DNA of 64,000 nucleotides from Closterium sp. NIES-65 (lineage: Eukaryota > Streptophyta > Zygnematophyceae > Desmidiales > Closteriaceae), in contig CANXME010002654.1 in assembly GCA_948144175.1 (NCBI GenBank), positions 1,178,001 to 1,242,000 of the forward strand, read 5' to 3'. The notes under the pieces were generated by a model that saw only the letters and a program-made list of their open reading frames with translations, made no database searches and was not told where the DNA came from. Positions 1 through 64,000 of this stretch are shown in pieces. Numbering within the stretch: the stretch's first letter is position 1; each line of letters starts with the position of its first letter. Made by a program: the position numbers and the translations under genes.

Positions 1-828
1 AGGGCGGAGTCCAGTGGTCGTCACTGGCCACGCAGACGCTTCTTGGGCTGACGACCAGGCTACGCAGCGGTCGTCACAGGGTTACACCTTCAGCCTTGGT
101 TCCGGCTCTGTTTCGTGGCGGTCTACCCGCTTGTCTTCTGTTCTCGGCTCCAGCTGTGAGGCTGAGATCTACGCGGGGGCTATGGCTGCACAGGAGCTAC
201 GCTGGCTCACCTACCTGCTGTCTGACCTAGGAGAGCAGCCTCGTTCTCCTCCAGTTCTTTGCGTAGACAACATGGCCATGCTGGCCTTGTGTCGGGAGCG
301 CAGACTGGAGCACAGAACGAAGCACATTGCTCTTCGCTACTTCCTTGCTCGTGAGCTGCAGCAGCGTGGTCAGCTGCGCCTTGCTTACGTGGCCTCTGAG
401 GCCAACACTGCTGATATCTTCACCAAGGCCCTTCCGCCTTGTGACCATCAGCGGTGCTGTACGATGCTAGGTCTTGTGCCTACCTGGCCTCACTTGCTCA
501 CTTCTTGATCTTGCTTGTACTGTGATCTTTCTATACCTGCACTTGCTTGTTTACCTTTATATATGATCTTGCATGTGAACTGGCCTTGTGGCCTTGAACT
601 TGTGCTCGGAATGTGTGGTGACGTTGTGATCCACCCTGAGCTTGTGTTGCTTTGCTTGACTGGTCTTGTGACCCCTTGTTCTCCCCCACTTTGCCTATGG
701 GGGTGTGTCAGATTTATATGACTTAGCCTGTGTAGGCTATAGTGGGGTAGCACATATGGGGTACAACATTTCTAGGGTTTGTACTTGTACCCAACCTCCC
801 ACTAGTCAATCATTCTCGTTTCTTCACA
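1..828 (+). mobile_element. copia-A1, 3' end of a Ty1/copia element cut by the window edge
   Basis: The left edge holds the last third of the RNase H domain (about 14-508), with the copia C-terminal pattern HIALRYFLAREL and ANTADIFTKAL. A short 3' untranslated stretch, a purine tract (tatgggggtg, ending at 705) and the 3' LTR follow. Protein and 3' region are closely alike to the copies ending at 23851, 35852, 44696 and 49985, so this is the same family. The remainder lies left of the window, so I cannot say whether it is whole. Confidence 0.9.
706..828 (+). repeat. 3' LTR of copia-A1 (123 bp)
   Basis: It starts TGTCAGAT directly after the purine tract and ends TTCTTCACA. It carries the family LTR core TAGGCTATAGTGGGGTA and a GGGTACA/TGTACCC inverted repeat around CTAGGGTTT. 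The boundary is set by alignment with complete copies. Confidence 0.85.
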
Positions 829-1514
829 ACGCGGTGTCGTATTGACGTCCGTTTGTCATTTTAAAGAGGGGCTACTCTTGACCAATCAGGCACTTACTAT
901 GTTGCAAGGGCGCGGAAAATTGCGCGACTTTCCAATTCGGCCAGGTAGTTGTTGCAAAAGTAATAGTTTAGCGAATGTCGGGAACATTTTGAACACTTCG
1001 CCCAATTTGGCCACGTAAAACTTGCACAAGTGGTCGAATTGCACGGTCGACACTGGAAGGCCGCAGAGTCGCCTCTCAATGCTACAGCTTGAGGGTGACG
1101 TCGCCAAGTCATTACGGCGACTCATCGCGACGTTGCAAAAAGACATCATGGTGTATGCGACGGCGTCGCTGTAAACGGCCCCCAAAACAAAACCAAAAGT
1201 TCCAACCTTTGTTACATCGGCCACTAGACAAGTGGAATCTTTTACATACTGTAAATTGGCTGAACCGTTATCGACACACAGGCCGGAAATGTGACGACCT
1301 TCGCGGAGGGAAATTTCAGCCAACACATCGACAACTGAACGGCCAACCTGTTTTCCGGCGATTTTCCTCACCCTAAGGATGCTAAACGTATTTGGTGTCA
1401 TCCACAACATTTGGTAGAAATATATGGTAAAGAATAGGCAAACAATTAAGAAGGGTGAACCGTGCAAGAATAGGCATGTTTTGTTGCGACTCGAAGACAC
1501 TCACTCTTACGGAG
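829..1514. other. Unassigned AT-richer interval
   Basis: This stretch lies between the copia-A1 LTR and an inverted copia-B LTR piece. It is less GC-rich than the flanking elements and shows no reverse transcriptase, integrase or gag motif. The only notable content is one minus-strand open frame (886-1500), listed separately. It may be host sequence or an unrecognised element. Confidence 0.5.
886..1500 (-). CDS. Hypothetical open frame, 204 codons, unrecognised
   Basis: A 204-residue frame in modest-GC sequence, longer than expected by chance. Residues about 8-32 are strongly hydrophobic and aromatic and could be a signal or membrane segment. The middle holds VVDVLAEISLREGRHISGLC followed by VDNGSANL. 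This faintly recalls the strand-loop before a catalytic Asp in hAT-type transposases, but no further motif supports that and I do not assign it. The frame begins about 15 bp beyond the end of an inverted copia-B LTR piece. It could be an exon, a transposase remnant or chance. Confidence 0.2.
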   Translation of the reverse strand: MSSSRNKTCLFLHGSPFLIVCLFFTIYFYQMLWMTPNTFSILRVRKIAGKQVGRSVVDVLAEISLREGRHISGLCVDNGSANLQYVKDSTCLVADVTKVGTFGFVLGAVYSDAVAYTMMSFCNVAMSRRNDLATSPSSCSIERRLCGLPVSTVQFDHLCKFYVAKLGEVFKMFPTFAKLLLLQQLPGRIGKSRNFPRPCNIVSA

Positions 1515-1790
1515 ATTCACTCTACAATGGTAGGAGCTAGACTATGGGGTTGGCACGACTTGTGTGAGTGTGATCGTAGCTTTTCCTGCGTTCCGTAGCA
1601 CTTGCACATTCACGAGAAGAATTGGCAAGAGTTTCCACTAGCAAACTTGGCATTACAGAATGATAGCAATCACAATGGAAAGAATGACTAAATCAGAGCC
1701 TCGTAATCTTGCAGATAGGCAGGTCAACCGCGAGCACTGCAAGGTCGATAGCATGCCAGCGTTGCATAGAGGCTGCAGAGATAACTATAG
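1515..1790 (-). repeat. Inverted 3' portion of a copia-B LTR
   Basis: The reverse complement aligns along its length with the copia-B3 LTR (about 55190-55334 and 57523-57653). Shared blocks include GCAACGCTGGCA, TAGTCATTCTT, TTTGCTAGTG, GTGCAAGTGCTA, GCTACGATCAC and TAGTCTAGCTC. It lies head-to-head against the 5' end of copia-B1, which runs the other way. No internal region of the same orientation follows it. Confidence 0.65.
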
Positions 1791-1949
1791 AGATGGGAGC
1801 TAGACTACGGGCTAGGCACGAGTGCTCGTGCGATCTCTACATGGTGCGGTGAGCGTTGACGGCACACGACTTACCTTTCAGTCTAGTCGACATAGTGGTC
1901 ACTTACCTAATTCGTGTTCGTAGGCCGGCAGCTGTGCGGTTGTCACTAT

Positions 1950-3070
1950 GGTAGGCGCCGTAGGTGACACGGGTGTGGTCGACACCTTGGAAGCACAGCT
2001 GGAGGATGCAAGGAGACGCCATGAGGCCCAGGAGTACGGAGCAATCCCCTGGGCGGTCGTCGAGGCTGGCCTCCGCATTGTGTGGCCTCTTCTTGACCTA
2101 CCTCTCATCGACCAGTGAACGACGGAGTCGGCGTCAACGTGGGCGTCAACGTTAGGGGTAACCAAGTCAGCAGCATTGCGGGAGGCACGTCGTCGAGGCA
2201 GCGAGGTGTGATTCACGCTGATGAAGTCGGCGGTGTTCAGGCACGATGGGTGCGGTCGTCGGCGGCTGCAGGCTCCTCGCAAGGCGACGTCGGAGGTCAA
2301 CAAAGCGGTTTGTCGCCGATGTCGGCGACCCACGTGACTGCGTGAGGAATCGCGCCGAGCTACGGCTACAACAAGTTTACGCCAAACAGGATGTCGGTCA
2401 CCCCCCTGCTGGTCGGTCGACCCGACATTCTCACTAGGAAGGAAGCCACCGAACCCCAGCAGGAGATGGCCAGGCTGATCAGCTTCGCCCGCGGCACCGT
2501 GGCGACGTAGGAGGAGACCTACCCTGACCTGCCTGCGGAGTTTCACGCTGTGCAGTTGCTGACCTTCACGGTCATCTCGCGGTGCTGCTCGCCGGGCGTG
2601 TAGATCGCCTTGAATTCGTGTAGGGAGTACCTTGTCGCCGGCCACCGGGCATTGCATTTCATCGAGTTGACGTACCAGGTCATTGACAACCTGTACATTG
2701 GCCAGCTCGAGGAGCAGTTATCACACATGCGGATGGGCGTACAGGATACGACCACACTTAACGAGAACACTATTACCTCGTACATCCTGCAGGATGAGGC
2801 GATGCAGGAAGCTGAGCGGCCCTCGAAGCTCCTGCCGCAGGTGAATACATCGCCGGGGCAAAGCAAGGTGGTCGACCGGGGCAACGTGGGCAATCTGGCG
2901 GCGTAGGCTGCAGTGGCTGGAAGCCGGCGAAGGACGCCAACAAGCAGATGTCGGCCAAGGAGAGCGGTCGTGGAGGAAGAAGTTGACGTCGGGAGTGCTG
3001 GCTATGCGGCGACCCCGACCACCTCTCCTTTGAGTGCCTCGACCGCAGTGACTCCGACGACGACGTCAAG
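1950..3070 (+). pseudogene. copia-B1 gag remnant
   Basis: The N-terminal region (about 1950-2100) matches the gag start of copia-B3 at about 57756-57900, including DTLEAQLEDARRRHEAQEYG. A capsid-like stretch at about 2540-2900 includes TYQVIDNLYIGQLEEQL. A CX2CX4HX4C zinc knuckle (CWLCGDPDHLSFEC) lies at about 3000-3042 and a charged Lys/Ser/Asp tail follows. This is the order expected for copia gag. It is a fossil with several breaks. Confidence 0.65.
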
Positions 3071-3599
3071 GGAGGCCGTGGGAGGTTGAGCAGCCGTCGA
3101 GGCAAAAACCAGCCGCGCAAGGAGAAGCAGTTGACCGAGTCATCAACCTCGGCAAAGGACGCCGACTCCTCTGCTGGCGGCAAGAAGCGCGACGACAAGG
3201 AGTCGTCGTGCTCACTGGTCGGCGTTGTGGAGCCGACCGTCTCGCTGGTGCCTGAGGCTGGCGAACCTTCTATCAGCCGATGGCAGCGGCCTAGCACAGC
3301 TGAAGGAGAATGGCGTGAAGCTGCAGGAGGACAGGGACGAGATGTTGCTCGTCTCGGCGGTGGGAGAAGTGCTCGGTCGGGCAATGTACACCGGGCGTGT
3401 CCTCTGCACCGCCTGCGTCCCTACTTGGCGACATCGGTAACGCCCGCGATCGGGGTGGTGGCTTAGCGGGCGATCGTCTCGGCGACAAAGTCGGCGCCGA
3501 ACAAGCTGCATGCACGGCTTGCGCACGTTGGCATGGATACCATCCGGAGCTCGGTGAAGCACGGGGTCGGCATCTAGCGCTGGCTCACTGTGTGTTTCG

Positions 3600-4400
3600 T
3601 GCGTTGGCGTAAAGCTGGCGCGGCACACCTTTCCCGACCAGGGCTTCGACGCCGATGACGTGCTGGCCGTCGTGCACATCGACATGTGCGGGCCATTCCG
3701 CGTGGCTACCAACGATAGCAGCCTGTACTACTTGCTGCTGAAGGACCGCAAGACCCGCTACATGTGGGTGAGGCCGGTTGCCAAGAAGTCGGATGTGCTG
3801 CAGGAGTTCATGCAGTGGTTGGCGGTGGCTGAGCGGCAGACAAAGAAGTCGGTGCTCATGCTGCGCTCGGACCGGGGAGGGGAGTTTCTCGAGAAGCAGT
3901 CCACGACCTGACCTGCCCTTACATCCCGCAGCAGAACGGAATGGGAGAGCGGAAGATGAGGACGGTGGTGGAGTCGGTGCGGACGATGGTGCTGCACATG
4001 GGTGTGCAGCACCACTGGTGGCACCTCGCTCTGCGGCAAGCCATCTGGGTCCGCAACTGCCTTGAGAGGTCGACGCTGCCGCCGGAGACAACGCCGTACC
4101 AGCTGCTCACCGGGACGAAGCCCGACTTGTCGCTGGCATGAGTGTGGGGCTGCATGGTGCAGTTCCTGGTCCCCGAGCAGCAGCATGGTGGGAAGCTGAA
4201 GCCGAAGGCCAGGTGGGGCCTTCATCTCAACGTGCCCGAGGAGAGCATGGGCTGGGAGCTCCTCGACGTCGCCGACAACCAGGTGGTCACCACGTCGGAC
4301 GTGGTGTTCTACGAGAACATGTCGCTGGAGGTGTGGAGGTCGGAGCACGGCGTCGGGGCGGACGCCGGTCCACCCGCCGACAGACACCTCGATGGCGACG
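3600..4400 (+). pseudogene. copia-B1 integrase remnant
   Basis: The integrase core is recognisable by VVHIDMCGPFRV (first catalytic Asp block), MLRSDRGGEF (second Asp block) and PQQNGMGERK (Glu block), followed by VWGCMVQF and the region after the core. This belongs to the copia rve class. Fossil; broken. Confidence 0.75.
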
Positions 4401-4969
4401 CTGCCTCTGCTCGCTGAGGTCGGTGAGCTTGCTGGTGAGGATGACAAGAACGTCCCCACTCCCTCTCCTTCCCCTGCCCCTCCCTTTATTGCCGACCTGC
4501 GTGGGCTGACCTCGGCGTCGGCCTCCGGCGATGAGGGGATCAGTGGGGCGTCACCTGTGGCGCCGGCCCCAAGCATCGCCGATGGCCAACATGATGCTGT
4601 GAAAGTTGGCGTGGGAGCGAATATGACGCCGACCGGGGAGCAGCAGTTGGTGAAAGTGCAGCCGAATTTGGTGAAGCCGACAAAGGAGGCACCAGCAAAG
4701 CAGCAGCCGACAGGGGAGCGGGCAGCAGTGACGTCAACCAAGGAGCAGCCGGCAACCGGGCAGTTGGCAGGGGAGCCGACGACAGGGGAGGAGTCGGCCG
4801 AGAAGCTGGCTGTGGTGCAGCAAAACGATGCGGCCAGTGAGGCTGGTGACGATGGAGGGGACGCCGAGGAGTCCACCGGCAGCGACGTTGTGGAGGTCCA
4901 GCCTGGACCACGGCGTACAGGCTGACTTCGTGGGCCACTTGACTTTTTCGTCCCCGTTGCCTTCACCAC

Positions 4970-6620
4970 GGTGTACGACGTGGACGATGATGACCTAGCG
5001 TACAACAACGCCGAGGACGATGAGGAGCTACCGGAGCTCGACCCCGACATGCACGCCGACCCTGAGCACCGCTGGGACATCTCCATGATAACGGTGAAGG
5101 AGGCGTTGGCGAGCTGGAAGGGCAAGGAGGTGAAGGCCGCCATGGAGGAGGAAATCCGCAGCCTCATAAGTATGGGAACTTGGGAGCTGGTCGAACGCCC
5201 GCCCGGGGTGAACATCATGCAGAACCGGTGGGTGTTAACGAGGAAGTACCACATCGACGGCACCGTCGAGCGCGAGAAGGCACGACTGGTCGTGAAGGGC
5301 TTCACGAAACGTACACGCCGGTAAGCAGCTACGTCATACTGAGGATCTTCCTCAGCAACGTCGCCGTCCTCAACCTCAACCTCAACATGAAGAACACCTT
5401 CCTGCAGAGCATGCTTGACTGGGTGCTGTACATGTACCAACCGGACTACTTCAACGACGGGAATGGCCGGGTGTGCAAGCTGCTGAAGAGCCTCTACGGG
5501 CTGAAGCAGTCGCCGCTGCTGTGGTACAGGGCTCTCGATGGCGTGCTGCTGGGTTCTGGCTGGAAGAAGAGCCAAGTCGACACGGCGCTCTACTTCAAGG
5601 TCGGCGCGGACGACGTGGCCTGCTGGGTGCTGGTCTACGTCGACGACCTGCTCACCGCCAGCAGCAGCAACTGAGATGCTGAAGTAACTGAAGGAGCTGC
5701 TGGAGGCCGCCTTCGACCTGCACGAGATCTCGCCGGTGCAGAAGTACCTCGGGCTCGAGATTGTGCGCGACAGGTCGGCGGGGAAGCTATGGCTGCATCA
5801 GCAGGGCTACGCCGACATGCTGCGCAGGCGATTCATTGACGAGGAGCAGACCGGTCGCACCCCAAAGACGCATGTCTTGGTTGACGCCTACACTGAGCTC
5901 ACCTTCGAGGAGGCGCAGGAGCGCCAGGAGGAGTACAGGAAGAAGGTCGGCTCGCTGCAGTTCGCGGCGACGACGACGAGGTTGGACATCGCCTTCGCCT
6001 GCAACAAGAAGGGAAGCGGCCTCACGGTGAGGAGCGACCAGCACTGGCACGAGGTCGACCGCTGCCTCGCCTACCTCACCAACATGCGTGACGCCGCCTT
6101 GGAGTTCGGGGATGGACCTGAATCGCTGAAGCTGGTCGACTACGTGGACGTCGGTGATGGCGGCAACAAGCAAAAGCGGACGAGCACGGCCGGCTACGTG
6201 TTCGTCTACGCAAGGGTTGCGGTCTCCTGGTCGAGCCACCGCATCAAGTGCGAGACACTGTCGTCGACCGAGTTGGAGTACGTGGCGGCCACGGAAGCCG
6301 GTAAGGAGGGACGCCGTCTTCGCTTCCTCCTTGTAGAGTTCCGGCAGCTGGACGGCGGGACGCCGACTGCCCTTCGGGTGGACAACAATTCCGCCATCAC
6401 GGTCGCCGAGGGCATGGGGTTGACGGGCAACCTCAAGCACATGGAGCGACAACAAGCCTGGCTGCAATACATGGTGAAGCACGGAAAATTAACACTGAAG
6501 TACACCCCGACCTCCGAGCAGCCTTCCGACTTCCTGACAAATTTGCTGCACTATCCGGCCTTCCACCGGTGCCCCGTTGCAGTTGGCCAAGTGCATATGG
6601 CCACGTGGGCGACGTGCAGC
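4970..6620 (+). pseudogene. copia-B1 reverse transcriptase and RNase H remnant
   Basis: Copia RT is shown by the block TVKEALASWKGKEVKAAMEE, then MGTWELVERPPG, NRWVLTRKYH, SLYGLKQSPLLWYRAL and the YVDD active site in WVLVYVDDLL (about 5625-5660). From about 5736 the YLGLEIVRD block leads into RNase H, ending near 6600. A diverged second copy lies on the minus strand at 51.0-52.5 kb (copia-B2). An open frame on the opposite strand over 3758-5575 is a composition shadow. Fossil; several breaks. Confidence 0.8.
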
Positions 6621-6753
6621 AGTAGGTGCCATGCCCTCTTACATGGCTGGTGCGGTGACCGGCGTGCTGTGTGTTGGGTGCACGTCGACGGGCTATTCTC
6701 CGAGTAGTGCTGTCGTGTGGGCTGGGCGCCCAAGCGTGAACGCGGCAGGGGAG

Positions 6754-6905
6754 TGTCAACGAGTGTGTTGTTAGGCCCCGTCCTCGCTTGGGCGGAGCCG
6801 ACCTTGTGGTGGGGTGTACGGAGAAGTGCGGCCGACCTGCAGCAGTGGGCGAGCTGGTTGATGGGGTTGGTCGACTTGCATGGGGGCCACTGCGAGGGCG
6901 CCGAC
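6754..6905 (+). repeat. copia-B1 3' LTR, left part
   Basis: It begins TGTCAACGAG right after the purine tract cggcaggggag. The copia-B2 LTR at 50669 (minus) begins TGTCAACGGG after the same tract, which fixes the boundary. It is interrupted at 6905 by copia-C1. Confidence 0.75.
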
Positions 6906-7728
6906 TGTTATAGTCACGGTAGGCTCCAATGTGCCTAAAATGAACGATAGAGTGCACAGTCGGATTTCTGCACAGCGATTTTAAACCTTCATAGCGTTCT
7001 AGTCACAGCTTTAAATGAACTGATTCAAATTGGATCTAAAGCGTCTTATTGTTGCCTACAATAGGACATTTAGATCGCACAATTTCACCAAGTATTGACG
7101 ACACAGCGTCGGTTTGAACGAATGGCACTATGGCAGCCACTATACTCTTTGAACACAAGATAGGAAGAGTTAGGAAGAGTTGGGTATGACTCCCAGCTCC
7201 TAAAAACCCCAAGAGCCGAGGTAAAGTGATGTGGAACAGTGCCACACTGTCCCCAACCAAGAAGGGTCTCGAAAATACCCACCACAAGGGCCTACACCAA
7301 CTGAAATGTTACACTACACAAAGTAATGTAACTATCTTCAATAACTTGAGGTGTACCCTTTTGTGGGCTTCGAGATCACTCGAGTCTTGACACCAAGGCT
7401 CGGGTTCTTTCTCACAAACTCATCCTTGAGTTCTTGATGGGTCTGCTGCACACACCTGCGAAATGCCGAACGTTCGACACAGGACAAAATAGAAACCGCG
7501 CGAGACACACAAGCGGCAAAGTAGAAACCGCGCGGGACACACAAATTGACCGCGTAACACGAGACTAGCGATAACTCGCTATTGACTCGACACACACATA
7601 CTCGACATCATGACCCATCATACACACACTATTATAAGCATGAAAGATATATTACCTTATGCCCTCATACCATTCCATGCACGCACACGGACAACAAGCC
7701 GAGTGCAAACTGTAGGGTTGCACCAACA
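6906..7728 (-). repeat. 3' LTR of copia-C1 (823 bp)
   Basis: On the minus strand it runs from TGTTGGTGCAACC to GACTATAACA. The partner LTR is 28048-28407 plus 35858-36329. This uninterrupted copy shows that copia-A3 entered the partner at the gaagg in its ...aaccaagaagggtctcg... stretch. Confidence 0.9.
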
Positions 7729-7742
7729 AACTCCCCCTCGGA

Positions 7743-9915
7743 TTGTTGGCCTTAGGATATGTTGCTCTCTCAGTTCAGAGCCATTCCAGCCAGCTTGCAA
7801 CACTTCCAATGCTGCTGCTCCACCAGCCTCTTAGTCATCATCTCAGCCGGCTACCTCGTGGTCTTCACGTACCGCAACTCAACTTCACACGCGGCCACCA
7901 TGCTCCTCGTCCAATGCCACTTCACCCTCATGTGCTTGGTGAGGCCATGCAACACAGGGTTCATAGCAAGAGCAATGGCACCCTAGCTGTCACAGTAGAG
8001 TGGGGTAGGTCCTTGCTGCTCCTCCCCCAATTCAGCCAACAAACGCCGCTGCCACACAATCTCCCGTACGGCACGGAAGAGTGCCATGTACTCGGACTCC
8101 AGCGAGCTCAATGCTTGATCAACCTGCTTCTTGCTCTCCCAAGCACTTGGGCCTCCACCAACACAGCAGATGAATCCTCCCACACTTGTCATGTCCTCTG
8201 GTTCCGATGCATAAGAAGCATCCGAGTAGGCGATGAGGAGCAAATGCCCGGGCTCAACTCCATCCGCGCCCTTTTGGCGCCTTTGCGCCGCCACCGAGTA
8301 TTGCAGCCCAACGGTCGGTGTTTGGCCACGATACTTGGCCACCCTCATTCTAGCTGCTACCTGCTCCTCATTAGGGCATTGCATAACCCTAGCCAGCTGC
8401 CCGATAGCGAAGGCCACGTCCGGCCGAGTGTTTACCGCCGCATACATGAGGCTGCCCACCAAAGAGTGAAAACGGCGCCTCTCCTCTTCACCAACGCTCT
8501 CCTCCTCTGGTCCCTTCACACACTTGAACCCAGAGGAAAAGGGTGTAGCCACATGACCTTCACTCTGCCCAAAGTGGTAGCCAACTCCTCCAGGTACTTG
8601 CGTTGGTGCACCCGCATGCACCGCTTCTCCACATCGCGTTCGATGTGAAGCCCGAGGTAGAAGTTCACATCACCAAGGGCCTTGCACAGGAATTTATCTT
8701 GAAGCTTCAGCATCACCTCCTTCACAAGGTTAGAGGAGGGTGAGAATATGAGGATGTCATCCACATACACCACCATGAAGCTCCTCTGCTCCCCCTCGCC
8801 AAGCATGAACAATGAGTGATCGGCCATTGAGGGAGTGAAGCTGATCTCCTCCAACACTTTGCACAGCTTCATGTACCATTGCCTAGGGGCCTGCTTCAGC
8901 CCATAGAGGGCCTTCTTCAGCTTCCACACTCTGCCACTACCATCATCAAACCCGTCTGGCTGCGCCATGAAGATCTCTTCCTCTAGAACGCCGTTGAGGA
9001 ATGCCGTTATTATGTCCATCTGCTTCACCACCCGGCGGCTCCCGTAAATAAGGTTCGCAGCGTCGTCGGCTTCACTACAGGGGCAAACAGCTCCTCGAAT
9101 TCCACCTTCTCCTTCTGCTGGTACCCCTTGGCCACCAACCTAGACTTGTAGCGTTCGATCATGCCGTCGTCGTCCGACTTGATCTTGAAGAGCCACTTGG
9201 ACGTTATCGCCTTACACCCCTCCGGTAGCTCCACCAATTCAAACGTGTCATTCTCCTCAATGCTCTTCAGCTCACTCTCCATGGCCTTCTTGCACTCCTC
9301 AGCATCACTGCTCTCCAAGGCCTCCTTGAGAGTTGCTGGTTCTCCTGGCATCTCCACCGGAGAGAAGAACACGAACGCACACTCGTCGTAGTCACTCTCC
9401 TCGTCGTCTCCGACCATCATTGCCGCTCCGGCCAAGGCTGTCTTGCCTTGATTTCCTGGCGCATCATAGGTCAGCCTAGTAGGGGCTTGGACTCTCCTCT
9501 TTCCCCTTCCATTCTCCTCAGCTGCAGGGAATTGAAGGCCTTGGCGTTGCTGTGGTGTGGCTCGGATCCGTGGAGCACTTGTAGCGCGTGAAGGAAGTAT
9601 CGGTGCACGCTTGCTCACTTGCTGCACTTCCTCCTCTTCTTCCTCCGCATCCTTGGCCTCCTCTCCCCCATTCAAAAGGGAAGATTGCCTTGTGGTGGTG
9701 CTGCCGCTGCTCAACTCCAAAGGCAGCTCCACATGCTCCAAACCGGAACTCTTCACCTCCCCAAACCGCACAACTATCTTCGCCTCGTTCTCCGCCTTCC
9801 TATCCTTGTACATCAGGTTCTCCATGAACTTGCAATCCCTGCTCACCGAGAACTTCTTGGTGAATGGATCCCAATGAAGCCACCTCTTGCTGTTATGAGC
9901 CATGCCCAAGTGCAC
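7743..9915 (-). pseudogene. copia-C1 reverse transcriptase and RNase H remnant
   Basis: Minus-strand RT blocks are DTFELVELPEGCKAITSKWL, RYKSRLVAKGYQQKE, MDIITAFLNGVLEEEIFM, LKKALYGLKQAPRQWY and YVDDILIF (about 8750-8785), then NFYLGLHIERD. RNase H follows with LLIAYSDASYASE and LSSLESEYMALFRA (about 8.0-8.25 kb). The N-terminal part of this block is a charged linker. Gene order and motifs are typical of plant copia. Fossil; broken. Confidence 0.85.
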
Positions 9916-9918
9916 GGC

Positions 9919-10755
9919 TCATATCGCCTTCGCACCGAGCTTGTTGTGCCGAAGATGCTTAGGCACGAGCGCAATGCACACGCACCCGAACACCCAAAGC
10001 ATACCCACCTTGGGCTTCCTTCCGATCCACTCCACATAGGGCACCCATTTGTCTGCTCCCACATGAGTCAAAGCTCTGTTCTCGGCCACACACGCACTCC
10101 GCACCGCATCAGGCCAGAAATAGTCGGGTAGCCCGGCTTCAATGAGCAACCCGCGTGCCCTCTCCGTGATGGTCCGGTTCGCTCGCTCGGCAATGCCGTT
10201 CATTGCAGGGGAGTATGGCATGGTAAGAGAGTGCCTTATCCCATTCTTCTTCAGCCACAACCCAAACTCCTTGCTCAGGGACTCTCCCCTTCGATCGGTG
10301 CGGATCGACTTCACAAGCCGGTCTTGTTGCCGCTCCACCATTGGCAACCAATCAGTCTTCACCGTTTCAGCCACGTCGCTCTTCTTGGACAGCACACACA
10401 CCCAAGTCATGCGGGTTTAGACATCCACAATGGTGAGGAAATATTCAGCTCCAGCAGCTCCAAACTTCAGGGGGACCACCTCGTCCATCACCACCTCATC
10501 AAGTGGTGCCTTTGCCGTTGCCTCCGAATTAGGGAACGGAAACCGGGTGAACTTGGCTTGAATGCACGTCAGGCAGCCAAGCACCTCATCAGGCTCCCCC
10601 TTCACACGTATGCCAGCAACCATCTCATTCTTCACTAGCTGCTGCAAGATAGGGAGGGCCACATGCCCCATTCGCTGATGCAATGTGAGCCAATCACACT
10701 CCCCCGTAGCCGAAGTTGGATTGGAGAATGCCGCGCTCGTAATAGCGCCCCACAT
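9919..10755 (-). pseudogene. copia-C1 integrase remnant
   Basis: The GAG-pre-integrase zinc region is visible as LTLHQRMGHVAL and LGCLTCIQAKF. The integrase core follows, with MPYSPAMNGIAERANRTI marking the Glu block and a conserved VFGCVCIALVPKH after it. Fossil; broken. Confidence 0.8.
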
Positions 10756-10856
10756 GCTCTCTCCGTAGTCCTCCGTTGCTGCCTCGGGGTTTTCCTCACC
10801 CTTGTGCTACTTCTTGGCTGCTGCACCACTCTGCTTAAGATCACAAAGCTTGCTGG

Positions 10857-11309
10857 TCACTCCAAGATTGCGTTTGTTGGACTCTTTCGCCTTGGCGCCA
10901 TCGTTCGCGCCGTAACCGCTACCAACCTCTTCACCCTTGGTGCTGACGCTTGCTGCCACTTGCCTCTCCTTAGGCATGGGGACCACAGAGATCTGCCAGA
11001 TCTCGTTGTAGACGTCCTATCCTCGTGAAGGTCCCAAAGGATCCGCTCACCAAGCCTCGCGGTGTAGGTCTTGGCTCCCTTCGTGTTCATGTCCATGCCG
11101 GCCTTTGCCAATCGCCGCACGGATATCAGGTTCGCAGCAAGGCTGGGCACCCAAAGCACGTTCTTGATGCCCAGCATCTTCCCATCAGCACCCTTGAACA
11201 TGGCCTTGCCCATGCCTTTTACCTCTGCTCGCTGCCCCAAAGCCGATGTGACATGCTTCACCGGTGATGGTTCAAGTTCGGTGAGCAAGTCCGCGCGAGG
11301 TGTCATGGT
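10857..11309 (-). pseudogene. copia-C1 protease, C-terminal part
   Basis: MTPRADLLTELEPSPVKH, VLWVPSLAANLISVRRL and KAGMDMN are the standard copia stretch after the protease active site. It lies just left of gypsy-M. The active-site portion lies at the other end of the insertion (about 26830-26870). Confidence 0.75.
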
Positions 11310-11313
11310 ATAG

Positions 11314-12188
11314 TGTCGGAAACTCGCCCACCTCCCCAATCTCTTGCCTGCCTCACTCTGTTACCTCCTTCTCTTGCTGTTTGTTCACCGTTGTGTCTCC
11401 CTCACCTCTTCTTACAGTATCTCCTCCATCCCTGGTGGAGCCCTCTCCTTGTCAGTCTTTGCTCTTAGGCCTTGTTTCTGTCTCCCATGATGTACTGTGA
11501 TGCTTACTTCTCTTGCTTCTCTGATGAGCCATGTGCTCCCTCACACACCTCCGCCTCCTAATTGCTATCCTAAGGCTTCATGCTCGTTATGTCTCCCTAG
11601 GTTCCCTACTTGCTCGGTTTGCCGCAATTTATTGGAGTAGAAAGAGAAACGTACAAGCAATGAGAATTGCTACCAAGGCTCCGCCTATTTTACCAGCACA
11701 TGTTCCGCCTCCTCACCTCTGCCCTATCATCCCTGTCTACGCCATAGAGGCTATGAACCACTACGACCAGACTTGCAGCCGTGCTGCTTCCTACCCTACT
11801 CTCCCGCCCCTTGCTACTGTACCTCCAGCTGCTATCATCTAGATCCAGCTGGCTCCCTGGATCAATCCTGCACACACACGAAAACAAACAAGCATGCACT
11901 CGTACACCCATCCATAGCTGGCGCTGTAGTTGCCTTCCTTCCTGCCCCTGCCTTGTTCTGCTGCTGAACCTCGCTGCCATCCCCTTGCTTAGGTAAGTCC
12001 GCCCCATTCCCTCCCTTGCAGCCCTCCAACTCTTCGGCTCGGCAACCCACCCCTCCCTTCACCATATGAAGTTCCATCTGACCCCTCGCCTCCCATCCGC
12101 GTCTTCGCTAAACCGCTATGTACAATTTATACAGTATTTACACCTCGTCTCCTCTCCCCTTACCCTTCACATTCATATAAATGTGACA
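11314..12188 (-). repeat. gypsy-M LTR at the 3' end (875 bp form)
   Basis: On the minus strand it runs TGTCACATTT...TTTCCGACA. The first 667 bp (12188 to 11522) match the LTR at 26823-26156. The remaining 208 bp (11521 to 11314) are absent from that copy but resemble 12395-12191, directly inside this LTR. Confidence 0.8.
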
Positions 12189-12190
12189 TC

Positions 12191-12395
12191 TGTCGGAAAC
12201 TCGCCCACCTCCCCAGTCTCTTGCCTGCCTCACTCTGTTACCTCTTTCTCTTGCTGTTTGTTCACCATTGTGTCTCCCTCACCTCTTCTTACAGTATCTC
12301 CTCCTTCCCTGGTGGAGCCCTCTCCTTATCAGTCTTTGCTCTCAGCCCTTGTTTTTGTCTCCACTGATGTACTCTGCTGCTTACTTCTCTTGCCC
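12191..12395 (-). repeat. Partial tandem copy of the gypsy-M LTR terminus
   Basis: It is nearly identical to 11314-11520 in the same orientation and separated from the LTR by 2 bp. It overlaps the region just after the integrase tail. See the finding on this arrangement. Confidence 0.7.
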
Positions 12396-12639
12396 TCTCC
12401 CATGACCTGCTGCTGCCGCCCTCGCCCTGGTCATGGGACCCGCGTTGCTTGCCGGCTTCTTCTGCTTCCCCGCGCGTGCCACGTTGGTGACATGGTCCAT
12501 AACCCTCTTCCCCTGGCTGTCTTCCAGCACCAAGACACCTGACTCCCTTACCTCCTTCACTTCCCACCTCTGTTGGGATACTCCCACGTCCAACCCGTCT
12601 TTCTTTGCCTGTCGCACGTACAGTGCCTGCCCTTCTTCG

Positions 12640-13550
12640 ATCTCTGGCTACTTTCCCTGCATTTTGCTCAGCTGCCGCTGCTTGTAACGGTGGATATCGC
12701 GCAGCTGTGCTACCTTCAAGCTCTCCATAGCTGCAGGTAGCATCTTCTTCAGGTACCTGGCCCTAGCATCCGCCAGCGCCACCCACTTCTCTGCAGTCCG
12801 AGCTGTCACGCTGTCCACCAGCAGCCTCGACGCATCCACTAGCAGTATGGGCTGCTTCCCAAACAGCAAGTAGTACGGTGAGACGTCCTTCAGGGACGCT
12901 TGCTTGCTGAACCTATACCCCGCCATCACCCACGCCAACTTCCTGTCCCAGTCTCCCTTGTTCGCTTCCCCGTACGCCCTAATGCCTTTCTTCACTGTGT
13001 GCACCAGCTGCTCCGTGAGTCCATCGCTCTGGGGGTGGTACCTGGATGTCGTCCGATGCTGGATGCCGTTCTCAGCCAGCAACTCCTTGAATTCCCCTTG
13101 GAACTCCGTCCTTTGATCCATGAGCACCTCTCCCAAGCCCCAAACCTCGTCAGCACCATCTCCTCGAACGCTTCGGCGACCGCCTCCGCCGTTTTTGCCA
13201 CCAGAGGTATTGCCTCTGCCCACTTGCTTACGTGCTCTATCATGAGCAAGACGTACCTCATGCCCCTTCGCGACACTGGCAGTTCTCTCGCGATGTCTAG
13301 GGACCAGCGGTACCCTAGTTCCACAATAGCCAAGGGCTGGAGTTCTGCCTGGCTCTTCAGCAGGCTGGCCTTGTTCCTGCAGCACAGCTCACACCGTGCC
13401 ACCCATTCCTTCACCTCTTTCCGCATCCCTGCCCACCACCACCCCGTCTGCAGCAGCTGCTGGGTCCTCAGAGGTCCGTAATGCCCCAGCTTACAGTGTA
13501 ATTCTCGTATAATACCCTCTCTCTCTGCTGGCGCCGGTACCCTCTTCCAT
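12640..13550 (-). pseudogene. gypsy-M integrase remnant
   Basis: The zinc-binding HHCC region includes LHCKLGHYGPLRTQQLL and CELCCRNKASLL. The catalytic core follows with LGYRWSLDIARELPVSRRG, VLMDQRTEFQGEFKELLAEN and YHPQSDGLTEQLV. The tail reads toward the LTR with no recognisable chromodomain. Fossil; broken. Confidence 0.85.
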
Positions 13551-13749
13551 CCGTCCTTAGTCTGCAGCTGCACTTGCCCCTGGAACCACCGGTAGTGTTG
13601 TCCCCGCGCCCTTGCTCTTGCCCCTGCTCCTCCGTCCTCCGCTGTTTCTCCCTTAATCCAGGCCAGCGTTTCCTGATCATGCCACACGTCTGCTGCTCCT
13701 CTTTGCTGCTGTCCTCCTGGCTGGTGCTCGCTCACCATGGCAGTGAGCG

Positions 13750-14227
13750 CCGCTGACGGTGGCCCCTGCTGTGTCCCTTGCTTATCTCCTTCACGAGGTG
13801 GGTTCCTGGATAGCCCATCCACGTGTTGCATCGTCTTGCCCGGCCGATGCTTCAGTGTGAAATCGTATTCTTGCAGCTTCATCGCCCACTGCGCGTACCT
13901 GCCTGTCAGTGTCTGGTTGTGCATCAGCCACAGCAATGGCTGATGGTCTGTAACCAGGGTGAAATGCTGCCCCTGCAGGTACACCCTGAAGTGCCCTACT
14001 GCCCAAACCGCCGCTAGTCCCTCCCCCTCGTATGATGAGTAATTAGCTTCTGCGGGGCTGCATGTCCTGCTTGCAAAAGCCACGACCTTCTCCACTCCCT
14101 TGTCCATCTGACTCAGCACTGCCCCCATCCCTATGCTGCTCCAGTCGGTGTAGAGGGTGAACGGCTGCTGTCCATCTGGTAGCCTCAGCACCGCACCCGT
14201 CTTCACTGCTTCCATCAGGCCGCGCAA
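13750..14227 (-). pseudogene. gypsy-M RNase H remnant
   Basis: FTLYTDWSSIGMGAVLSQ, VVAFASRTCSPAEANYSSYE, FTLVTDHQPLLWLM and LKHRPGKTMQHVDGLSR are the classic gypsy RNase H blocks, ending with the DGLSR motif that leads toward integrase. Confidence 0.85.
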
Positions 14228-14236
14228 TGCTGCCTC

Positions 14237-15034
14237 CTATGGCTCCTCCCACCGCCACTTCTGCTCCTCCTTGAGCAGCTGGTTCAAAGGTGCGGCTCTC
14301 TTGCTGAAATTCTCTATGAACTTACGGTAGCAGTTGAGAAACCCCAGCAGTGCGCAAAGGCTGGTCCGGTCCATTGGCCTCTCCACCCTGTCCAGTACTT
14401 CAACCTTGGCTTTCTGGATGCTCAGCTCCCCTCCCGCCACTTCGAATCCTAGGTACGCCACGCTGCCATGCCCGAAGCGGCATTTTCCCGGATGGCAGGT
14501 CAGTCCCGCTGCCTCAATTGCAGTTAGAGTCGCTTCCACATCTCGCACGTGGGTTTCCGCGTCTGGGCTGAAGATGATGGCATCATCTATGTAGCATGCC
14601 GCGCCACTCACTCCCCGTAGCACTGCGTCCATCACTCGCTGGAACACCGCCGATGCATTTTGCAGCCCAAATGGGATGTAGTTCCATTCGTACAGCCCGT
14701 CCGGCCCGTGGAAGGCTGTCTTCTTCTTGTCCTCCTCCGCTATTGGTATCTGATTGAAACCCTGCCGCAAGTCAAGCATAGAGAAGACCCAGCTGCCTTG
14801 CAGTTGATCGAATATTTCGTCAGCCATTGGCATAGGGTACCTATCTGTCGCTGTCACCTTGTTCAGTCCTCTATAGTCTCCGCACATGCGACGAGATAGC
14901 ACCGTGCCCGTGAGGTCAGTCCTTGCTGCCACCACCGTGGCCGCTGCATAGTCTGATGAGGACCGTCGGATCAGTCCTGCTGTCAGCAGCCTTTGACATT
15001 TCTCTGTGCAGATGCTGATGTCCCGCGGGCTCAT
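14237..15034 (-). pseudogene. gypsy-M reverse transcriptase
   Basis: This 265-residue open stretch carries gypsy RT blocks in order: RMCGDYRGLNKVTATDRYPM, FSMLDLRQGFNQIPI, KTAFHGPDGLYEWNYIPFGL, QNASAVFQRVMDAVL, the YIDD active site (about 14585), LTCHPGKCRFG and YLGFEVAGG, then NCYRKFIENFSKRAAPLNQL leading to RNase H. The start is arbitrary because RT would be cut from a polyprotein. Confidence 0.9.
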
Positions 15035-15202
15035 CCTCCTCCTCCTCTAATACACCGGTACCTCGCTGGTCAAAGGTAGGTGCATGGTGCTAGTCATGCA
15101 TTTCCCCAACTGCTGCAGCGTGTGTGCGAATGCAGCTACATGTTGTCGTAGCGCTGCCTCCAATCTCAGCGCCGTCTCCCCATGCATGGCTCCGCCTATG
15201 TC

Positions 15203-15700
15203 CTAACGAGTCTTCTGTCCCTGTGGCTGTGCTACGACCTCCACTTCCCCCAGTCCTTCTCCCCTCCCTGCTTCCCCAACTGCGCCCGGCTCCTCAGGCT
15301 GTTCTATTGTTCTCCCTCCTTCCTCTGTTCCTAGTTCCTCCCCTTCTATTATATCCTCTGCCCGGCTCGCCATGTACGCACGACTGGGCCCCAGAAAGAC
15401 TTCATCTGGATCCGGCATCCACCTCTCCGTGGGGTCCTCCTGCTCCTCTGAGTCCCAGTCCATCTCAGGTTCTCCTTCCCACCACTCTTTGTCTTCTTCT
15501 TCCTGGTCTGGATACCTCCCTGGAACCCCCTGCGGGTCGTTCAGCCTTTCTGTCCTCCTCTCCTGCGGCACTCCCTTTCTCCTCATCTCCCATTCCTCCT
15601 CCTCCAAATGCTCGAGCGGGATCTCGGCCTCTTCCTCTTTTATCTCATCGTCTTGTATCTTTGGCTCAGCCCTGGCTGCGTGATCCCTTCGCCGCTCCAA
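15203..15700 (-). pseudogene. gypsy-M acidic linker between methyltransferase and RT
   Basis: A highly acidic stretch (runs of Glu and Asp, with DWDSEEQEDPTERWMPDPDE) lies between the methyltransferase region and RT. I recognise no domain. It probably serves as an inter-domain spacer of the polyprotein. Confidence 0.5.
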
Positions 15701-16543
15701 TCAGTTCCGCTCCAGGTGTCTGTACAGTGTGCCCACCAGCCAGTGCAGCGCGTTGAGGTCCATCGCCCTTCCCAGCGCCCTCCTCCGTTGTCCCTCTGTC
15801 ACCTCTGTGCTCGCCGTTGCTCCTGCCATGAAGCCCATCGCCAACTCACGTTCCAGTGCAGTCGGCTCCTCCCACACCCCTTTCAGCTGGTCAAACACCA
15901 TCCCTGACCCCTCTACTTCGTCTCTCATCCTAAAGCCCTATGCCCCTTCGTACACTACCAGCGTTGGCCACGCCTGCCGTGGCCTCCCCACCTTGTTGCA
16001 GGGGTACAGTGTCTCATGATCGGGGTGACGCACCGGCGCTGGAATCTGCGCGGGTTCCAGTATGTCCGCCACCAGCCTTGGCCGAGGTCGCTCCATCATT
16101 GACAGCTCGTACTGTAGGACTGCTTCCGGTAGTATGTTTTGCCAGTATCTGCGTGTCCGATGGGTTCGGCTTCCATTTTGCGCAGCGTCCCATGCTACTC
16201 CTGCCCCCAGCTCTCCTCTGATCTCTTCTTCAGCAAGCTTGACCGCCTCCCTCTCATCATCCCTGGTGTCCAAGTTCTCCCAATGTATGCCACCTCTCCC
16301 TGCTTTCGCTTGATCAACTTGAGGATCCTGACCAATTCTCTTAACAGCCCGCTCCTCGGATCACTCATCCCTCTTCCATCTCCGGCCCGCGACATGCCTT
16401 GGCATTCCCAGCCTGGTATCACCAAATCAATGTGCCCCCAACGGGCCAGTGCCTCTTCTTTTACATCCTCCACGCGATGACAGACTCACTCTGCCCCTCG
16501 CTCCACCGCTCCCTTATACAGCTGTGAGGGTTAGCGTTTCTCC
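15700..16543 (-). pseudogene. gypsy-M cytosine-C5 DNA methyltransferase region, later motifs
   Basis: On the minus strand, DLVIPGWECQGMSRAG then DPRSGLLRELVRIL (about 16440-16335) has the layout of motif IV of C5-cytosine methyltransferases. AAQNGSRTHRTRRYWQNIL (about 16185-16130) resembles motif VIII. RQAWPTLVVYEGA (about 15980-15940) fits the stretch before the last motifs. LERELAMGFMAGAT and QRRRALGRAMDLNALHWL (about 15860-15725) resemble motifs IX-X. Order and spacing fit a compact Dnmt3/DRM-size catalytic domain. Known for the family: methylation of cytosine in DNA. The element copy is a fossil and activity is not implied. Confidence 0.72.
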
Positions 16544-16676
16544 TGTCAGAACATTATAGCTTATGCTATTGTGTAGGCTATAGTGGGGTATCCCATAGGG
16601 GGTACAACCCAACTAGGGTTTCATATTTGTACTCGCTTCATTCATAGTTCACATCATTCTTGTTCTAATTTCCTCA
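16544..16676 (+). repeat. copia-A2 5' LTR
   Basis: TGTCAGAACA...TTTCCTCA, followed without a gap by the primer site TGGTATCGAGC. It differs at three positions from 23719-23851. Confidence 0.9.
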
Positions 16677-16778
16677 TGGTATCGAGCAGGTTCCCCCTTG
16701 GGAACTGTGCTTAGGGCCCACCACATCAAGTTTTTTTTTTTCCTGCCCGAAGCGCGCTCAGCCCGAGTCGCGCTCCGG

Positions 16779-17215
16779 GCCCTCACTTCGCCGAGCCGCC
16801 CTAGCGGCCCTTCACTGCGGCCCCGCCGCCTGTCTCAGCGGCCTCGCCGCCCTTTTCTGCGGCCCCGCCGCCTCTCTCGTTGCGGCCCCGCCGCCCTTCA
16901 CGGCGGCCCCGCCACCCGTCTCAGCGGCCCCGCCGCCCGTCTTCGCGGCCCCGCCGCCTGTCTCAGCGGCCTCGCCGCCCTTTTCTGCGGCCCCGCCGCC
17001 TCTCTCGTTGCGGCCCCGCCGCCCTTCACGGCGGCCCCGCCACTTGTCTCAGCGGCCCCGCCGCCCGTCTTCGCGGCCCCGCCGCCTCTCTCGCTGCGGC
17101 CCCGCCGCCCGTCTCAGCGGCCCCGCCGCCCGTCTTCGCGGCCCCGCCGCCTCTCTCACTACGGCCCCGCCGCCCGTCTCTGCGGACCCGCCGCCCCTCT
17201 CGCTGCGGCCCCGAG
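16779..17215 (+). repeat. copia-A2 leader tandem repeats
   Basis: Imperfect repeats of a roughly 24 bp unit built on gcggccccgccgcc, with larger-scale duplication: the block around 16845-16920 recurs at 16970-17045. From about 17250 a second array, gccgcccgagccgccc, takes over. It lies between primer site and gag start. Confidence 0.85.
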
Positions 17216-17591
17216 CCCTACCAGCGGCCCTACGGCCCTACACCGCCCGCGCCACCCGAGCTGCCCGACCCGCCCGAGCCGCCCAAGCCGCCTGAGCTCC
17301 TGAGGAGCCGAGCCGCCCGACCCGCCCGAGCCGCCCGAGCCGCCCGAGTCGCCCGAGCCCCCTGAGCCGCTGAGGAGCCGAGCCGCCCGACCCGCCCGAG
17401 CCGCCCGAGTCGCCTGAGCCGCTGTGGAGCCGAGCCGCCCGAGCCGCCCGAACCGCAGTTGCTGCTGAGCCGTCCAAGCAGCCGCGTTGCTGTGCTGCTG
17501 AGCTTCCCGACCCGCCCTGTCTGGTGAGAGCAGCGCTCCTGTCACTGCACTGCCCCTGTCCTACAGGAACTACTGCTAGGCTACTGTCGTC

Positions 17592-18980
17592 ATGGCTACC
17601 CCTAGTGTCCTCGCTTTTGACGCTGAGGGTCGGGCCATTGACTTTGAGGTCTGGGTAGACGACCTGCAGCTGTTCTTACAGTGCGATAGGGCAGACGGCC
17701 TCTCTCTCTTTGACCTTACCTCTGGCGCCTCCCCTGCCCCTGCTGCTGATGCTGACGCCACTGTTCGCTCCCAGTGGGCCACGCGCGACGCTGCTGCACG
17801 TCTTGCTGTGCGTCGCCACCTCCCTACCTCCGAGCGTGCGCACTTTAGTCAGTACAAGAGTGCTCAGACCTTGTACGACGCTATAGTCGCGCGCTACTCC
17901 TCCCCTGCCACTGCTGCACTGAGCCGTCTCACGCTACCGTACCTCTTCCCTGACCTTGCTGCCTTTCCCACCGTGGCTGACCTCATTACGCACCTCCGCA
18001 CTAGTGACACTCGCTACCGCGCTGCACTCCCTGCTGACTTCTGCGCCAAGAACCCCCCCCCCCCATGTACATCACTCTGTACTTTCTAGTCACTCGCCTT
18101 CCTGACTCCCTTCGAGTAGTCAGGGACCACTTTCTCACAGTCTGTCCCACCACACTCACTGTCGATCTCCTCGAGAAGGCCCTCTTAGCAGCGGAGAAGA
18201 GTATAGTCGCTGTAGGAGACTCTCGAGGTGACCCGCGCAACCCCATCTTTGAGGGGTGTCCCCCCTCCCCCCTGCTGCCCTCTGTTGCCTCTGCTGCTAC
18301 GGCCGACCTCCTTGGTCTTGAGTCGGTCGGTGCGGCGTCTGCCCCTAGCGGGAGACGCCGCCCTGGCAAGGGCAAGGGGGGCAAGGGAGCTGGAGGAGCG
18401 GGCGGTGGAGGTGGAGGTGGAGGCGGTGGGGGTAGTGGGGGTGGCGGTGGAAGTGGAGGTGCGGGTGGGGGGGTCGGTGGCGGCGGTGGAGGCGGAGGCG
18501 GCGGCGGCGGTGGCGGTGGCGGTGGGAGCGGAGGTGGCGGAGGAGGCGGCGGCAATAGCGGAGGCGGCGGAGGCGGTGGGGGTGGCGGTGGAGCTAGTCG
18601 CGGGCCTTCGCAGAGGAGTGGCTCCGGTAGTGGCGCGCGCCAGCAGCAGCAGCGCGGTCGTGAGACCCTGCCCCCTCAGCAGCTCCGTGAGTGGTACACT
18701 GCACGCCAGCGGGGTGGGGGTTTTGGTCCGTGCACCTACGTCCTGCGCACCGGCGACCGTGCGGGTGAGCAGTGTGGGGGTCCGCACCCCACCCAGCGCT
18801 GCTTTGGCCGCCTGACGGACGCGTGGCGTCACCAGTTCCCGGAGGCCTCAGAGATTCCTCGCTGGGGCGAGCTGTCTAGGGCGGGTGTTGCCATCTTTGA
18901 TCTTGACTTTGATGCTATTCTCTCTGCCATGTATGCTGTGTCTCATAGTGATGAGGGTGACTGCTACCGCTGTTTCCCGC
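17592..18980 (+). pseudogene. copia-A2 gag region
   Basis: It starts MATPSVLAFDAEGRAIDFEV and aligns with copia-A3 gag throughout: the capsid-like part, a long Gly tract, PPQQLREWYTARQ, then a Cys/His cluster with spacing CX13CX3HX4C (about 18738-18810). Fossil; broken. Confidence 0.85.
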
Positions 18981-20639
18981 CCGATCCGGGCATTGAGGCT
19001 GCTGCCCTAGGTGCTTGCGACGCTGCTGCTCTAGGTGCTAGTGTATCTGCGTCCTCAGGTACTGGTGAGTCTGCGCTCTCAGGTACTACATCGGCTTCGG
19101 CCTCCCTCACCTTCACTCTTGACTCTGGGGCGTCTCGCTCCTTCTTTCGGGACCGCACCACACTCACGCCGCTTAGTCGGCCGGTTGCGGTGTCTCTGGC
19201 TGACCCCTCCGGGGGTCCTGTACTGCCTCGCTTCTTCACAGTCCTCCCGTGTCCGGCGGCTCCCTCTGGCACCCTGTCTAGTCTCTACCTCCCCTCGTTC
19301 TCAACGAACCTGGTGAGTGGTGCTGACCTACAGGATGAGGGAGTACACCAGTTCACTCCTGCGCGTCAGCGGGTGACGCACTGTACAGAGGCTAGCACAG
19401 GCCGGCACCTGGCTACGTTTACCCGTCAGCCGGGGTCGAGCCTGTACACACTGACCACTGCGTCTCCTCCCGTTACCGAGTCTGGTAGAGTCGCTTCGTC
19501 CGGTCAGGTGTTTGCTGCAGCGTCTAGGTCTGGTCCTGAGTCTGCCCCCTGTTCGTGTCGTCTCTTGTCTCATGAGACTCTCCTCTGGCACCACCGTCTT
19601 GGTCACCCCTCTCTGCTTTGGCTCAGAGGCATGGCCTCCCGTCTTCTTGTGTCTGGTCTCCCCCGGTCCCTCCCTCCCCTTCCTCAGGGCCCTGGCCCTG
19701 CCTGTCTCCCCTGTGTCGAGGGGCGCCAGCGGGCTGCCCCTCACTCCTCCCAGTTTCCTCCGACAGAGGCCCCGTTGCAGACGCTTCACATGGACGTGTG
19801 GGGCCCAGCCCGCGTCCGTGGACAGGGTCACGAGCGCTACTTCCTGCTCGTTGTTGACGACTACTCGCGTTACACCACGGTCTTCCCCTTGCGCAGCAAG
19901 GGTGATGTCACTGAGGTGCTGATCGACTGGATCCGCGCGGCTCGTCTCCAGCTCAGGTGGAGCTTTGGCTCGGACTTTCCTGTTCTGCGTCTGCACTCGG
20001 ACAGAGGCGGAGAGTTTTCCTCTAACCTACTGCAAGCCTAATATTGCGCACGAGGCATCCGTCAGACCTTCACGCTTCCGGACTCACCGCAGCAAAATGG
20101 GATTGCTGAGCGCCGCATTGGCATGGTCATGGACGTCGCTCGTACGTCTATGATGCATGCGGTTGCCCCCCATTTTCTGTGGCCGTTTGCGGTCAGGTAC
20201 GCGGCGCATCAGATAAACCTCCACCCCAGGGTCTCTAGACCGGAGACCTCCCCAGCCTTACTGTGAACGGGGAAGGTTGGCGATGCATCGGCGTTCTGGG
20301 TCTGGGGATCTCGGGCGTTTGTCCGCGACTTGTCTGCGGACAAGCTGTCCCCTCGTGCTGCTCCTTGCGTCATCCTGGGGTTCCCCCCTGACGCGCCTCG
20401 GTGGCAGTTCTACCACCCCACCTCTCGACGTGTTCTGTCCTCCCAGGATGTCACGTTTGACGAGTCAGTCCCCTACTACCGTCTCTTCCCCTACCGCACT
20501 CCGTCCCTCTCCCCACCCCCGCTCTTCCTTGTACGAGGTCCCCCCCAGGTAGACTCCCTCCCCCCTCAGGGTCCTGCCCCTTCAGGTGTGTCCCAGGTAG
20601 ACGCAGTCGAGCCTGTCGAGGTCACGGGTGACTCTGGTG

Positions 20640-20880
20640 CTGCTGGGGGTGCTGAGCCTGGGGATGCTGGACCTGGGGGTGCGGAGTCTGGGGGTGCTGA
20701 GCCTGGGGGTACTGCGTATGGGGGTACTGAGCCTGGGGGTACTGAGCCTGGGGGTGCTGAGCCTGGGGGTGCTGAGCTTGGGGGTGCTACGCCTGGGGGT
20801 GCTGAGCTTGGAGGTGCTACGCCTGGGGGTGCTGAGCCTGGAGGTGGCTACGCCTGGGGGTGCTGAGAGTGGAGGTGCTC
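20640..20880 (+). repeat. copia-A2 coding minisatellite (15 bp unit)
   Basis: About 15 units of cctgggggtgctgag or close variants, reading Pro-Gly-Gly-Ala-Glu/Thr in the pol frame. It lies between integrase and RT. Matching arrays occur in A3, A4 and A5 with different lengths. Confidence 0.85.
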
Positions 20881-21899
20881 CGCCTGGAGGTTCTCCGGGT
20901 GCTTCTTCTTGCCGGGAGCCACTCTCTCCACAGGAGCTGCGCGAGTGGTTTGCCCGGCGCTGGCGCCGTACTGCTGGTGCTGGAGGTTCTTCGGCGGCTG
21001 AGGGTGCTGCGGTCGCGGGTCCCGGAGGTGCTCGTACTGGGAGTACTGGAGCTGCTGGGCCTACGGGTTCGACTGGAGCTGGTGCTGCTGAGGGTGTTGG
21101 CGCTGAGACTACCGCTGGCGGTCCTCCTGGGGGTGCTCCTGGTGCTGCTGGAGGTGCTGCTGGAGCGGGTGCTCCTGCTGAGGGTACTGGTGCTGTCCGT
21201 GCTGCTTCTAGCGTCGTCACGCGGCCTCGACCGTACTTTGTTCCACTCCTGCAGCAGGTTCTTGGTCTTCCTCCTTCTACTGGTCCTTCTCCTCCCTTAG
21301 AGTGTCCACAGCCTGTCCCGTCATAGTCATTGCTACAGCCTGCCTCCCCTCTGCCTGCTCCTTCTCCCTACGCTGGTCCTACTGGAGGTCTTACTGAGCG
21401 TCGTGAGCCTGCGTCTCGTCTTGCGTCGCCTGTTAGAGCTGCTCGCGCTAGTGGTCGCAGTTCGCGCCATCGTCCTCCTCCTGTCCCTGGCACGCACCGG
21501 ATGTCTCTGCGTCCGTCTACTGCTCCTCTACGTGCTCCTTTGCCTTCCCCTCCTGAGTCCTCTCTTCCTACACTTGCCGACCCTGAGTCGGACTCTCTTC
21601 GTGCTGCCAGTCCTACTGTCACGCGTCTTCTTGCTACTGTTGTCACTGACCCTTCTTTCGAGTCTACTGCTGCGTCTGCTCTCGTTACTGAGCTCGTCGA
21701 CTTTGCTGCTCGCTACCGCTTAGACTACGCTGCTAGTCTTGTCGCTGAGTCTGAGTCTGTCTGTCCTCCGTCCGTCGTGGGTGAGTGTGCCCTTGGCACG
21801 GACGTCCTTGAGGACGGGCAAGAGGAGTCCCAGTGTCTGGCAGCTGCTTCACCTCATCTCGTGTCCGTACTACTTACCCCTGAGGGAGACCCGGATGCA

Positions 21900-23510
21900 C
21901 TTGACATCCCGACTCCGCGCTCTTACGCGGAGGCGATAGAGGGTCCCTACTCCTCTCAGTGGCAGGCAGCTATAGATGCAGAGATGGCTTCCTGGGGCAA
22001 ACATCGTCAGCTATGGAAGTCCACAGGCACCTACGTTGACGCTGTCCCCCCTCCTGGGGCGAACATCGTCAGTGGCATGTGGATTTTCAGGGTGAAGCGG
22101 CCGCCGGATTCTCCGCCTGTCTTCAAGGCGCGTTACGTGGCTCGTGGCTTCAGTCAGCGGCAAGGAGTTGACTACTTTCAGACCTTCTCCCCCACCCCGA
22201 AGATGACCACTCTTCGGGTACTGCTGCACATTGCTGCTCACCGTGACTACGAGCTCCACTCTCTTGACTTCAGCACAGCTTTCTTGCAGGGCAGCCTGCA
22301 CGAGGAGATCTGGCTGCGCCGCCCACCTGGCTTCACTGGGTCTTTCCCTCCTGGTACCCAGTGGAGTCTCCGGCGTCCAGTCTACGGTCTCCGCCAGGCG
22401 CCACGTGAGTGGCACGACACACTGAGGACTACGCTTGCGGCTCTTGGGTTTGCTCCTTCTACTGCCAACCCGTCGCTGCTTCTGCGCACCGACACCTCTC
22501 TGCCGCCGTTCTACATCCTCGTGTACGTCGACGACTTGGTCTTTGCCACAGCTGACACTGCTGGACTCGCCTACGTGAAGTCCGAGCTGCAGAAGCGACA
22601 CACGTGCACAGACCTGGGTGAACTGCGCAGCTACCTTGGCTTGCAGATCACCCGGGACAGAGCACGCCGCACCATTACCCTGACTCAGTCACACATGGTG
22701 CAGCAGGTCCTTCAACGCTTCGGCTTCACGTACTCCTCGCCTCAGGCCACTCCTCTGCCTACTCGCCACTCACTCTCAGCTCTGCCTTCGGATGAGTCCG
22801 TAGAGTCGAGTGGCCCGTATCCAGAGCTTCTTGGCTGCCTCATGTACCTGATGACCTGCACACGACCTGACCTTGCATACCCTCTTAGCATTCTTGCACG
22901 CTATGTTGCTCCTGGGAGACACCGACCAGAGCACATGGCTGCAGCGAAGAGGGTGTTGCGCTACTTGTGCAGTACGTCGGGCATGGGGCTAGTGCTTGGA
23001 GGGCGGAGTCCAGTGGTCCTCACTGGGCACGCGGAGGCTTCTTGGGCTGACGACCAGGCTACGCAGCGGTCGTCACAGGGTTACACCTTCAGTCTTGGTT
23101 CCGGCTCTGTTTCGTGGCGGGCTACCCGCTCGTCTTCTGTTCTCGGCTCCAGTTGTGAGGCTGAGATCTACGCTGGGGCTATGGCTGCCCAGGAGCTTCG
23201 CTGGCTCACCTACCTGCTGACCGACCTTGGAGAGCCGCCTCGTTCTCCTCCAGTCCTGTACGTAGACAACAAGGCCATGCTGGCCTTGTGTCGAGAGCAG
23301 CGACTAGAGCACAGGACAAAGCACATTGCTCTCCATTACTTTCTTGCTCGTGAGCTACAGCAGCGTGGTCAGTTGCGGCTTGCGTACGTGGCCTCTGAGG
23401 CCAACACTGCTGATGTTTTCACCAAGGCACTTGCGCCTTGTGATCATCAGCGCTTCTGCACTCAGCTGGGTCTTGTGCCTGTCTTGCCTCACTTGCTCAC
23501 TTCTTGGCCT
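21900..23510 (+). pseudogene. copia-A2 reverse transcriptase and RNase H
   Basis: RT blocks are SYAEAIEGPYSSQWQAAIDA, FKARYVARGFSQRQGVDYFQ, LDFSTAFLQGSLHEEIWLRR, VYGLRQAPREWHDTL and YVDDLVFATADTAGL. RNase H follows with ASWADDQATQRSSQGYTFSL and ANTADVFTKALAPCDHQRF. It is closely alike to copia-A3. Confidence 0.9.
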
Positions 23511-23718
23511 TGCTTGTACTGTCACATATATATACTCCTGCTCTTGCTTGCTTAGCCTCGTATATATATTTATGTGCTCTTGCATGTGAAGTGGCCTTTT
23601 GGCCTTTGAACTTGTGCTCGGAATGTGTGGTGACTTTGTGATCCACCCTGAGCTTTGCTTTGCTTTGCTTGACTGGTCTTGTGACCCCTTGTTCTCCCCC
23701 ACTTTGCCTATGGGGGTG

Positions 23719-23851
23719 TGTCAGAGAATTATAGCTTATGCTATTGTGTAGACTATAGTGGGGTATCCCATAGGGGGTACAACCCAACTAGGGTTTCATA
23801 TTTGTACTCGCTTCATTCATAGTTCACATCATTCTTGTTCTAATTTCCTCA
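23719..23851 (+). repeat. copia-A2 3' LTR
   Basis: TGTCAGAGAA...TTTCCTCA after the purine tract tatgggggtg. gypsy-M sequence resumes at 23852. Confidence 0.9.
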
Positions 23852-24003
23852 CCTCCAGCTTCTTGATGTGGTGCCAAGACATGGTGCTTGCCGCATCGTC
23901 ATTGTCTAGATAGATGTATTTCTCCACACGCAGTCCTGCCTTTAGCACTGCTGCCAACCCCGCGCTGATGCCGCCGAATAACTCCAGGAGCACGATCGGC
24001 TTC
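23852..24003 (-). pseudogene. gypsy-M cytosine-C5 DNA methyltransferase region, motif I end
   Basis: On the minus strand this reads IVLLELFGGISAGLAAVLKA then GLRVEKYIYLDND. That is the S-adenosylmethionine-binding motif I pattern (hydrophobic-LFxGI-G, a helix, then an acidic residue closing the next strand). It lies directly downstream of the protease region and just before the copia-A2 insertion. Across the insertion about 50 residues separate it from the motif IV-like block, which is usual for this enzyme class. Confidence 0.72.
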
Positions 24004-24248
24004 TAGAACACTCTACTGTCCAGATGCAGTTGCTTTAGGCTCCCACTCTCCCCCTACTGCTGACGGTGCCAGTCCGGTTACCGCCTCTCCTCTTCTAGCT
24101 CTTCCCAGTTCATCCGCCCCAACTCCTATTCTGCCGTCTTCACTTCCGCCTGGTAGGCCTCTCGCGGCTCACGGCGAATGAAACGCACGGGTAGCTCCGC
24201 CAGGCGACCGTCATACTCACAGTACGTCACTCTGTACATCAGTTTCTC

Positions 24249-24760
24249 CTACCACATGCAGATAGTCGAGCCGATGCTGTACAGGAACTCGACTCCCAAG
24301 AGCAGGTCGTAGTCTTTTGACGGTGAGATACCACACTGCAGCTTCGCAGAACATTCTTCTGGACTTCCCCCCCTGATCATGATCTCGACCGTCGCCCGCG
24401 TCTTTGGCATCCATTTTGTTCCTCCTCCCTCCGCCGTCATTAACAGTAGTCCCTCGGCTATCTGCCTCTCCTGCCTGTCCAGCTGTAGCTGTTCCGCCAA
24501 CCGTTTCCCTATCAGCACTGGACGCGCGCCCGTGTCGATGATGGCCTGCTTCACCGGCAGTCCCCCAACTGTGATATACACCTTCTCCGCCACTAGCACT
24601 AACGCCGCACAGCTCAGCCTCTCCAGTGGGTGACGCGGAGGCGGTATCCCTTCTCTAGCCTCCCCTGCCTGTCGCCTGGGTCCCTGCTCCTGTGGTCCTT
24701 CGGTCCTTGGTCGCAAGTACCTCTCCCTCAGCCTCAGGCCCAGCTCTTCTCTTTCCCTGG
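24249..24760 (-). pseudogene. gypsy-M aspartic protease
   Basis: AIIDTGARPVLIGKRLAEQL contains the DTGA active-site motif of retroviral-type proteases, and YDLLLGVEFLYSIG is the second conserved block. It follows an acidic gag tail (EEEEEEGSEEEF) and precedes the methyltransferase region. Confidence 0.82.
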
Positions 24761-24899
24761 CAGGCCTCGTCATCAGGCAGAATTCTTCCTCGCTCCCTTC
24801 TTCCTCCTCCTCTTCCCTTGCCACCATGGCCGGCCTTCTCTCCTTGCCCTTCTCACGTTCCTCCAACTGGGCTCGCAACCTTTCAATCTCTGCCCGCAT

Positions 24900-26141
24900 T
24901 TATGCCATTTCCCCCTTCTCCCTCGGCTCTCCTCGGCGCGAGTAGCAGTCCCGCTCTCCGTGACCCTTCCTTCCGCATTTCTCGCACGTAGGCGCCTCCG
25001 GACAGTCCCTCCTCAGATAATCCTCCTTGCCGCAGATGGAGCACCCAGGTGGGTTGCGGCAGTCTCGCCGCAGATGCCCGCCCCTGCCGCAATTATGACA
25101 CTTCCTCGTGTCCGCCGGTCCCCTTGGCGGACGTCCGAACTCCACTGGGCTTGCGCTCCATGCCGGCCTCCGCCTTTCCGCTGACCTTTTACTCATCCAT
25201 TCCACCTCGAACAGCCGCCGGCCGGTCTCCACCCTTTTTGCCGTCTCGTACGCAATCCTCAGTGTTGATATTGCCCCCATCTCGAAGATCTTCACTTGTA
25301 CGTCCCACTGCAACTCTTAGTTCATACCATTGAGAAATTTGCTGACGAGTCGTCCTTGATCCACGCAGTTCATGTCCTCCCCGAGCTCCACTAACTGGCC
25401 GTATTATGCCAAGAGGGATTCTCCCGTCCTCCGCTTGAAGTCTTGAAATTCGACAACCCGCTCTGGTGTTTGCAGTGGGAACTGATCGCGGCCAAAAATC
25501 ACTTCGTGGGAACTGATCCACAAATCGCTTCGTGGGATCTCTTTCCCCCGGCCTTCCTTGCTCTGCCCAATCCAGGAGCTCCCGGCGGCAGATCCGGTAG
25601 TACGTCTTTGCCTCTCCTGTCAGCGTGTTGGCCAATCCTCTAAAGAACTCGTCTGCCGCCAACCAATCTTGCTCCCATCACGCGTGCAGATTCTCCAACT
25701 GCATCAGGTAATTCTTGTATAACGGCCCGCGTCGGCTTTCTCCGGAGAATCGTTCTGGCACTTCCACCTTTGGGAGCATGTGTAACGCCATCGTGCTGAT
25801 GCCGCTTCTTCTTCAAATCCCTACCACGACGCGCTACGCTGATACGGCCGATCACTGCCTTTCCTTCCTCCCGTCGTCGCGGCGCCCTCTAAGGAAATGG
25901 GCTTCTCCACCCCGGCGTCGTCTCCTTCCTTCTCCGTCCCGCGCGGCAATTCGCGCTCGACATCGGACCCTGTGGCTCCTCCCGTTCTCCCTGTCAGATC
26001 TCCTTCCGCGCTGTGCGCGCTTGCCTCTCCGCCGGTTCCGAGCTCGTTCTTCTCACCGTCTCCCATCGTTCTCATCTCTGCTATCAAATTCTTCGCTGCG
26101 AAATCTAGACCTGACCTTGTGGGCATGCCCCCACCGTCCAC
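24900..26141 (-). pseudogene. gypsy-M gag remnant with three zinc knuckles
   Basis: The capsid-like segment includes MAADEFFRGLANTLTGEAKT and YYRICRRELLDW (about 25.66-25.58 kb). The nucleocapsid at about 25.12-24.93 kb holds three consecutive CCHC-type knuckles: CHNCGRGGHLRRDC, CSICGKEDYLRRDC and CEKCGRKGHGERDC. Three knuckles are more than the one or two usual in gypsy gag. Fossil; broken. Confidence 0.8.
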
Positions 26142-26155
26142 CGATTGCTTGTATG

Positions 26156-26823
26156 TGATGAGCCCTGTGCTCCCTCACACACCTCCGCCTCCTAATTGCT
26201 ATCCTAAGGCTTCATGCTCGTTATGTCTCCCTAGGTTCCCTGCTTGCTCAGTTTGCCGCAATTTACTGGAGTAAAAAGAGAAACATACAAGCAATGAGAA
26301 TTGCTACCAAGGCTCCGCCTATTCTACCAGCACATGTTCCGCCTCCTCACCTCTGCCCTGTCATCCCTGTCTACGCCATAGAGGCTATGAACCACTACGA
26401 GCAGACTTGCAGCCGTGCTGCTTCCTACCCTACTCTCCCGCCCCTTGCTACTGTACCTCCAGCTGCTATCATCCAGATCCAGCTGGCTCCCTGGAGCAAT
26501 CCTGCACACATACGAAAGCAAACAAGCATGCACTCGTACACCCATCCATAGCTGGCGCTGTAGTTGCCTTCCTTCTTGCCCCTGCCTTGTTCTGCTGCCG
26601 ATCCTCGCTGCCATCCGCTTGCTTAGGTAAGTCCCGCCCCATTCCCTCCCTTGCAGCCCTCCGACTCTTCGGCTCGGCAACCCACCCCTCCCTTCACCAT
26701 ATGAAGTTCCATCTGACCCCTTGCCTCCCATCCGCGTCTTTGCTAAACCGCTATGTACAATTTATACAGTATTTACACCTCGTCTCCTCTCCCCTTACCC
26801 TTCACATTCATACAAATGTGACA
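26156..26823 (-). repeat. gypsy-M LTR at the 5' end (668 bp form)
   Basis: On the minus strand it runs TGTCACATTTGTATG...GGGCTCATCA. It matches 12188-11522 and lacks the 208 bp extension seen at the other end. I could not identify a primer site in the sequence that follows. Confidence 0.85.
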
Positions 26824-26827
26824 ATAG

Positions 26828-28047
26828 GTAGCGCCGCTATCGATCTTTCCCATAGCTGCAGGCTCTTCAAAGTCTTCATTCTTCTCTGGTGCAGCCAGTG
26901 CTTGCGTTGACACAAAGTAGAATTGACCCGGGTACCGATCACCGCTCGGGTCCTTGTCATTATCTTCGCTCTTCATATTTGCAGCACCGTCTCCGCGACC
27001 GCCACGGCCTCCACGGCCTCTTCCTCTCCCTCCTCCTGCTCCTCTACCCTCTTGTCCTTGAGCAGTGGTCCATCCATCAGGGAGTTTAAAGCAATCGCGC
27101 CACATGTGTCCGCTCTTGTGGCAATAATGACACTCGCCGTCGAACCGGCAGCGACCGCGTCCGTAGCTCTTGTCGTCACTGCCGTAACCGCCACTTCCGC
27201 GGCCTCCACTGAAATTGTTGCTGCCAAACCTTCCTCCCCCTCTTCCTCTGCCTCTTCCTTGGCCATATCCACGGCCGACGCTTGCTGCCCTAGCACCATC
27301 CGCACTCGCCAACTCACGGCGATGAAAGTCCTCTTGAAGGATCGTGCGCTTCACGTTTTCATACTAGAGACGGGGCACATCACGGTTCAAGTTGATGATG
27401 AGCGAGGACCACGATTCCGAGAGTAGGGCCAGCAACTTGGTCTTCTTTTGGAGCTCACTGTAGTTCAAATCAGCTCCTTCAAGCCGCGTCGACAAGTTGA
27501 AGAATTTCTGCACCTCTTCTTCAACCGCTTCATCCTCTTCAATTCCTAGTGTCGCCATTTGCCGTTACAACACCACAGCTACCGCCTCTATTGCAGGAGC
27601 GTGTACACCCTTGAGAGCAGCCCATACCTTTGTTCCCTTCTCTGGTTCACGCTGGGCTGGAAAGGCTTGATGTAACGGATTGGGCTGCTCCCCAACGCTT
27701 GCCCAAGTAGGAGGTAGCCTTGTACGCTCTTCCGCACCCACGGGCTCTTCTCTGGGTCGTTCTCGGGACGCTTCTCCGTTCCTTCCATCACCTCCAGCAG
27801 GTCATTGTAGTCAAATACGTTCTCCATTCTGAAGGACCACTCAGCAAAGTTGTCACCGTTGAACTTGTCAAGGCCAAACACTCTAGGCTCATCCCTAGAT
27901 GGGCCAACACTTGGTTGCACGGGCGCCATGGGTGAGTCACGGGGTTGGCCTTGAGTTTGGGCTTCTCCACTGCCACCAACACCTCTGCCACCCCTTTCCT
28001 CAGGTCCAGCCATTGTCGAAACTGCTCCAAGGGGCTCTGATACCACT
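26828..28047 (-). pseudogene. copia-C1 gag and protease start
   Basis: On the minus strand: FGLDKFNGDNFAEWSFRMEN (UBN2-type gag start), KFFNLSTRLEGADLNYSELQ, a Gly/Arg-rich stretch, the zinc knuckle CHYCHKSGHMWRDC (about 27145-27100), and the protease motif KIDSGATY (about 26850) right at the gypsy-M insertion. Fossil; broken. Confidence 0.82.
28033..28045 (-). other. copia-C1 primer binding site
   Basis: TGGTATCAGAGCC on the minus strand, two bases after the 5' LTR. It is complementary to the 3' end of plant initiator-Met tRNA. Confidence 0.9.
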
Positions 28048-28407
28048 TGTTATGGTCACAGTAGGCTCCAATGTGCCTAAAATGAACGATAGAGTGCACA
28101 GTCGAATTTTTGCACAGCGACTTTAAACGTTCATAGCGTTCTGGTCACAGCTTTAAATGACCTGATTCAAATTGAATCTAGAGCGTCTTATTGTTGCCTA
28201 CAATAGGAATTTCAGATCGCACAATTTCACCAAGTATTGACGACACACCGTTGGTTTGAACGAACGGCACTATGGCAGCCACTATAGTCTTAGAACACAA
28301 GATAGGAAGATTTAGGAAGAGTTGGGTATGATTCCCAGCTCCTACAAACCTCAAAAACCGAGGTACAGTGATGTGGAACAGTGCCACACTGTCCCCAACC
28401 AAGAAGG
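28048..28407 (-). repeat. copia-C1 5' LTR, portion left of copia-A3
   Basis: It matches 6906-7265 with about 25 differences. The remaining LTR portion is 35858-36329, across copia-A3. Confidence 0.88.
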
Positions 28408-28539
28408 TGTCAGAGTATTATAGCTGATGCATGTTTGTAGGCTATAGTGGGGTAGCACATATGGGGTACAGCTTTCTAGGGTTGTATTTGTACCCAACTC
28501 TGACTTAGTCATTTCCATTCCTGTTTTCCTTGCTTCACA
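28408..28539 (+). repeat. copia-A3 5' LTR (132 bp)
   Basis: TGTCAGAGTATT...TTGCTTCACA. It contains GGGTACA and TGTACCC flanking a CTAGGGTT-bearing loop, as in most family members. Confidence 0.93.
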
Positions 28540-28639
28540 TGGTATAGAGCGGGTCCTGCCTTAGGACCGTTTTTTTAGGGCCCACCGAAGCGCGCCCCGA
28601 GGCGCACCCTTTTTTTTTAGCGACCCCTCGGGTCGCCTT

Positions 28640-29560
28640 TTCCCTCGCGGCCCCGCTGTCCCTCAGACGCGGCCCCGCCACCTCTCCTGATCGCGGCCCC
28701 GCCGCCTACTTGACGCGGCCCCGCCGCCTCCCCTGACGCGGCCCCGCCGCCTCCCCTGACGCGGCCCCGCCGCCTCCCCTGACGCGGCCCCGCCGCCTCC
28801 CCTGACGCGGCCCCGCCGCCTCCCCTGACGCGGCCCCGCCTCTACTGCCGCGGCCCCGCCGCCGCCTCTGACGGCCCCGCCGCTGCACCCTACGGCCCGC
28901 CGCTGCACCCTACGACCCGCCGCTGCTCCTGCCGGCCCGCCGCCTCACCTGACGGCCCCGCCGCTGCTCCTGCCGGCCCGCCGCTGCTCCTGCCGGCCCG
29001 CCGCTGCACCTGCCGGCCCGCCGCTGCACCCAGCGGCCCGCCGCCTCTGACGGCCCCGCCGCTGCACCCTACGGCCCGCCGCTGCTCCTGCCGGCCCGCC
29101 GCCTCACCTGACGGCCCCGCCGCTGCACCTGCCGGCCCGCCGCTGCACCCTACGGCCCGCCGCTGCACCCTACGGCCCGCCGCCTGCACCTGCCGGCCCG
29201 CCGCTGCACCTGCCGGCCCGCCGCTGCACCTGCCGGCCCGCCGCTGCACCTGCCGGCCCGCCACTGCACCGGTCGACCCGCCGCTGCACCTGACGGCCCC
29301 GCCCCTGCATCTCCCGGCCGAGCCGCCCCAGCAGCCGAACCGCCCGGGAGCCGAGCCGCCCAACGCCGAGCCGCCCGGGACCCGAGCCGCCCTGCCGCCG
29401 AGCCGCCCGGGAGCCGAGCCGCCCTGCACCCGAGCCGCCCAGCCGCCGAGCCGCCCGGGAGCCGAGCCGCCCTGCGCCCGAGCCGCCCAGCCGCCGAGCC
29501 GCCCGAGAGCCGAGCCGCTGTGCACCCGAGCCGCCCGGTCGCTGAGCCGCCTTTCTGCAT
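28640..29560 (+). repeat. copia-A3 leader tandem repeats
   Basis: Three successive arrays: gacgcggccccgccgcctcccct (about 28705-28840), tgccggcccgccgctgcacc (about 28880-29300) and gagccgcccgggagccgagccgcc (about 29320-29545). All lie between primer site and gag start. Open frames on the minus strand here (Arg/Gly/Ala-rich) are composition artefacts. Confidence 0.85.
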
Positions 29561-29650
29561 AGCTGCACGACCTGCCCTGCCTGGTGAGCACAGTCCCACT
29601 GACACTGCGAGCTCTTTCCCTACTGCTTGCACTGCGTCGCTATCGTCGCC

Positions 29651-32600
29651 ATGGCTACCCCTAGTGTCCTAGCTTTTGACGTTGAGGGTCGCGCCATTGA
29701 TTTTGAGGTCTGGTTAGACGATCTGCAGCTGTTCTTACAGTGCGACAGGGCTGACGACCTTTCTCTCTTTGACCTCACCTCTGGCGCCTCTCCTGCTCCT
29801 GCTGCTGATGCTGATCCCGCTGTCCGCTCTAAGTGGGCCACCCGCGATGCTGCTGCACGTCTTGCTGTGCGTCGCCACCTCCCTACCTCTGAGCGTGCGC
29901 ACTTTAGTCAGTACAAGAGTGCTCAGACCTTGTACGACGCTGTAGTTGCGCGCTACTCCTCCCCTGCCACTGCTGCACTGAGCCGTCTCATGCTTCCCTA
30001 CCTCTTTCCTGACCTCTCTGCCTTTCCCACTGTCGCTGACCTCATTACGCACCTCCGCACTAGTGACACTCGCTACCGCGCCGCCCTTCCTGTTGAGTTC
30101 TGCGCTAAGAACCCCCCCCCCATGTACATCGCTCTCTACTACGTAGTCGCGCGCCTCCCCGACTCCCTTCGCGTCGTCAGGGACCACTTTCTCGCAGTCT
30201 GTCCCACCACCCTCACCGTCGACCTCCTCGAGAAGGCCCTCCTCGCAGCGGAGAAGAGCATAGTCGCTGTAGGTGCTTCTCGTGGTGACCCTCGCACCCC
30301 CATCTTTGAGGGGTGCTCTCCTTCCCCCTTGCTGCCCTCTGTTGCCTCTGCTGCTGCTGCCGACCTGCTTGGTCTTGAGTCGGTCGGCGCGGCGTCTGCC
30401 CCTAGTGGGAGACGTCGCTCCAGCAAGGGCAAGGGGGGCAAGGGCGCGGGTGGAGCTGGAGGGGGCGGTGGCGGTGGCGGCGGTGGCGGCGGAGGGAGTG
30501 GGGGTGGCGGCGGGACTAGTGGTGGAGGTGGTGGTGGTGGTGGCAGCAGTGGCGGAGACGGTGGTGGTGGTGCCAGCGGTGGTGGTGGAGGCAGCGGCGG
30601 TGGTGGAGGCGGCGGAGGTGGAGGCGGTGGAGGTGGCAGCGGAGGAGGCGGTGGTGGTGGAGGAGGTGGAGCTGGTCGAGGTGGTACCCAGCAGCGTAGC
30701 GGCGGTGGTGGTGGCCAGCGCTCGCAGCGGCAGCAGCAGCAGCAGCGCTCGCGGGACATCCCTCCGCCTCAGCAGCTTCGTGAGTGGTACGCTGGGCGTC
30801 AGAGGGGTGGGGGTACTGGTCCCTGCACCTACGTTCTTCGTTCCGGCGACCGCGCGGGTGAGCAGTGTGGGGGTGCCCACGCCACCCAGCGCTGCTTTGG
30901 CCGCCTGACGGACGCTTGGCGTCAGCAGTTCCCTGGGGCTAGTGAGATCCCTCGCTGGGATGAGCTTCTCAGGGCTGGTGTAGCGATCTTTGATCTTGAT
31001 TTTGATGCTATCCTTACTGCTATGTATGTTGTGGATTATAGTGAGGAGAATGAGGGTTACCGTTGTTTCCAGCCCGACCCGGGCATTGGTACTGCTGCGC
31101 TAGGTGCTTGTGAGGCTGCTGCTCTAGGTGCCAGTGCGTCTGTGCTCTCAGGTACTGGTGAGACTGCGCTCTCAGGTACTGCGTCGTCCTCGTCCTCCCT
31201 CACTTTCACACTTGACTCCGGAGCTTCTCGCTCCTTCTTTCGAGACCGCACTACCCTTACGCCGCTCGGCCGGCCGGTTGCGGTCTCCCTTGCTGACCCC
31301 TCTGGGGGTCCTGTCCTGTCTCACTTCTCCACTGTCCTCCCGTGTCCGGCTGCCCCTTCGGGCACCCTGTCGGGTCTGTACCTTCCCTCGTTCTCTACGA
31401 ACTTGGTGAGTGGAGCGGACCTGCAGGATGTGGGGGTTCACCAGTTCACTCCTGCGAGTCAGCGGGTGACCCACTGCACGGAGGCACGCACAGGCCGACA
31501 CCTGGCCACGTTCTCGCGTCGGCCGGGGTCGAGTCTCTACACCCTGACCGTTGAGTCTCCTCCTGTCCCTGCGTCTGGTCAGGTGGCTGCGTCGGGTCAG
31601 GTGCTTGCTGCTGCGTCCCGGTCAGGTCCTGAGTCTGCCCCCTGTTCTTGTCGCCTCCTGTCTCACGAGACTCTCCTGTGGCACCACCGTCTTGGCCACC
31701 CCTCCTTGCCCCGTCTTCGGAGCATGGCTTCCCGTGTCCTTGTCTCTGGTCTTCCCCAGTCTCTCCCTCCTCTCCCCTCCGGGCCAGGACCTTCCTGTGT
31801 CCCCTGTGTCGAGGGTCGCCTCCGGGCTACTCCTCACTCCTCCCACTTCCCCCCGACAGAGGCTCCCCTGCAGACGCTTCACATGGATGTGTGGGGCCCA
31901 GCCCCCGTCCGTGGGCAGGGTTACGAGCGCTACTTCCTGTTGGTGGTTGACGACTACTCGCGTTACACCACAGTCCTCCCCTTGCGCAGCAAGGGTGAGG
32001 TCACTGAGGTGCTGATCGACTGGATCCGCGAGGCTCGTCTCCAGCTCAGGAAGAGCTTCGGCTCGGACTTTCCTGTTCTGCGTCTGCACTCTGACAGAGG
32101 CGGAGAGTTCTCTTCTCGCCTTCTGCGGGACTACTGTCGTGCACGGGGGATCCGCCAGACCTTCACGCTTCCGGACTCACCACAGCAAAATGGGATTGCT
32201 GAGCGCCGCATTGGCATGGTCATGGATGTCGCTCGTACGTCCATGATGCATGCGGCTGCCCCCCATTTTCTGTGGCCGTTTGCGGTGAGGTACGCGGCGC
32301 ATCAGCTCAACCTTCACCCCCGGGTCTCTCGGCCTGCGATGTCCCCAGCCTTGCTGTGGACGGGGAAGGTTGGCGATGCGTCTGTGTTCCGTGTCTGGGG
32401 ATCTCGGGCGTTTGTCCGCGACTTGTCTGCGGACAAGCTGTCCCCTCGTGCTGCTCCCTGTGTCTTCCTTGGCTTCCCCACTGACGCCCCAGGGTGGCAG
32501 TTTTACCACCCCTCCTCTCGTCGTGTTCTGTCCTCCCAGGACGTCACGTTCGACGAGTCAGTCCCCTTCTACCGTCTCTTCCCCTACCGCACTCCTTCCC

Positions 32601-35509
32601 TCCCCCCTCCCCCGGACTTCCTTGTGCCGGTTCCCCCCCCGGTAGACCCCCTCCCCCCTCAGGTTCCTGCCCCCTCAGGTGTGTCCCAGGTAGACGCCGT
32701 TGACTCGGTCGAGGCTACTGGTGACTCTGGTGCTGCTGCGGGTGCTGAGCCTGGGGGTGCTGACTCTGGGGGTGCTGTGCGCGGGGGTGCTGAGCCTGGG
32801 GGTGCTACTGCTGGGGGTGCTGGGCCTGAGGGTGCTACTGCGGAGGGTGCGGAGCCTGGGGGTGCTGAGCCGGGGGGTGCTGTGCCTGGAGGTGCTGGGT
32901 CTGGGGGTGCTGGGTCGGGAGCTGCTGAGCCTGGGGGTGCTGAGCTGGGAGCTGCTGAGCCTAGGGGTGCTGCGTCTGGAGCTGCTGAGCCTGGGGTTTC
33001 TCCTGCTGCTGCGTCTCGCCGGGAGCCCCTCTCTCCACAGGAGCTGCGCGAGTGGTTCGCTCGCCGCTGGAGGCGTGCTGCTGAGTCTGGAGGTGCTGCC
33101 GGTCCCGGAGCTGCTGGACCTGCGGGTCCTCCTGGTGCTGGAGCTGCTGAGGGCGCTGGTGCTGAGCCTACTGCTGTTGGTCCTGCCGCTGGAGGTGTGG
33201 GTGGCGCTGGTGCTGTCGCTGAGGGTGCTGGTGCTGTCCCTGCTGCGTCTGGAGCTGCCGCGCGGCCTCGGCCGTACTTCGTTCCGCTCCTGCAGCAGGT
33301 TCTTGGTCTTTCTCCTCCAGTAGAGGGTCCACCGCCTGTCCAGTCGCAGTCCCTGCTGGAGCCTTCCTCTCCACTACCTGCTCCCTCTCCTTACACTGGT
33401 CCTACTGGAGGTCTTGCTGAGCGTCCTGAGCCTGCGTCTCGTCCCGCGTCGCCTGTTCGCACTGCTCGCGCTAGTGGTCGCAGTTCGCGTCAGCGTCCTC
33501 CTCCTGTCCCTGGCACGCACCGGATGTCTTTGCGTCCGTCCACTGCTCCTCTGCGTGCCCCTTTGCCTTCTCCTCCTGAGTCCTCTCTTCCTGCGCTTGC
33601 CGACCCTGAGTCGGACTCTCTTCGTGCTGCCAGTCCTACTGTCACGCGTCTGCTTGCTACTGTCGTCACTGACCCCTCTTTTGAGTCCACTGCTGCGTCT
33701 GCTCTAGTCGCTGAGCTCGTCGACTTTGCTGCTCGCTGTCGTCTCGACTACGCTGCTAGTCTTGTTGCTGAGTCTGCGTCTGTCTGTCCTCCGTCCGTCG
33801 GGGGTGAGTGTGCTCTTGGCACGGACGTCCTAGAGGACAGGCAGGAGGAGTTACAGTGTCTAGTGGCTGCTTCACCTCATCTCGCGTCTGTACTGCTTGC
33901 CCCTGAGGGAGACCCGGATGCACTAGACATCCCGACTCCGCGTTCTTACGCGGAGGCCGTAGAGGGTCCCTACTCCTCTCAGTGGCAGGCAGCTATGGAT
34001 GCAGAGATGGCTTCCTGGAAGTCCACAGGCACCTACGTTGACGCGGTTCCCCCTCCTGGGGCGAACATCGTCAGTGGCATGTGGATCTTCAGGGTGAAGC
34101 GGCAGCCGGGCTCTCCACCTGTCTTCAAGGCACGGTACGTTGCTCGTGGCTTCAGTCAGCGGCAGGGAGTTGACTACTTTCAGACCTTCTCTCCCACCCC
34201 GAAGATGACTACTCTTCGGGTGCTGCTGCACATAGCCGCTCAGCGCGACTACGAGCTTCACTCTCTCGACTTCAGCACTGCGTTCTTGCAGGGTAGCCTG
34301 CACGAGGAGATCTGGCTTCGCCGTCCACCTGGCTTCACTGGGACTTTCCCTCCTGGCACCCAGTGGAGCCTCCGACGGCCAGTCTACGGTCTCCGCCAGG
34401 CACCGCGTGAGTGGCACGACACACTGAGGACTACGCTTGCGGCTCTTGGGTTTGCTCCTTCTACTGCTGACCCGTCGCTGTTTCTTCGCACCGACACTTC
34501 CCTGCCGCCGTTCTACATCCTCGTGTACGTCGACGACTTGGTCTTTGCCACAGCAGACACTGCTGGACTCGCCTACGTGAAGTCCGAGCTGCTGAAGAGA
34601 CACACGTGCACAGACCTGGGTGAACTGCGCAGCTACCTTGGCTTGCAGATCACTCGGGACAGAGCACGCCGCACCATTACCTTGACTCAGTCACACATGG
34701 TGCAGCAGGTCCTTCAGCGCTTCGGCTTCACGTACTCCTCGCCTCAGGCCACTCCTCTGCCTACTCGCCACTCACTCTCAGCTCTGCCTTCGGATGAGTC
34801 CGTAGAGTCGAGTGGTCCGTATGCAGAGCTTGTTGGCTGCCTCATGTACCTGATGACCTGCACACGACCTGACCTTGCATACCCTCTGAGCATTCTTGCT
34901 CGCTATGTTGCTCCTGGGAGACACAGACCGGAGCACATGGCTGCAGCGAAGAGGGTATTGCGCTACCTGTGCAGCACGTCGGGCATGGGGCTAGTGCTTG
35001 GAGGGCGGAGTCCAGTGGTCCTTACCGGCCACGCGGACGCTTCTTGGGCTGACGACCAGGCTACGCAGCGGTCGTCACAGGGTTACACCTTCAGCCTTGG
35101 TTCCGGCTCTGTCTCGTGGCGGTCTACTCGCTCGTCTTCGGTTCTCGGCTCCAGTTGTGAGGCTGAGATCTACGCCGGGGCCATGGCTGCACAGGAGCTT
35201 TGCTGGCTCACCTACCTGCTGACTGACCTTGGAGAGCCGCCTCGTTCTCCTCCAGTGCTGTACGTAGACAACAAGGCCATGCTGGCCTTGTGTCGAGAGC
35301 AGCGCTTGGAGCACAGAACGAAGCACATTGCTCTCCGCTACTTCCTTGCTCGTGAGCTGCAGCAGCGTGGCCAGTTGCGACTTGCGTACGTGGCCTCTGA
35401 GGCCAACACTGCTGATGTGTTCACCAAGGCACTCGCGCCTTGTGACCATCAGCGCTTTTGCACCCAGCTGGGTCTTGTACCTGTCTTGCCTCACTTGCTC
35501 TCCTCTTGA
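29651..35509 (+). CDS. copia-A3 gag-pol polyprotein (1952 residues)
   Basis: I chose the Met at 29651 (gccATGg context) because copia-A2 starts at the same MATPSV. Domains by residue: gag capsid-like part 1-260; Gly tract about 264-347; PQQLREWYA at 373-381; Cys/His cluster CX13CX3HX4C at 392-415; protease LDSGASRSF with Asp522; GAG-pre-integrase LLWHHRLGHPS near 676; integrase Asp746, Asp815 and Glu851 (exactly 35 residues between the last two, as in DD35E); Pro-Gly-Gly-Ala-Glu repeats about 1027-1117; PQELREWFA at 1129-1137; RT with YVDD at 1626-1629; RNase H about 1790-1952. Such polyproteins assemble particles, copy the RNA and integrate the DNA. A single gag-pol frame without a shift is usual for copia. 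It looks whole. Confidence 0.92.
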   Translation: MATPSVLAFDVEGRAIDFEVWLDDLQLFLQCDRADDLSLFDLTSGASPAPAADADPAVRSKWATRDAAARLAVRRHLPTSERAHFSQYKSAQTLYDAVVARYSSPATAALSRLMLPYLFPDLSAFPTVADLITHLRTSDTRYRAALPVEFCAKNPPPMYIALYYVVARLPDSLRVVRDHFLAVCPTTLTVDLLEKALLAAEKSIVAVGASRGDPRTPIFEGCSPSPLLPSVASAAAADLLGLESVGAASAPSGRRRSSKGKGGKGAGGAGGGGGGGGGGGGGSGGGGGTSGGGGGGGGSSGGDGGGGASGGGGGSGGGGGGGGGGGGGGSGGGGGGGGGGAGRGGTQQRSGGGGGQRSQRQQQQQRSRDIPPPQQLREWYAGRQRGGGTGPCTYVLRSGDRAGEQCGGAHATQRCFGRLTDAWRQQFPGASEIPRWDELLRAGVAIFDLDFDAILTAMYVVDYSEENEGYRCFQPDPGIGTAALGACEAAALGASASVLSGTGETALSGTASSSSSLTFTLDSGASRSFFRDRTTLTPLGRPVAVSLADPSGGPVLSHFSTVLPCPAAPSGTLSGLYLPSFSTNLVSGADLQDVGVHQFTPASQRVTHCTEARTGRHLATFSRRPGSSLYTLTVESPPVPASGQVAASGQVLAAASRSGPESAPCSCRLLSHETLLWHHRLGHPSLPRLRSMASRVLVSGLPQSLPPLPSGPGPSCVPCVEGRLRATPHSSHFPPTEAPLQTLHMDVWGPAPVRGQGYERYFLLVVDDYSRYTTVLPLRSKGEVTEVLIDWIREARLQLRKSFGSDFPVLRLHSDRGGEFSSRLLRDYCRARGIRQTFTLPDSPQQNGIAERRIGMVMDVARTSMMHAAAPHFLWPFAVRYAAHQLNLHPRVSRPAMSPALLWTGKVGDASVFRVWGSRAFVRDLSADKLSPRAAPCVFLGFPTDAPGWQFYHPSSRRVLSSQDVTFDESVPFYRLFPYRTPSLPPPPDFLVPVPPPVDPLPPQVPAPSGVSQVDAVDSVEATGDSGAAAGAEPGGADSGGAVRGGAEPGGATAGGAGPEGATAEGAEPGGAEPGGAVPGGAGSGGAGSGAAEPGGAELGAAEPRGAASGAAEPGVSPAAASRREPLSPQELREWFARRWRRAAESGGAAGPGAAGPAGPPGAGAAEGAGAEPTAVGPAAGGVGGAGAVAEGAGAVPAASGAAARPRPYFVPLLQQVLGLSPPVEGPPPVQSQSLLEPSSPLPAPSPYTGPTGGLAERPEPASRPASPVRTARASGRSSRQRPPPVPGTHRMSLRPSTAPLRAPLPSPPESSLPALADPESDSLRAASPTVTRLLATVVTDPSFESTAASALVAELVDFAARCRLDYAASLVAESASVCPPSVGGECALGTDVLEDRQEELQCLVAASPHLASVLLAPEGDPDALDIPTPRSYAEAVEGPYSSQWQAAMDAEMASWKSTGTYVDAVPPPGANIVSGMWIFRVKRQPGSPPVFKARYVARGFSQRQGVDYFQTFSPTPKMTTLRVLLHIAAQRDYELHSLDFSTAFLQGSLHEEIWLRRPPGFTGTFPPGTQWSLRRPVYGLRQAPREWHDTLRTTLAALGFAPSTADPSLFLRTDTSLPPFYILVYVDDLVFATADTAGLAYVKSELLKRHTCTDLGELRSYLGLQITRDRARRTITLTQSHMVQQVLQRFGFTYSSPQATPLPTRHSLSALPSDESVESSGPYAELVGCLMYLMTCTRPDLAYPLSILARYVAPGRHRPEHMAAAKRVLRYLCSTSGMGLVLGGRSPVVLTGHADASWADDQATQRSSQGYTFSLGSGSVSWRSTRSSSVLGSSCEAEIYAGAMAAQELCWLTYLLTDLGEPPRSPPVLYVDNKAMLALCREQRLEHRTKHIALRYFLARELQQRGQLRLAYVASEANTADVFTKALAPCDHQRFCTQLGLVPVLPHLLSS
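30440..30690 (+). repeat. copia-A3 poly-glycine coding tract
   Basis: Runs of ggn codons, broken only by Ser, Thr, Ala and Asp, encode a Gly linker of roughly 80 residues in gag. The same tract in copia-A2 (18385-18600) differs in length and pattern. Confidence 0.9.
32730..33000 (+). repeat. copia-A3 coding minisatellite (15 bp unit)
   Basis: Repeats of cctgggggtgctgag variants encode a Pro-Gly-Gly-Ala-Glu linker between integrase and RT. Unit number and variants differ from the arrays in A2, A4 and A5. Confidence 0.85.
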
Positions 35510-35720
35510 CTTCACTTGTACTGTGACATATATATATACCTGCTCTTGCTTGTCTAGTTTTATATATATGTCTGTACTCCTGCATGTGAACTGGCCTCTG
35601 GCCCTGCTCTTGTGCTCGGACTGTGTGGTGACTTTGTGATCCACCCTGAGCTTGCTTTGCTTTGCTTTGCTTGACTGGTCTTGTGACCCCTTGTTCTCCC
35701 CCACTTAGCCTATGGGGGTG

Positions 35721-35852
35721 TGTCAGAGTATTATAGCTGATGCATGTTTGTAGGCTACAGTGTGGTAGCACATATGGGGTACAGCTTTCTAGGGTTGTAT
35801 TTGTACCCAACTCTGACTTAGTCATTTCCATTCCTGTTTTCCTTGCTTCACA
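35721..35852 (+). repeat. copia-A3 3' LTR (132 bp)
   Basis: It begins directly after the purine tract and differs from the 5' LTR at two positions (around the TAGGCTAYAGTGKGGTA core). Confidence 0.93.
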
Positions 35853-35857
35853 GAAGG

Positions 35858-36329
35858 GTCTCGAAACTACCCACCACAAGGGCCTACACCAACTGAAATG
35901 TTACACTACACAAAGTAATGTAACTATCTTCAATAACTTGAGGTGTACCATTTTGCGGGCTTCGAGATCACTAGAGTCTTGACACCAGAGCTCGGGTTCT
36001 TTATCACAAACTCATCCTTGAGTTCTTGATGGGTCTACTGCACACACCTGCGACACGTCAAACGTTCGACACAGGACAATAGAAACCGCGCGAGACACAC
36101 AAGCGACAAAGTAGAAACCGCGCGGGACACACAATTGACCGCGTAACACGCGACTAGCGATAACTCGCTGCTGACTCGACACACACACACTCGCCATCAT
36201 GACCCATCATACACACACTATTATAAGCATGAAAAATATTTTTTCTCATGACCTCATACCATTCCATGCACACACGCATGTACGCACACGGACAACAAGC
36301 CAAGTGCTAACCGTAGGGTTGCGCCAACA
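35858..36329 (-). repeat. copia-C1 5' LTR, portion right of copia-A3
   Basis: It matches about 7266-7728 and ends at GCGCCAACA. The ccgac duplication (36330-36334) follows. Confidence 0.88.
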
Positions 36330-36775
36330 CCGACTTCAAGAAGGCATCGACTTCGGGGAGGTCGACTTGGGAGGTCGACTTGTGGAGAGCGTTGACTAGG
36401 TGACGCCGACTTGGGGAGACGACTGGGTGGTCGGCTGACAGATGTATTGGTCGACGTGGAGTTGGTCAACCAGGTGCGTGGTCGACCTGGAGCTGGTCGA
36501 CCGGTGGTAGTTGTCGACTTGGGTGGTCGACGGGCACCGAGAGGAGCAGGTTGACGAGGTGGTTGCGCGGTCGACCAGGTTACCCGGGCAACGGGTTTCT
36601 GCTCAGGCACGTGATAGTCGCCCAGGTGTTAGAGGCGAGGCCGACCTCGGTGTGGTATCCCGAGGTCGACGTGATTGGTTGGCGCAGTCGATGGCGTGGA
36701 GTCTGCCAGGCATCTGCGCTGTGCTTGTAACAAGGCGTGGAGCACCAAACAGCTGCACGCACATGCGAAGACAAA
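36330..36775 (+). repeat. copia-B1 3' LTR, right part, with GTCGAC-rich array
   Basis: The LTR resumes after copia-C1. About 36360-36560 is a loose array of GGTCGAC motifs 12-25 bp apart. 36640-36770 aligns with the copia-B2 and B3 LTRs (gaggccgacctcggtgtggtatcccgag is close to the B2 form). The LTR appears cut short near 36775. Confidence 0.65.
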
Positions 36776-37067
36776 ACCAGACTTCATAGACACAAGTTGT
36801 ATGAAAATCAGACTACGTAAAATAAAACGTCTAAAAAAATAGACAAATTCCTAAAAACATGGCTGTCAAAATATGGCTTGGTGACAACCCTTAAAAAAAA
36901 CAAACAATATTACTAAAAGGTATTGGAAGAACAAACAAATTGTTACATAATGTCATTGTACTACAATTGGGACTATTCCATCACCAACACTTGCACATAG
37001 CGAGCGCGTTAGAAGTGTTCATAGTGGAAGTGACTCTCACCATTCAAACTTACCCATCAGTAACAAC
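36776..37067. other. AT-rich interval, no gene seen
   Basis: AT-rich sequence with A-runs and no motif I recognise. Its right end (37048-37053, minus strand GTAAGT) could be a splice donor belonging to the candidate exon described at 37443-37728. Confidence 0.5.
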
Positions 37068-37208
37068 TGTCAGAATCCCAACCACTAGACCATTGGGATA
37101 AAAGGGCTTGTTTTAGTAGCGGGTCAGTGCGCCCATAACCCCCCATACGAACGCGCCTGTAACCCTCTCCAGGATCAATCGGGCATCCACAGTGCAGATC
37201 TACTGACA
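37068..37208 (-). repeat. TRIM LTR, copy 1
   Basis: 141 bp, TGTCAGAATCCC...CTACTGACA on the plus strand. This is the 3' LTR in element orientation. Confidence 0.92.
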
Positions 37209-37301
37209 TCCCCCCACACTGGGAGGCCCAGGACTAAGCATAGCGGCAACGGCCTACATGTGCATACACCGGGAATCGAACCCGAGACCGCTCTGATACC
37301 A

Positions 37302-37442
37302 TGTCAGAATCCCAACCACTAGACCATTGGGATAAAAGGGCTTGTTTCAGTAGCGGGTCAGTGCGCCCATAACCCCCCAGGCGAACGCGCTTGTAACCCT
37401 CTCCAGGATCAATCGGGCATCCACAGTGCAGATCTACTGACA
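37302..37442 (-). repeat. TRIM LTR, copy 2
   Basis: 141 bp, the same ends as copy 1 and about four substitutions. This is the 5' LTR in element orientation, abutting the primer site. Confidence 0.92.
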
Positions 37443-37728
37443 ACAACGAAATGACAACCAATCAAATGTGAATCGTTATCCTTGCCAAAACAAAAACGAT
37501 GTTCAGGGCAGACTTTTCGAGTCGCCAGAGTCGAAACCCACCTACCAGTAACACTGTCGTAAGTCCTGCAGGAGTAACCTTGCGGAAGCCCGAAATATTC
37601 ATGCCCTTCGAGCCCTGCCTTTTCTGGGATGATGCAATAATGTGACGTGTGACGTGAATCACAAAGCTGTGTCTTTTTCAATCTCCTAGTTTCAATTCTT
37701 GTTGTTGCAGCCACGCAATTATTTTCTC
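37443..37728 (-). CDS. Candidate host exon, Cys-rich, interrupted at its end by the TRIM
   Basis: The minus strand is open for about 95 codons, with evenly spread cysteines (TQLCDSRHTSHYCIIPEKAG, LPQGYSCRTYDSVTG, KVCPEHRFCFGKDNDSHLIG, then Cys). Without the TRIM the frame would run a few codons further to a GTAAGT donor-like site (37053-37048). An AG precedes the open stretch near 37729. Composition and residue use look protein-like, but I recognise no family and cannot see neighbouring exons. It may be a host exon of a secreted Cys-rich protein, or chance. Confidence 0.3.
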
Positions 37729-37802
37729 AACAGTTACTTGAAACCTGCTAGAGCTGTGCATTTACCATATAGTCACAAGTAGTGGACGAGGCCAGAAGTA
37801 CT
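37729..37802. other. Short AT-rich flank of copia-A4
   Basis: No feature beyond the target duplication gtact at 37798-37802. Confidence 0.6.
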
Positions 37803-37934
37803 TGTCAAACATTATATATGTTCTGCTTGTGTAGGCTACAGTGGGTTAGCTTATAGGGGGTACACAATTCTAGGGTTTCCTACTTGTACTCATTTCACTG
37901 CTAGTTCATTCATTCCTGTTCGCTTATTCTCACA
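37803..37934 (+). repeat. copia-A4 5' LTR
   Basis: TGTCAAACATT...TTATTCTCACA, with the primer site directly after it. Confidence 0.92.
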
Positions 37935-38039
37935 TGGTATAGAGCGGGTCCTTCTACGGACCGTTTTTTTTTGGGCCCACCGAAGCGCCCCCCGAGGCGC
38001 GATTTTTTTTAGCGACCCCTCGGGTCGTCATTTTCCCTG

Positions 38040-38490
38040 CGGCCCCGCCGCTTTCACTGACGCGGCCCCGCCGCCCTCTCTGACGGGGCCCCGCCGCCGG
38101 CCCTTACGCGGCCCCGTCGCCGGCTCTCACGCGGCCCCGCAGCAGGCTCTGTCGCGGACCCGCCCCGGCCTTTACGCGGCCCCGCCGCCTGCTCTCACGC
38201 GGCCCCGCCCCGGCTCCTTCGCGGCCCCGCCGCCTGCTCTCGCGCGGCCCCGCCCCGGCTTTCACGCGGCCCTGCCGACGGCTTTGTCGCGGCCCCGCCC
38301 AGGCCCTTACGCGGCCCCGCCGCCTGCTCTCACGCGGCCCCGCCCCGGCTCCTTCGCGGCCCCGCTGCCTGCTCTCGCGCAGCCCCGCCCCGGCTTCTAC
38401 GCGGCCCCGCCCCGGCTTTCACGCGGCCCCGCCGACGGCTCTGTCGCCGCCCCGCCCAGGCCCTTACGCGGCCCCGCCGCCTGCCCCCGT
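38040..38490 (+). repeat. copia-A4 leader tandem repeats
   Basis: A higher-order array of acgcggccccgccgcctgctctc and gcggccccgccccggctc units; about 38150-38300 and 38300-38490 repeat each other. Shorter cgtcccttcctgacggccccgc units follow to about 38600, then gagccgcc units to about 38980. Confidence 0.85.
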
Positions 38491-39119
38491 CGCGGCCCGG
38501 TCGCCTCCTGACGGCCCCGCCGTCCCTTCGTGACGGCCCCGCCGTCCCTTCCTGACGGCCCCGCCGTCCCCTCCTGACGGCTCCTGCCGTCCCCTTCTAC
38601 CGGCCCCGCAACTGCACCTGCTGGCCCCGCCGCTGCACCTACCGGCCCCCACCACCCACCCCCCCTTTTCCCGTCAGAGGCCAGCAGAGGGGTGGCAGGT
38701 GTGTGGCCTCCCCTGCTTCTCCTCCTCCTTCATCGCTCACCTGCAGCAGCCGAGCCGCCCCACCGCCGAGCCGCCCTGCACCCGAGCCGCCCAGCAGCCG
38801 AGCCGCCCTGCCGCCGAGCCGCCGGGTCGCTGAGCTGCTGAGCTGCAGTTGCTGCCGAGCCGCCCTGCCGCCGAGCCGCCGAGTCACCGAGCTGCTGAGC
38901 TGCAGTTGCTGCCGAGCCGCCTTGCCGCCGAGCCGCCCGAGTCGCCCGAGCCGCCGAGCCGCCGAGCTGCCGAGCCGCTGAGTCGCCGAGCCTACTCTTC
39001 CCACCACTGGTGAGCTCTTGCCCTGCTAGCACGCTCACGTCGCCTGCTTGCCTGCCTGCCTGCCTTTTGGCTTGCCTGGCTGCCTGCCTTCCTGCTGCTA
39101 GTCCTGCTCCTGCTTCTAC

Positions 39120-41300
39120 TTGCGGAGCCAGATGCAGCCCCAGCGACGCCTGCGTGAGTCCCTCACGCCCCAGCAGCTGCGTGAGTGGTACGCTGGTTGG
39201 GGCTGTAGGGGTGGCGACGCTACTCCTACTTCCACTCCTGCTGCTTCTACTCGTGGTGGCGGCCAGATGCAGCTCCCGCGACCCTCTCGCGTGTCTCTCA
39301 CGCCTCGCCAGCATCGTGAGTGGTACGCTCAGAGTGGAGGGTCTCTCAGTGCTGTTCGCTGCTCTTACGTAATTCGCACTGGTACTCGGACTGGTCAGCC
39401 TTGTGGGACACGTAGTCATACACAGTCCCGCTGCTTCGCCCGTCTGAGCGACGCCTGGCGTACCGTGTTTGGCGACGAGGCTGAGCTTCCCGACTGGGTG
39501 GAGTTGCTTAGGCAGAGGGTCGATATATATGCTCTTGACTATGATGATATTCTCACTGCCATGTATGCATTGCCTACTAGTGCTGACCGTGCCGGTCACC
39601 TGTGCGTCCCGCCTGACACCGGTATAGGACCTGCTGCTCTAGCTACTGGTGAGGCTGCTGCTCTGGGTGCTAGTGAGTCTCCTGCTCCAGGTACAGGTGC
39701 GGCTGCTGCTCTAGGTGCTAGTGAGTCTGCTTCCTCAGGTGCGGGTGAGGCTGCGCTCTCAGGTACCGCGTTGGCTTCGGCCTCCCTCACCTTTACACTT
39801 GACTCTGGGGCTTCTCGCTCCTTCTTTCGGGACCGCACCACACTCACGCCGCTTGGTCGGCCGGTTGCTGTTTCCCTGGCTGACCCCTCTGGGGGTCCTG
39901 TCCTCGCTCACTTCTCCACTGTCCTCCCGTGTCCGGCTGCCCCCTCGGGCACCCTGTCTGGCCTGTACCTCCCCTCGTTCTCGACGAACTTGGTGAGTGG
40001 TGCAGACCTACAGGATGCGGGGGTTCACCAGTTCACTCCTGCGAGTCAGCGGGTGACCCACTGCACGGACGCACGCACAGGCCGGCACCTGGCCACGTTC
40101 TCGCGTCGGCCGGGGTCGAGCCTCTACACCCTGACCACTGAGTCTCCTCCTGTCCCCGCGTCCGGTCAGGTAGCAGCGTCGGGTCAGGTGTTTGCTGCTG
40201 CGTCCGGGTCTGGTCCTGAGTCTGCCCCCTGTTTGTGTCGCCTCCTGTCTCACGAGACTCTTCTGTGGCACCACCGTCTAGGCCACCCCTCCTTGCCCCG
40301 TCTTCGGGGCATGGCTTCCCGTGTCCTTGTCTCTGGTCTTCCCCAGTCTCTCCCTCCCCTTCCTTCGGGACTAGGACCTTCCTGTGTCCCCTGTGTCGAG
40401 GGGCGCCTCAGGGCTGCTCCTCACTCCTCCCAGTTTCCCCCGACAGAGGCTCCTCTGCAGACGCTTCACATGGACGTGTGGGGCCCGGCCCCCGTCCGTG
40501 GGCAGGGTCACGAGCGCTACTTCCTGTTGGTGGTTGACGACTACTCGCGTTACACCTCAGTCTTCCCCTTGCGCACCAAGGGTGCTGTCACTGAGGTACT
40601 GATCGACTGGATCCGCGAGGCTCGTCTCCAGCTCAGGAGGAGCTTCGGCTCGGACTTTCCTGTTCTGCGTCTGCACTCTGACCGATGTGGGGAGTTCTCC
40701 TCTCGCCTTCTGCGAGACTACTGTCGTGCACAGGGGATCCGCCAGACCTTTACGCTTCCGGACTCTCCACAGCAAAATGGGATTGCTGAGCGCCGCATTG
40801 GCATGGTCATGGATGTCGCTCGTACGTCCATGGTGCATGCGGCTGCCCCCCATTTTCTGTGGCCGTTTGCGGTTCGGTACGCGGCGCATCAGCTCAACCT
40901 TCACCCCAGGGTCTCTCGGCCCGCGATGTCCCCAGTGTTACTGTGGACGGGGAAGGTCGGCGATGCGTCTGCGTTCCGTGTCTGGGGATCTCGGGCGTTT
41001 GTCCGCGACTTGTCTGCGGACAAGCTGTCCCCCCGTGCTGCTCCCTGTGTCTTCCTTGGCTTCCCCCCTGACGCTCCAGGGTGGCAGTTCTACCACCCCT
41101 CCTCTCGTCGTGTTCTGTCCTCCCAGGACGTCACGTTCGACGAGTCAGTCCCCTTCTACCGCCTCTTCCCCTACCGTACTCCTTCCCTCCCCCCCCCACC
41201 AGACTTCCTGGTACCAGTTCCCCCCCCGGTAGACCCCCTCCCCCCTCAGGTTCCTGCCCCTTCAGGTGTGTCCCAGGTAGACACGGTCGAGCCAGTCGAG
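39120..41300 (+). pseudogene. copia-A4 nucleocapsid, protease and integrase part
   Basis: Two copies of the LREW-type peptide (LTPQQLREWYA and LTPRQHREWYA) precede a Cys/His cluster of form CX13CX4HX4C. They are followed by LDSGASRSFFRD (protease), LLWHHRLGHPSLPRLRGMAS (pre-integrase), LHMDVWGPAPVRG and PQQNGIAERRIG (integrase). The element as a whole is a fossil. Confidence 0.85.
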
Positions 41301-41319
41301 GTTGCTGCTGAGTCTGGTC

Positions 41320-41850
41320 CTGCTGCGGGTGCTGAGCCTGGGGGTGCTGAGCCTGGGGGTGCGAGGCCGGGGGGTGCTGAGTCTGGGGTTGCTGAGCCGG
41401 GGGGTGCTGAGCCGGAGGGTGCTACGTCAGGAGCTGCTGAGCCTGGGGGTGCTGGGCCTGGAGGTGCAGAGCCTGCGCTTGCTGGACCTGGGGGCTCTCC
41501 GGTTCTTCCGTCTCGGCGGGAGCCGCTCTCTCCACAGGAGCTGCGCGAGTGGTTTGCTCGCCGCTGGAGGCGTGCTGCTGGAGCTGGAGCTTCTTCGCCT
41601 GCTGAGGGTGCTGCCGGTCCCGAAGCTGCTGGGCCTGCGAGTCCTACTGGAGCTGGAGCTACTGAGTCTGGGGGTGCTGAGTCTGGAGCTGCTGAGCCTG
41701 GAGGTGCTGAGTCTGGAGCTACTGAGCCTGGGGGTGCTACGTCTGGAGCTGCTGTGCCTGGGGGTGCTGAGTCTGGAGCTGCTGAGCCTGGGGTTTCTCC
41801 TGCTGCTGCGTCTCGCCGGGAGCCCCTCTCTCCACAGGAGCTGCGCGAGT
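41320..41850 (+). repeat. copia-A4 coding minisatellite, two blocks
   Basis: 15 bp units (cctgggggtgctgag and gagctgctgagtctg variants) at 41320-41490 and 41650-41810. Each block is followed by the same SPQELREWFARRWR segment, so the array and its flank have been duplicated as a larger unit. Confidence 0.82.
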
Positions 41851-42699
41851 GGTTTGCTCGCCGCTGGAGGAGTGCTGCTGGAGCAGGAGCTTCGTCGACC
41901 GTCGAGGGTGCTGGTGCTGCCGGTCCCTGGAGCTGCTGGGCCTGCGGGTCCTACTGGAGCTGGAGCTGCTGAGGGTGTTGGTGCTGAGACTACTGCTGTC
42001 TGTCCTGGCGGTGGTTCTGCTGCTGGTGCTGCTGGAGGTCCTGCCGCTGGAGGTGTTGGTGGCGCTGGTGCTGTCGCTGAGGGTGCTGGTGCTGTCCCTG
42101 CTGAGTCTGGAGCTGCCGCGCGGCCTCGGCCGTACTTCGTTCCGCTCCTACAGCAGGTTCTTGGTCTTTCTCCTTCGGTAGAGTGTCCACAGCCTGTCCA
42201 CTCGCAGTCACTGTTGGAGCCTTCCTCTCCTCTGCCTGCTCCCTCTCCTTACACTGGTCCTACTGGAGGTCTTGCTGAGCGTCGTGAGCCTGCGTCTCGT
42301 CCCGCGTCGCCGGTTCGTGCTGCTCGCGCTAGTGGTCGCGGTTCGCGTCAGCGTCCTCCTCCTGTCCCTGGCACGCACCGGATGTCTCTGCGTCCGTCCA
42401 CTGCTCCTCTGCGTGCCCCTTTGCCACTGTCCTCTCTTCCTGCGCTTGCCGACCCTGAGTCGGACTCTCTTCGCGCTGCCAGTCCTACTGTCACGCGTCT
42501 GCTTGCTACTGTCGTCACTGACCCCTCTTTTGAGTCCACTGCTGCGTCTGCTCTAGTCGCTGAGCTCGTTGACTTTGCTGCTCGCTGTCGCCTCGACTAC
42601 GCTGCTAGTCTTGTTGCTGAGTCTGCGTCTGTCTGTCCTCCGTCCGTCGGGGGTGAGTGTGCTCTTGGCACGGACGTCCTAGAGGACAGGCAGGAGGAG

Positions 42700-44358
42700 T
42701 TACAGTGTCTAGCGGCTGCTTCACCTCATCTCGCGTCTGTACTGCTTGCCCCTGAGGGAGACCCGGATGCACTAGACATCCCGACTCCGCGTTCTTACGC
42801 GGAGGCCGTAGAGGGTCCCTACTCCTCTCAGTGGCAGGCAGCTATGGATGCAGAGATGGCTTCCTGGAAGTCCACAGGCACCTACGTTGACGCGGTTCCC
42901 CCTCCTGGGGCGAACATCGTCAGTGGCATGTGGATCTTCAGGGTGAAGTGGCCGCCGGGCTCTCCACCTGTCTTCAAGGCACGGTACGTTGCTCGTGGCT
43001 TCAGTCAGCGGCAGGGAGTTGACTACTTTCAGACCTTCTCTCCCACCCCGAAGATGACCACTCTTCGGGTGCTGCTGCACATAGCCGCTCAGCGCGACTA
43101 CGAGCTTCACTCTCTCGACTTCAGCACTGCGTTCCTGCAGGGTAGCCTGCACGAGGAGATCTGGCTGCGCCGTCCACCTGGCTTCACTGGGACTTTCCCT
43201 CCTGGCACCCAGTGGAGCCTCCGACGGCCAGTCTACGGTCTCCGCCAGGCACCGCGTGAGTGGCACGACACACTGAGGACTACGCTTGCGGCTCTTGGGT
43301 TTGCTCCTTCTACTGCTGACCCGTCGCTGTTTCTGCGCACCGACACTTCACTGCCGCCGTTCTACATCCTCGTGTACGTCGACGACTTGGTCTTTGCCAC
43401 AGCGGACACTGCTGGACTCGCCTACGTGAAGTCCGAACTGCTGAAGAGACACACGTGCACAGACCTGGGTGAACTGCGCAGCTACCTTGGCTTGCAGATC
43501 ACTCGGGACAGAGCACGCCGCACCATTACCTTGACTCAGTCACACATGGTGCAGCAGGTCCTTCAGCGCTTTGGCTTCACGTACTCCTCGCCTCAGGCCA
43601 CTCCTCTGCCTACTCGCCACTCACTCTCATCTCTGCCTTCGGATGAGTCCGTAGAGTCGAGTGGTCCGTATGCAGAGCTTGTTGGCTGCCTCATGTACCT
43701 GATGACCTGCACACGACCTGACCTTGCATACCCTCTGAGCATTCTTGCACGCTATGTTGCTCCTGGGAGACACCGACCAGAGCACATGGCTGCAGCGAAG
43801 AGGGTATTGCGCTACCTGTGCAGTACGTCGGGCATGGGGCTAGTGCTTGGAGGGCGGAGTCCAGTGGTCCTTACCGGCCACGCGGACGCTTCTTGGGCTG
43901 ACGACCAGGCTACGCAGCGGTCGTCACAGGGTTACACCTTCAGCCTTGGTTCCGGCTCTGTCTCGTGGCGATCTACTCGCTCGTCTTCGGTTCTGGGCTC
44001 CAGTTGTGAGGCTGAGATCTACGCCGGGGCCATGGCTGCACAGGAGCTTCGCTGGCTCACCTACCTGCTGACTGACCTTGGAGAGCCACCTCGTTCTCCT
44101 CCAGTGCTGTACGTAGACAACAAGGCCATGCTGGCCTTGTGTCGAGAGCAGCGCTTGGAGCACAGAACGAAGCACATTGCTCTCCGCTACTTCCTTGCTC
44201 GTGAGCTGCAGCAGCGTGGTCAGCTGCGACTTGCGTACGTGGCCTCTGAGGCCAACACTGCTGATGTGTTCACCAAGGCACTCGCGCCTTGTGACCATCA
44301 GCGCTTTTGCACCCAGCTGGGTCTTGTGCCTGTCTTGCCTCACTTGCTCTCCTCTTGA
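42700..44358 (+). pseudogene. copia-A4 reverse transcriptase and RNase H
   Basis: All RT blocks of the family are present, including SLDFSTAFLQGSLHEEIWLR, VYGLRQAPREW and YVDDLVFA, then RNase H through ANTADVFTKALAPCDHQRF to LPHLLSS. This part is open throughout. Confidence 0.9.
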
Positions 44359-44564
44359 CTTCACTTGTACTGTGACATATATATATACCTGCTCTTGCTT
44401 GTCTAGTTTTATATATATGTCTGTACTCCTGCATGTGAACTGGCCTCTGGCCCTGCTCTTGTGCTCGGACTGTGTGGTGACTTTGTGATCCACCCTGAGC
44501 TTGCTTTGCTTTGCTTGACTGGTCTTGTGACCCCTTGTTCTCCCCCACTTTGCCTATGGGGGTG

Positions 44565-44696
44565 TGTCAAACATTATATATGTTCTGCTTGTGTAGGGTA
44601 CAGTGGGTTAGCCTATAGGGGGTACACAATTCTAGGGTTTCCTACTTGTACTCATTTCACTGCTAGTTCATTCATTCCTGTTCGCTTATTCTCACA
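44565..44696 (+). repeat. copia-A4 3' LTR
   Basis: It follows the purine tract tatgggggtg and differs from the 5' LTR at two positions. Confidence 0.92.
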
Positions 44697-45395
44697 GTAC
44701 TCGCCTCGTTTCAGTTTGCCTTGTTCTGGTAACAAGGTGTGGCGGTGATCATGCAAATTTCCCTCTCCACTGCCTCCCGACCCCCCTTGTGGAACGAGCC
44801 TATCTTGCCGGGACAAGGCTCACAACATTAGCCCTCAAAAACCTTGTGAAAACCCACCCTTCTCTTCCGAAATATCCACTCTGCCCCCCCTCCTACCCCA
44901 CCTGGAAACCCACACATCCTGCCCTCCTCTACCACCTTGACTAGCCAAGCAAGTCATCGTGACAATCAAATTCTCCTGAGAAGCCGTGCAAGGGTCCAGC
45001 TGCAGGGAGCTTTTACTTGCAAGTAGGTTTACCTCTCCCGTTGAATAGAAATGAATACTTGTTTATTTGTCAAAGGATACTTGCCTCGCCTTGGTCGAGT
45101 GATTGAATGAGGCGAGGCCTCAATCTCGACCACTTTGTATAATCAAGCTCAGGCAATTGTTTACTCACTGTTCACCCATATCTACTGATTTCAAATGTTG
45201 CTCCCTCCTCCTTGTTATCTTATGCGTCTCCCTGTTTACCTCCATGCCTTCACCATCACCTGATTCGATATAACATAGTGCCATGCCATCAACTTCGGGC
45301 ATTCTGCTGTAAGGAAGGAAGTCGGCTGAGACAGTAAGGTACGAGAACATACCCTTCCTATACAGGCAACTTCTCCACCAAGGCTAATGGCCACA

Positions 45396-45420
45396 CCCCC
45401 CCTCCCCCTCCCTCCCCCCC
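45396..45420 (+). other. C-rich tract, four C-runs (G-quadruplex-capable on minus)
   Basis: C-runs of 7, 5, 3 and 8 separated by single T residues. The minus strand therefore carries four G-runs with one-base loops. Confidence 0.7.
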
Positions 45421-45861
45421 ACCGGTTACAGACTCGCTAAACCAAAACTCCGTATACTCCTGGTTAGATGAACTCCTTAAAACGTAGTGCAACTTGCAAA
45501 ACCATTCAATTGAAGGTGAGTTCCGGCGACGAATAAATCTGGGTCTTGCTGTTGCAAGTCGAGAGAACCTTTTGTAATGATCGCTACCATCTTTCCTCTA
45601 AACTTTCTTCTTACATTTGTACACACATTGTTGGAAATTTGTGTGCGTTTTCTATGCCCATACCTAAACCAGCTGTGGTTGCACTTCCCACTCTAAACCC
45701 GAGTTAAGTCATTCTTCATATTTAAGCACTTCCTATCCATTCTTTGATTCTCGGCATCACTCCTTATTGATTGCGCATGTCCTCTTGTCTTTTATGTCCA
45801 TGTACCATTCGACCACCACAAATCATCCGCCTAGTTTTTCTCCCCTGTACCCACGAATCTC

Positions 45862-46215
45862 CTGGGGCAAATCAGCTGATTTTGATAGGAGACTATTATC
45901 ACTCCCCTCTCAAATTCACACCATTTCATTAAGGTTTGCTATGGTGTTTATGGTCTCTTCTGCAGGGGAATGCAGATTCCTGTGCAAAATTGCCAGGAAT
46001 CAGGTTTCAAGTCAAACCACCAACCTCTCCTTGGGAAAATGATCTGATTTTGATAGGGGACTCTCATCAAACCTATTCCAGATCCCCTTATGATAATTCA
46101 CCTCATTTGCCCAAGGTTTGCTATGGCTTTCGTACCTTGTTCTGCAGTAGTCTGCAGATTTCTGTACAGAATTGCCTGGAATCAGATTTCAAGTGAAATC
46201 ACCAACCTCATCCTT
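45862..46215 (+). repeat. Diverged tandem duplication, about 165-175 bp unit
   Basis: Both units start near ctgattttgatagg and share aaggtttgctatgg, ttctgcag, gcagatt, tttcaagt and caccaacctc. They are clearly diverged, so the duplication is old. No coding sense is seen. Confidence 0.6.
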
Positions 46216-46867
46216 GTTGACAGCTATATGGGAACTAGAGGCTCTTAGCACACCTTTAAATCATACTAGGTAGTCTCCACGGGGTCACCTCCAAGGGTCC
46301 TTGGGTGCCTGGTAGAACCAGCCCCTATTCAAGGGTCCGGACTTGTTGAGGGACTTTTCAAGCGTGAATGCAATCGTGTGCACTAGAGCACTCCCAAGCA
46401 CAATTGCGGAAGCGATAACGACTGATTGGCTCGTATGCAGAAATTTCTCCTCGCGTCAATATGCTGATAGAGGAAAATATTCACTTGAGAGGGTTGATTA
46501 CAATCAAACGCAAGCACACATTTATAGAACCACTAATGGACGAGCAAAGGAAATCACAAGGCAAACATTAAACAATTATCAAACTGGAATAAATGACTTC
46601 ACCATGCTGTCTTGGTAAAACGGTTGTCAAACTTAACAGCTGCATTCGGTTTGATCCGCTTCATTAGAATAACTAACTTCGAGTTGTACTTGATCCAATC
46701 GCCCCCCCCTGCTAACTCCCCTCACGAGCACTCATGAATTCCCGTTAACATTCATGAAGCCTCGTGTGGGAAAACCGTTTTCCGTTGCAAAACGGAATTT
46801 ACCGTTTTGTATCTGAAACGAATTTGTCCCGCTAGGCGCGCGACTTTCCAGCGAAGTACAGTTATTC

Positions 46868-47045
46868 AACTGAGCCTGGGGGTGCTGGACCTGGGGGTGC
46901 GGAGTCTGGGGGTGCTGAGCCTGGGGGTGCTGAGCTTGGGGGTGCTACGCCTGGGGTTGCTGAGCCTGGAGGTGCTACGCCTGGGGGTGCTGAGCCTGGA
47001 GGTGCTACGCCCGGGGGTGCTGAGAGTGGAGGTGCTCCGCCTGGA
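46868..47045 (+). repeat. copia-A5 coding minisatellite
   Basis: About 11 units of cctgggggtgctgag-type 15-mers, cut at the left by the element's 5' end. Confidence 0.8.
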
Positions 47046-48014
47046 GGTTCTCCGGGTGCTTCTTCTCGCCGGGAGCCACTCTCTCCACAGGAGCTGCGCG
47101 AGTGGTTTGCCCGGCGCTGGCGCCGTACTGCTGGTGCGGGAGGTTCTTCGGCTGCTGAGGGTGCTGCGGTCGCGGGTCCCGGAGGTGCTCGTACTGGGAG
47201 TACTGGAGCTACTGGGCCTACGGGTTTGACTGGAGCTGGTGCTGCTGAGGGTGTTGGCGCTGAGACTACCGCTGGCGGTCCTACTGGGGGTGCTCCTGTT
47301 GCTGCTGGAGGTGCTGCTGGAGCGGGTACTCCTGCTGAGGGTACTGGTGCTGTCCCTGCTGCTTCTGGCGTCGTCACGCGGCCTTGACCGTACTTTGTTC
47401 CACTCCTGCAGCAGGTTCTTGGTCTTCCTTCTACTGGTCCTCCTCCTCCCTTAGAGTGTCCAGAGCCTGTCCCGTCACAGTCACAGCTACAGCCTGCCTC
47501 CCCTCTGCCTGCTCCTTCTCCCTACGCTGGTCCTACTGGAGGTCTTACTGAGCGTCGTGAGCCTGCGTCTCGTCCTGCGTCGCCTGTTAGAGCTGCTCGC
47601 GCTAGTGGTCGCGGTTCGCGCCAGCGTCCTCCTCCTGTCCCTGGCACGCACCGGATGTCTCTGCGTCCGTCTACTGCTCCTCTGCGTGCCCCTTTGCCTT
47701 CCCCTCCTTAGTCCTCTCTTCCTGCACTTGCCGACCATAAGTCGGACTCTCTTCGTGCTGCCAGTCCTACTGTCACGCGTCTCCTTGCTACTGTTGTCAC
47801 TGACCCTTCTTTCGAGTCTACTGCTGCGTCTGCTCTCGTTACTGAGCTCGTCGACTTTGCTGCTCGCTGTCGCTTAGACTACGCTGCTAGTCTTGTCGCT
47901 GAGTCTGAGTCTGTCTGTCCTCCGTCCATCGGGGGTGAGAGTGCCCTTGGCACGGACGTCCTTGAGGACAGGCAGGAGGAGTTCAAGTAACTGGCAGCTG
48001 CTTCACCTCATCTC

Positions 48015-49640
48015 GTGTCCGTACTGCTTACCCCTGAGGGAGACCCGGATGCACTTGACATCCCGACTCCGCGCTCTTACGCAGAGGCGATAGAGGGTCC
48101 CTACTCCTCTCAGTGGCAGGCAGCTATGGATGCAGAGATGGCTTCTTGGAAGTCCACAGGCACCTACGTTGACGCTGTCCCCCCTCCTGGGGCGAACATC
48201 GTCAGTGGCATGTGGATCTTCAGGGTGAAGCGGCCGCCGGGCTCTCCGCCTGTCTTCAAGGCGCGTTACGTGGCTCGTGGCTTGATTCAGCGGCAGGGAG
48301 TCGACTACTCTCAGACCTTCTCCCCCACCCCGAAGATGACCACTCTTCGGGTACTGCTGCACGTTGCTGCTCACCGTGACTACGAGCTGCACTCTCTTGA
48401 CTTCAGCACAGCTTTCTTGCAGGGCAGCCTGCACGAGGAAATCTGGCTGCGTCACCCACCTGGCTTCACTGGGTCTTTCCCTCCTGGAACCCAGTGGAGT
48501 CTCCGGCGTCTAGTCTACGGTCTCCGCCAGGCGCCACGTGACTGGCACGACACATTGAGGACTACGCTTGCGGCTCTTGGGTTTGCTCCTTCTACTGCCG
48601 ACCCGTCGCTGTTTCTGCGCACCGACACCTCTCTGACGCCGTTCTACATCCACGTGTACGTCGACGACTTGGTCTTTGCCACAGCTGACACTGCTGGACT
48701 CGCCTACGTGAAGTCCGAGCTGCAGAAGAGACACACGTGCACTGACCTGGGTGAACTGCGCCGCTACCTTGGCTTGCAGATCACCCGGGACAGAGCACGC
48801 CGCACCATTACCCTGACTCAGTCACACATGGTGCAGCAGGTCCTTCAGCGCTTCGGCTTCACGTACTCCTCGCCTCAGGCCACTCCTCTGCCTACTCGCC
48901 ACTCGCTCTCAGCTCTGCCTTCGGATGAGTCCGTAGAGTCGAGTGGCCCGTACCCAGAGCTTGTTGGCTGCCTCATGTACCTGATGACCTGCACACGACC
49001 TGACCTTGCATACCCTCTTAGCATTCTCGCACGCTATGTTGCTCCTGGGAGACACCGACCAGAGCACATGGCTGCAGCGAAGAGGGTGTTGCGCTACCTG
49101 TGCAGTACGTCGGGCATGGGGCTAGTGCTTGGAGGGCGGAGTCCAGTGGTCCTCACTGGGCACGCGGACGCTTATTGGGCTGACGACCAGGCTACGCAGC
49201 GGTCGTCACAGGGTTACACCTTCAGCCTTGGTTCCGGCTCTGTTTCGTGGCGGGCTACTCGCTCGTCTTCTGTTCTTGGCTCCAGTTGTGAGGCTGAGAT
49301 CTACGCCGGGGCCATGGCTGCACAGGAGCTTCGCTGGCTCACCTACCTGCTCACCGACCTTGGAGAGCCGCCTCGTTCTCCTCCAGTCCTGTACGTAGAC
49401 AACAAGGCCATGCTGGCCTTGTGTCGAGAGCAGCGACTGGAGCACAGAACAAAGCACATTGCTCTCCGCTACTTCCTTGCTCGTGAGCTACAGCAGCGTG
49501 GACAGTTGCGGCTTGCGTACGTGGCCTCTGAGGCCAACACTGCTGATGTCTTCACCAAGGCACTTCTGCCTTGTGATCATCAGCGCTTCTGCACTCAGAT
49601 GGGTCTTGTGCCCGTCTTGCCTCACTTGCTCTCCTCTTGA
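48015..49640 (+). pseudogene. copia-A5 reverse transcriptase and RNase H
   Basis: RT and RNase H of the copia-A family, with SLDFSTAFLQGSLHEEIWLR, YVDDLVFATADTAGL, GYTFSLGSGSVSW and ANTADVFTKALLPCDHQRF. This part is open, but the element is a truncated fossil. Confidence 0.88.
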
Positions 49641-49852
49641 CCTTGCTTGTACTCTCACATATATATATACCTGCTCTTGCTTGTCTAGCCTTATATATAT
49701 GTGTGTACTCTTGCATGTGAACTGGCCGTGTGGCCTTGACCCTGTGCTCGGACTGTGTGGTGACTTTGTGATCCACCCTGAGCTTGCTTTGCTTTGCTTT
49801 ACCTGACTGGTCTTGTGACCCCTTGTTCTCCCCCACTTTGCCTATGGGGGTG

Positions 49853-49985
49853 TGTCAGAGTGCTATATAGCTTATACATTTGTGTAGGCTATAGTGGGGC
49901 ATCCCATAGGGGGTACAACCCAATTAGGGTTAGTACTTGTACTCACTCATTTCATAGTTGATCCATTCTCGTTCTAATTTTCTCA
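49853..49985 (+). repeat. copia-A5 3' LTR (133 bp)
   Basis: TGTCAGAGTGC...AATTTTCTCA after the purine tract. It is most similar to the copia-A2 LTR (ATCCCATAGGGGGTACAACCC). Confidence 0.88.
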
Positions 49986-49990
49986 GTACA

Positions 49991-50669
49991 TAATGCAAAG
50001 CAACAATGGACTACATCAGATGCTAGCAAGCGTGCAGGCCGACTGCCAGCGTAGCACGATCGACCGCAACCGCGCTCCAGTAGTGCAATGTCGCGGTCTG
50101 TCAACGCTGCAAGTCGACGGTGTGACACCGCTGCAGCAAGGCGGCTGCACAGTGTTGCACATGCAAGACAACAGCGCACCTGCTTCGCAAGTGCTCACAG
50201 ATGGTTTGCGTGCTGTGCCTCGTCACGTTCACGGCACATACGCCAAGCTGACCATATGCCCACGACTGCACCTGATTCTCCACGTGGACCTCGAGATACC
50301 ACACCGAGGTCGGTTTCGCACGAACCTCCTGGGTGACTCTCGCGCACCCCGCAGTGCCCGTCGCCCTGGAAACTAGGTAGGCCAGGCAACCAGATTGACG
50401 TCACCAAGTCGGTGTCCTCCCAAGTCAGCGTCCAGAGACTCAGGTAGGCATCGAGGCGCCCTGGTTGGCTTCCAGATGCCCAGGACGCAGTCCAGACGCC
50501 CAGGACGCTGTCCAGACCCCCAGGTCGGCGTCCAGGTGCCAAGATGACGTCCAGACGCCCAGGACGCCGTCACCCACTGCAGCAGGTCGGCTGCGCTCCC
50601 CGCACACCCGACAACGAAGTCAGCTTCGCCCAAGCGAGGACAGGGCCAGCAACGCAACTCCCGTTGACA
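49991..50669 (-). repeat. copia-B2 3' LTR
   Basis: On the minus strand it begins TGTCAACGGGAG after the purine tract. A tandem array of ccagacgcccaggacg-type units (about 50440-50575) lies where copia-B1 and B3 have GTCGAC arrays. 49991-50330 aligns with 54960-55300 of copia-B3. Confidence 0.75.
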
Positions 50670-52530
50670 CTCCCCTGCTGCGTTCACGCTTGGGACCTCC
50701 ACCCCACACGGCAGTACTTTTCGGAAAAATAGCTTAGCGTGCACACAACACACAGCACGCTGGTCACCGCACCAGCCATGCTAGAGGGCATGGCACCTAC
50801 TATTGCACGTCGTCGTCACCGTCGCCGACGTCTGCCAGTCGCACTTGGCCGATTGCGACGGAGCACCGGTTGAAGGCCGGATAGTGCAGCGCCTTCGTCA
50901 CAAAGTCGACCGGCTGCTCGGTGGGCGGGATGTACGTTGGCTTGAACTTCCCGTGCTTCACCATGTACTGCAGCCAGGCATAGCGTCGCTCCATGTGCTT
51001 GAGATTGCCCTGTAGCCTCAGGCCCTCAACGACGTGATGGCCGATTTGTTGTCCACCCGCAAAACGGTTGGCGTCCCAGTGTCCAGCAGCCGGAACTCTT
51101 CAAGGAGGAAGCGAAGGTGGCGTCCCTCCTTGCCGGCCTCGGTGGCCACCACGTACTCCGACTCGGACGACGACATTGTCGCGTACTTGATGCGCTAGCT
51201 CGACCAGGAGACTGCAACCCCTCCGTAGATGAACACGTAGCCACCGTGCTCGTCTAGTTCTGCATGTCACCCGCGTTGTTGGCGTCCACGTAGCCGACCA
51301 GCTTCAACGGCTCTGGTCCACTGCCAAACTCCAGGGCGGTGTCGCGAGTGTTGGCGAGGTAGGCGAGGTAGGCGAGGCAGCGACCGACCTCGCGCCAGTG
51401 CTAATCGCTCCTCACCGTGAGGCCGCTCCCCAGCTTGCTGTAGGCAAAGGCAATATCAGACCTCGTCGTCGTCGCCGCGAACTGCAGAGAGCCGACCTTC
51501 TGCCGGTATTCCTCCTCCTGGTACTCCTGTGCTTCCTCGTCGTCGAACGTCAGCTCGGCGTAGGCATCGACGAAGACCGGCGTCTTTGGGATGCGCCCAG
51601 TCTGGTCCTCGTCGATGAACCGCCTGCGCAGCTTGTCAGCGTAGTTCTGCTGGTGCAGCCACAGCTTCCTCGCCGGCCTGTCGCGCACGATCTCCAGCCC
51701 GAGGTACTTGTCCATCGGCGAAATTTCACGTAGCTGGCCTCCATCGGCTTCTTCAGCATCGCGGTGCGGCTACCAGTGGCGAGCAGGTCGTCGACGTAGA
51801 CCAGCACCCAGCAGGCCACTAAGTCGTCGCCAACCTTGAAGTAAAGGGCCTCGTCGACCTGGCTCTTCTTCTTGTCGGCGCCGACTAGCACGTCGTTGAG
51901 CGCATTGTACCACAGCAGCTATGACTGCTTAATCCCGTACATGCTCTTCAGCAGCTTGCACACACAGCCAGTCCCGTCCTTGTGGTAGTCCAGCTGGTAC
52001 ATGTACATCACGCGGTCGAGCTTGCTCTGCAGGAAGGCGTTCTTCATGTCGAGCTGCATGAGGTTGAGGTCGAGGACGGCGACGATGCTGAGGAAGATCC
52101 TCAACGTGTCATAGCTGCTCACCGGCGTGTACATCTCGTCGTAGTCGGCACCATACACCTGCGTAAAGCCCTTCAGGACCAGCCTCGCCTTCTCCCTGGC
52201 GACCGTGTCGTCGACATGGTACTTGGTCATCAGCACCCACCGGTTCTTCGTGATGTTCACCCCGCGTGGGCGTTCGACCAGCTCCCATGTGCCCATGCCG
52301 ATGCGGCTGCGGATCTCCTCGTCCATGGTGGCCTTCACCACCTTGCCCTTCCAGCTCTCCAATGCCTCCTTCACCGTCATCGTTGCGATGTCCAATTGGT
52401 GCTTGGGTTCGGCGTGCATGTTGGGGCCGAGCTCCGGAAAATCGACATGGTCCTCGGCGTCGTCAAATAGCGGCTCATCCTCGACGTCGTCATGCAGCGT
52501 GGTGATGGCGGCTAGCGGCAGGCACAAGTG
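49991..52530 (-). mobile_element. copia-B2, partial Ty1/copia element
   Basis: On the minus strand: RT (about 52.5-51.75 kb), RNase H (about 51.7-50.85 kb), purine tract (50682 to 50670) and LTR from 50669 down to about 49991. RT blocks include TVKEALESWKGKVVKATMDE, MGTWELVERPRGVNI, LMQLDMKNAFLQSKLDRVMY and YVDDLL; YLGLEIVRDRPARKLWLHQQ follows. It is the same family as copia-B1 but diverged. Its 5' half is absent, and gypsy-X sequence abuts it on the right. Broken; several breaks. Confidence 0.8.
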
Positions 52531-54117
52531 GTAGGTCAGAAACTCAGGCGGCCTCCGCGCCTACCTTAGTAACAAGTTACACGGAGCAGAACTGAACTAC
52601 CCCATCCATGACAAGGAAGCCTTAGCAAAAGTCATAGCCTTCAACGTGTGGAGGTGCTACCTAGAAGGAGCCAAGACTACAGTTTATGCTGACCACTGCA
52701 GCCTCAAATACCTTGCAGTCGGCGCTCTCACGACGACAGGTGCGGTGGGTGGGCTTCCTGGAAACCCACTTCCACTACGACATCGTCTAGAAGCCCGCGC
52801 TACACAACAAAGTAGACGCGTTGAGCCCCCCTCTCATGTAGCAGACATCCAGCTCGACGGGATGAACCCTCTACTCAAGGGTCTATTCCATCATGGTTAC
52901 TCCGTGGACGCAGAGATTGCTACGGCAGAGAAACAGAAGTTGTTATAGTGGGAGAAAGACATAGCTATAAGAAAGGGCACAGGAAAGAATTTGGTACCGA
53001 ACTATGCCACGCTCCGACACATTCTGCTGGAAGAGTTTCATGAGGTACCATACGCGGAACATTTTGGGAGCAACAAGATGTTAGCAGGGATAGCGAATTA
53101 TTACTACTGGCCCAGGATGGCAGCAGACGTGCAGCAGTTCGTCATCTCATGCGACACATGCTAGCGGATGAAGAGGAGCAAGAAGAAAAAAGCAGGGTTA
53201 CTTCAACCTCTACCCGTACGAGAGCAGCCATGGCAAGTCGTTAGCCTCGACTTCATCGCAGGACTTCCTTCGACCTCACGAGGGCATGACGCTATACTCG
53301 TGGTGATCGACAAGTTCTCCAACATGGGTCACTTAATCACGACCAACGCCACGGCTACAGCTGAAGCAACTGCTCGCCTCTTCTTCGACCGCATCGTCAC
53401 CATCCACCGCATCCCCGCTACACTCATCTTAGACAGAGACCCAAAATTCACCAGTAAGTTCTGGAGGGAACTAATGGGATTGTTGGGGACAAAGCTTGCA
53501 ATGTCTTCAACACACCACCCCCAGACTGACGGACAGACAGAGCAGCTCAATGAGGTGGTTGAACAGTTACCACGCACACCTTGCAAAGACGACATCAACC
53601 ACTGAGACACACAGTTCCGACCCTAGAGTTCGCTTACAACAACGTGTCACATGCTGCTACAGGGAAAACTCCTTTCTTCATGTGTTACGGATGGGAACCA
53701 CTTACACCACAGCAGCCAACCACACCGGCACACGTCCTGGCCGCACACGACTTTGTCACCACCATGCAGCAGCTATGGGAGAAGACTCTGCGACGTCTCA
53801 CCACGATGCAGAACTCCCAAAAGCAGTATGTCGATCGCCAGCGACGTGGTCATTCAGTAGCAGTCGGAGATCAGGTGCTCCTCGACACACGCAACTTGAA
53901 CATGTCTCACCTACCATCCAAGCTCTGGCCTCGCTTCTGTGGTCCCTTTCACGTTGAGGCACAGGTGACACCAGTAACATTCCGCTTGCGCTTACCTACT
54001 ACGTGGAAGCTTCACAATGCTTTCCATATTTAGATACTCAAGCCCTACAAGGATCCCAACCAGCATTTCTAGGGACGGCAGCTACCGCCACCACCACGTG
54101 TTCTCATTCAGGACGAG

Positions 54118-54290
54118 CCAGAGTACGAAGTTGAGTGCGTTCTCACTCATCGGTGCCGCGACAGCAAGACCCTCGAGTTCCTGATACACTGGAAGGGATA
54201 TGACTGCACTGTGGACAGTTGGGTTGCAGAAGCTGATATGGGCAACGCCCGCCGTGCTCTCAAAGAGAATCTTGTCAAGCAGGGTGTATC
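54118..54290 (+). pseudogene. gypsy-X chromodomain
   Basis: EYEVECVLTHRCRDSKTLEF then LIHWKGYDCTVDSWVAEADM has the chromodomain layout: Y-EVE-IL at the start, the FLIHWKGY core and a W-EP-type end. In chromoviruses this domain follows integrase and helps choose chromatin targets. Confidence 0.82.
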
Positions 54291-54319
54291 TCACGCCACC
54301 CAGCTTTGATGGGGGGACG

Positions 54320-54699
54320 TGTGAGAGTACGATGGCTTGTGCTGGCTTTGCTAGCTTGCCTGGACTCTATTATGCTATTACTAGCTAGGGTTTTATTTAT
54401 CATGCATAGATGTGCTTGATTTCCTAAGTTAGGTGCATTCCTATATCTTATCATAGTTACAGCACTGAACTAGGTTACGTGTACCGAACTCAAGCCTTTT
54501 CGGCTGCCACCGAATTGCTTTCTACCAGATTCGGGAAGGTTCTGTTCGGGACGCTTCGTGACCCTCAGAACATTCGCGTAACACCTGGGTTACCTGCCTT
54601 TGTGTCGAGACTAAATATAGCCTCGTGTTGTACCAAGGTGGATCATTCAATTCAAACCTGGGTTCAAACCTTTTCTGAGCTCGATCATAGATCCTCACA
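54320..54699 (+). repeat. gypsy-X 3' LTR (380 bp)
   Basis: It runs TGTGAGAGTACG...GATCCTCACA, with TGTGAG/CTCACA terminal inverted repeats, directly after the purine tract. No partner LTR is in the window. Confidence 0.75.
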
Positions 54700-55334
54700 T
54701 CCACGAGGTGGTCGTCGACCTTCAAAAGTCTGACGCGGGGCTGGAGCCGTCAAACAGGGGAGCTCGACGGCTGCAGCTGACTGAGCTGGTCGACGAACGG
54801 GCCGTTGACCAGGAGGATCAGCTGACAATGATGGTCGACGGAGGGGTCCGTCGACCAGGGTGTTCTTTGACGGGAGCTATGGTCAACGAGGGAGGCGTAG
54901 ACAAGAGCACTGGGTGTTCAACTAGGTCGACCAGGTAACCTGCTCGGCGAGTTCTGTGGAGGCATTTGAACGTCATCGAGGTCGCGATGGCAAAGGTGAC
55001 TTCTGGCTGGTATCCCAAAGTCGATGTGTCAAGCGCAGACCAGGGCCGGCGGAAGCACAACAGTGCAAGTCGGGCTAATTGTCTGCGCGCACCTGCGGAC
55101 ATGCGCACTGCTGTCTTCTACGAGTGCAACGCTGGACAGCCGCTCTGCTGCAGCGTTGGCACGCTGTCGACCTGCTATGTTGGCAGGCCGCGTTGCAGTG
55201 CTGGCGCGGCTCCTCTACGCAACGCTGGCAGGCGGTCCTCTTTGCTGTGCTGGCGGTCGACCTGGCTAGCTGCAGAGTTGCTAGGTGTCTGATGTAGTCA
55301 TTCTTGTCATTTTTATTGTTATTATTCTATAATG

Positions 55335-55464
55335 TGTCAAATGTTATATCTGCTACAGTTGGTTTAGGCTGTAGTGGGGTAGTTCTTATGGGGTACAGTA
55401 AGTTTAGGTTTTTACCATTTGTACCCAACTCTTTCCTAGTTCATTCACTTCTCTCATTCTGACA
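55335..55464 (+). repeat. copia-A6 5' LTR
   Basis: TGTCAAATGTT...CATTCTGACA. It carries GGGTACA and TGTACCC around a TTTAGGTTTTT loop. Confidence 0.88.
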
Positions 55465-57387
55465 TGGTATTACGAGCCTAGGTTAGGAACCTAGGACCGC
55501 TAGTTCCTAAGGGCCCACCGTTCCGCTAGAAGCGCCCTCATGCGCCCTCCCTTACTGACGCCCTCGTGCGCCTCGTTCCTAGTGCGCCCTCGCGCGCCCT
55601 CCTTCTCACGCTAGCCGCCCGCGCGCGGCTCGTTTTTCTAGCGCATAGCCCGCTAGCCGCCCGCACGCGGCCCTTTTTCCTCGTGCGCGTGACCCACTAG
55701 CCGCCCGCGCAGTCGACGCCCCCCGCGCGCAGCCCGCCCTGGCCTCGCGCGGCCCCTAGCACAGCCCGCGAGCTGCCCGTCGACCGGCGCGTGCCGTCGC
55801 CCCGCGCTCGTAGGCCACCGTCCGTACGTAGGCCGCCGCTCGCACATAGGCCGCCGCCCTCACGAAGGCTGCCGCCCGCACGTAGGCCGCTGCCACGCAC
55901 AGCCACAGACCGCGCGCCGGCCCACCCTCCCTGCTCGAGCTGCGCCGCGCCGTCCTGCCCGAGTCGCGCCGCCCTAACCGAGCCACGCCGCCCTGACCGA
56001 GCCGCGCTGCCCTACTGTGCACCACCTGCAACACCTGCTGCTCCTGTTACTGCTACTGCTACTACTGCTACTGCTGCTACTGTTCCTACTGCTGCTACTA
56101 CCACTATGGCCAGTCCTACCGTTCTCACTTTTGACGCTGAGGGCCGTCCGATTAAGTTTGACGTTTGGCTCAATGACCTGCACCTGTTCCTCCAGATCAC
56201 TGTCAAGGACGATGTTTCCCTGGTTGACCACACGTCCGGCGCCGCTTCCGCACCTGCTGCTACTGCTGACAGTACGGCTCGCTCACAGTGGCAGACCCGT
56301 GACGCTCATGCTCGCCTAGCCGTTCGCAGATCACCCGGGACAGAGCACGCCGCACCATCACACTGACTCAGTCACACATGGTGCAGCAGGTCCTTCAGCG
56401 CTTCTGCTTCACCTGGTCCTCGGCACAGCCGGCTCCTCTGGCTACAGGTCACTCGCTCTCAGCTCTAGTGGTCCTTACCCGGAGCTAGTTGGCTGCCTCA
56501 TGTACCTGATGACTTGCACTCGTCTTGACCTTGCGTACCCTCTTGGCCTTCTGGCTCGCTACGTGGCTCCTGGTCGGCACTGAAAGGTGCACATGGATGC
56601 TACTAAGAGGGTACTGCGCTACTTGTGTAGTACATCAGGCATGGGGCTCATGCTTGGAGGGAGAAGCTCAGTTGTTCCCACTGGGCACTCAGACGCTTCT
56701 TGGGTTGACGACAAGGCTACTCAGCGGTCGTCACAGGGTTACACCTTCAGCCTTGGCTCTGGTTCAGTTTCTTGGCGTTCTATACGCTCGTCTTCAGTTC
56801 TCAGCTCTAGTTGTGAGGCTGAGATCTATGCCACAGCCATGGCTGCACAGGAGTTACGCTAGCTCACCTACCTGCTGACCGACTTGGGAGAGCGGCCTCG
56901 TTCTCCTCCAGTGCTGTACGTCAACAACAAGGTTGCCATTGACTTGTGTGAGGAGCACAGACTAGAGCACTGAACGAAGCACATCGCTCTACGTTACTTC
57001 CTGGCTCGAGAGTTGCAGCAGAGTGGTCAGCTTCGTCTTGCTTACGTGGCCACTCGGGCCAACACTGCTGATATATTCACCAAGGCACTTCAGTCTTGTG
57101 ATCATCAGTGTTTCTGCACTATGCTAGGGCTTGTGCCCACCTTTCCTCACTTGCTGTAGGCTTTGCATGTACTGTGATCTATATATATATACCTGCATAC
57201 TTGCTTTGCTAGGTAGAGATCAATGTGATGTTTGTGTTGCATATATGCCTCTGCATGTGAACTGGCCTTGTGGCCCTTTGCTTGTGCTCAGTGAGTGTGG
57301 TGACGTTGTGATCCACCCTAAGTTTGCTTTGTCTTTCTTGACTGGTCTTATGACCCCTTGTTCTCCCCCACTTTGCCTATGGGGGTG

Positions 57388-57517
57388 TGTCTAATGTTAT
57401 ATCTGTTACAGTTGGTTTAGGCTGTAGTGGGGTAGCTCCTATGGGGTACAATAAGATTAGGTTTTTACCATTTGTACCCAACTCTTTCCTAGTTCATTCA
57501 CTTCTCTCATTCTGACA
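57388..57517 (+). repeat. copia-A6 3' LTR
   Basis: TGTCTAATGTT...CATTCTGACA after the purine tract tatgggggtg. Confidence 0.88.
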
Positions 57518-58284
57518 TATTGCGAACTTTGCTAGTGAAAAATATTGCCCATTTCTCCCGTGGATGTGCAAGTGCTAGGCTACGATCACTCCTAAAGTCC
57601 GCGCCCAACACCCCGTAGTCTAGCTCACGACTATTGTATTGTGACTCTCCGCATGGTGCGGTGAGCGTGGATGGCCCTGCAGATTACCTTCAAATGGGAG
57701 CCGAATTTTAAACATACTAAGTCGTTCATAGGCCGGCAGCCGTTCTAGTCTCCATGATCGACTTCGTAGTTGAAGCGGGCATAGCGGACACCTTGCAGGC
57801 ATGATTGGCTGATGCAAGGAAAGACCATGAGGATGGCGAGTACGGGACGATCCCCTTGGTGATCGTCGAGTTGGGCATCCGGGCGCAGTGGGCGACAGAG
57901 CACCCTTCCCGTCCCGCATCTCCTTGCCGGTACGAAACGAAGGTGGAGTCGACGAGGAGGGCGACGGCAGTGCACGAGTCAGCGACAGCGAGGGCACAAA
58001 GAAGAGAGGGGTGATCAAGGTCGACGGTGGCGTCGATAGGAGTCAGACGCGAGTGCAATAGTTGACGGTGGCTGCAAGCAACTTGCGTGCCGACGTCGAC
58101 GGGCGACGTCGCTCTCCTCAACGTAATGGTGGAGAGCTCTCGGCGACGACGCACATGACGGCGGGCAGGATTGCACCGGCGTATGGCTACTTCAAGTTTT
58201 CGCTGGACAGGATCACCGTCGCACCGCTGCAAGGTCGACGGGACCTTATCACTTGGAGGGAGGCGATAGAACCTCAGCTGAAGG

Positions 58285-58661
58285 CAAAACGAGTGGGGTG
58301 CGGGGCAGAAAACCAAGTGATGCACGGGGCAAAAATGGGTGGGTTGCAGGGCAGAAACGGGGGCAACGGGGCGGGAGCAATGGGGGGCGCGATCTACAAG
58401 CTCTATGGGGCAGGGCGCTTCGGGCTACGGGGCGCTACGAGGCGCGCTGGTGGTGGGCCCATGACTATCGAGAGGAAAATCGCCCAGGGAAAAATCGCTT
58501 AGGGGGAACCTCTCTCTATACCATGTTACGTTATGAAACTCAATGCGAATGATGGAAAATGTGAGGTACATCCCTAGATAAAGCAAACCTTAATCATGCA
58601 AGGAAATAGAAATGTAACACATAGACTAACCTAGACAACACATATAAAATATATGTTGACA
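58285..58661 (-). mobile_element. copia-A7, 5' end only (LTR, primer site, leader)
   Basis: On the minus strand a 138 bp LTR (58661 to 58524; TGTCAACATA...CGTAACA) is followed without a gap by TGGTATAGAGAG and a GC-rich leader (GGGCCCACC, AGCGCGCC, repeated GCCCCG). This is the copia-A layout. Nothing further of the element follows. The plus strand of the leader is G-rich. Confidence 0.7.
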
Positions 58662-61600
58662 GTGATACCATTCTCCCATACAGCCGCTACCCCCACAACC
58701 CCCTGCCCGCTGAAACCACACCCATCAGCCCCAATGACCCACCCAGAGCTGGCCCATCCACCATCTATGGACTTCCACCTCCTCACAAACCGCGACCAAA
58801 CCTCCCTGAAGGAACAGCCGACACAGATGACCTCACAGCACCGCTAGCTGCAATCACCACAGTGGAACCAGCCGTACCACTCACTGCTCGTGACCTCATA
58901 TTCGCTCTCAGGATCTCCATCTCACCACAGCCAATCCCACAACCTCCTCCCACCAACACCGCCGAACAGCTCGCCTTCTACGCTCGCTCACCTACCATCT
59001 GTGCTCCCCTTGGCCTCTGGCACAAGCGCCTCGGTCACCCCTCACAGGAAGTTCTCAACAACTGCACCCCCCCCCAAGTATTCATTCCTGGAACCTTCCT
59101 CCGCCTTGATGGAACTCCTGTCCCTGTCAACACAACTCGCCGCACCGACTGCACTATCTGCCCTGAAGCTGCACTGAATCACAAGCCCTTCAAGCTCCTA
59201 GAGCCCAGCACGAACCGTTACAAACAAAATTCAGAAAGTCTACAGCGACTTTCTCGTCCTCACACAGACAGGCATCAACGGCAAGGAATGCACCGTTATC
59301 TTTGTCGACGCCTATTCTCGCTTCGTCTGGGTGGCCAACGTCTCTCACAGGAGCAAGGCTTTCGACATCTTCAAAGTCGGGCATGCCAACGCTGAAACTA
59401 AGTCCGGCTGCACTCTCAAGCTCTGGCAAACTGACTGAGCAGCTGAATTCAAGAGTCACAAGCTCGCGACGTACCTTCAGGACAAGGGCATCATCCACAA
59501 ACTTTCTCTCCCCTACGCGCACCCGCAGCAAGGCGTCACCGAATGCACCAACCGCTCACTCATGACCAAGGTCCACGTTCTACAGCAGAGCAACGTTGAC
59601 GCCAAGTATTAGCCCTACGCCATGCATCATGCCGTCCGTCTCCATGACCTGCTCAGTACCACCGCCAAGACCGACAACCTCTCCCCCCACCTCAAATTCA
59701 CTGGCGACAAGGGGGACATCTCCATGCTCCGTGTCTGGGGCTGCATGGTGCAGTATTGGCCCGCAGCAGCAACCATGGGGAAGTTCGAGCGCCGCGCACG
59801 ATGGGGCGTGCACCTCGGCATCAGCTTCGAGCATCACGCCTGTAACATTCTCGAAAAAGGCAAATGTCGAGTAGTTGCCGCGCGCGATGTCATCTTCTAC
59901 AAAGATCTCACCATCCACAAGTTTCTGTGCGATCGCCATGCTGACCGCATAAGGGGAGAACACAACATCGCTAACTAAGAACGCCCTCCCTGCAGCATTG
60001 CCACACTAGAAGACGAAGCAGAAGCCACGCTCGCAGACCAAGATCCCACCGATCCACACCCTAGACCCCGCCCATGAAGTGACGAGGACGACGACGAGGA
60101 TAGCGCTCCCCTCGATTCATCGCGCGACTCCCTCCTCGGCCCCACCCCATCCTGCGGCCACAACTCTGACGACGATGTGGTGGAAGTCACCAGCGATCAG
60201 CGGCACAGCCCCGGCCTCTTCACATCCTCAGCCTTCACACCGCCGTCTCTCGTCCACCAAAGGCGGTTGAACCTAAAACCCCGTGCCAAGCCCTCACCGG
60301 CCCCTATGCCAAAGAATGGCACGCAGCTATGGATGACGAAGTCGCTGCTCTCGAAGCTCCCGAAACCTGGGTCCTGGTTGACCGCACCGCGCTGAAGGGG
60401 AGACATGGTCTTTCCAGCAAATGGGTTTTCTGCGTCAAAACTACAACTGACAGAACCATTGAACGCTTCAAAGCTCGCTGGGTTGTGCGCGGCTTTGATC
60501 AACACCACGGCATTAACTTCGATCAAACCTTTGCATCCGTCAGCCGCCACACCTCCGTCCGCATCCTCCTCGCCATCGCCGCCGCAAAACACCTCCCGCT
60601 CCACCAAACCAACTTCAAAAATGCGTTCCTCTACGCACCAGTCGACGCGCTCATCTTTGACGAACAACCGTACACCTACGGTGACGGCGACGACCGCGTG
60701 TGTCAGCTCAAGAAATCGCTCTACGGCATCAAGCAGGCGCCGCGTCTCTCGCAGCAGCATCTTCATCAGATCCTTCTGGACATCGGCTTCACCCAACTCC
60801 CCTCACGACCCCAGCATGTATCGCCGTCACTACTGCGGCAATTACATTCTCCTCATGGCGTACGTGGACGACCTCCTCTACACCGGCACCAGCAATGATC
60901 TCCTCGCCCAATTCGAGAAAACCCTCAGCAATCGCGTCGAAATTACCAGCATCGATCAAGCCACTCAGTTTCTCGGTCTCAACATATCCTACGCCACTGA
61001 CGCCATCCATCTCTCTGCTCCTTAGTATGCCGAAACACTTTCCGCGAAGTTCAACATCAAGCCAGCCAACCTCTCAACTCCTTACCGCACCTAGGCCAAC
61101 CCCGCTACTCCCAACACCACTACTCCCAACACCACCCCCCTCAACCCAACTGGCCACCAACTGTACCAACAACAATGCGGCTGCCTCCTCTTTACTACGG
61201 TGACATGCAGGCCTGACCCGTCCTACATCTAGAGCCAGCTCGCTCAGTATGCCAAGCGGCCTGAAGGGGAGCATATGTTGGACCTGCAGCGCGCTCTGCA
61301 ATACTTCATCTCCACACCGCACATTGGACTCACCTACTCCACCCTCACAACCCGCTCGTTCAGCCTCGTTGGTTACGTGGACGCAGATCACGCCGCTGAC
61401 CCTTCAAATCGACGCTCTCGAACCGGTTTCCTCTTCCGTCTCGAGCCCACCGGTCCAATTTCCTAAAATTCCCAGAAACAAGAAATGGTGGCGCTCTCCT
61501 CTGCAAAAGCCGAGTTTATCACTGCCATGTCTGCCATGTTCGCGAAGGACTCTACCTCCTCGAGGCAAAAATTGTGACATCCACGAGCTTCAAACTTCAC

Positions 61601-61817
61601 TGCGACAACCAGAGCGCGATAAAGATCGTGAACCAAACCTGGCTTTGTCAATCGCACCAAGCACATCGCACTCCACTAATTCTTTCTCAAAGACGAAGTT
61701 GACGAAGGCAAAGTCATCTTGACTTACTGCCCCACCGCTGATATGGCAGCTGACTTCCTCACCAAGAAACTGCCGAGTCAGCTGTACCATCACTGCAGAA
61801 ACATTTGCAGCATAACC
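58662..61817 (+). mobile_element. copia-D1, 5'-truncated Ty1/copia fossil
   Basis: Parts: pre-integrase region (about 59.0-59.2 kb; LWHKRLGHPSQEVLNN, CTICPEA), integrase (59.22-59.97 kb; FVDAYSRFVWVANV, LPYAHPQQGVTE, RVWGCMVQYW), RT (60.3-61.0 kb; ETWVLVDRTALKGRHGLSSK, FKARWVVRGFDQHHGINFDQ, SLYGIKQAPRL, YVDDLLYTG) and RNase H (61.25-61.8 kb), ending near MAADFLTKKLPSQL. It has no LTR of its own and stops exactly where the copia-D2 LTR begins. It has many breaks and looks old. Confidence 0.82.
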
Positions 61818-62265
61818 TGTTGGGCTGAGAAAAGCCCTTAGGATCTTTGCAGGACTAAACTCTGAGTAGGAACAATGCAATAGCGGAAGCGTTTTAATGA
61901 TAAGTCTGTGAACCACCTTGCGCTGGTATGTGAGGGCAAAGTAGATTGTTTAAAACAAAGAGATACAAGCTTTTTAAAGGAGTACAAAGGAATATGAAAG
62001 GTTATAGCTAATAACTGTTTTGCTGTTGCTATTGCGGTTCGATACAGTGACGACTCAGACAACTGCTCAATAACGAGTCAGTTGTTTGTCCTTGCTGTCG
62101 CGCTGTACTTGTCAGGTCAAATATCGCTGACCTTTGACTTTCGCGTAACCTCCAGCAGTTGTTCAACCTCCAAGGGTTGACTCGCCGATGCTTCGCTGTG
62201 TTTCGCTTCGTTTACGACTTAGTGCTTCGACATGACAGAGGCGCTTAAATTACTTGTTTCCAACA
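61818..62265 (-). repeat. copia-D2 3' LTR (448 bp)
   Basis: On the minus strand it runs TGTTGGAAACAAG...CAGCCCAACA, with 6 bp terminal inverted repeats and the purine tract on its inner side. Confidence 0.85.
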
Positions 62266-63170
62266 CTCCCCTTCGCTTCTAGAGTGTCGCTGCTGGTGAC
62301 ATGGCTCTGTCTAGTCAGCAGCATGCAGTACTCGAACTTCTGCTTTCCGAGCTTCTTGGTCAAATAGTCAGCTGCCATCTCGGATGTGGGGCAGTAGGAC
62401 ACTTCGAGTCTGCCTTTCTCGATCTCGTCCTTAACGAAGAAATATCGCAGGGCGATGTGCTTCGTCCTGTTCGCGAATCCGTTTTTGTTGGCTATGCGAA
62501 TTGCTGACTGGTTGTCGCAGAACAAGGAGAAGCTGGGTAATTGAGCCAGCTTCGCTTCCTCCAGGAGTTCGCGAAGGTACAGTCCTTCCTTGGTGGCTGA
62601 GAAGAGTGCAATATATTCTGCTTCAGCTGAGGAGAGGGCGATTAACTCCTGCTTGCTCGACTGCCACGAGATGGGTCCGATAGGTTCGAAGCGATAGATA
62701 TAGCCGGTGCGCGAGCGTCTGTTGTCGGAGTCGCCGGCGTGATCGGCGTCGATGTAGCCAATTAACTTAGGTGTCGAGGTTCCGTTCTTGTTATAGGTCA
62801 GTCCGATCGTCAGAGTGCTAACGAGATAGTGAAGAGAGCGGTCGAGCTCCGCCATATGTTCTGCTTCGGGCCTTTTGAGGTAGGTGGTGAGTTGACTCGC
62901 AGAGTACGATAGGTCCGGACGGCAGGTGACGGCCGCGAAGAGGAGGCATCCCAGCTTTCTCTGGTAGTCGCGTATGCCGGCGGGCTTGAGCGGGGCGGAT
63001 CCTTCCTTGTGATTTCCTGCGGTGTAGCGGTATGGCGTGGAGATGGAGATCGGGGTGAGTCCAAAGCGTTTGGCGATAGTGTCGGTATATTTTGCGGCGC
63101 TGAGGTAGATCGCGTCTTCTTCTTCTGGAATATTGAGGCCGAGATACTGCATGATGGTGGACAAGACCAT
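62250..63170 (-). pseudogene. copia-D2 RT end and RNase H
   Basis: MQYLGLNIPEEEDAIYLSAA, GCLLFAAVTCRPDLSYSASQ, IGYIDADHAGDSDNRRSRTG, WQSSKQELIALSSAEAEYIA, TKHIALRYFFVKDEI and MAADYLTKKLGKQKFEYCML are the consecutive blocks of copia RNase H. This stretch of about 300 residues is open. Confidence 0.88.
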
Positions 63171-63391
63171 GAGCGTGAGATCTTGCTGCAGCTCCCCTTT
63201 GAACCAGGTAGTGACGCCGTCGGTCGAGCCGATGTAGAGCAGGTCGTCTACGCTGACGATGAGTAGAATGTAGTCGGAAGTGTGAGTCGCTCGTAGTAAA
63301 TGACATCACGTGCTGCTACTGTTTCCTTTGAGTGGACGTCAAAAATCTTCCATGCGTTGTAATTCTTTTCGATGCCCAGGTGTAGTCCCCA

Positions 63392-63958
63392 CTATGCGTG
63401 TTGGGAGAATCGGCCGGCTCGTGCAGGTGGGGGTCGGTACTGTACCATGCAGCCGAAAACTCTTAACATTTTTGTGCTGCCCTGTTTTCCTATCCACAGC
63501 AGGTGCGGTGATGCGTTGTTCAGGAGCGATGATGACGAGAGCAAGTTGTGCAGCATGACAGCGTGGTCCATTGCTTCGGGCCATTGGTGGTTGGGAAGCC
63601 GCATGCCACGTAGCAGCTTGCGCATGGTGTTCTGGAGAGTCATGTTCATTCTCTCTACTACACCTTGCTGTTGAAGGGCGTAGGGAAGGGAGATGAGCCG
63701 CTTGATTCCCCTCTCTGCCAGGTACTGCTTGAACCTCTGTGAGGTGTATTCTCCTCCTCCGTCTGACTGGAAGCTCTTTAGCTTCACGCCTGATTCCCGT
63801 CCCGCTATTGGGAGCCAGGCGACGAAAGCCTCGAAAGCCATGTCTTTACTCGGAAGATTGAGGTGCCAAACGTAACGTGTGGCGGCATCGATGAACGTGA
63901 TGGTGTAGCTGTATGCTCCTTGTCCAGGTTTGCGATTGTACAGGATGTCGCTGTACAC
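63392..63958 (-). pseudogene. copia-D2 integrase core
   Basis: The core blocks are TFIDAATRYVWHLNLPSKDM, SFQSDGGGEYTSQRFKQYLA, LPYALQQQGVVERMN and MLRVFGCMVQYRPP. It is open across the core and lies in the same orientation as the RNase H. Confidence 0.85.
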
Positions 63959-64000
63959 TTTCTCGAGTGGTGCGTAAGCTGGTGCGCTCGGGTTGTGGCG

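Follow-up and report, generated by a model that had tools for sequence, protein, structure and literature searches.

The element in the window

The window, that is, the whole 64,000-nucleotide stretch of the Closterium sp. NIES-65 genome that was analysed, contains on its minus strand a Gypsy-type element of 15,510 bp (11314..26823, 5' end at 26823; length including a nested copia element), with TGTC/GACA termini and a 4-bp target site duplication (ATAG on the plus strand; left copy, 11310..11313; right copy, 26824..26827, in the printed flank). The repeats, all on the minus strand, are arranged A-coding-B-A-B with no plain LTRs: A1 (26156..26823) forms the 5' end and is 96.7% identical to A2 (11522..12188), and B1 (12191..12417), which lies 2 bp short of A2, is 91.3% identical to B2 (11314..11540), which forms the 3' end and whose alignment shares 19 bp with that of A2. 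From Pfam profiles and from tblastn with L019, an intact element of the same genome, the domain order along the minus strand is gag, protease, C5 DNA methyltransferase, reverse transcriptase (RT), RNase H and integrase.

Outside the methyltransferase, the coding remnants (all on the minus strand) comprise a gag remnant with one stop and a frame change (25149..25671; two stretches of 65-66% identity in tblastn with L019 gag), an open frame in whose translation CCHC zinc knuckles are seen (24900..25316; PF00098 is matched in relatives), and an aspartic protease (24180..24629; PF13975 E=8.2e-7, above the cut-off; 59% identity to L019) with the block YDLLLGVEFL at 24282-24311. Farther downstream are the RT and RNase H, interrupted by one stop (13823..15172; PF00078 E=1.9e-30, PF17917 E=2.3e-35; 68% identity to L019), and an integrase in two frames (12906..13654; PF17921 E=1.4e-16; PF00665 16.9 bits, under the cut-off; 71-72% identity to L019).

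The methyltransferase is split by the nested copia and also carries stops and frameshifts. Its N-terminal piece (23856..24002, minus strand) contains motif I (LLELFGGISAGLAAV, 23946-23990), and its C-terminal piece (15725..16542, minus strand, two frames) contains motif IV (DLVIPGWECQGMSRAG, 16381-16428), a VI-like motif (about 16268-16282, by hand count), the VIII-like block HRTRRYWQN (about 16136-16162, by hand count on the translation) and motif X (QRRRALGRAMDLNALHWL, 15737-15790). All the motif peptides that the original prediction had placed on the minus strand between protease and RT were located there. With L019 the domain aligns in three co-linear stretches of 53% (E=5.7e-13, over 23835-23999), 54% and 61% identity (the last two jointly E=1.7e-84). 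When the pieces were searched separately, one (16195-16485) matched PF00145 by itself (E=1.2e-6, 28.7 bits versus a cut-off of 22), which sustains the assignment to the C5 methyltransferases; the remaining three of the four pieces, the N-terminal one among them, gave no Pfam match at E<=10. The N-terminal piece ends with ...HHIKKLE and the C-terminal piece restarts at SQLYKGAVERGAE; the intact relative L016 reads HHIKKLEARYPSQLYAEAVQEGAE there, so that about four residues fall between the two window pieces.

The inserted copia element (16544..23851, plus strand) has 133-bp LTRs (16544-16676 and 23719-23851) that are 97.7% identical, long open frames on the plus strand (18038-20041 and 21327-23555) and resembles the other copia copies of the window; its 5-bp flanks, TCTCC and CCTCC, agree at four of five positions. 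The interval originally singled out, 15700-24003, does hold the methyltransferase, but the element as a whole extends well beyond it, to 11314-26823. The window element is thus a dead, decayed, copia-interrupted copy.

The family and its relation to known elements

At least 120 relatives were scored in the 874-Mb genome, out of 1,406 first-look candidates, and a second search added 26 places missing from the first 120; 21 of the 120 scored places are stop-free within open frames of at least 2,000 residues. The host genome therefore contains well over a hundred copies, many of them recent and open. All four relative polyproteins that were scanned (1,953-2,281 residues) contain every domain, in order, with the methyltransferase, rather than some unrelated sequence, in the same interval between protease and RT, so that the central claim of the original prediction, made from a decayed copy, holds for intact ones. 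In these four, PF00145 scores 31-35 bits (cut-off 22) and both PF17921 and PF00665 are matched by the integrase, while the protease matches in L019, L021 and L014 are under the curated cut-offs (E from 7e-5 to 1e-3). For 15 elements, a tree of the methyltransferase and one of RT resolve the same five groups. Three further gypsies from this genome (L069-L071, drawn from at least 150) share with the family a Gypsy-type RT and, by eye, a protease-like part, but their RT is just 34-37% identical to that of L019, and no methyltransferase match lies between protease and RT in any of the three.

The A1/A2 pair was found in 14 of 20 fetched loci, where its identity is 96.6-100%, and among 15 elements examined the B repeats, in the order A1-coding-B1-A2-B2, are present in 12 of the 13 with an A pair. 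Target duplications of at least 4 bp flank 10 of 12 elements, the window element included, and none was found for L024 and L025. A plain LTR structure, with the A pair alone as ends and TG...CA termini required, yielded a target duplication in none of 15 elements; it was dropped because A1 and B2, taken as the ends, give duplications in 10 of 12. A tRNA primer site begins with TGG; none of 11 elements has this triplet at the A1 boundary, four of them have it farther along, and other priming is possible. The family has the gag-PR-RT-RNaseH-IN order and the short target duplications of Ty3/Gypsy elements, but lacks their simple flanking LTRs. DIRS elements use a tyrosine recombinase and leave no target duplication, neither of which fits a family with an integrase in all four scanned polyproteins and duplications in 10 of 12 elements. 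That this is a Gypsy-type family with a polyprotein-borne Dnmt3-like methyltransferase is close to certain.

Elements of this type in streptophytes are mentioned by de Mendoza et al. 2018 (PMC5890265) and by a 2025 paper that cites it (PMC12344493). In the sections of PMC5890265 drawn upon here, KnitGypsy-Dnmt3 of Klebsormidium nitens is described as having LTR-type Gypsy domains, an intronless Dnmt3-like enzyme in the Pol frame, a DIRS-like repeat arrangement and Ka/Ks <0.2, all in common with the present family. The same sections give its copy number in K. nitens as below that of the elements in Symbiodinium, state that the key residues of its enzyme are conserved, and report no methylation by the enzyme in yeast, a test that the authors deem inconclusive. 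The present family differs from it in its host, in being many-copied, in its demonstrated target duplications and in an invariant Trp-Glu-Cys motif IV. As for the host, GRAS genes in the genome indicate either a zygnematophycean alga or a land plant; the dynein heavy chain matches, apparently all of a single gene type, are not decisive, and the high GC content (taken from the window) and the small number of dynein genes tentatively favour Zygnematophyceae. SymbioDIRS-Dnmt3 of Symbiodinium also combines a Dnmt3-like enzyme in Pol, RT and A-coding-B-A-B repeats, but, according to the same sections, it is a DIRS element with a tyrosine recombinase, in contrast to the Gypsy-type integrase and target duplications found here. 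Because the Gypsy/methyltransferase order and the A-coding-B-A-B repeats are shared, the likeness being one of architecture and not of sequence, it is a supported conclusion that the family is of the same kind as KnitGypsy-Dnmt3 in another host, which bears out the proposed link to the elements of de Mendoza and co-workers. The streptophyte copy numbers, the 4-bp duplications and the invariant Trp-Glu-Cys do not figure in the sections of PMC5890265 considered. Separate captures of Dnmt3-like domains by the two families would be in keeping with the different hosts and with the long family stem (1.76 changes per site in the tree), but appear rather unlikely, as the combination of Gypsy domains, a Dnmt3-like Pol enzyme and DIRS-like A-B-A-B repeats would be hard to gain twice.

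The methyltransferase domain and its origin

In all 31 intact domains motif IV reads Trp-Glu-Cys, not Pro-Cys: the Cys is kept, and the Glu aligns with the Pro of the SPC of DNMT3A. All 23 intact domains that were aligned keep the catalytic Cys, the motif VI Glu and the motif VIII Arg. The domain is under purifying selection, with a median Ka/Ks of 0.07 and a maximum of 0.11 (9 usable of 465 pairs, 0.1<Ks<1), values of the same order as those that were computable for protease, RT and integrase.

The Trp-Glu-Cys substitution could mean that catalysis is altered or lost. If methylation were lost, the domain would have been retained to bind cytosine or nucleic acid within the particle, as the invariant Glu in place of the expected Pro and the change of ENV to EHL in one subfamily (L022, L048) might suggest; a pure binder should, however, have lost some of the three residues that are kept in 23 of 23 domains, and such a role is regarded as improbable. 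The invariant Glu-Cys offers a natural test of how strict the Pro-Cys requirement of C5 methyltransferases is.

The nearest solved structures are those of Dnmt3 and DRM enzymes. DNMT3A and DNMT3B were the best matches of a single-sequence query (E=4e-8), and a 23-row family profile ranked full DNMT3A chains first (up to 60.6 bits), followed by 4onj (DRM, 39 bits) and M.HhaI (37 bits). The motif order I, IV, VI, VIII, X is that of Dnmt3, whereas the DRM order is permuted, and the 4onj match spans only motifs I-IV, at the end of 4onj. From Dnmt3 and DRM the family differs in the motif IV Glu for Pro and in being fused within a retrotransposon polyprotein. In a tree with a single Dnmt3 row, the family is joined to DNMT3A at 84/72 with long branches. 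Judged by its motifs and profile matches, the domain is a Dnmt3-like C5 enzyme, and its origin from a host Dnmt3 seems likely, if weakly supported.

A phage- or bacterium-like C5 methyltransferase as the source of the domain is considered unlikely, even if some comparisons lean towards it. Five phage enzymes obtain 55-67 bits with the full family profile, versus 52.5 bits for a DNMT3A fragment limited to motifs I-VIII; with a I-VIII profile four of the five (57-68 bits) exceed DNMT3A (55.8 bits) and the fifth (54.0 bits) falls under it; and phage matches reach E=4e-13 by tblastn. Against a phage source are the first rank of the full DNMT3A chains among solved structures, with DRM next, and the link to DNMT3A in the tree, modest as it is. 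Pattern scans of IMG/VR (23 stretches) and GTDB (85 stretches), with patterns that demand the family's own motifs, yielded no relative. Phage searches returned 300 and 459 records, all with <60% identity, and a plasmid search 46 records; those listed in either case resemble general C5 methyltransferases. A human DNMT3A fragment used as the query gave 104 matches in the genome (<=37.9 bits); the best 6 of the 104 are element-like, with no canonical Dnmt3 of the host among them, though introns could hide one.

Proposed replication and role of the enzyme

Taken as a whole, this reading of the family is probably correct. The B1/A2 junction probably reproduces the two element ends in their joined state, and both termini would be rebuilt from it as the element replicates in a DIRS-like manner, with no tRNA primer site in evidence; the short target duplications of most copies checked are as left by integrase. 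The repeat structure raises the question of how replication proceeds in an element that has an integrase but DIRS-type ends. The methyltransferase would be produced in amounts equal to those of RT and integrase and, after cleavage by the protease, be either freed or still fused. It may then act on the fresh cDNA, before or at integration, so that the cDNA would be marked as self or shielded from defences that attack cytosine, or the chromatin of the target would be set. Methylation of cDNA as the job of the enzyme is put forward tentatively, with somewhat less than even confidence.

No clear footprint of self-methylation was seen in CpG content (observed/expected, 0.72-0.85 for family bodies, 0.67-0.70 for two copia stretches and 0.80-1.15 for three other Gypsy elements), and the 94 A1/A2 differences gave no clear signal of CpG decay: 14 are CpG transitions, 26 transitions in CHG-like contexts, 19 other transitions and 35 transversions. 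A bolder and rather doubtful extension is a hybrid lineage, with Gypsy enzymes, DIRS-type repeats and integrase-style duplications, that has long had its own Dnmt3-like enzyme and comprises at least five subfamilies; its catalytic site would have been rebuilt around Trp-Glu-Cys, and the enzyme might use element RNA or an RNA:DNA hybrid, or a changed chemistry, and be needed for transposition.

Few lineages are known to present the paradox of elements that bear the very enzyme used for their silencing, and, since so many copies in this host are young and open, it becomes testable whether new insertions are self-methylated and whether the enzyme is needed for transposition. The earlier suggestion that the enzyme substitutes for lost host maintenance methylation is highly improbable, because a DNMT1-RFD domain, of the DNMT1/MET1 type, occurs at two places in the genome (E=6.3e-17).

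The methyltransferase and the repeats of the window element

The original prediction that the decayed Gypsy-type retrotransposon of the window (11314-26823, minus strand) carries a methyltransferase between protease and RT was borne out, in that one of the four methyltransferase pieces matched PF00145 (window 16195-16485, E=1.2e-6, 28.7 bits, with a cut-off of 22 bits) and the parts of the element align co-linearly with those of L019, an intact relative from the same genome. The peptides initially noticed were located where they had been expected, all of them on the minus strand. For the pieces 23856-24002, 15938-16360 and 15701-15937 no Pfam match was obtained at E<=10. Identity with L019 is 65-66% for gag, 59% for the protease, 53%, 54% and 61% for three stretches of the methyltransferase, 68% for RT/RNase H and 71-72% for the integrase. 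Gag, methyltransferase, RT and integrase are each interrupted by stops or frame changes, and the methyltransferase is fragmented, with a copia element (16544-23851), whose LTRs are 97.7% identical, nested within it; the residues bordering this insertion are approximately 4 apart in the relative L016. Motif IV of the window copy reads PGWECQG.

The 668-bp repeats of the element (96.7% identical) are LTR-like at first sight. A plain-LTR reading left this pair and 14 similar pairs without a target duplication because a second repeat, B, is present, the layout from the 5' to the 3' end being A1-coding-B1-A2-B2. Both repeats were found in 12 of the 15 elements examined for them (the A pair was not found in the fetched stretch of L018 and L020, nor B2 in L014). 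Around 10 of these 12, with termini TGTC and GACA, there is a target duplication that is perfect over 4 bp or more, which for the window element is ATAG (plus strand); the other two, L024 and L025, show no duplication. Their flanks are identical, and they may represent a single insertion present twice in the assembly. Only a few bases separate B1 from A2: between B1 and TGTC stand the bases GC in 7 of the 12 (L011, L016, L024, L025, L026, L028 and L030) and GA in the window element, with differing alignment edges in the remaining ones. B2 terminates in GACA, which suggests that the inner junction copies the joined ends of the element. TGG was found at the A1 boundary in none of 11 elements, so that nothing there indicates an ordinary tRNA primer site. 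The 5' flank of L019 adjoins a tandem array with 30-bp spacing.

Motifs, affinity and selection of the enzyme

The family enzyme is Dnmt3-like. The top solved structures for one family domain are DNMT3A and DNMT3B (E=4e-8), and a 23-domain profile scored up to 60.6 bits with DNMT3A, 39 with the DRM entry 4onj, 37 with M.HhaI and 19 with DNMT2. Motifs I, IV, VI, VIII and X stand in this order, as in Dnmt3 and unlike DRM, in which the order is permuted. Five phage enzymes scored in much the same range as the DNMT3A fragment, all five exceeding it with the full profile and four with that of motifs I-VIII. A tree built on motifs I-VIII from 27 rows, 19 of them from the family, supports the family with 100/99 and joins it to DNMT3A with 84/72, on long branches. 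By analogy with the element described in 2018 (excerpts of PMC5890265), the enzyme would likely descend from a host Dnmt3; no clear canonical host Dnmt3 was seen among 6 inspected of 104 DNMT3A-fragment matches, where introns could hide one. The DNMT1-RFD domain of MET1 was found at two places in the genome.

The sequence AGWEC is present in all 31 intact domains, and across the 23 that were aligned there is no variation in the Cys, in the Glu of motif VI or in HR.RR. The family Glu aligns with the Pro of SPC in DNMT3A, and all eight reference enzymes used have Pro-Cys, whereas the family has Glu-Cys. With so odd a motif IV, the enzyme may use an altered chemistry, act on RNA or a hybrid, or bind its substrate but not catalyse. 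The median Ka/Ks of the methyltransferase is 0.07 (maximum 0.11; 9 pairs with Ks 0.1-1, among 465 pairs of 31 domains), a value that the selection of intact domains tends to lower. Values for protease, RT and integrase are mostly 0.03-0.25 where Ks is usable; for L022/L025, two nearly identical copies, the ratio is 1.23 in the protease, where changes are very few, and 0.24 in the methyltransferase. Methyltransferase and RT trees of 15 elements have five groups in common (L011, L013 and L017-L019; L014 and L015; L016 and L021; L020 and L026; L022-L025), which would fit one capture followed by joint descent; the trees disagree on the deep branching among the groups, where that of the methyltransferase is weak (74/83).

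The family in the genome and its relation to KnitGypsy-Dnmt3

A search of the genome (874 Mb, 2,400 contigs) with one methyltransferase domain gave 1,406 first-look candidates, from which at least 120 places were scored; the match is stop-free in 84 of the 120, and 21 of these also lie within open frames of 2,000 or more amino acids. With a query from another subfamily at least 125 places of 1,464 were scored, and the top 26 rows were absent from the first list. These copy counts are lower bounds, also inflated by near-identical duplicate stretches that the assembly seems to contain, as suspected because identical GRAS scores recur on several contigs (98 GRAS matches, best E=1.6e-54). The strength of the GRAS matches makes a zygnematophycean alga or a land plant the most likely host, as opposed to Klebsormidium. 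Dynein heavy chain matches on contigs C811, C892, C1632 and C2061 seem to be three or four nearly identical copies of a single gene.

Further gypsy copies with the same domain were indeed found: the four scanned polyproteins, from four subfamilies, all have the order zinc knuckle, protease, methyltransferase, RT, RNase H and integrase, the protease matches being below curated cut-offs in three. Three gypsies belonging to other kinds, drawn from a list of 150, contain RT and, by eye, protease, and gave no methyltransferase match. An A pair was found in 14 of the 20 fetched loci, its two members being 96.6-100% identical; therefore, many insertions are recent. Within one subfamily, long open frames run antisense to the polyprotein, of 466 and 406 amino acids in L022, L024 and L029, of 466 in L025 and of 406 in L023; they may be a codon-usage effect.

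The suggestion that this element is of the kind described by de Mendoza et al. is upheld, since every architectural feature of the Klebsormidium nitens element KnitGypsy-Dnmt3 that could be compared with its description is shared. According to excerpts of the 2018 paper (PMC5890265), that element is an LTR Gypsy whose Pol frame includes a Dnmt3, with purifying selection, a DIRS-like arrangement of repeats and a lower copy number than in Symbiodinium; its domain gave no methylation in yeast, a test the authors judged inconclusive. An excerpt of a 2025 paper citing that work states that streptophyte and dinoflagellate retrotransposons contain DNMT3 members (PMC12344493). Set against the 2018 description, by which alone KnitGypsy-Dnmt3 is known here, the host group, the many open copies in a streptophyte, the target duplications and the Glu-Cys motif are new.

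Possible function and other features of the window

Being co-translated with RT and integrase in one frame, the enzyme would be at hand where cDNA forms. Its job would most likely be the methylation of new cDNA or of target chromatin, by analogy with what is proposed for DIRS-type elements in the excerpts of de Mendoza et al. (PMC5890265). CpG transitions account for 14 of 94 A1/A2 differences, not a strong CpG-decay pattern, and CpG content relative to expectation is 0.72-0.85 in element bodies, between two copia stretches (0.67-0.70) and three other gypsies (0.80-1.15); thus, neither measure independently points to heavy CG methylation.

Elsewhere in the window, open frames for copia-type RT (RVT_2) lie at 9025-9918, 29603-35509, 41281-44358, 47991-49640 and 62250-63305. 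The plus-strand copia copies are 81-99% alike over common stretches and contain 15-bp repeats encoding GGAEPGG-like runs, and short-repeat arrays with a spacing of approximately 8 to 45 bp adjoin copia elements at 28754-29603 and 38068-38892. A weak Gypsy integrase match at 52958-53566 (27% identity, E=2e-14) is probably another retroelement. The stretches 5005-6684 and 50738-52463 are inverted copies of one element, 79-92% complementary over separate stretches.
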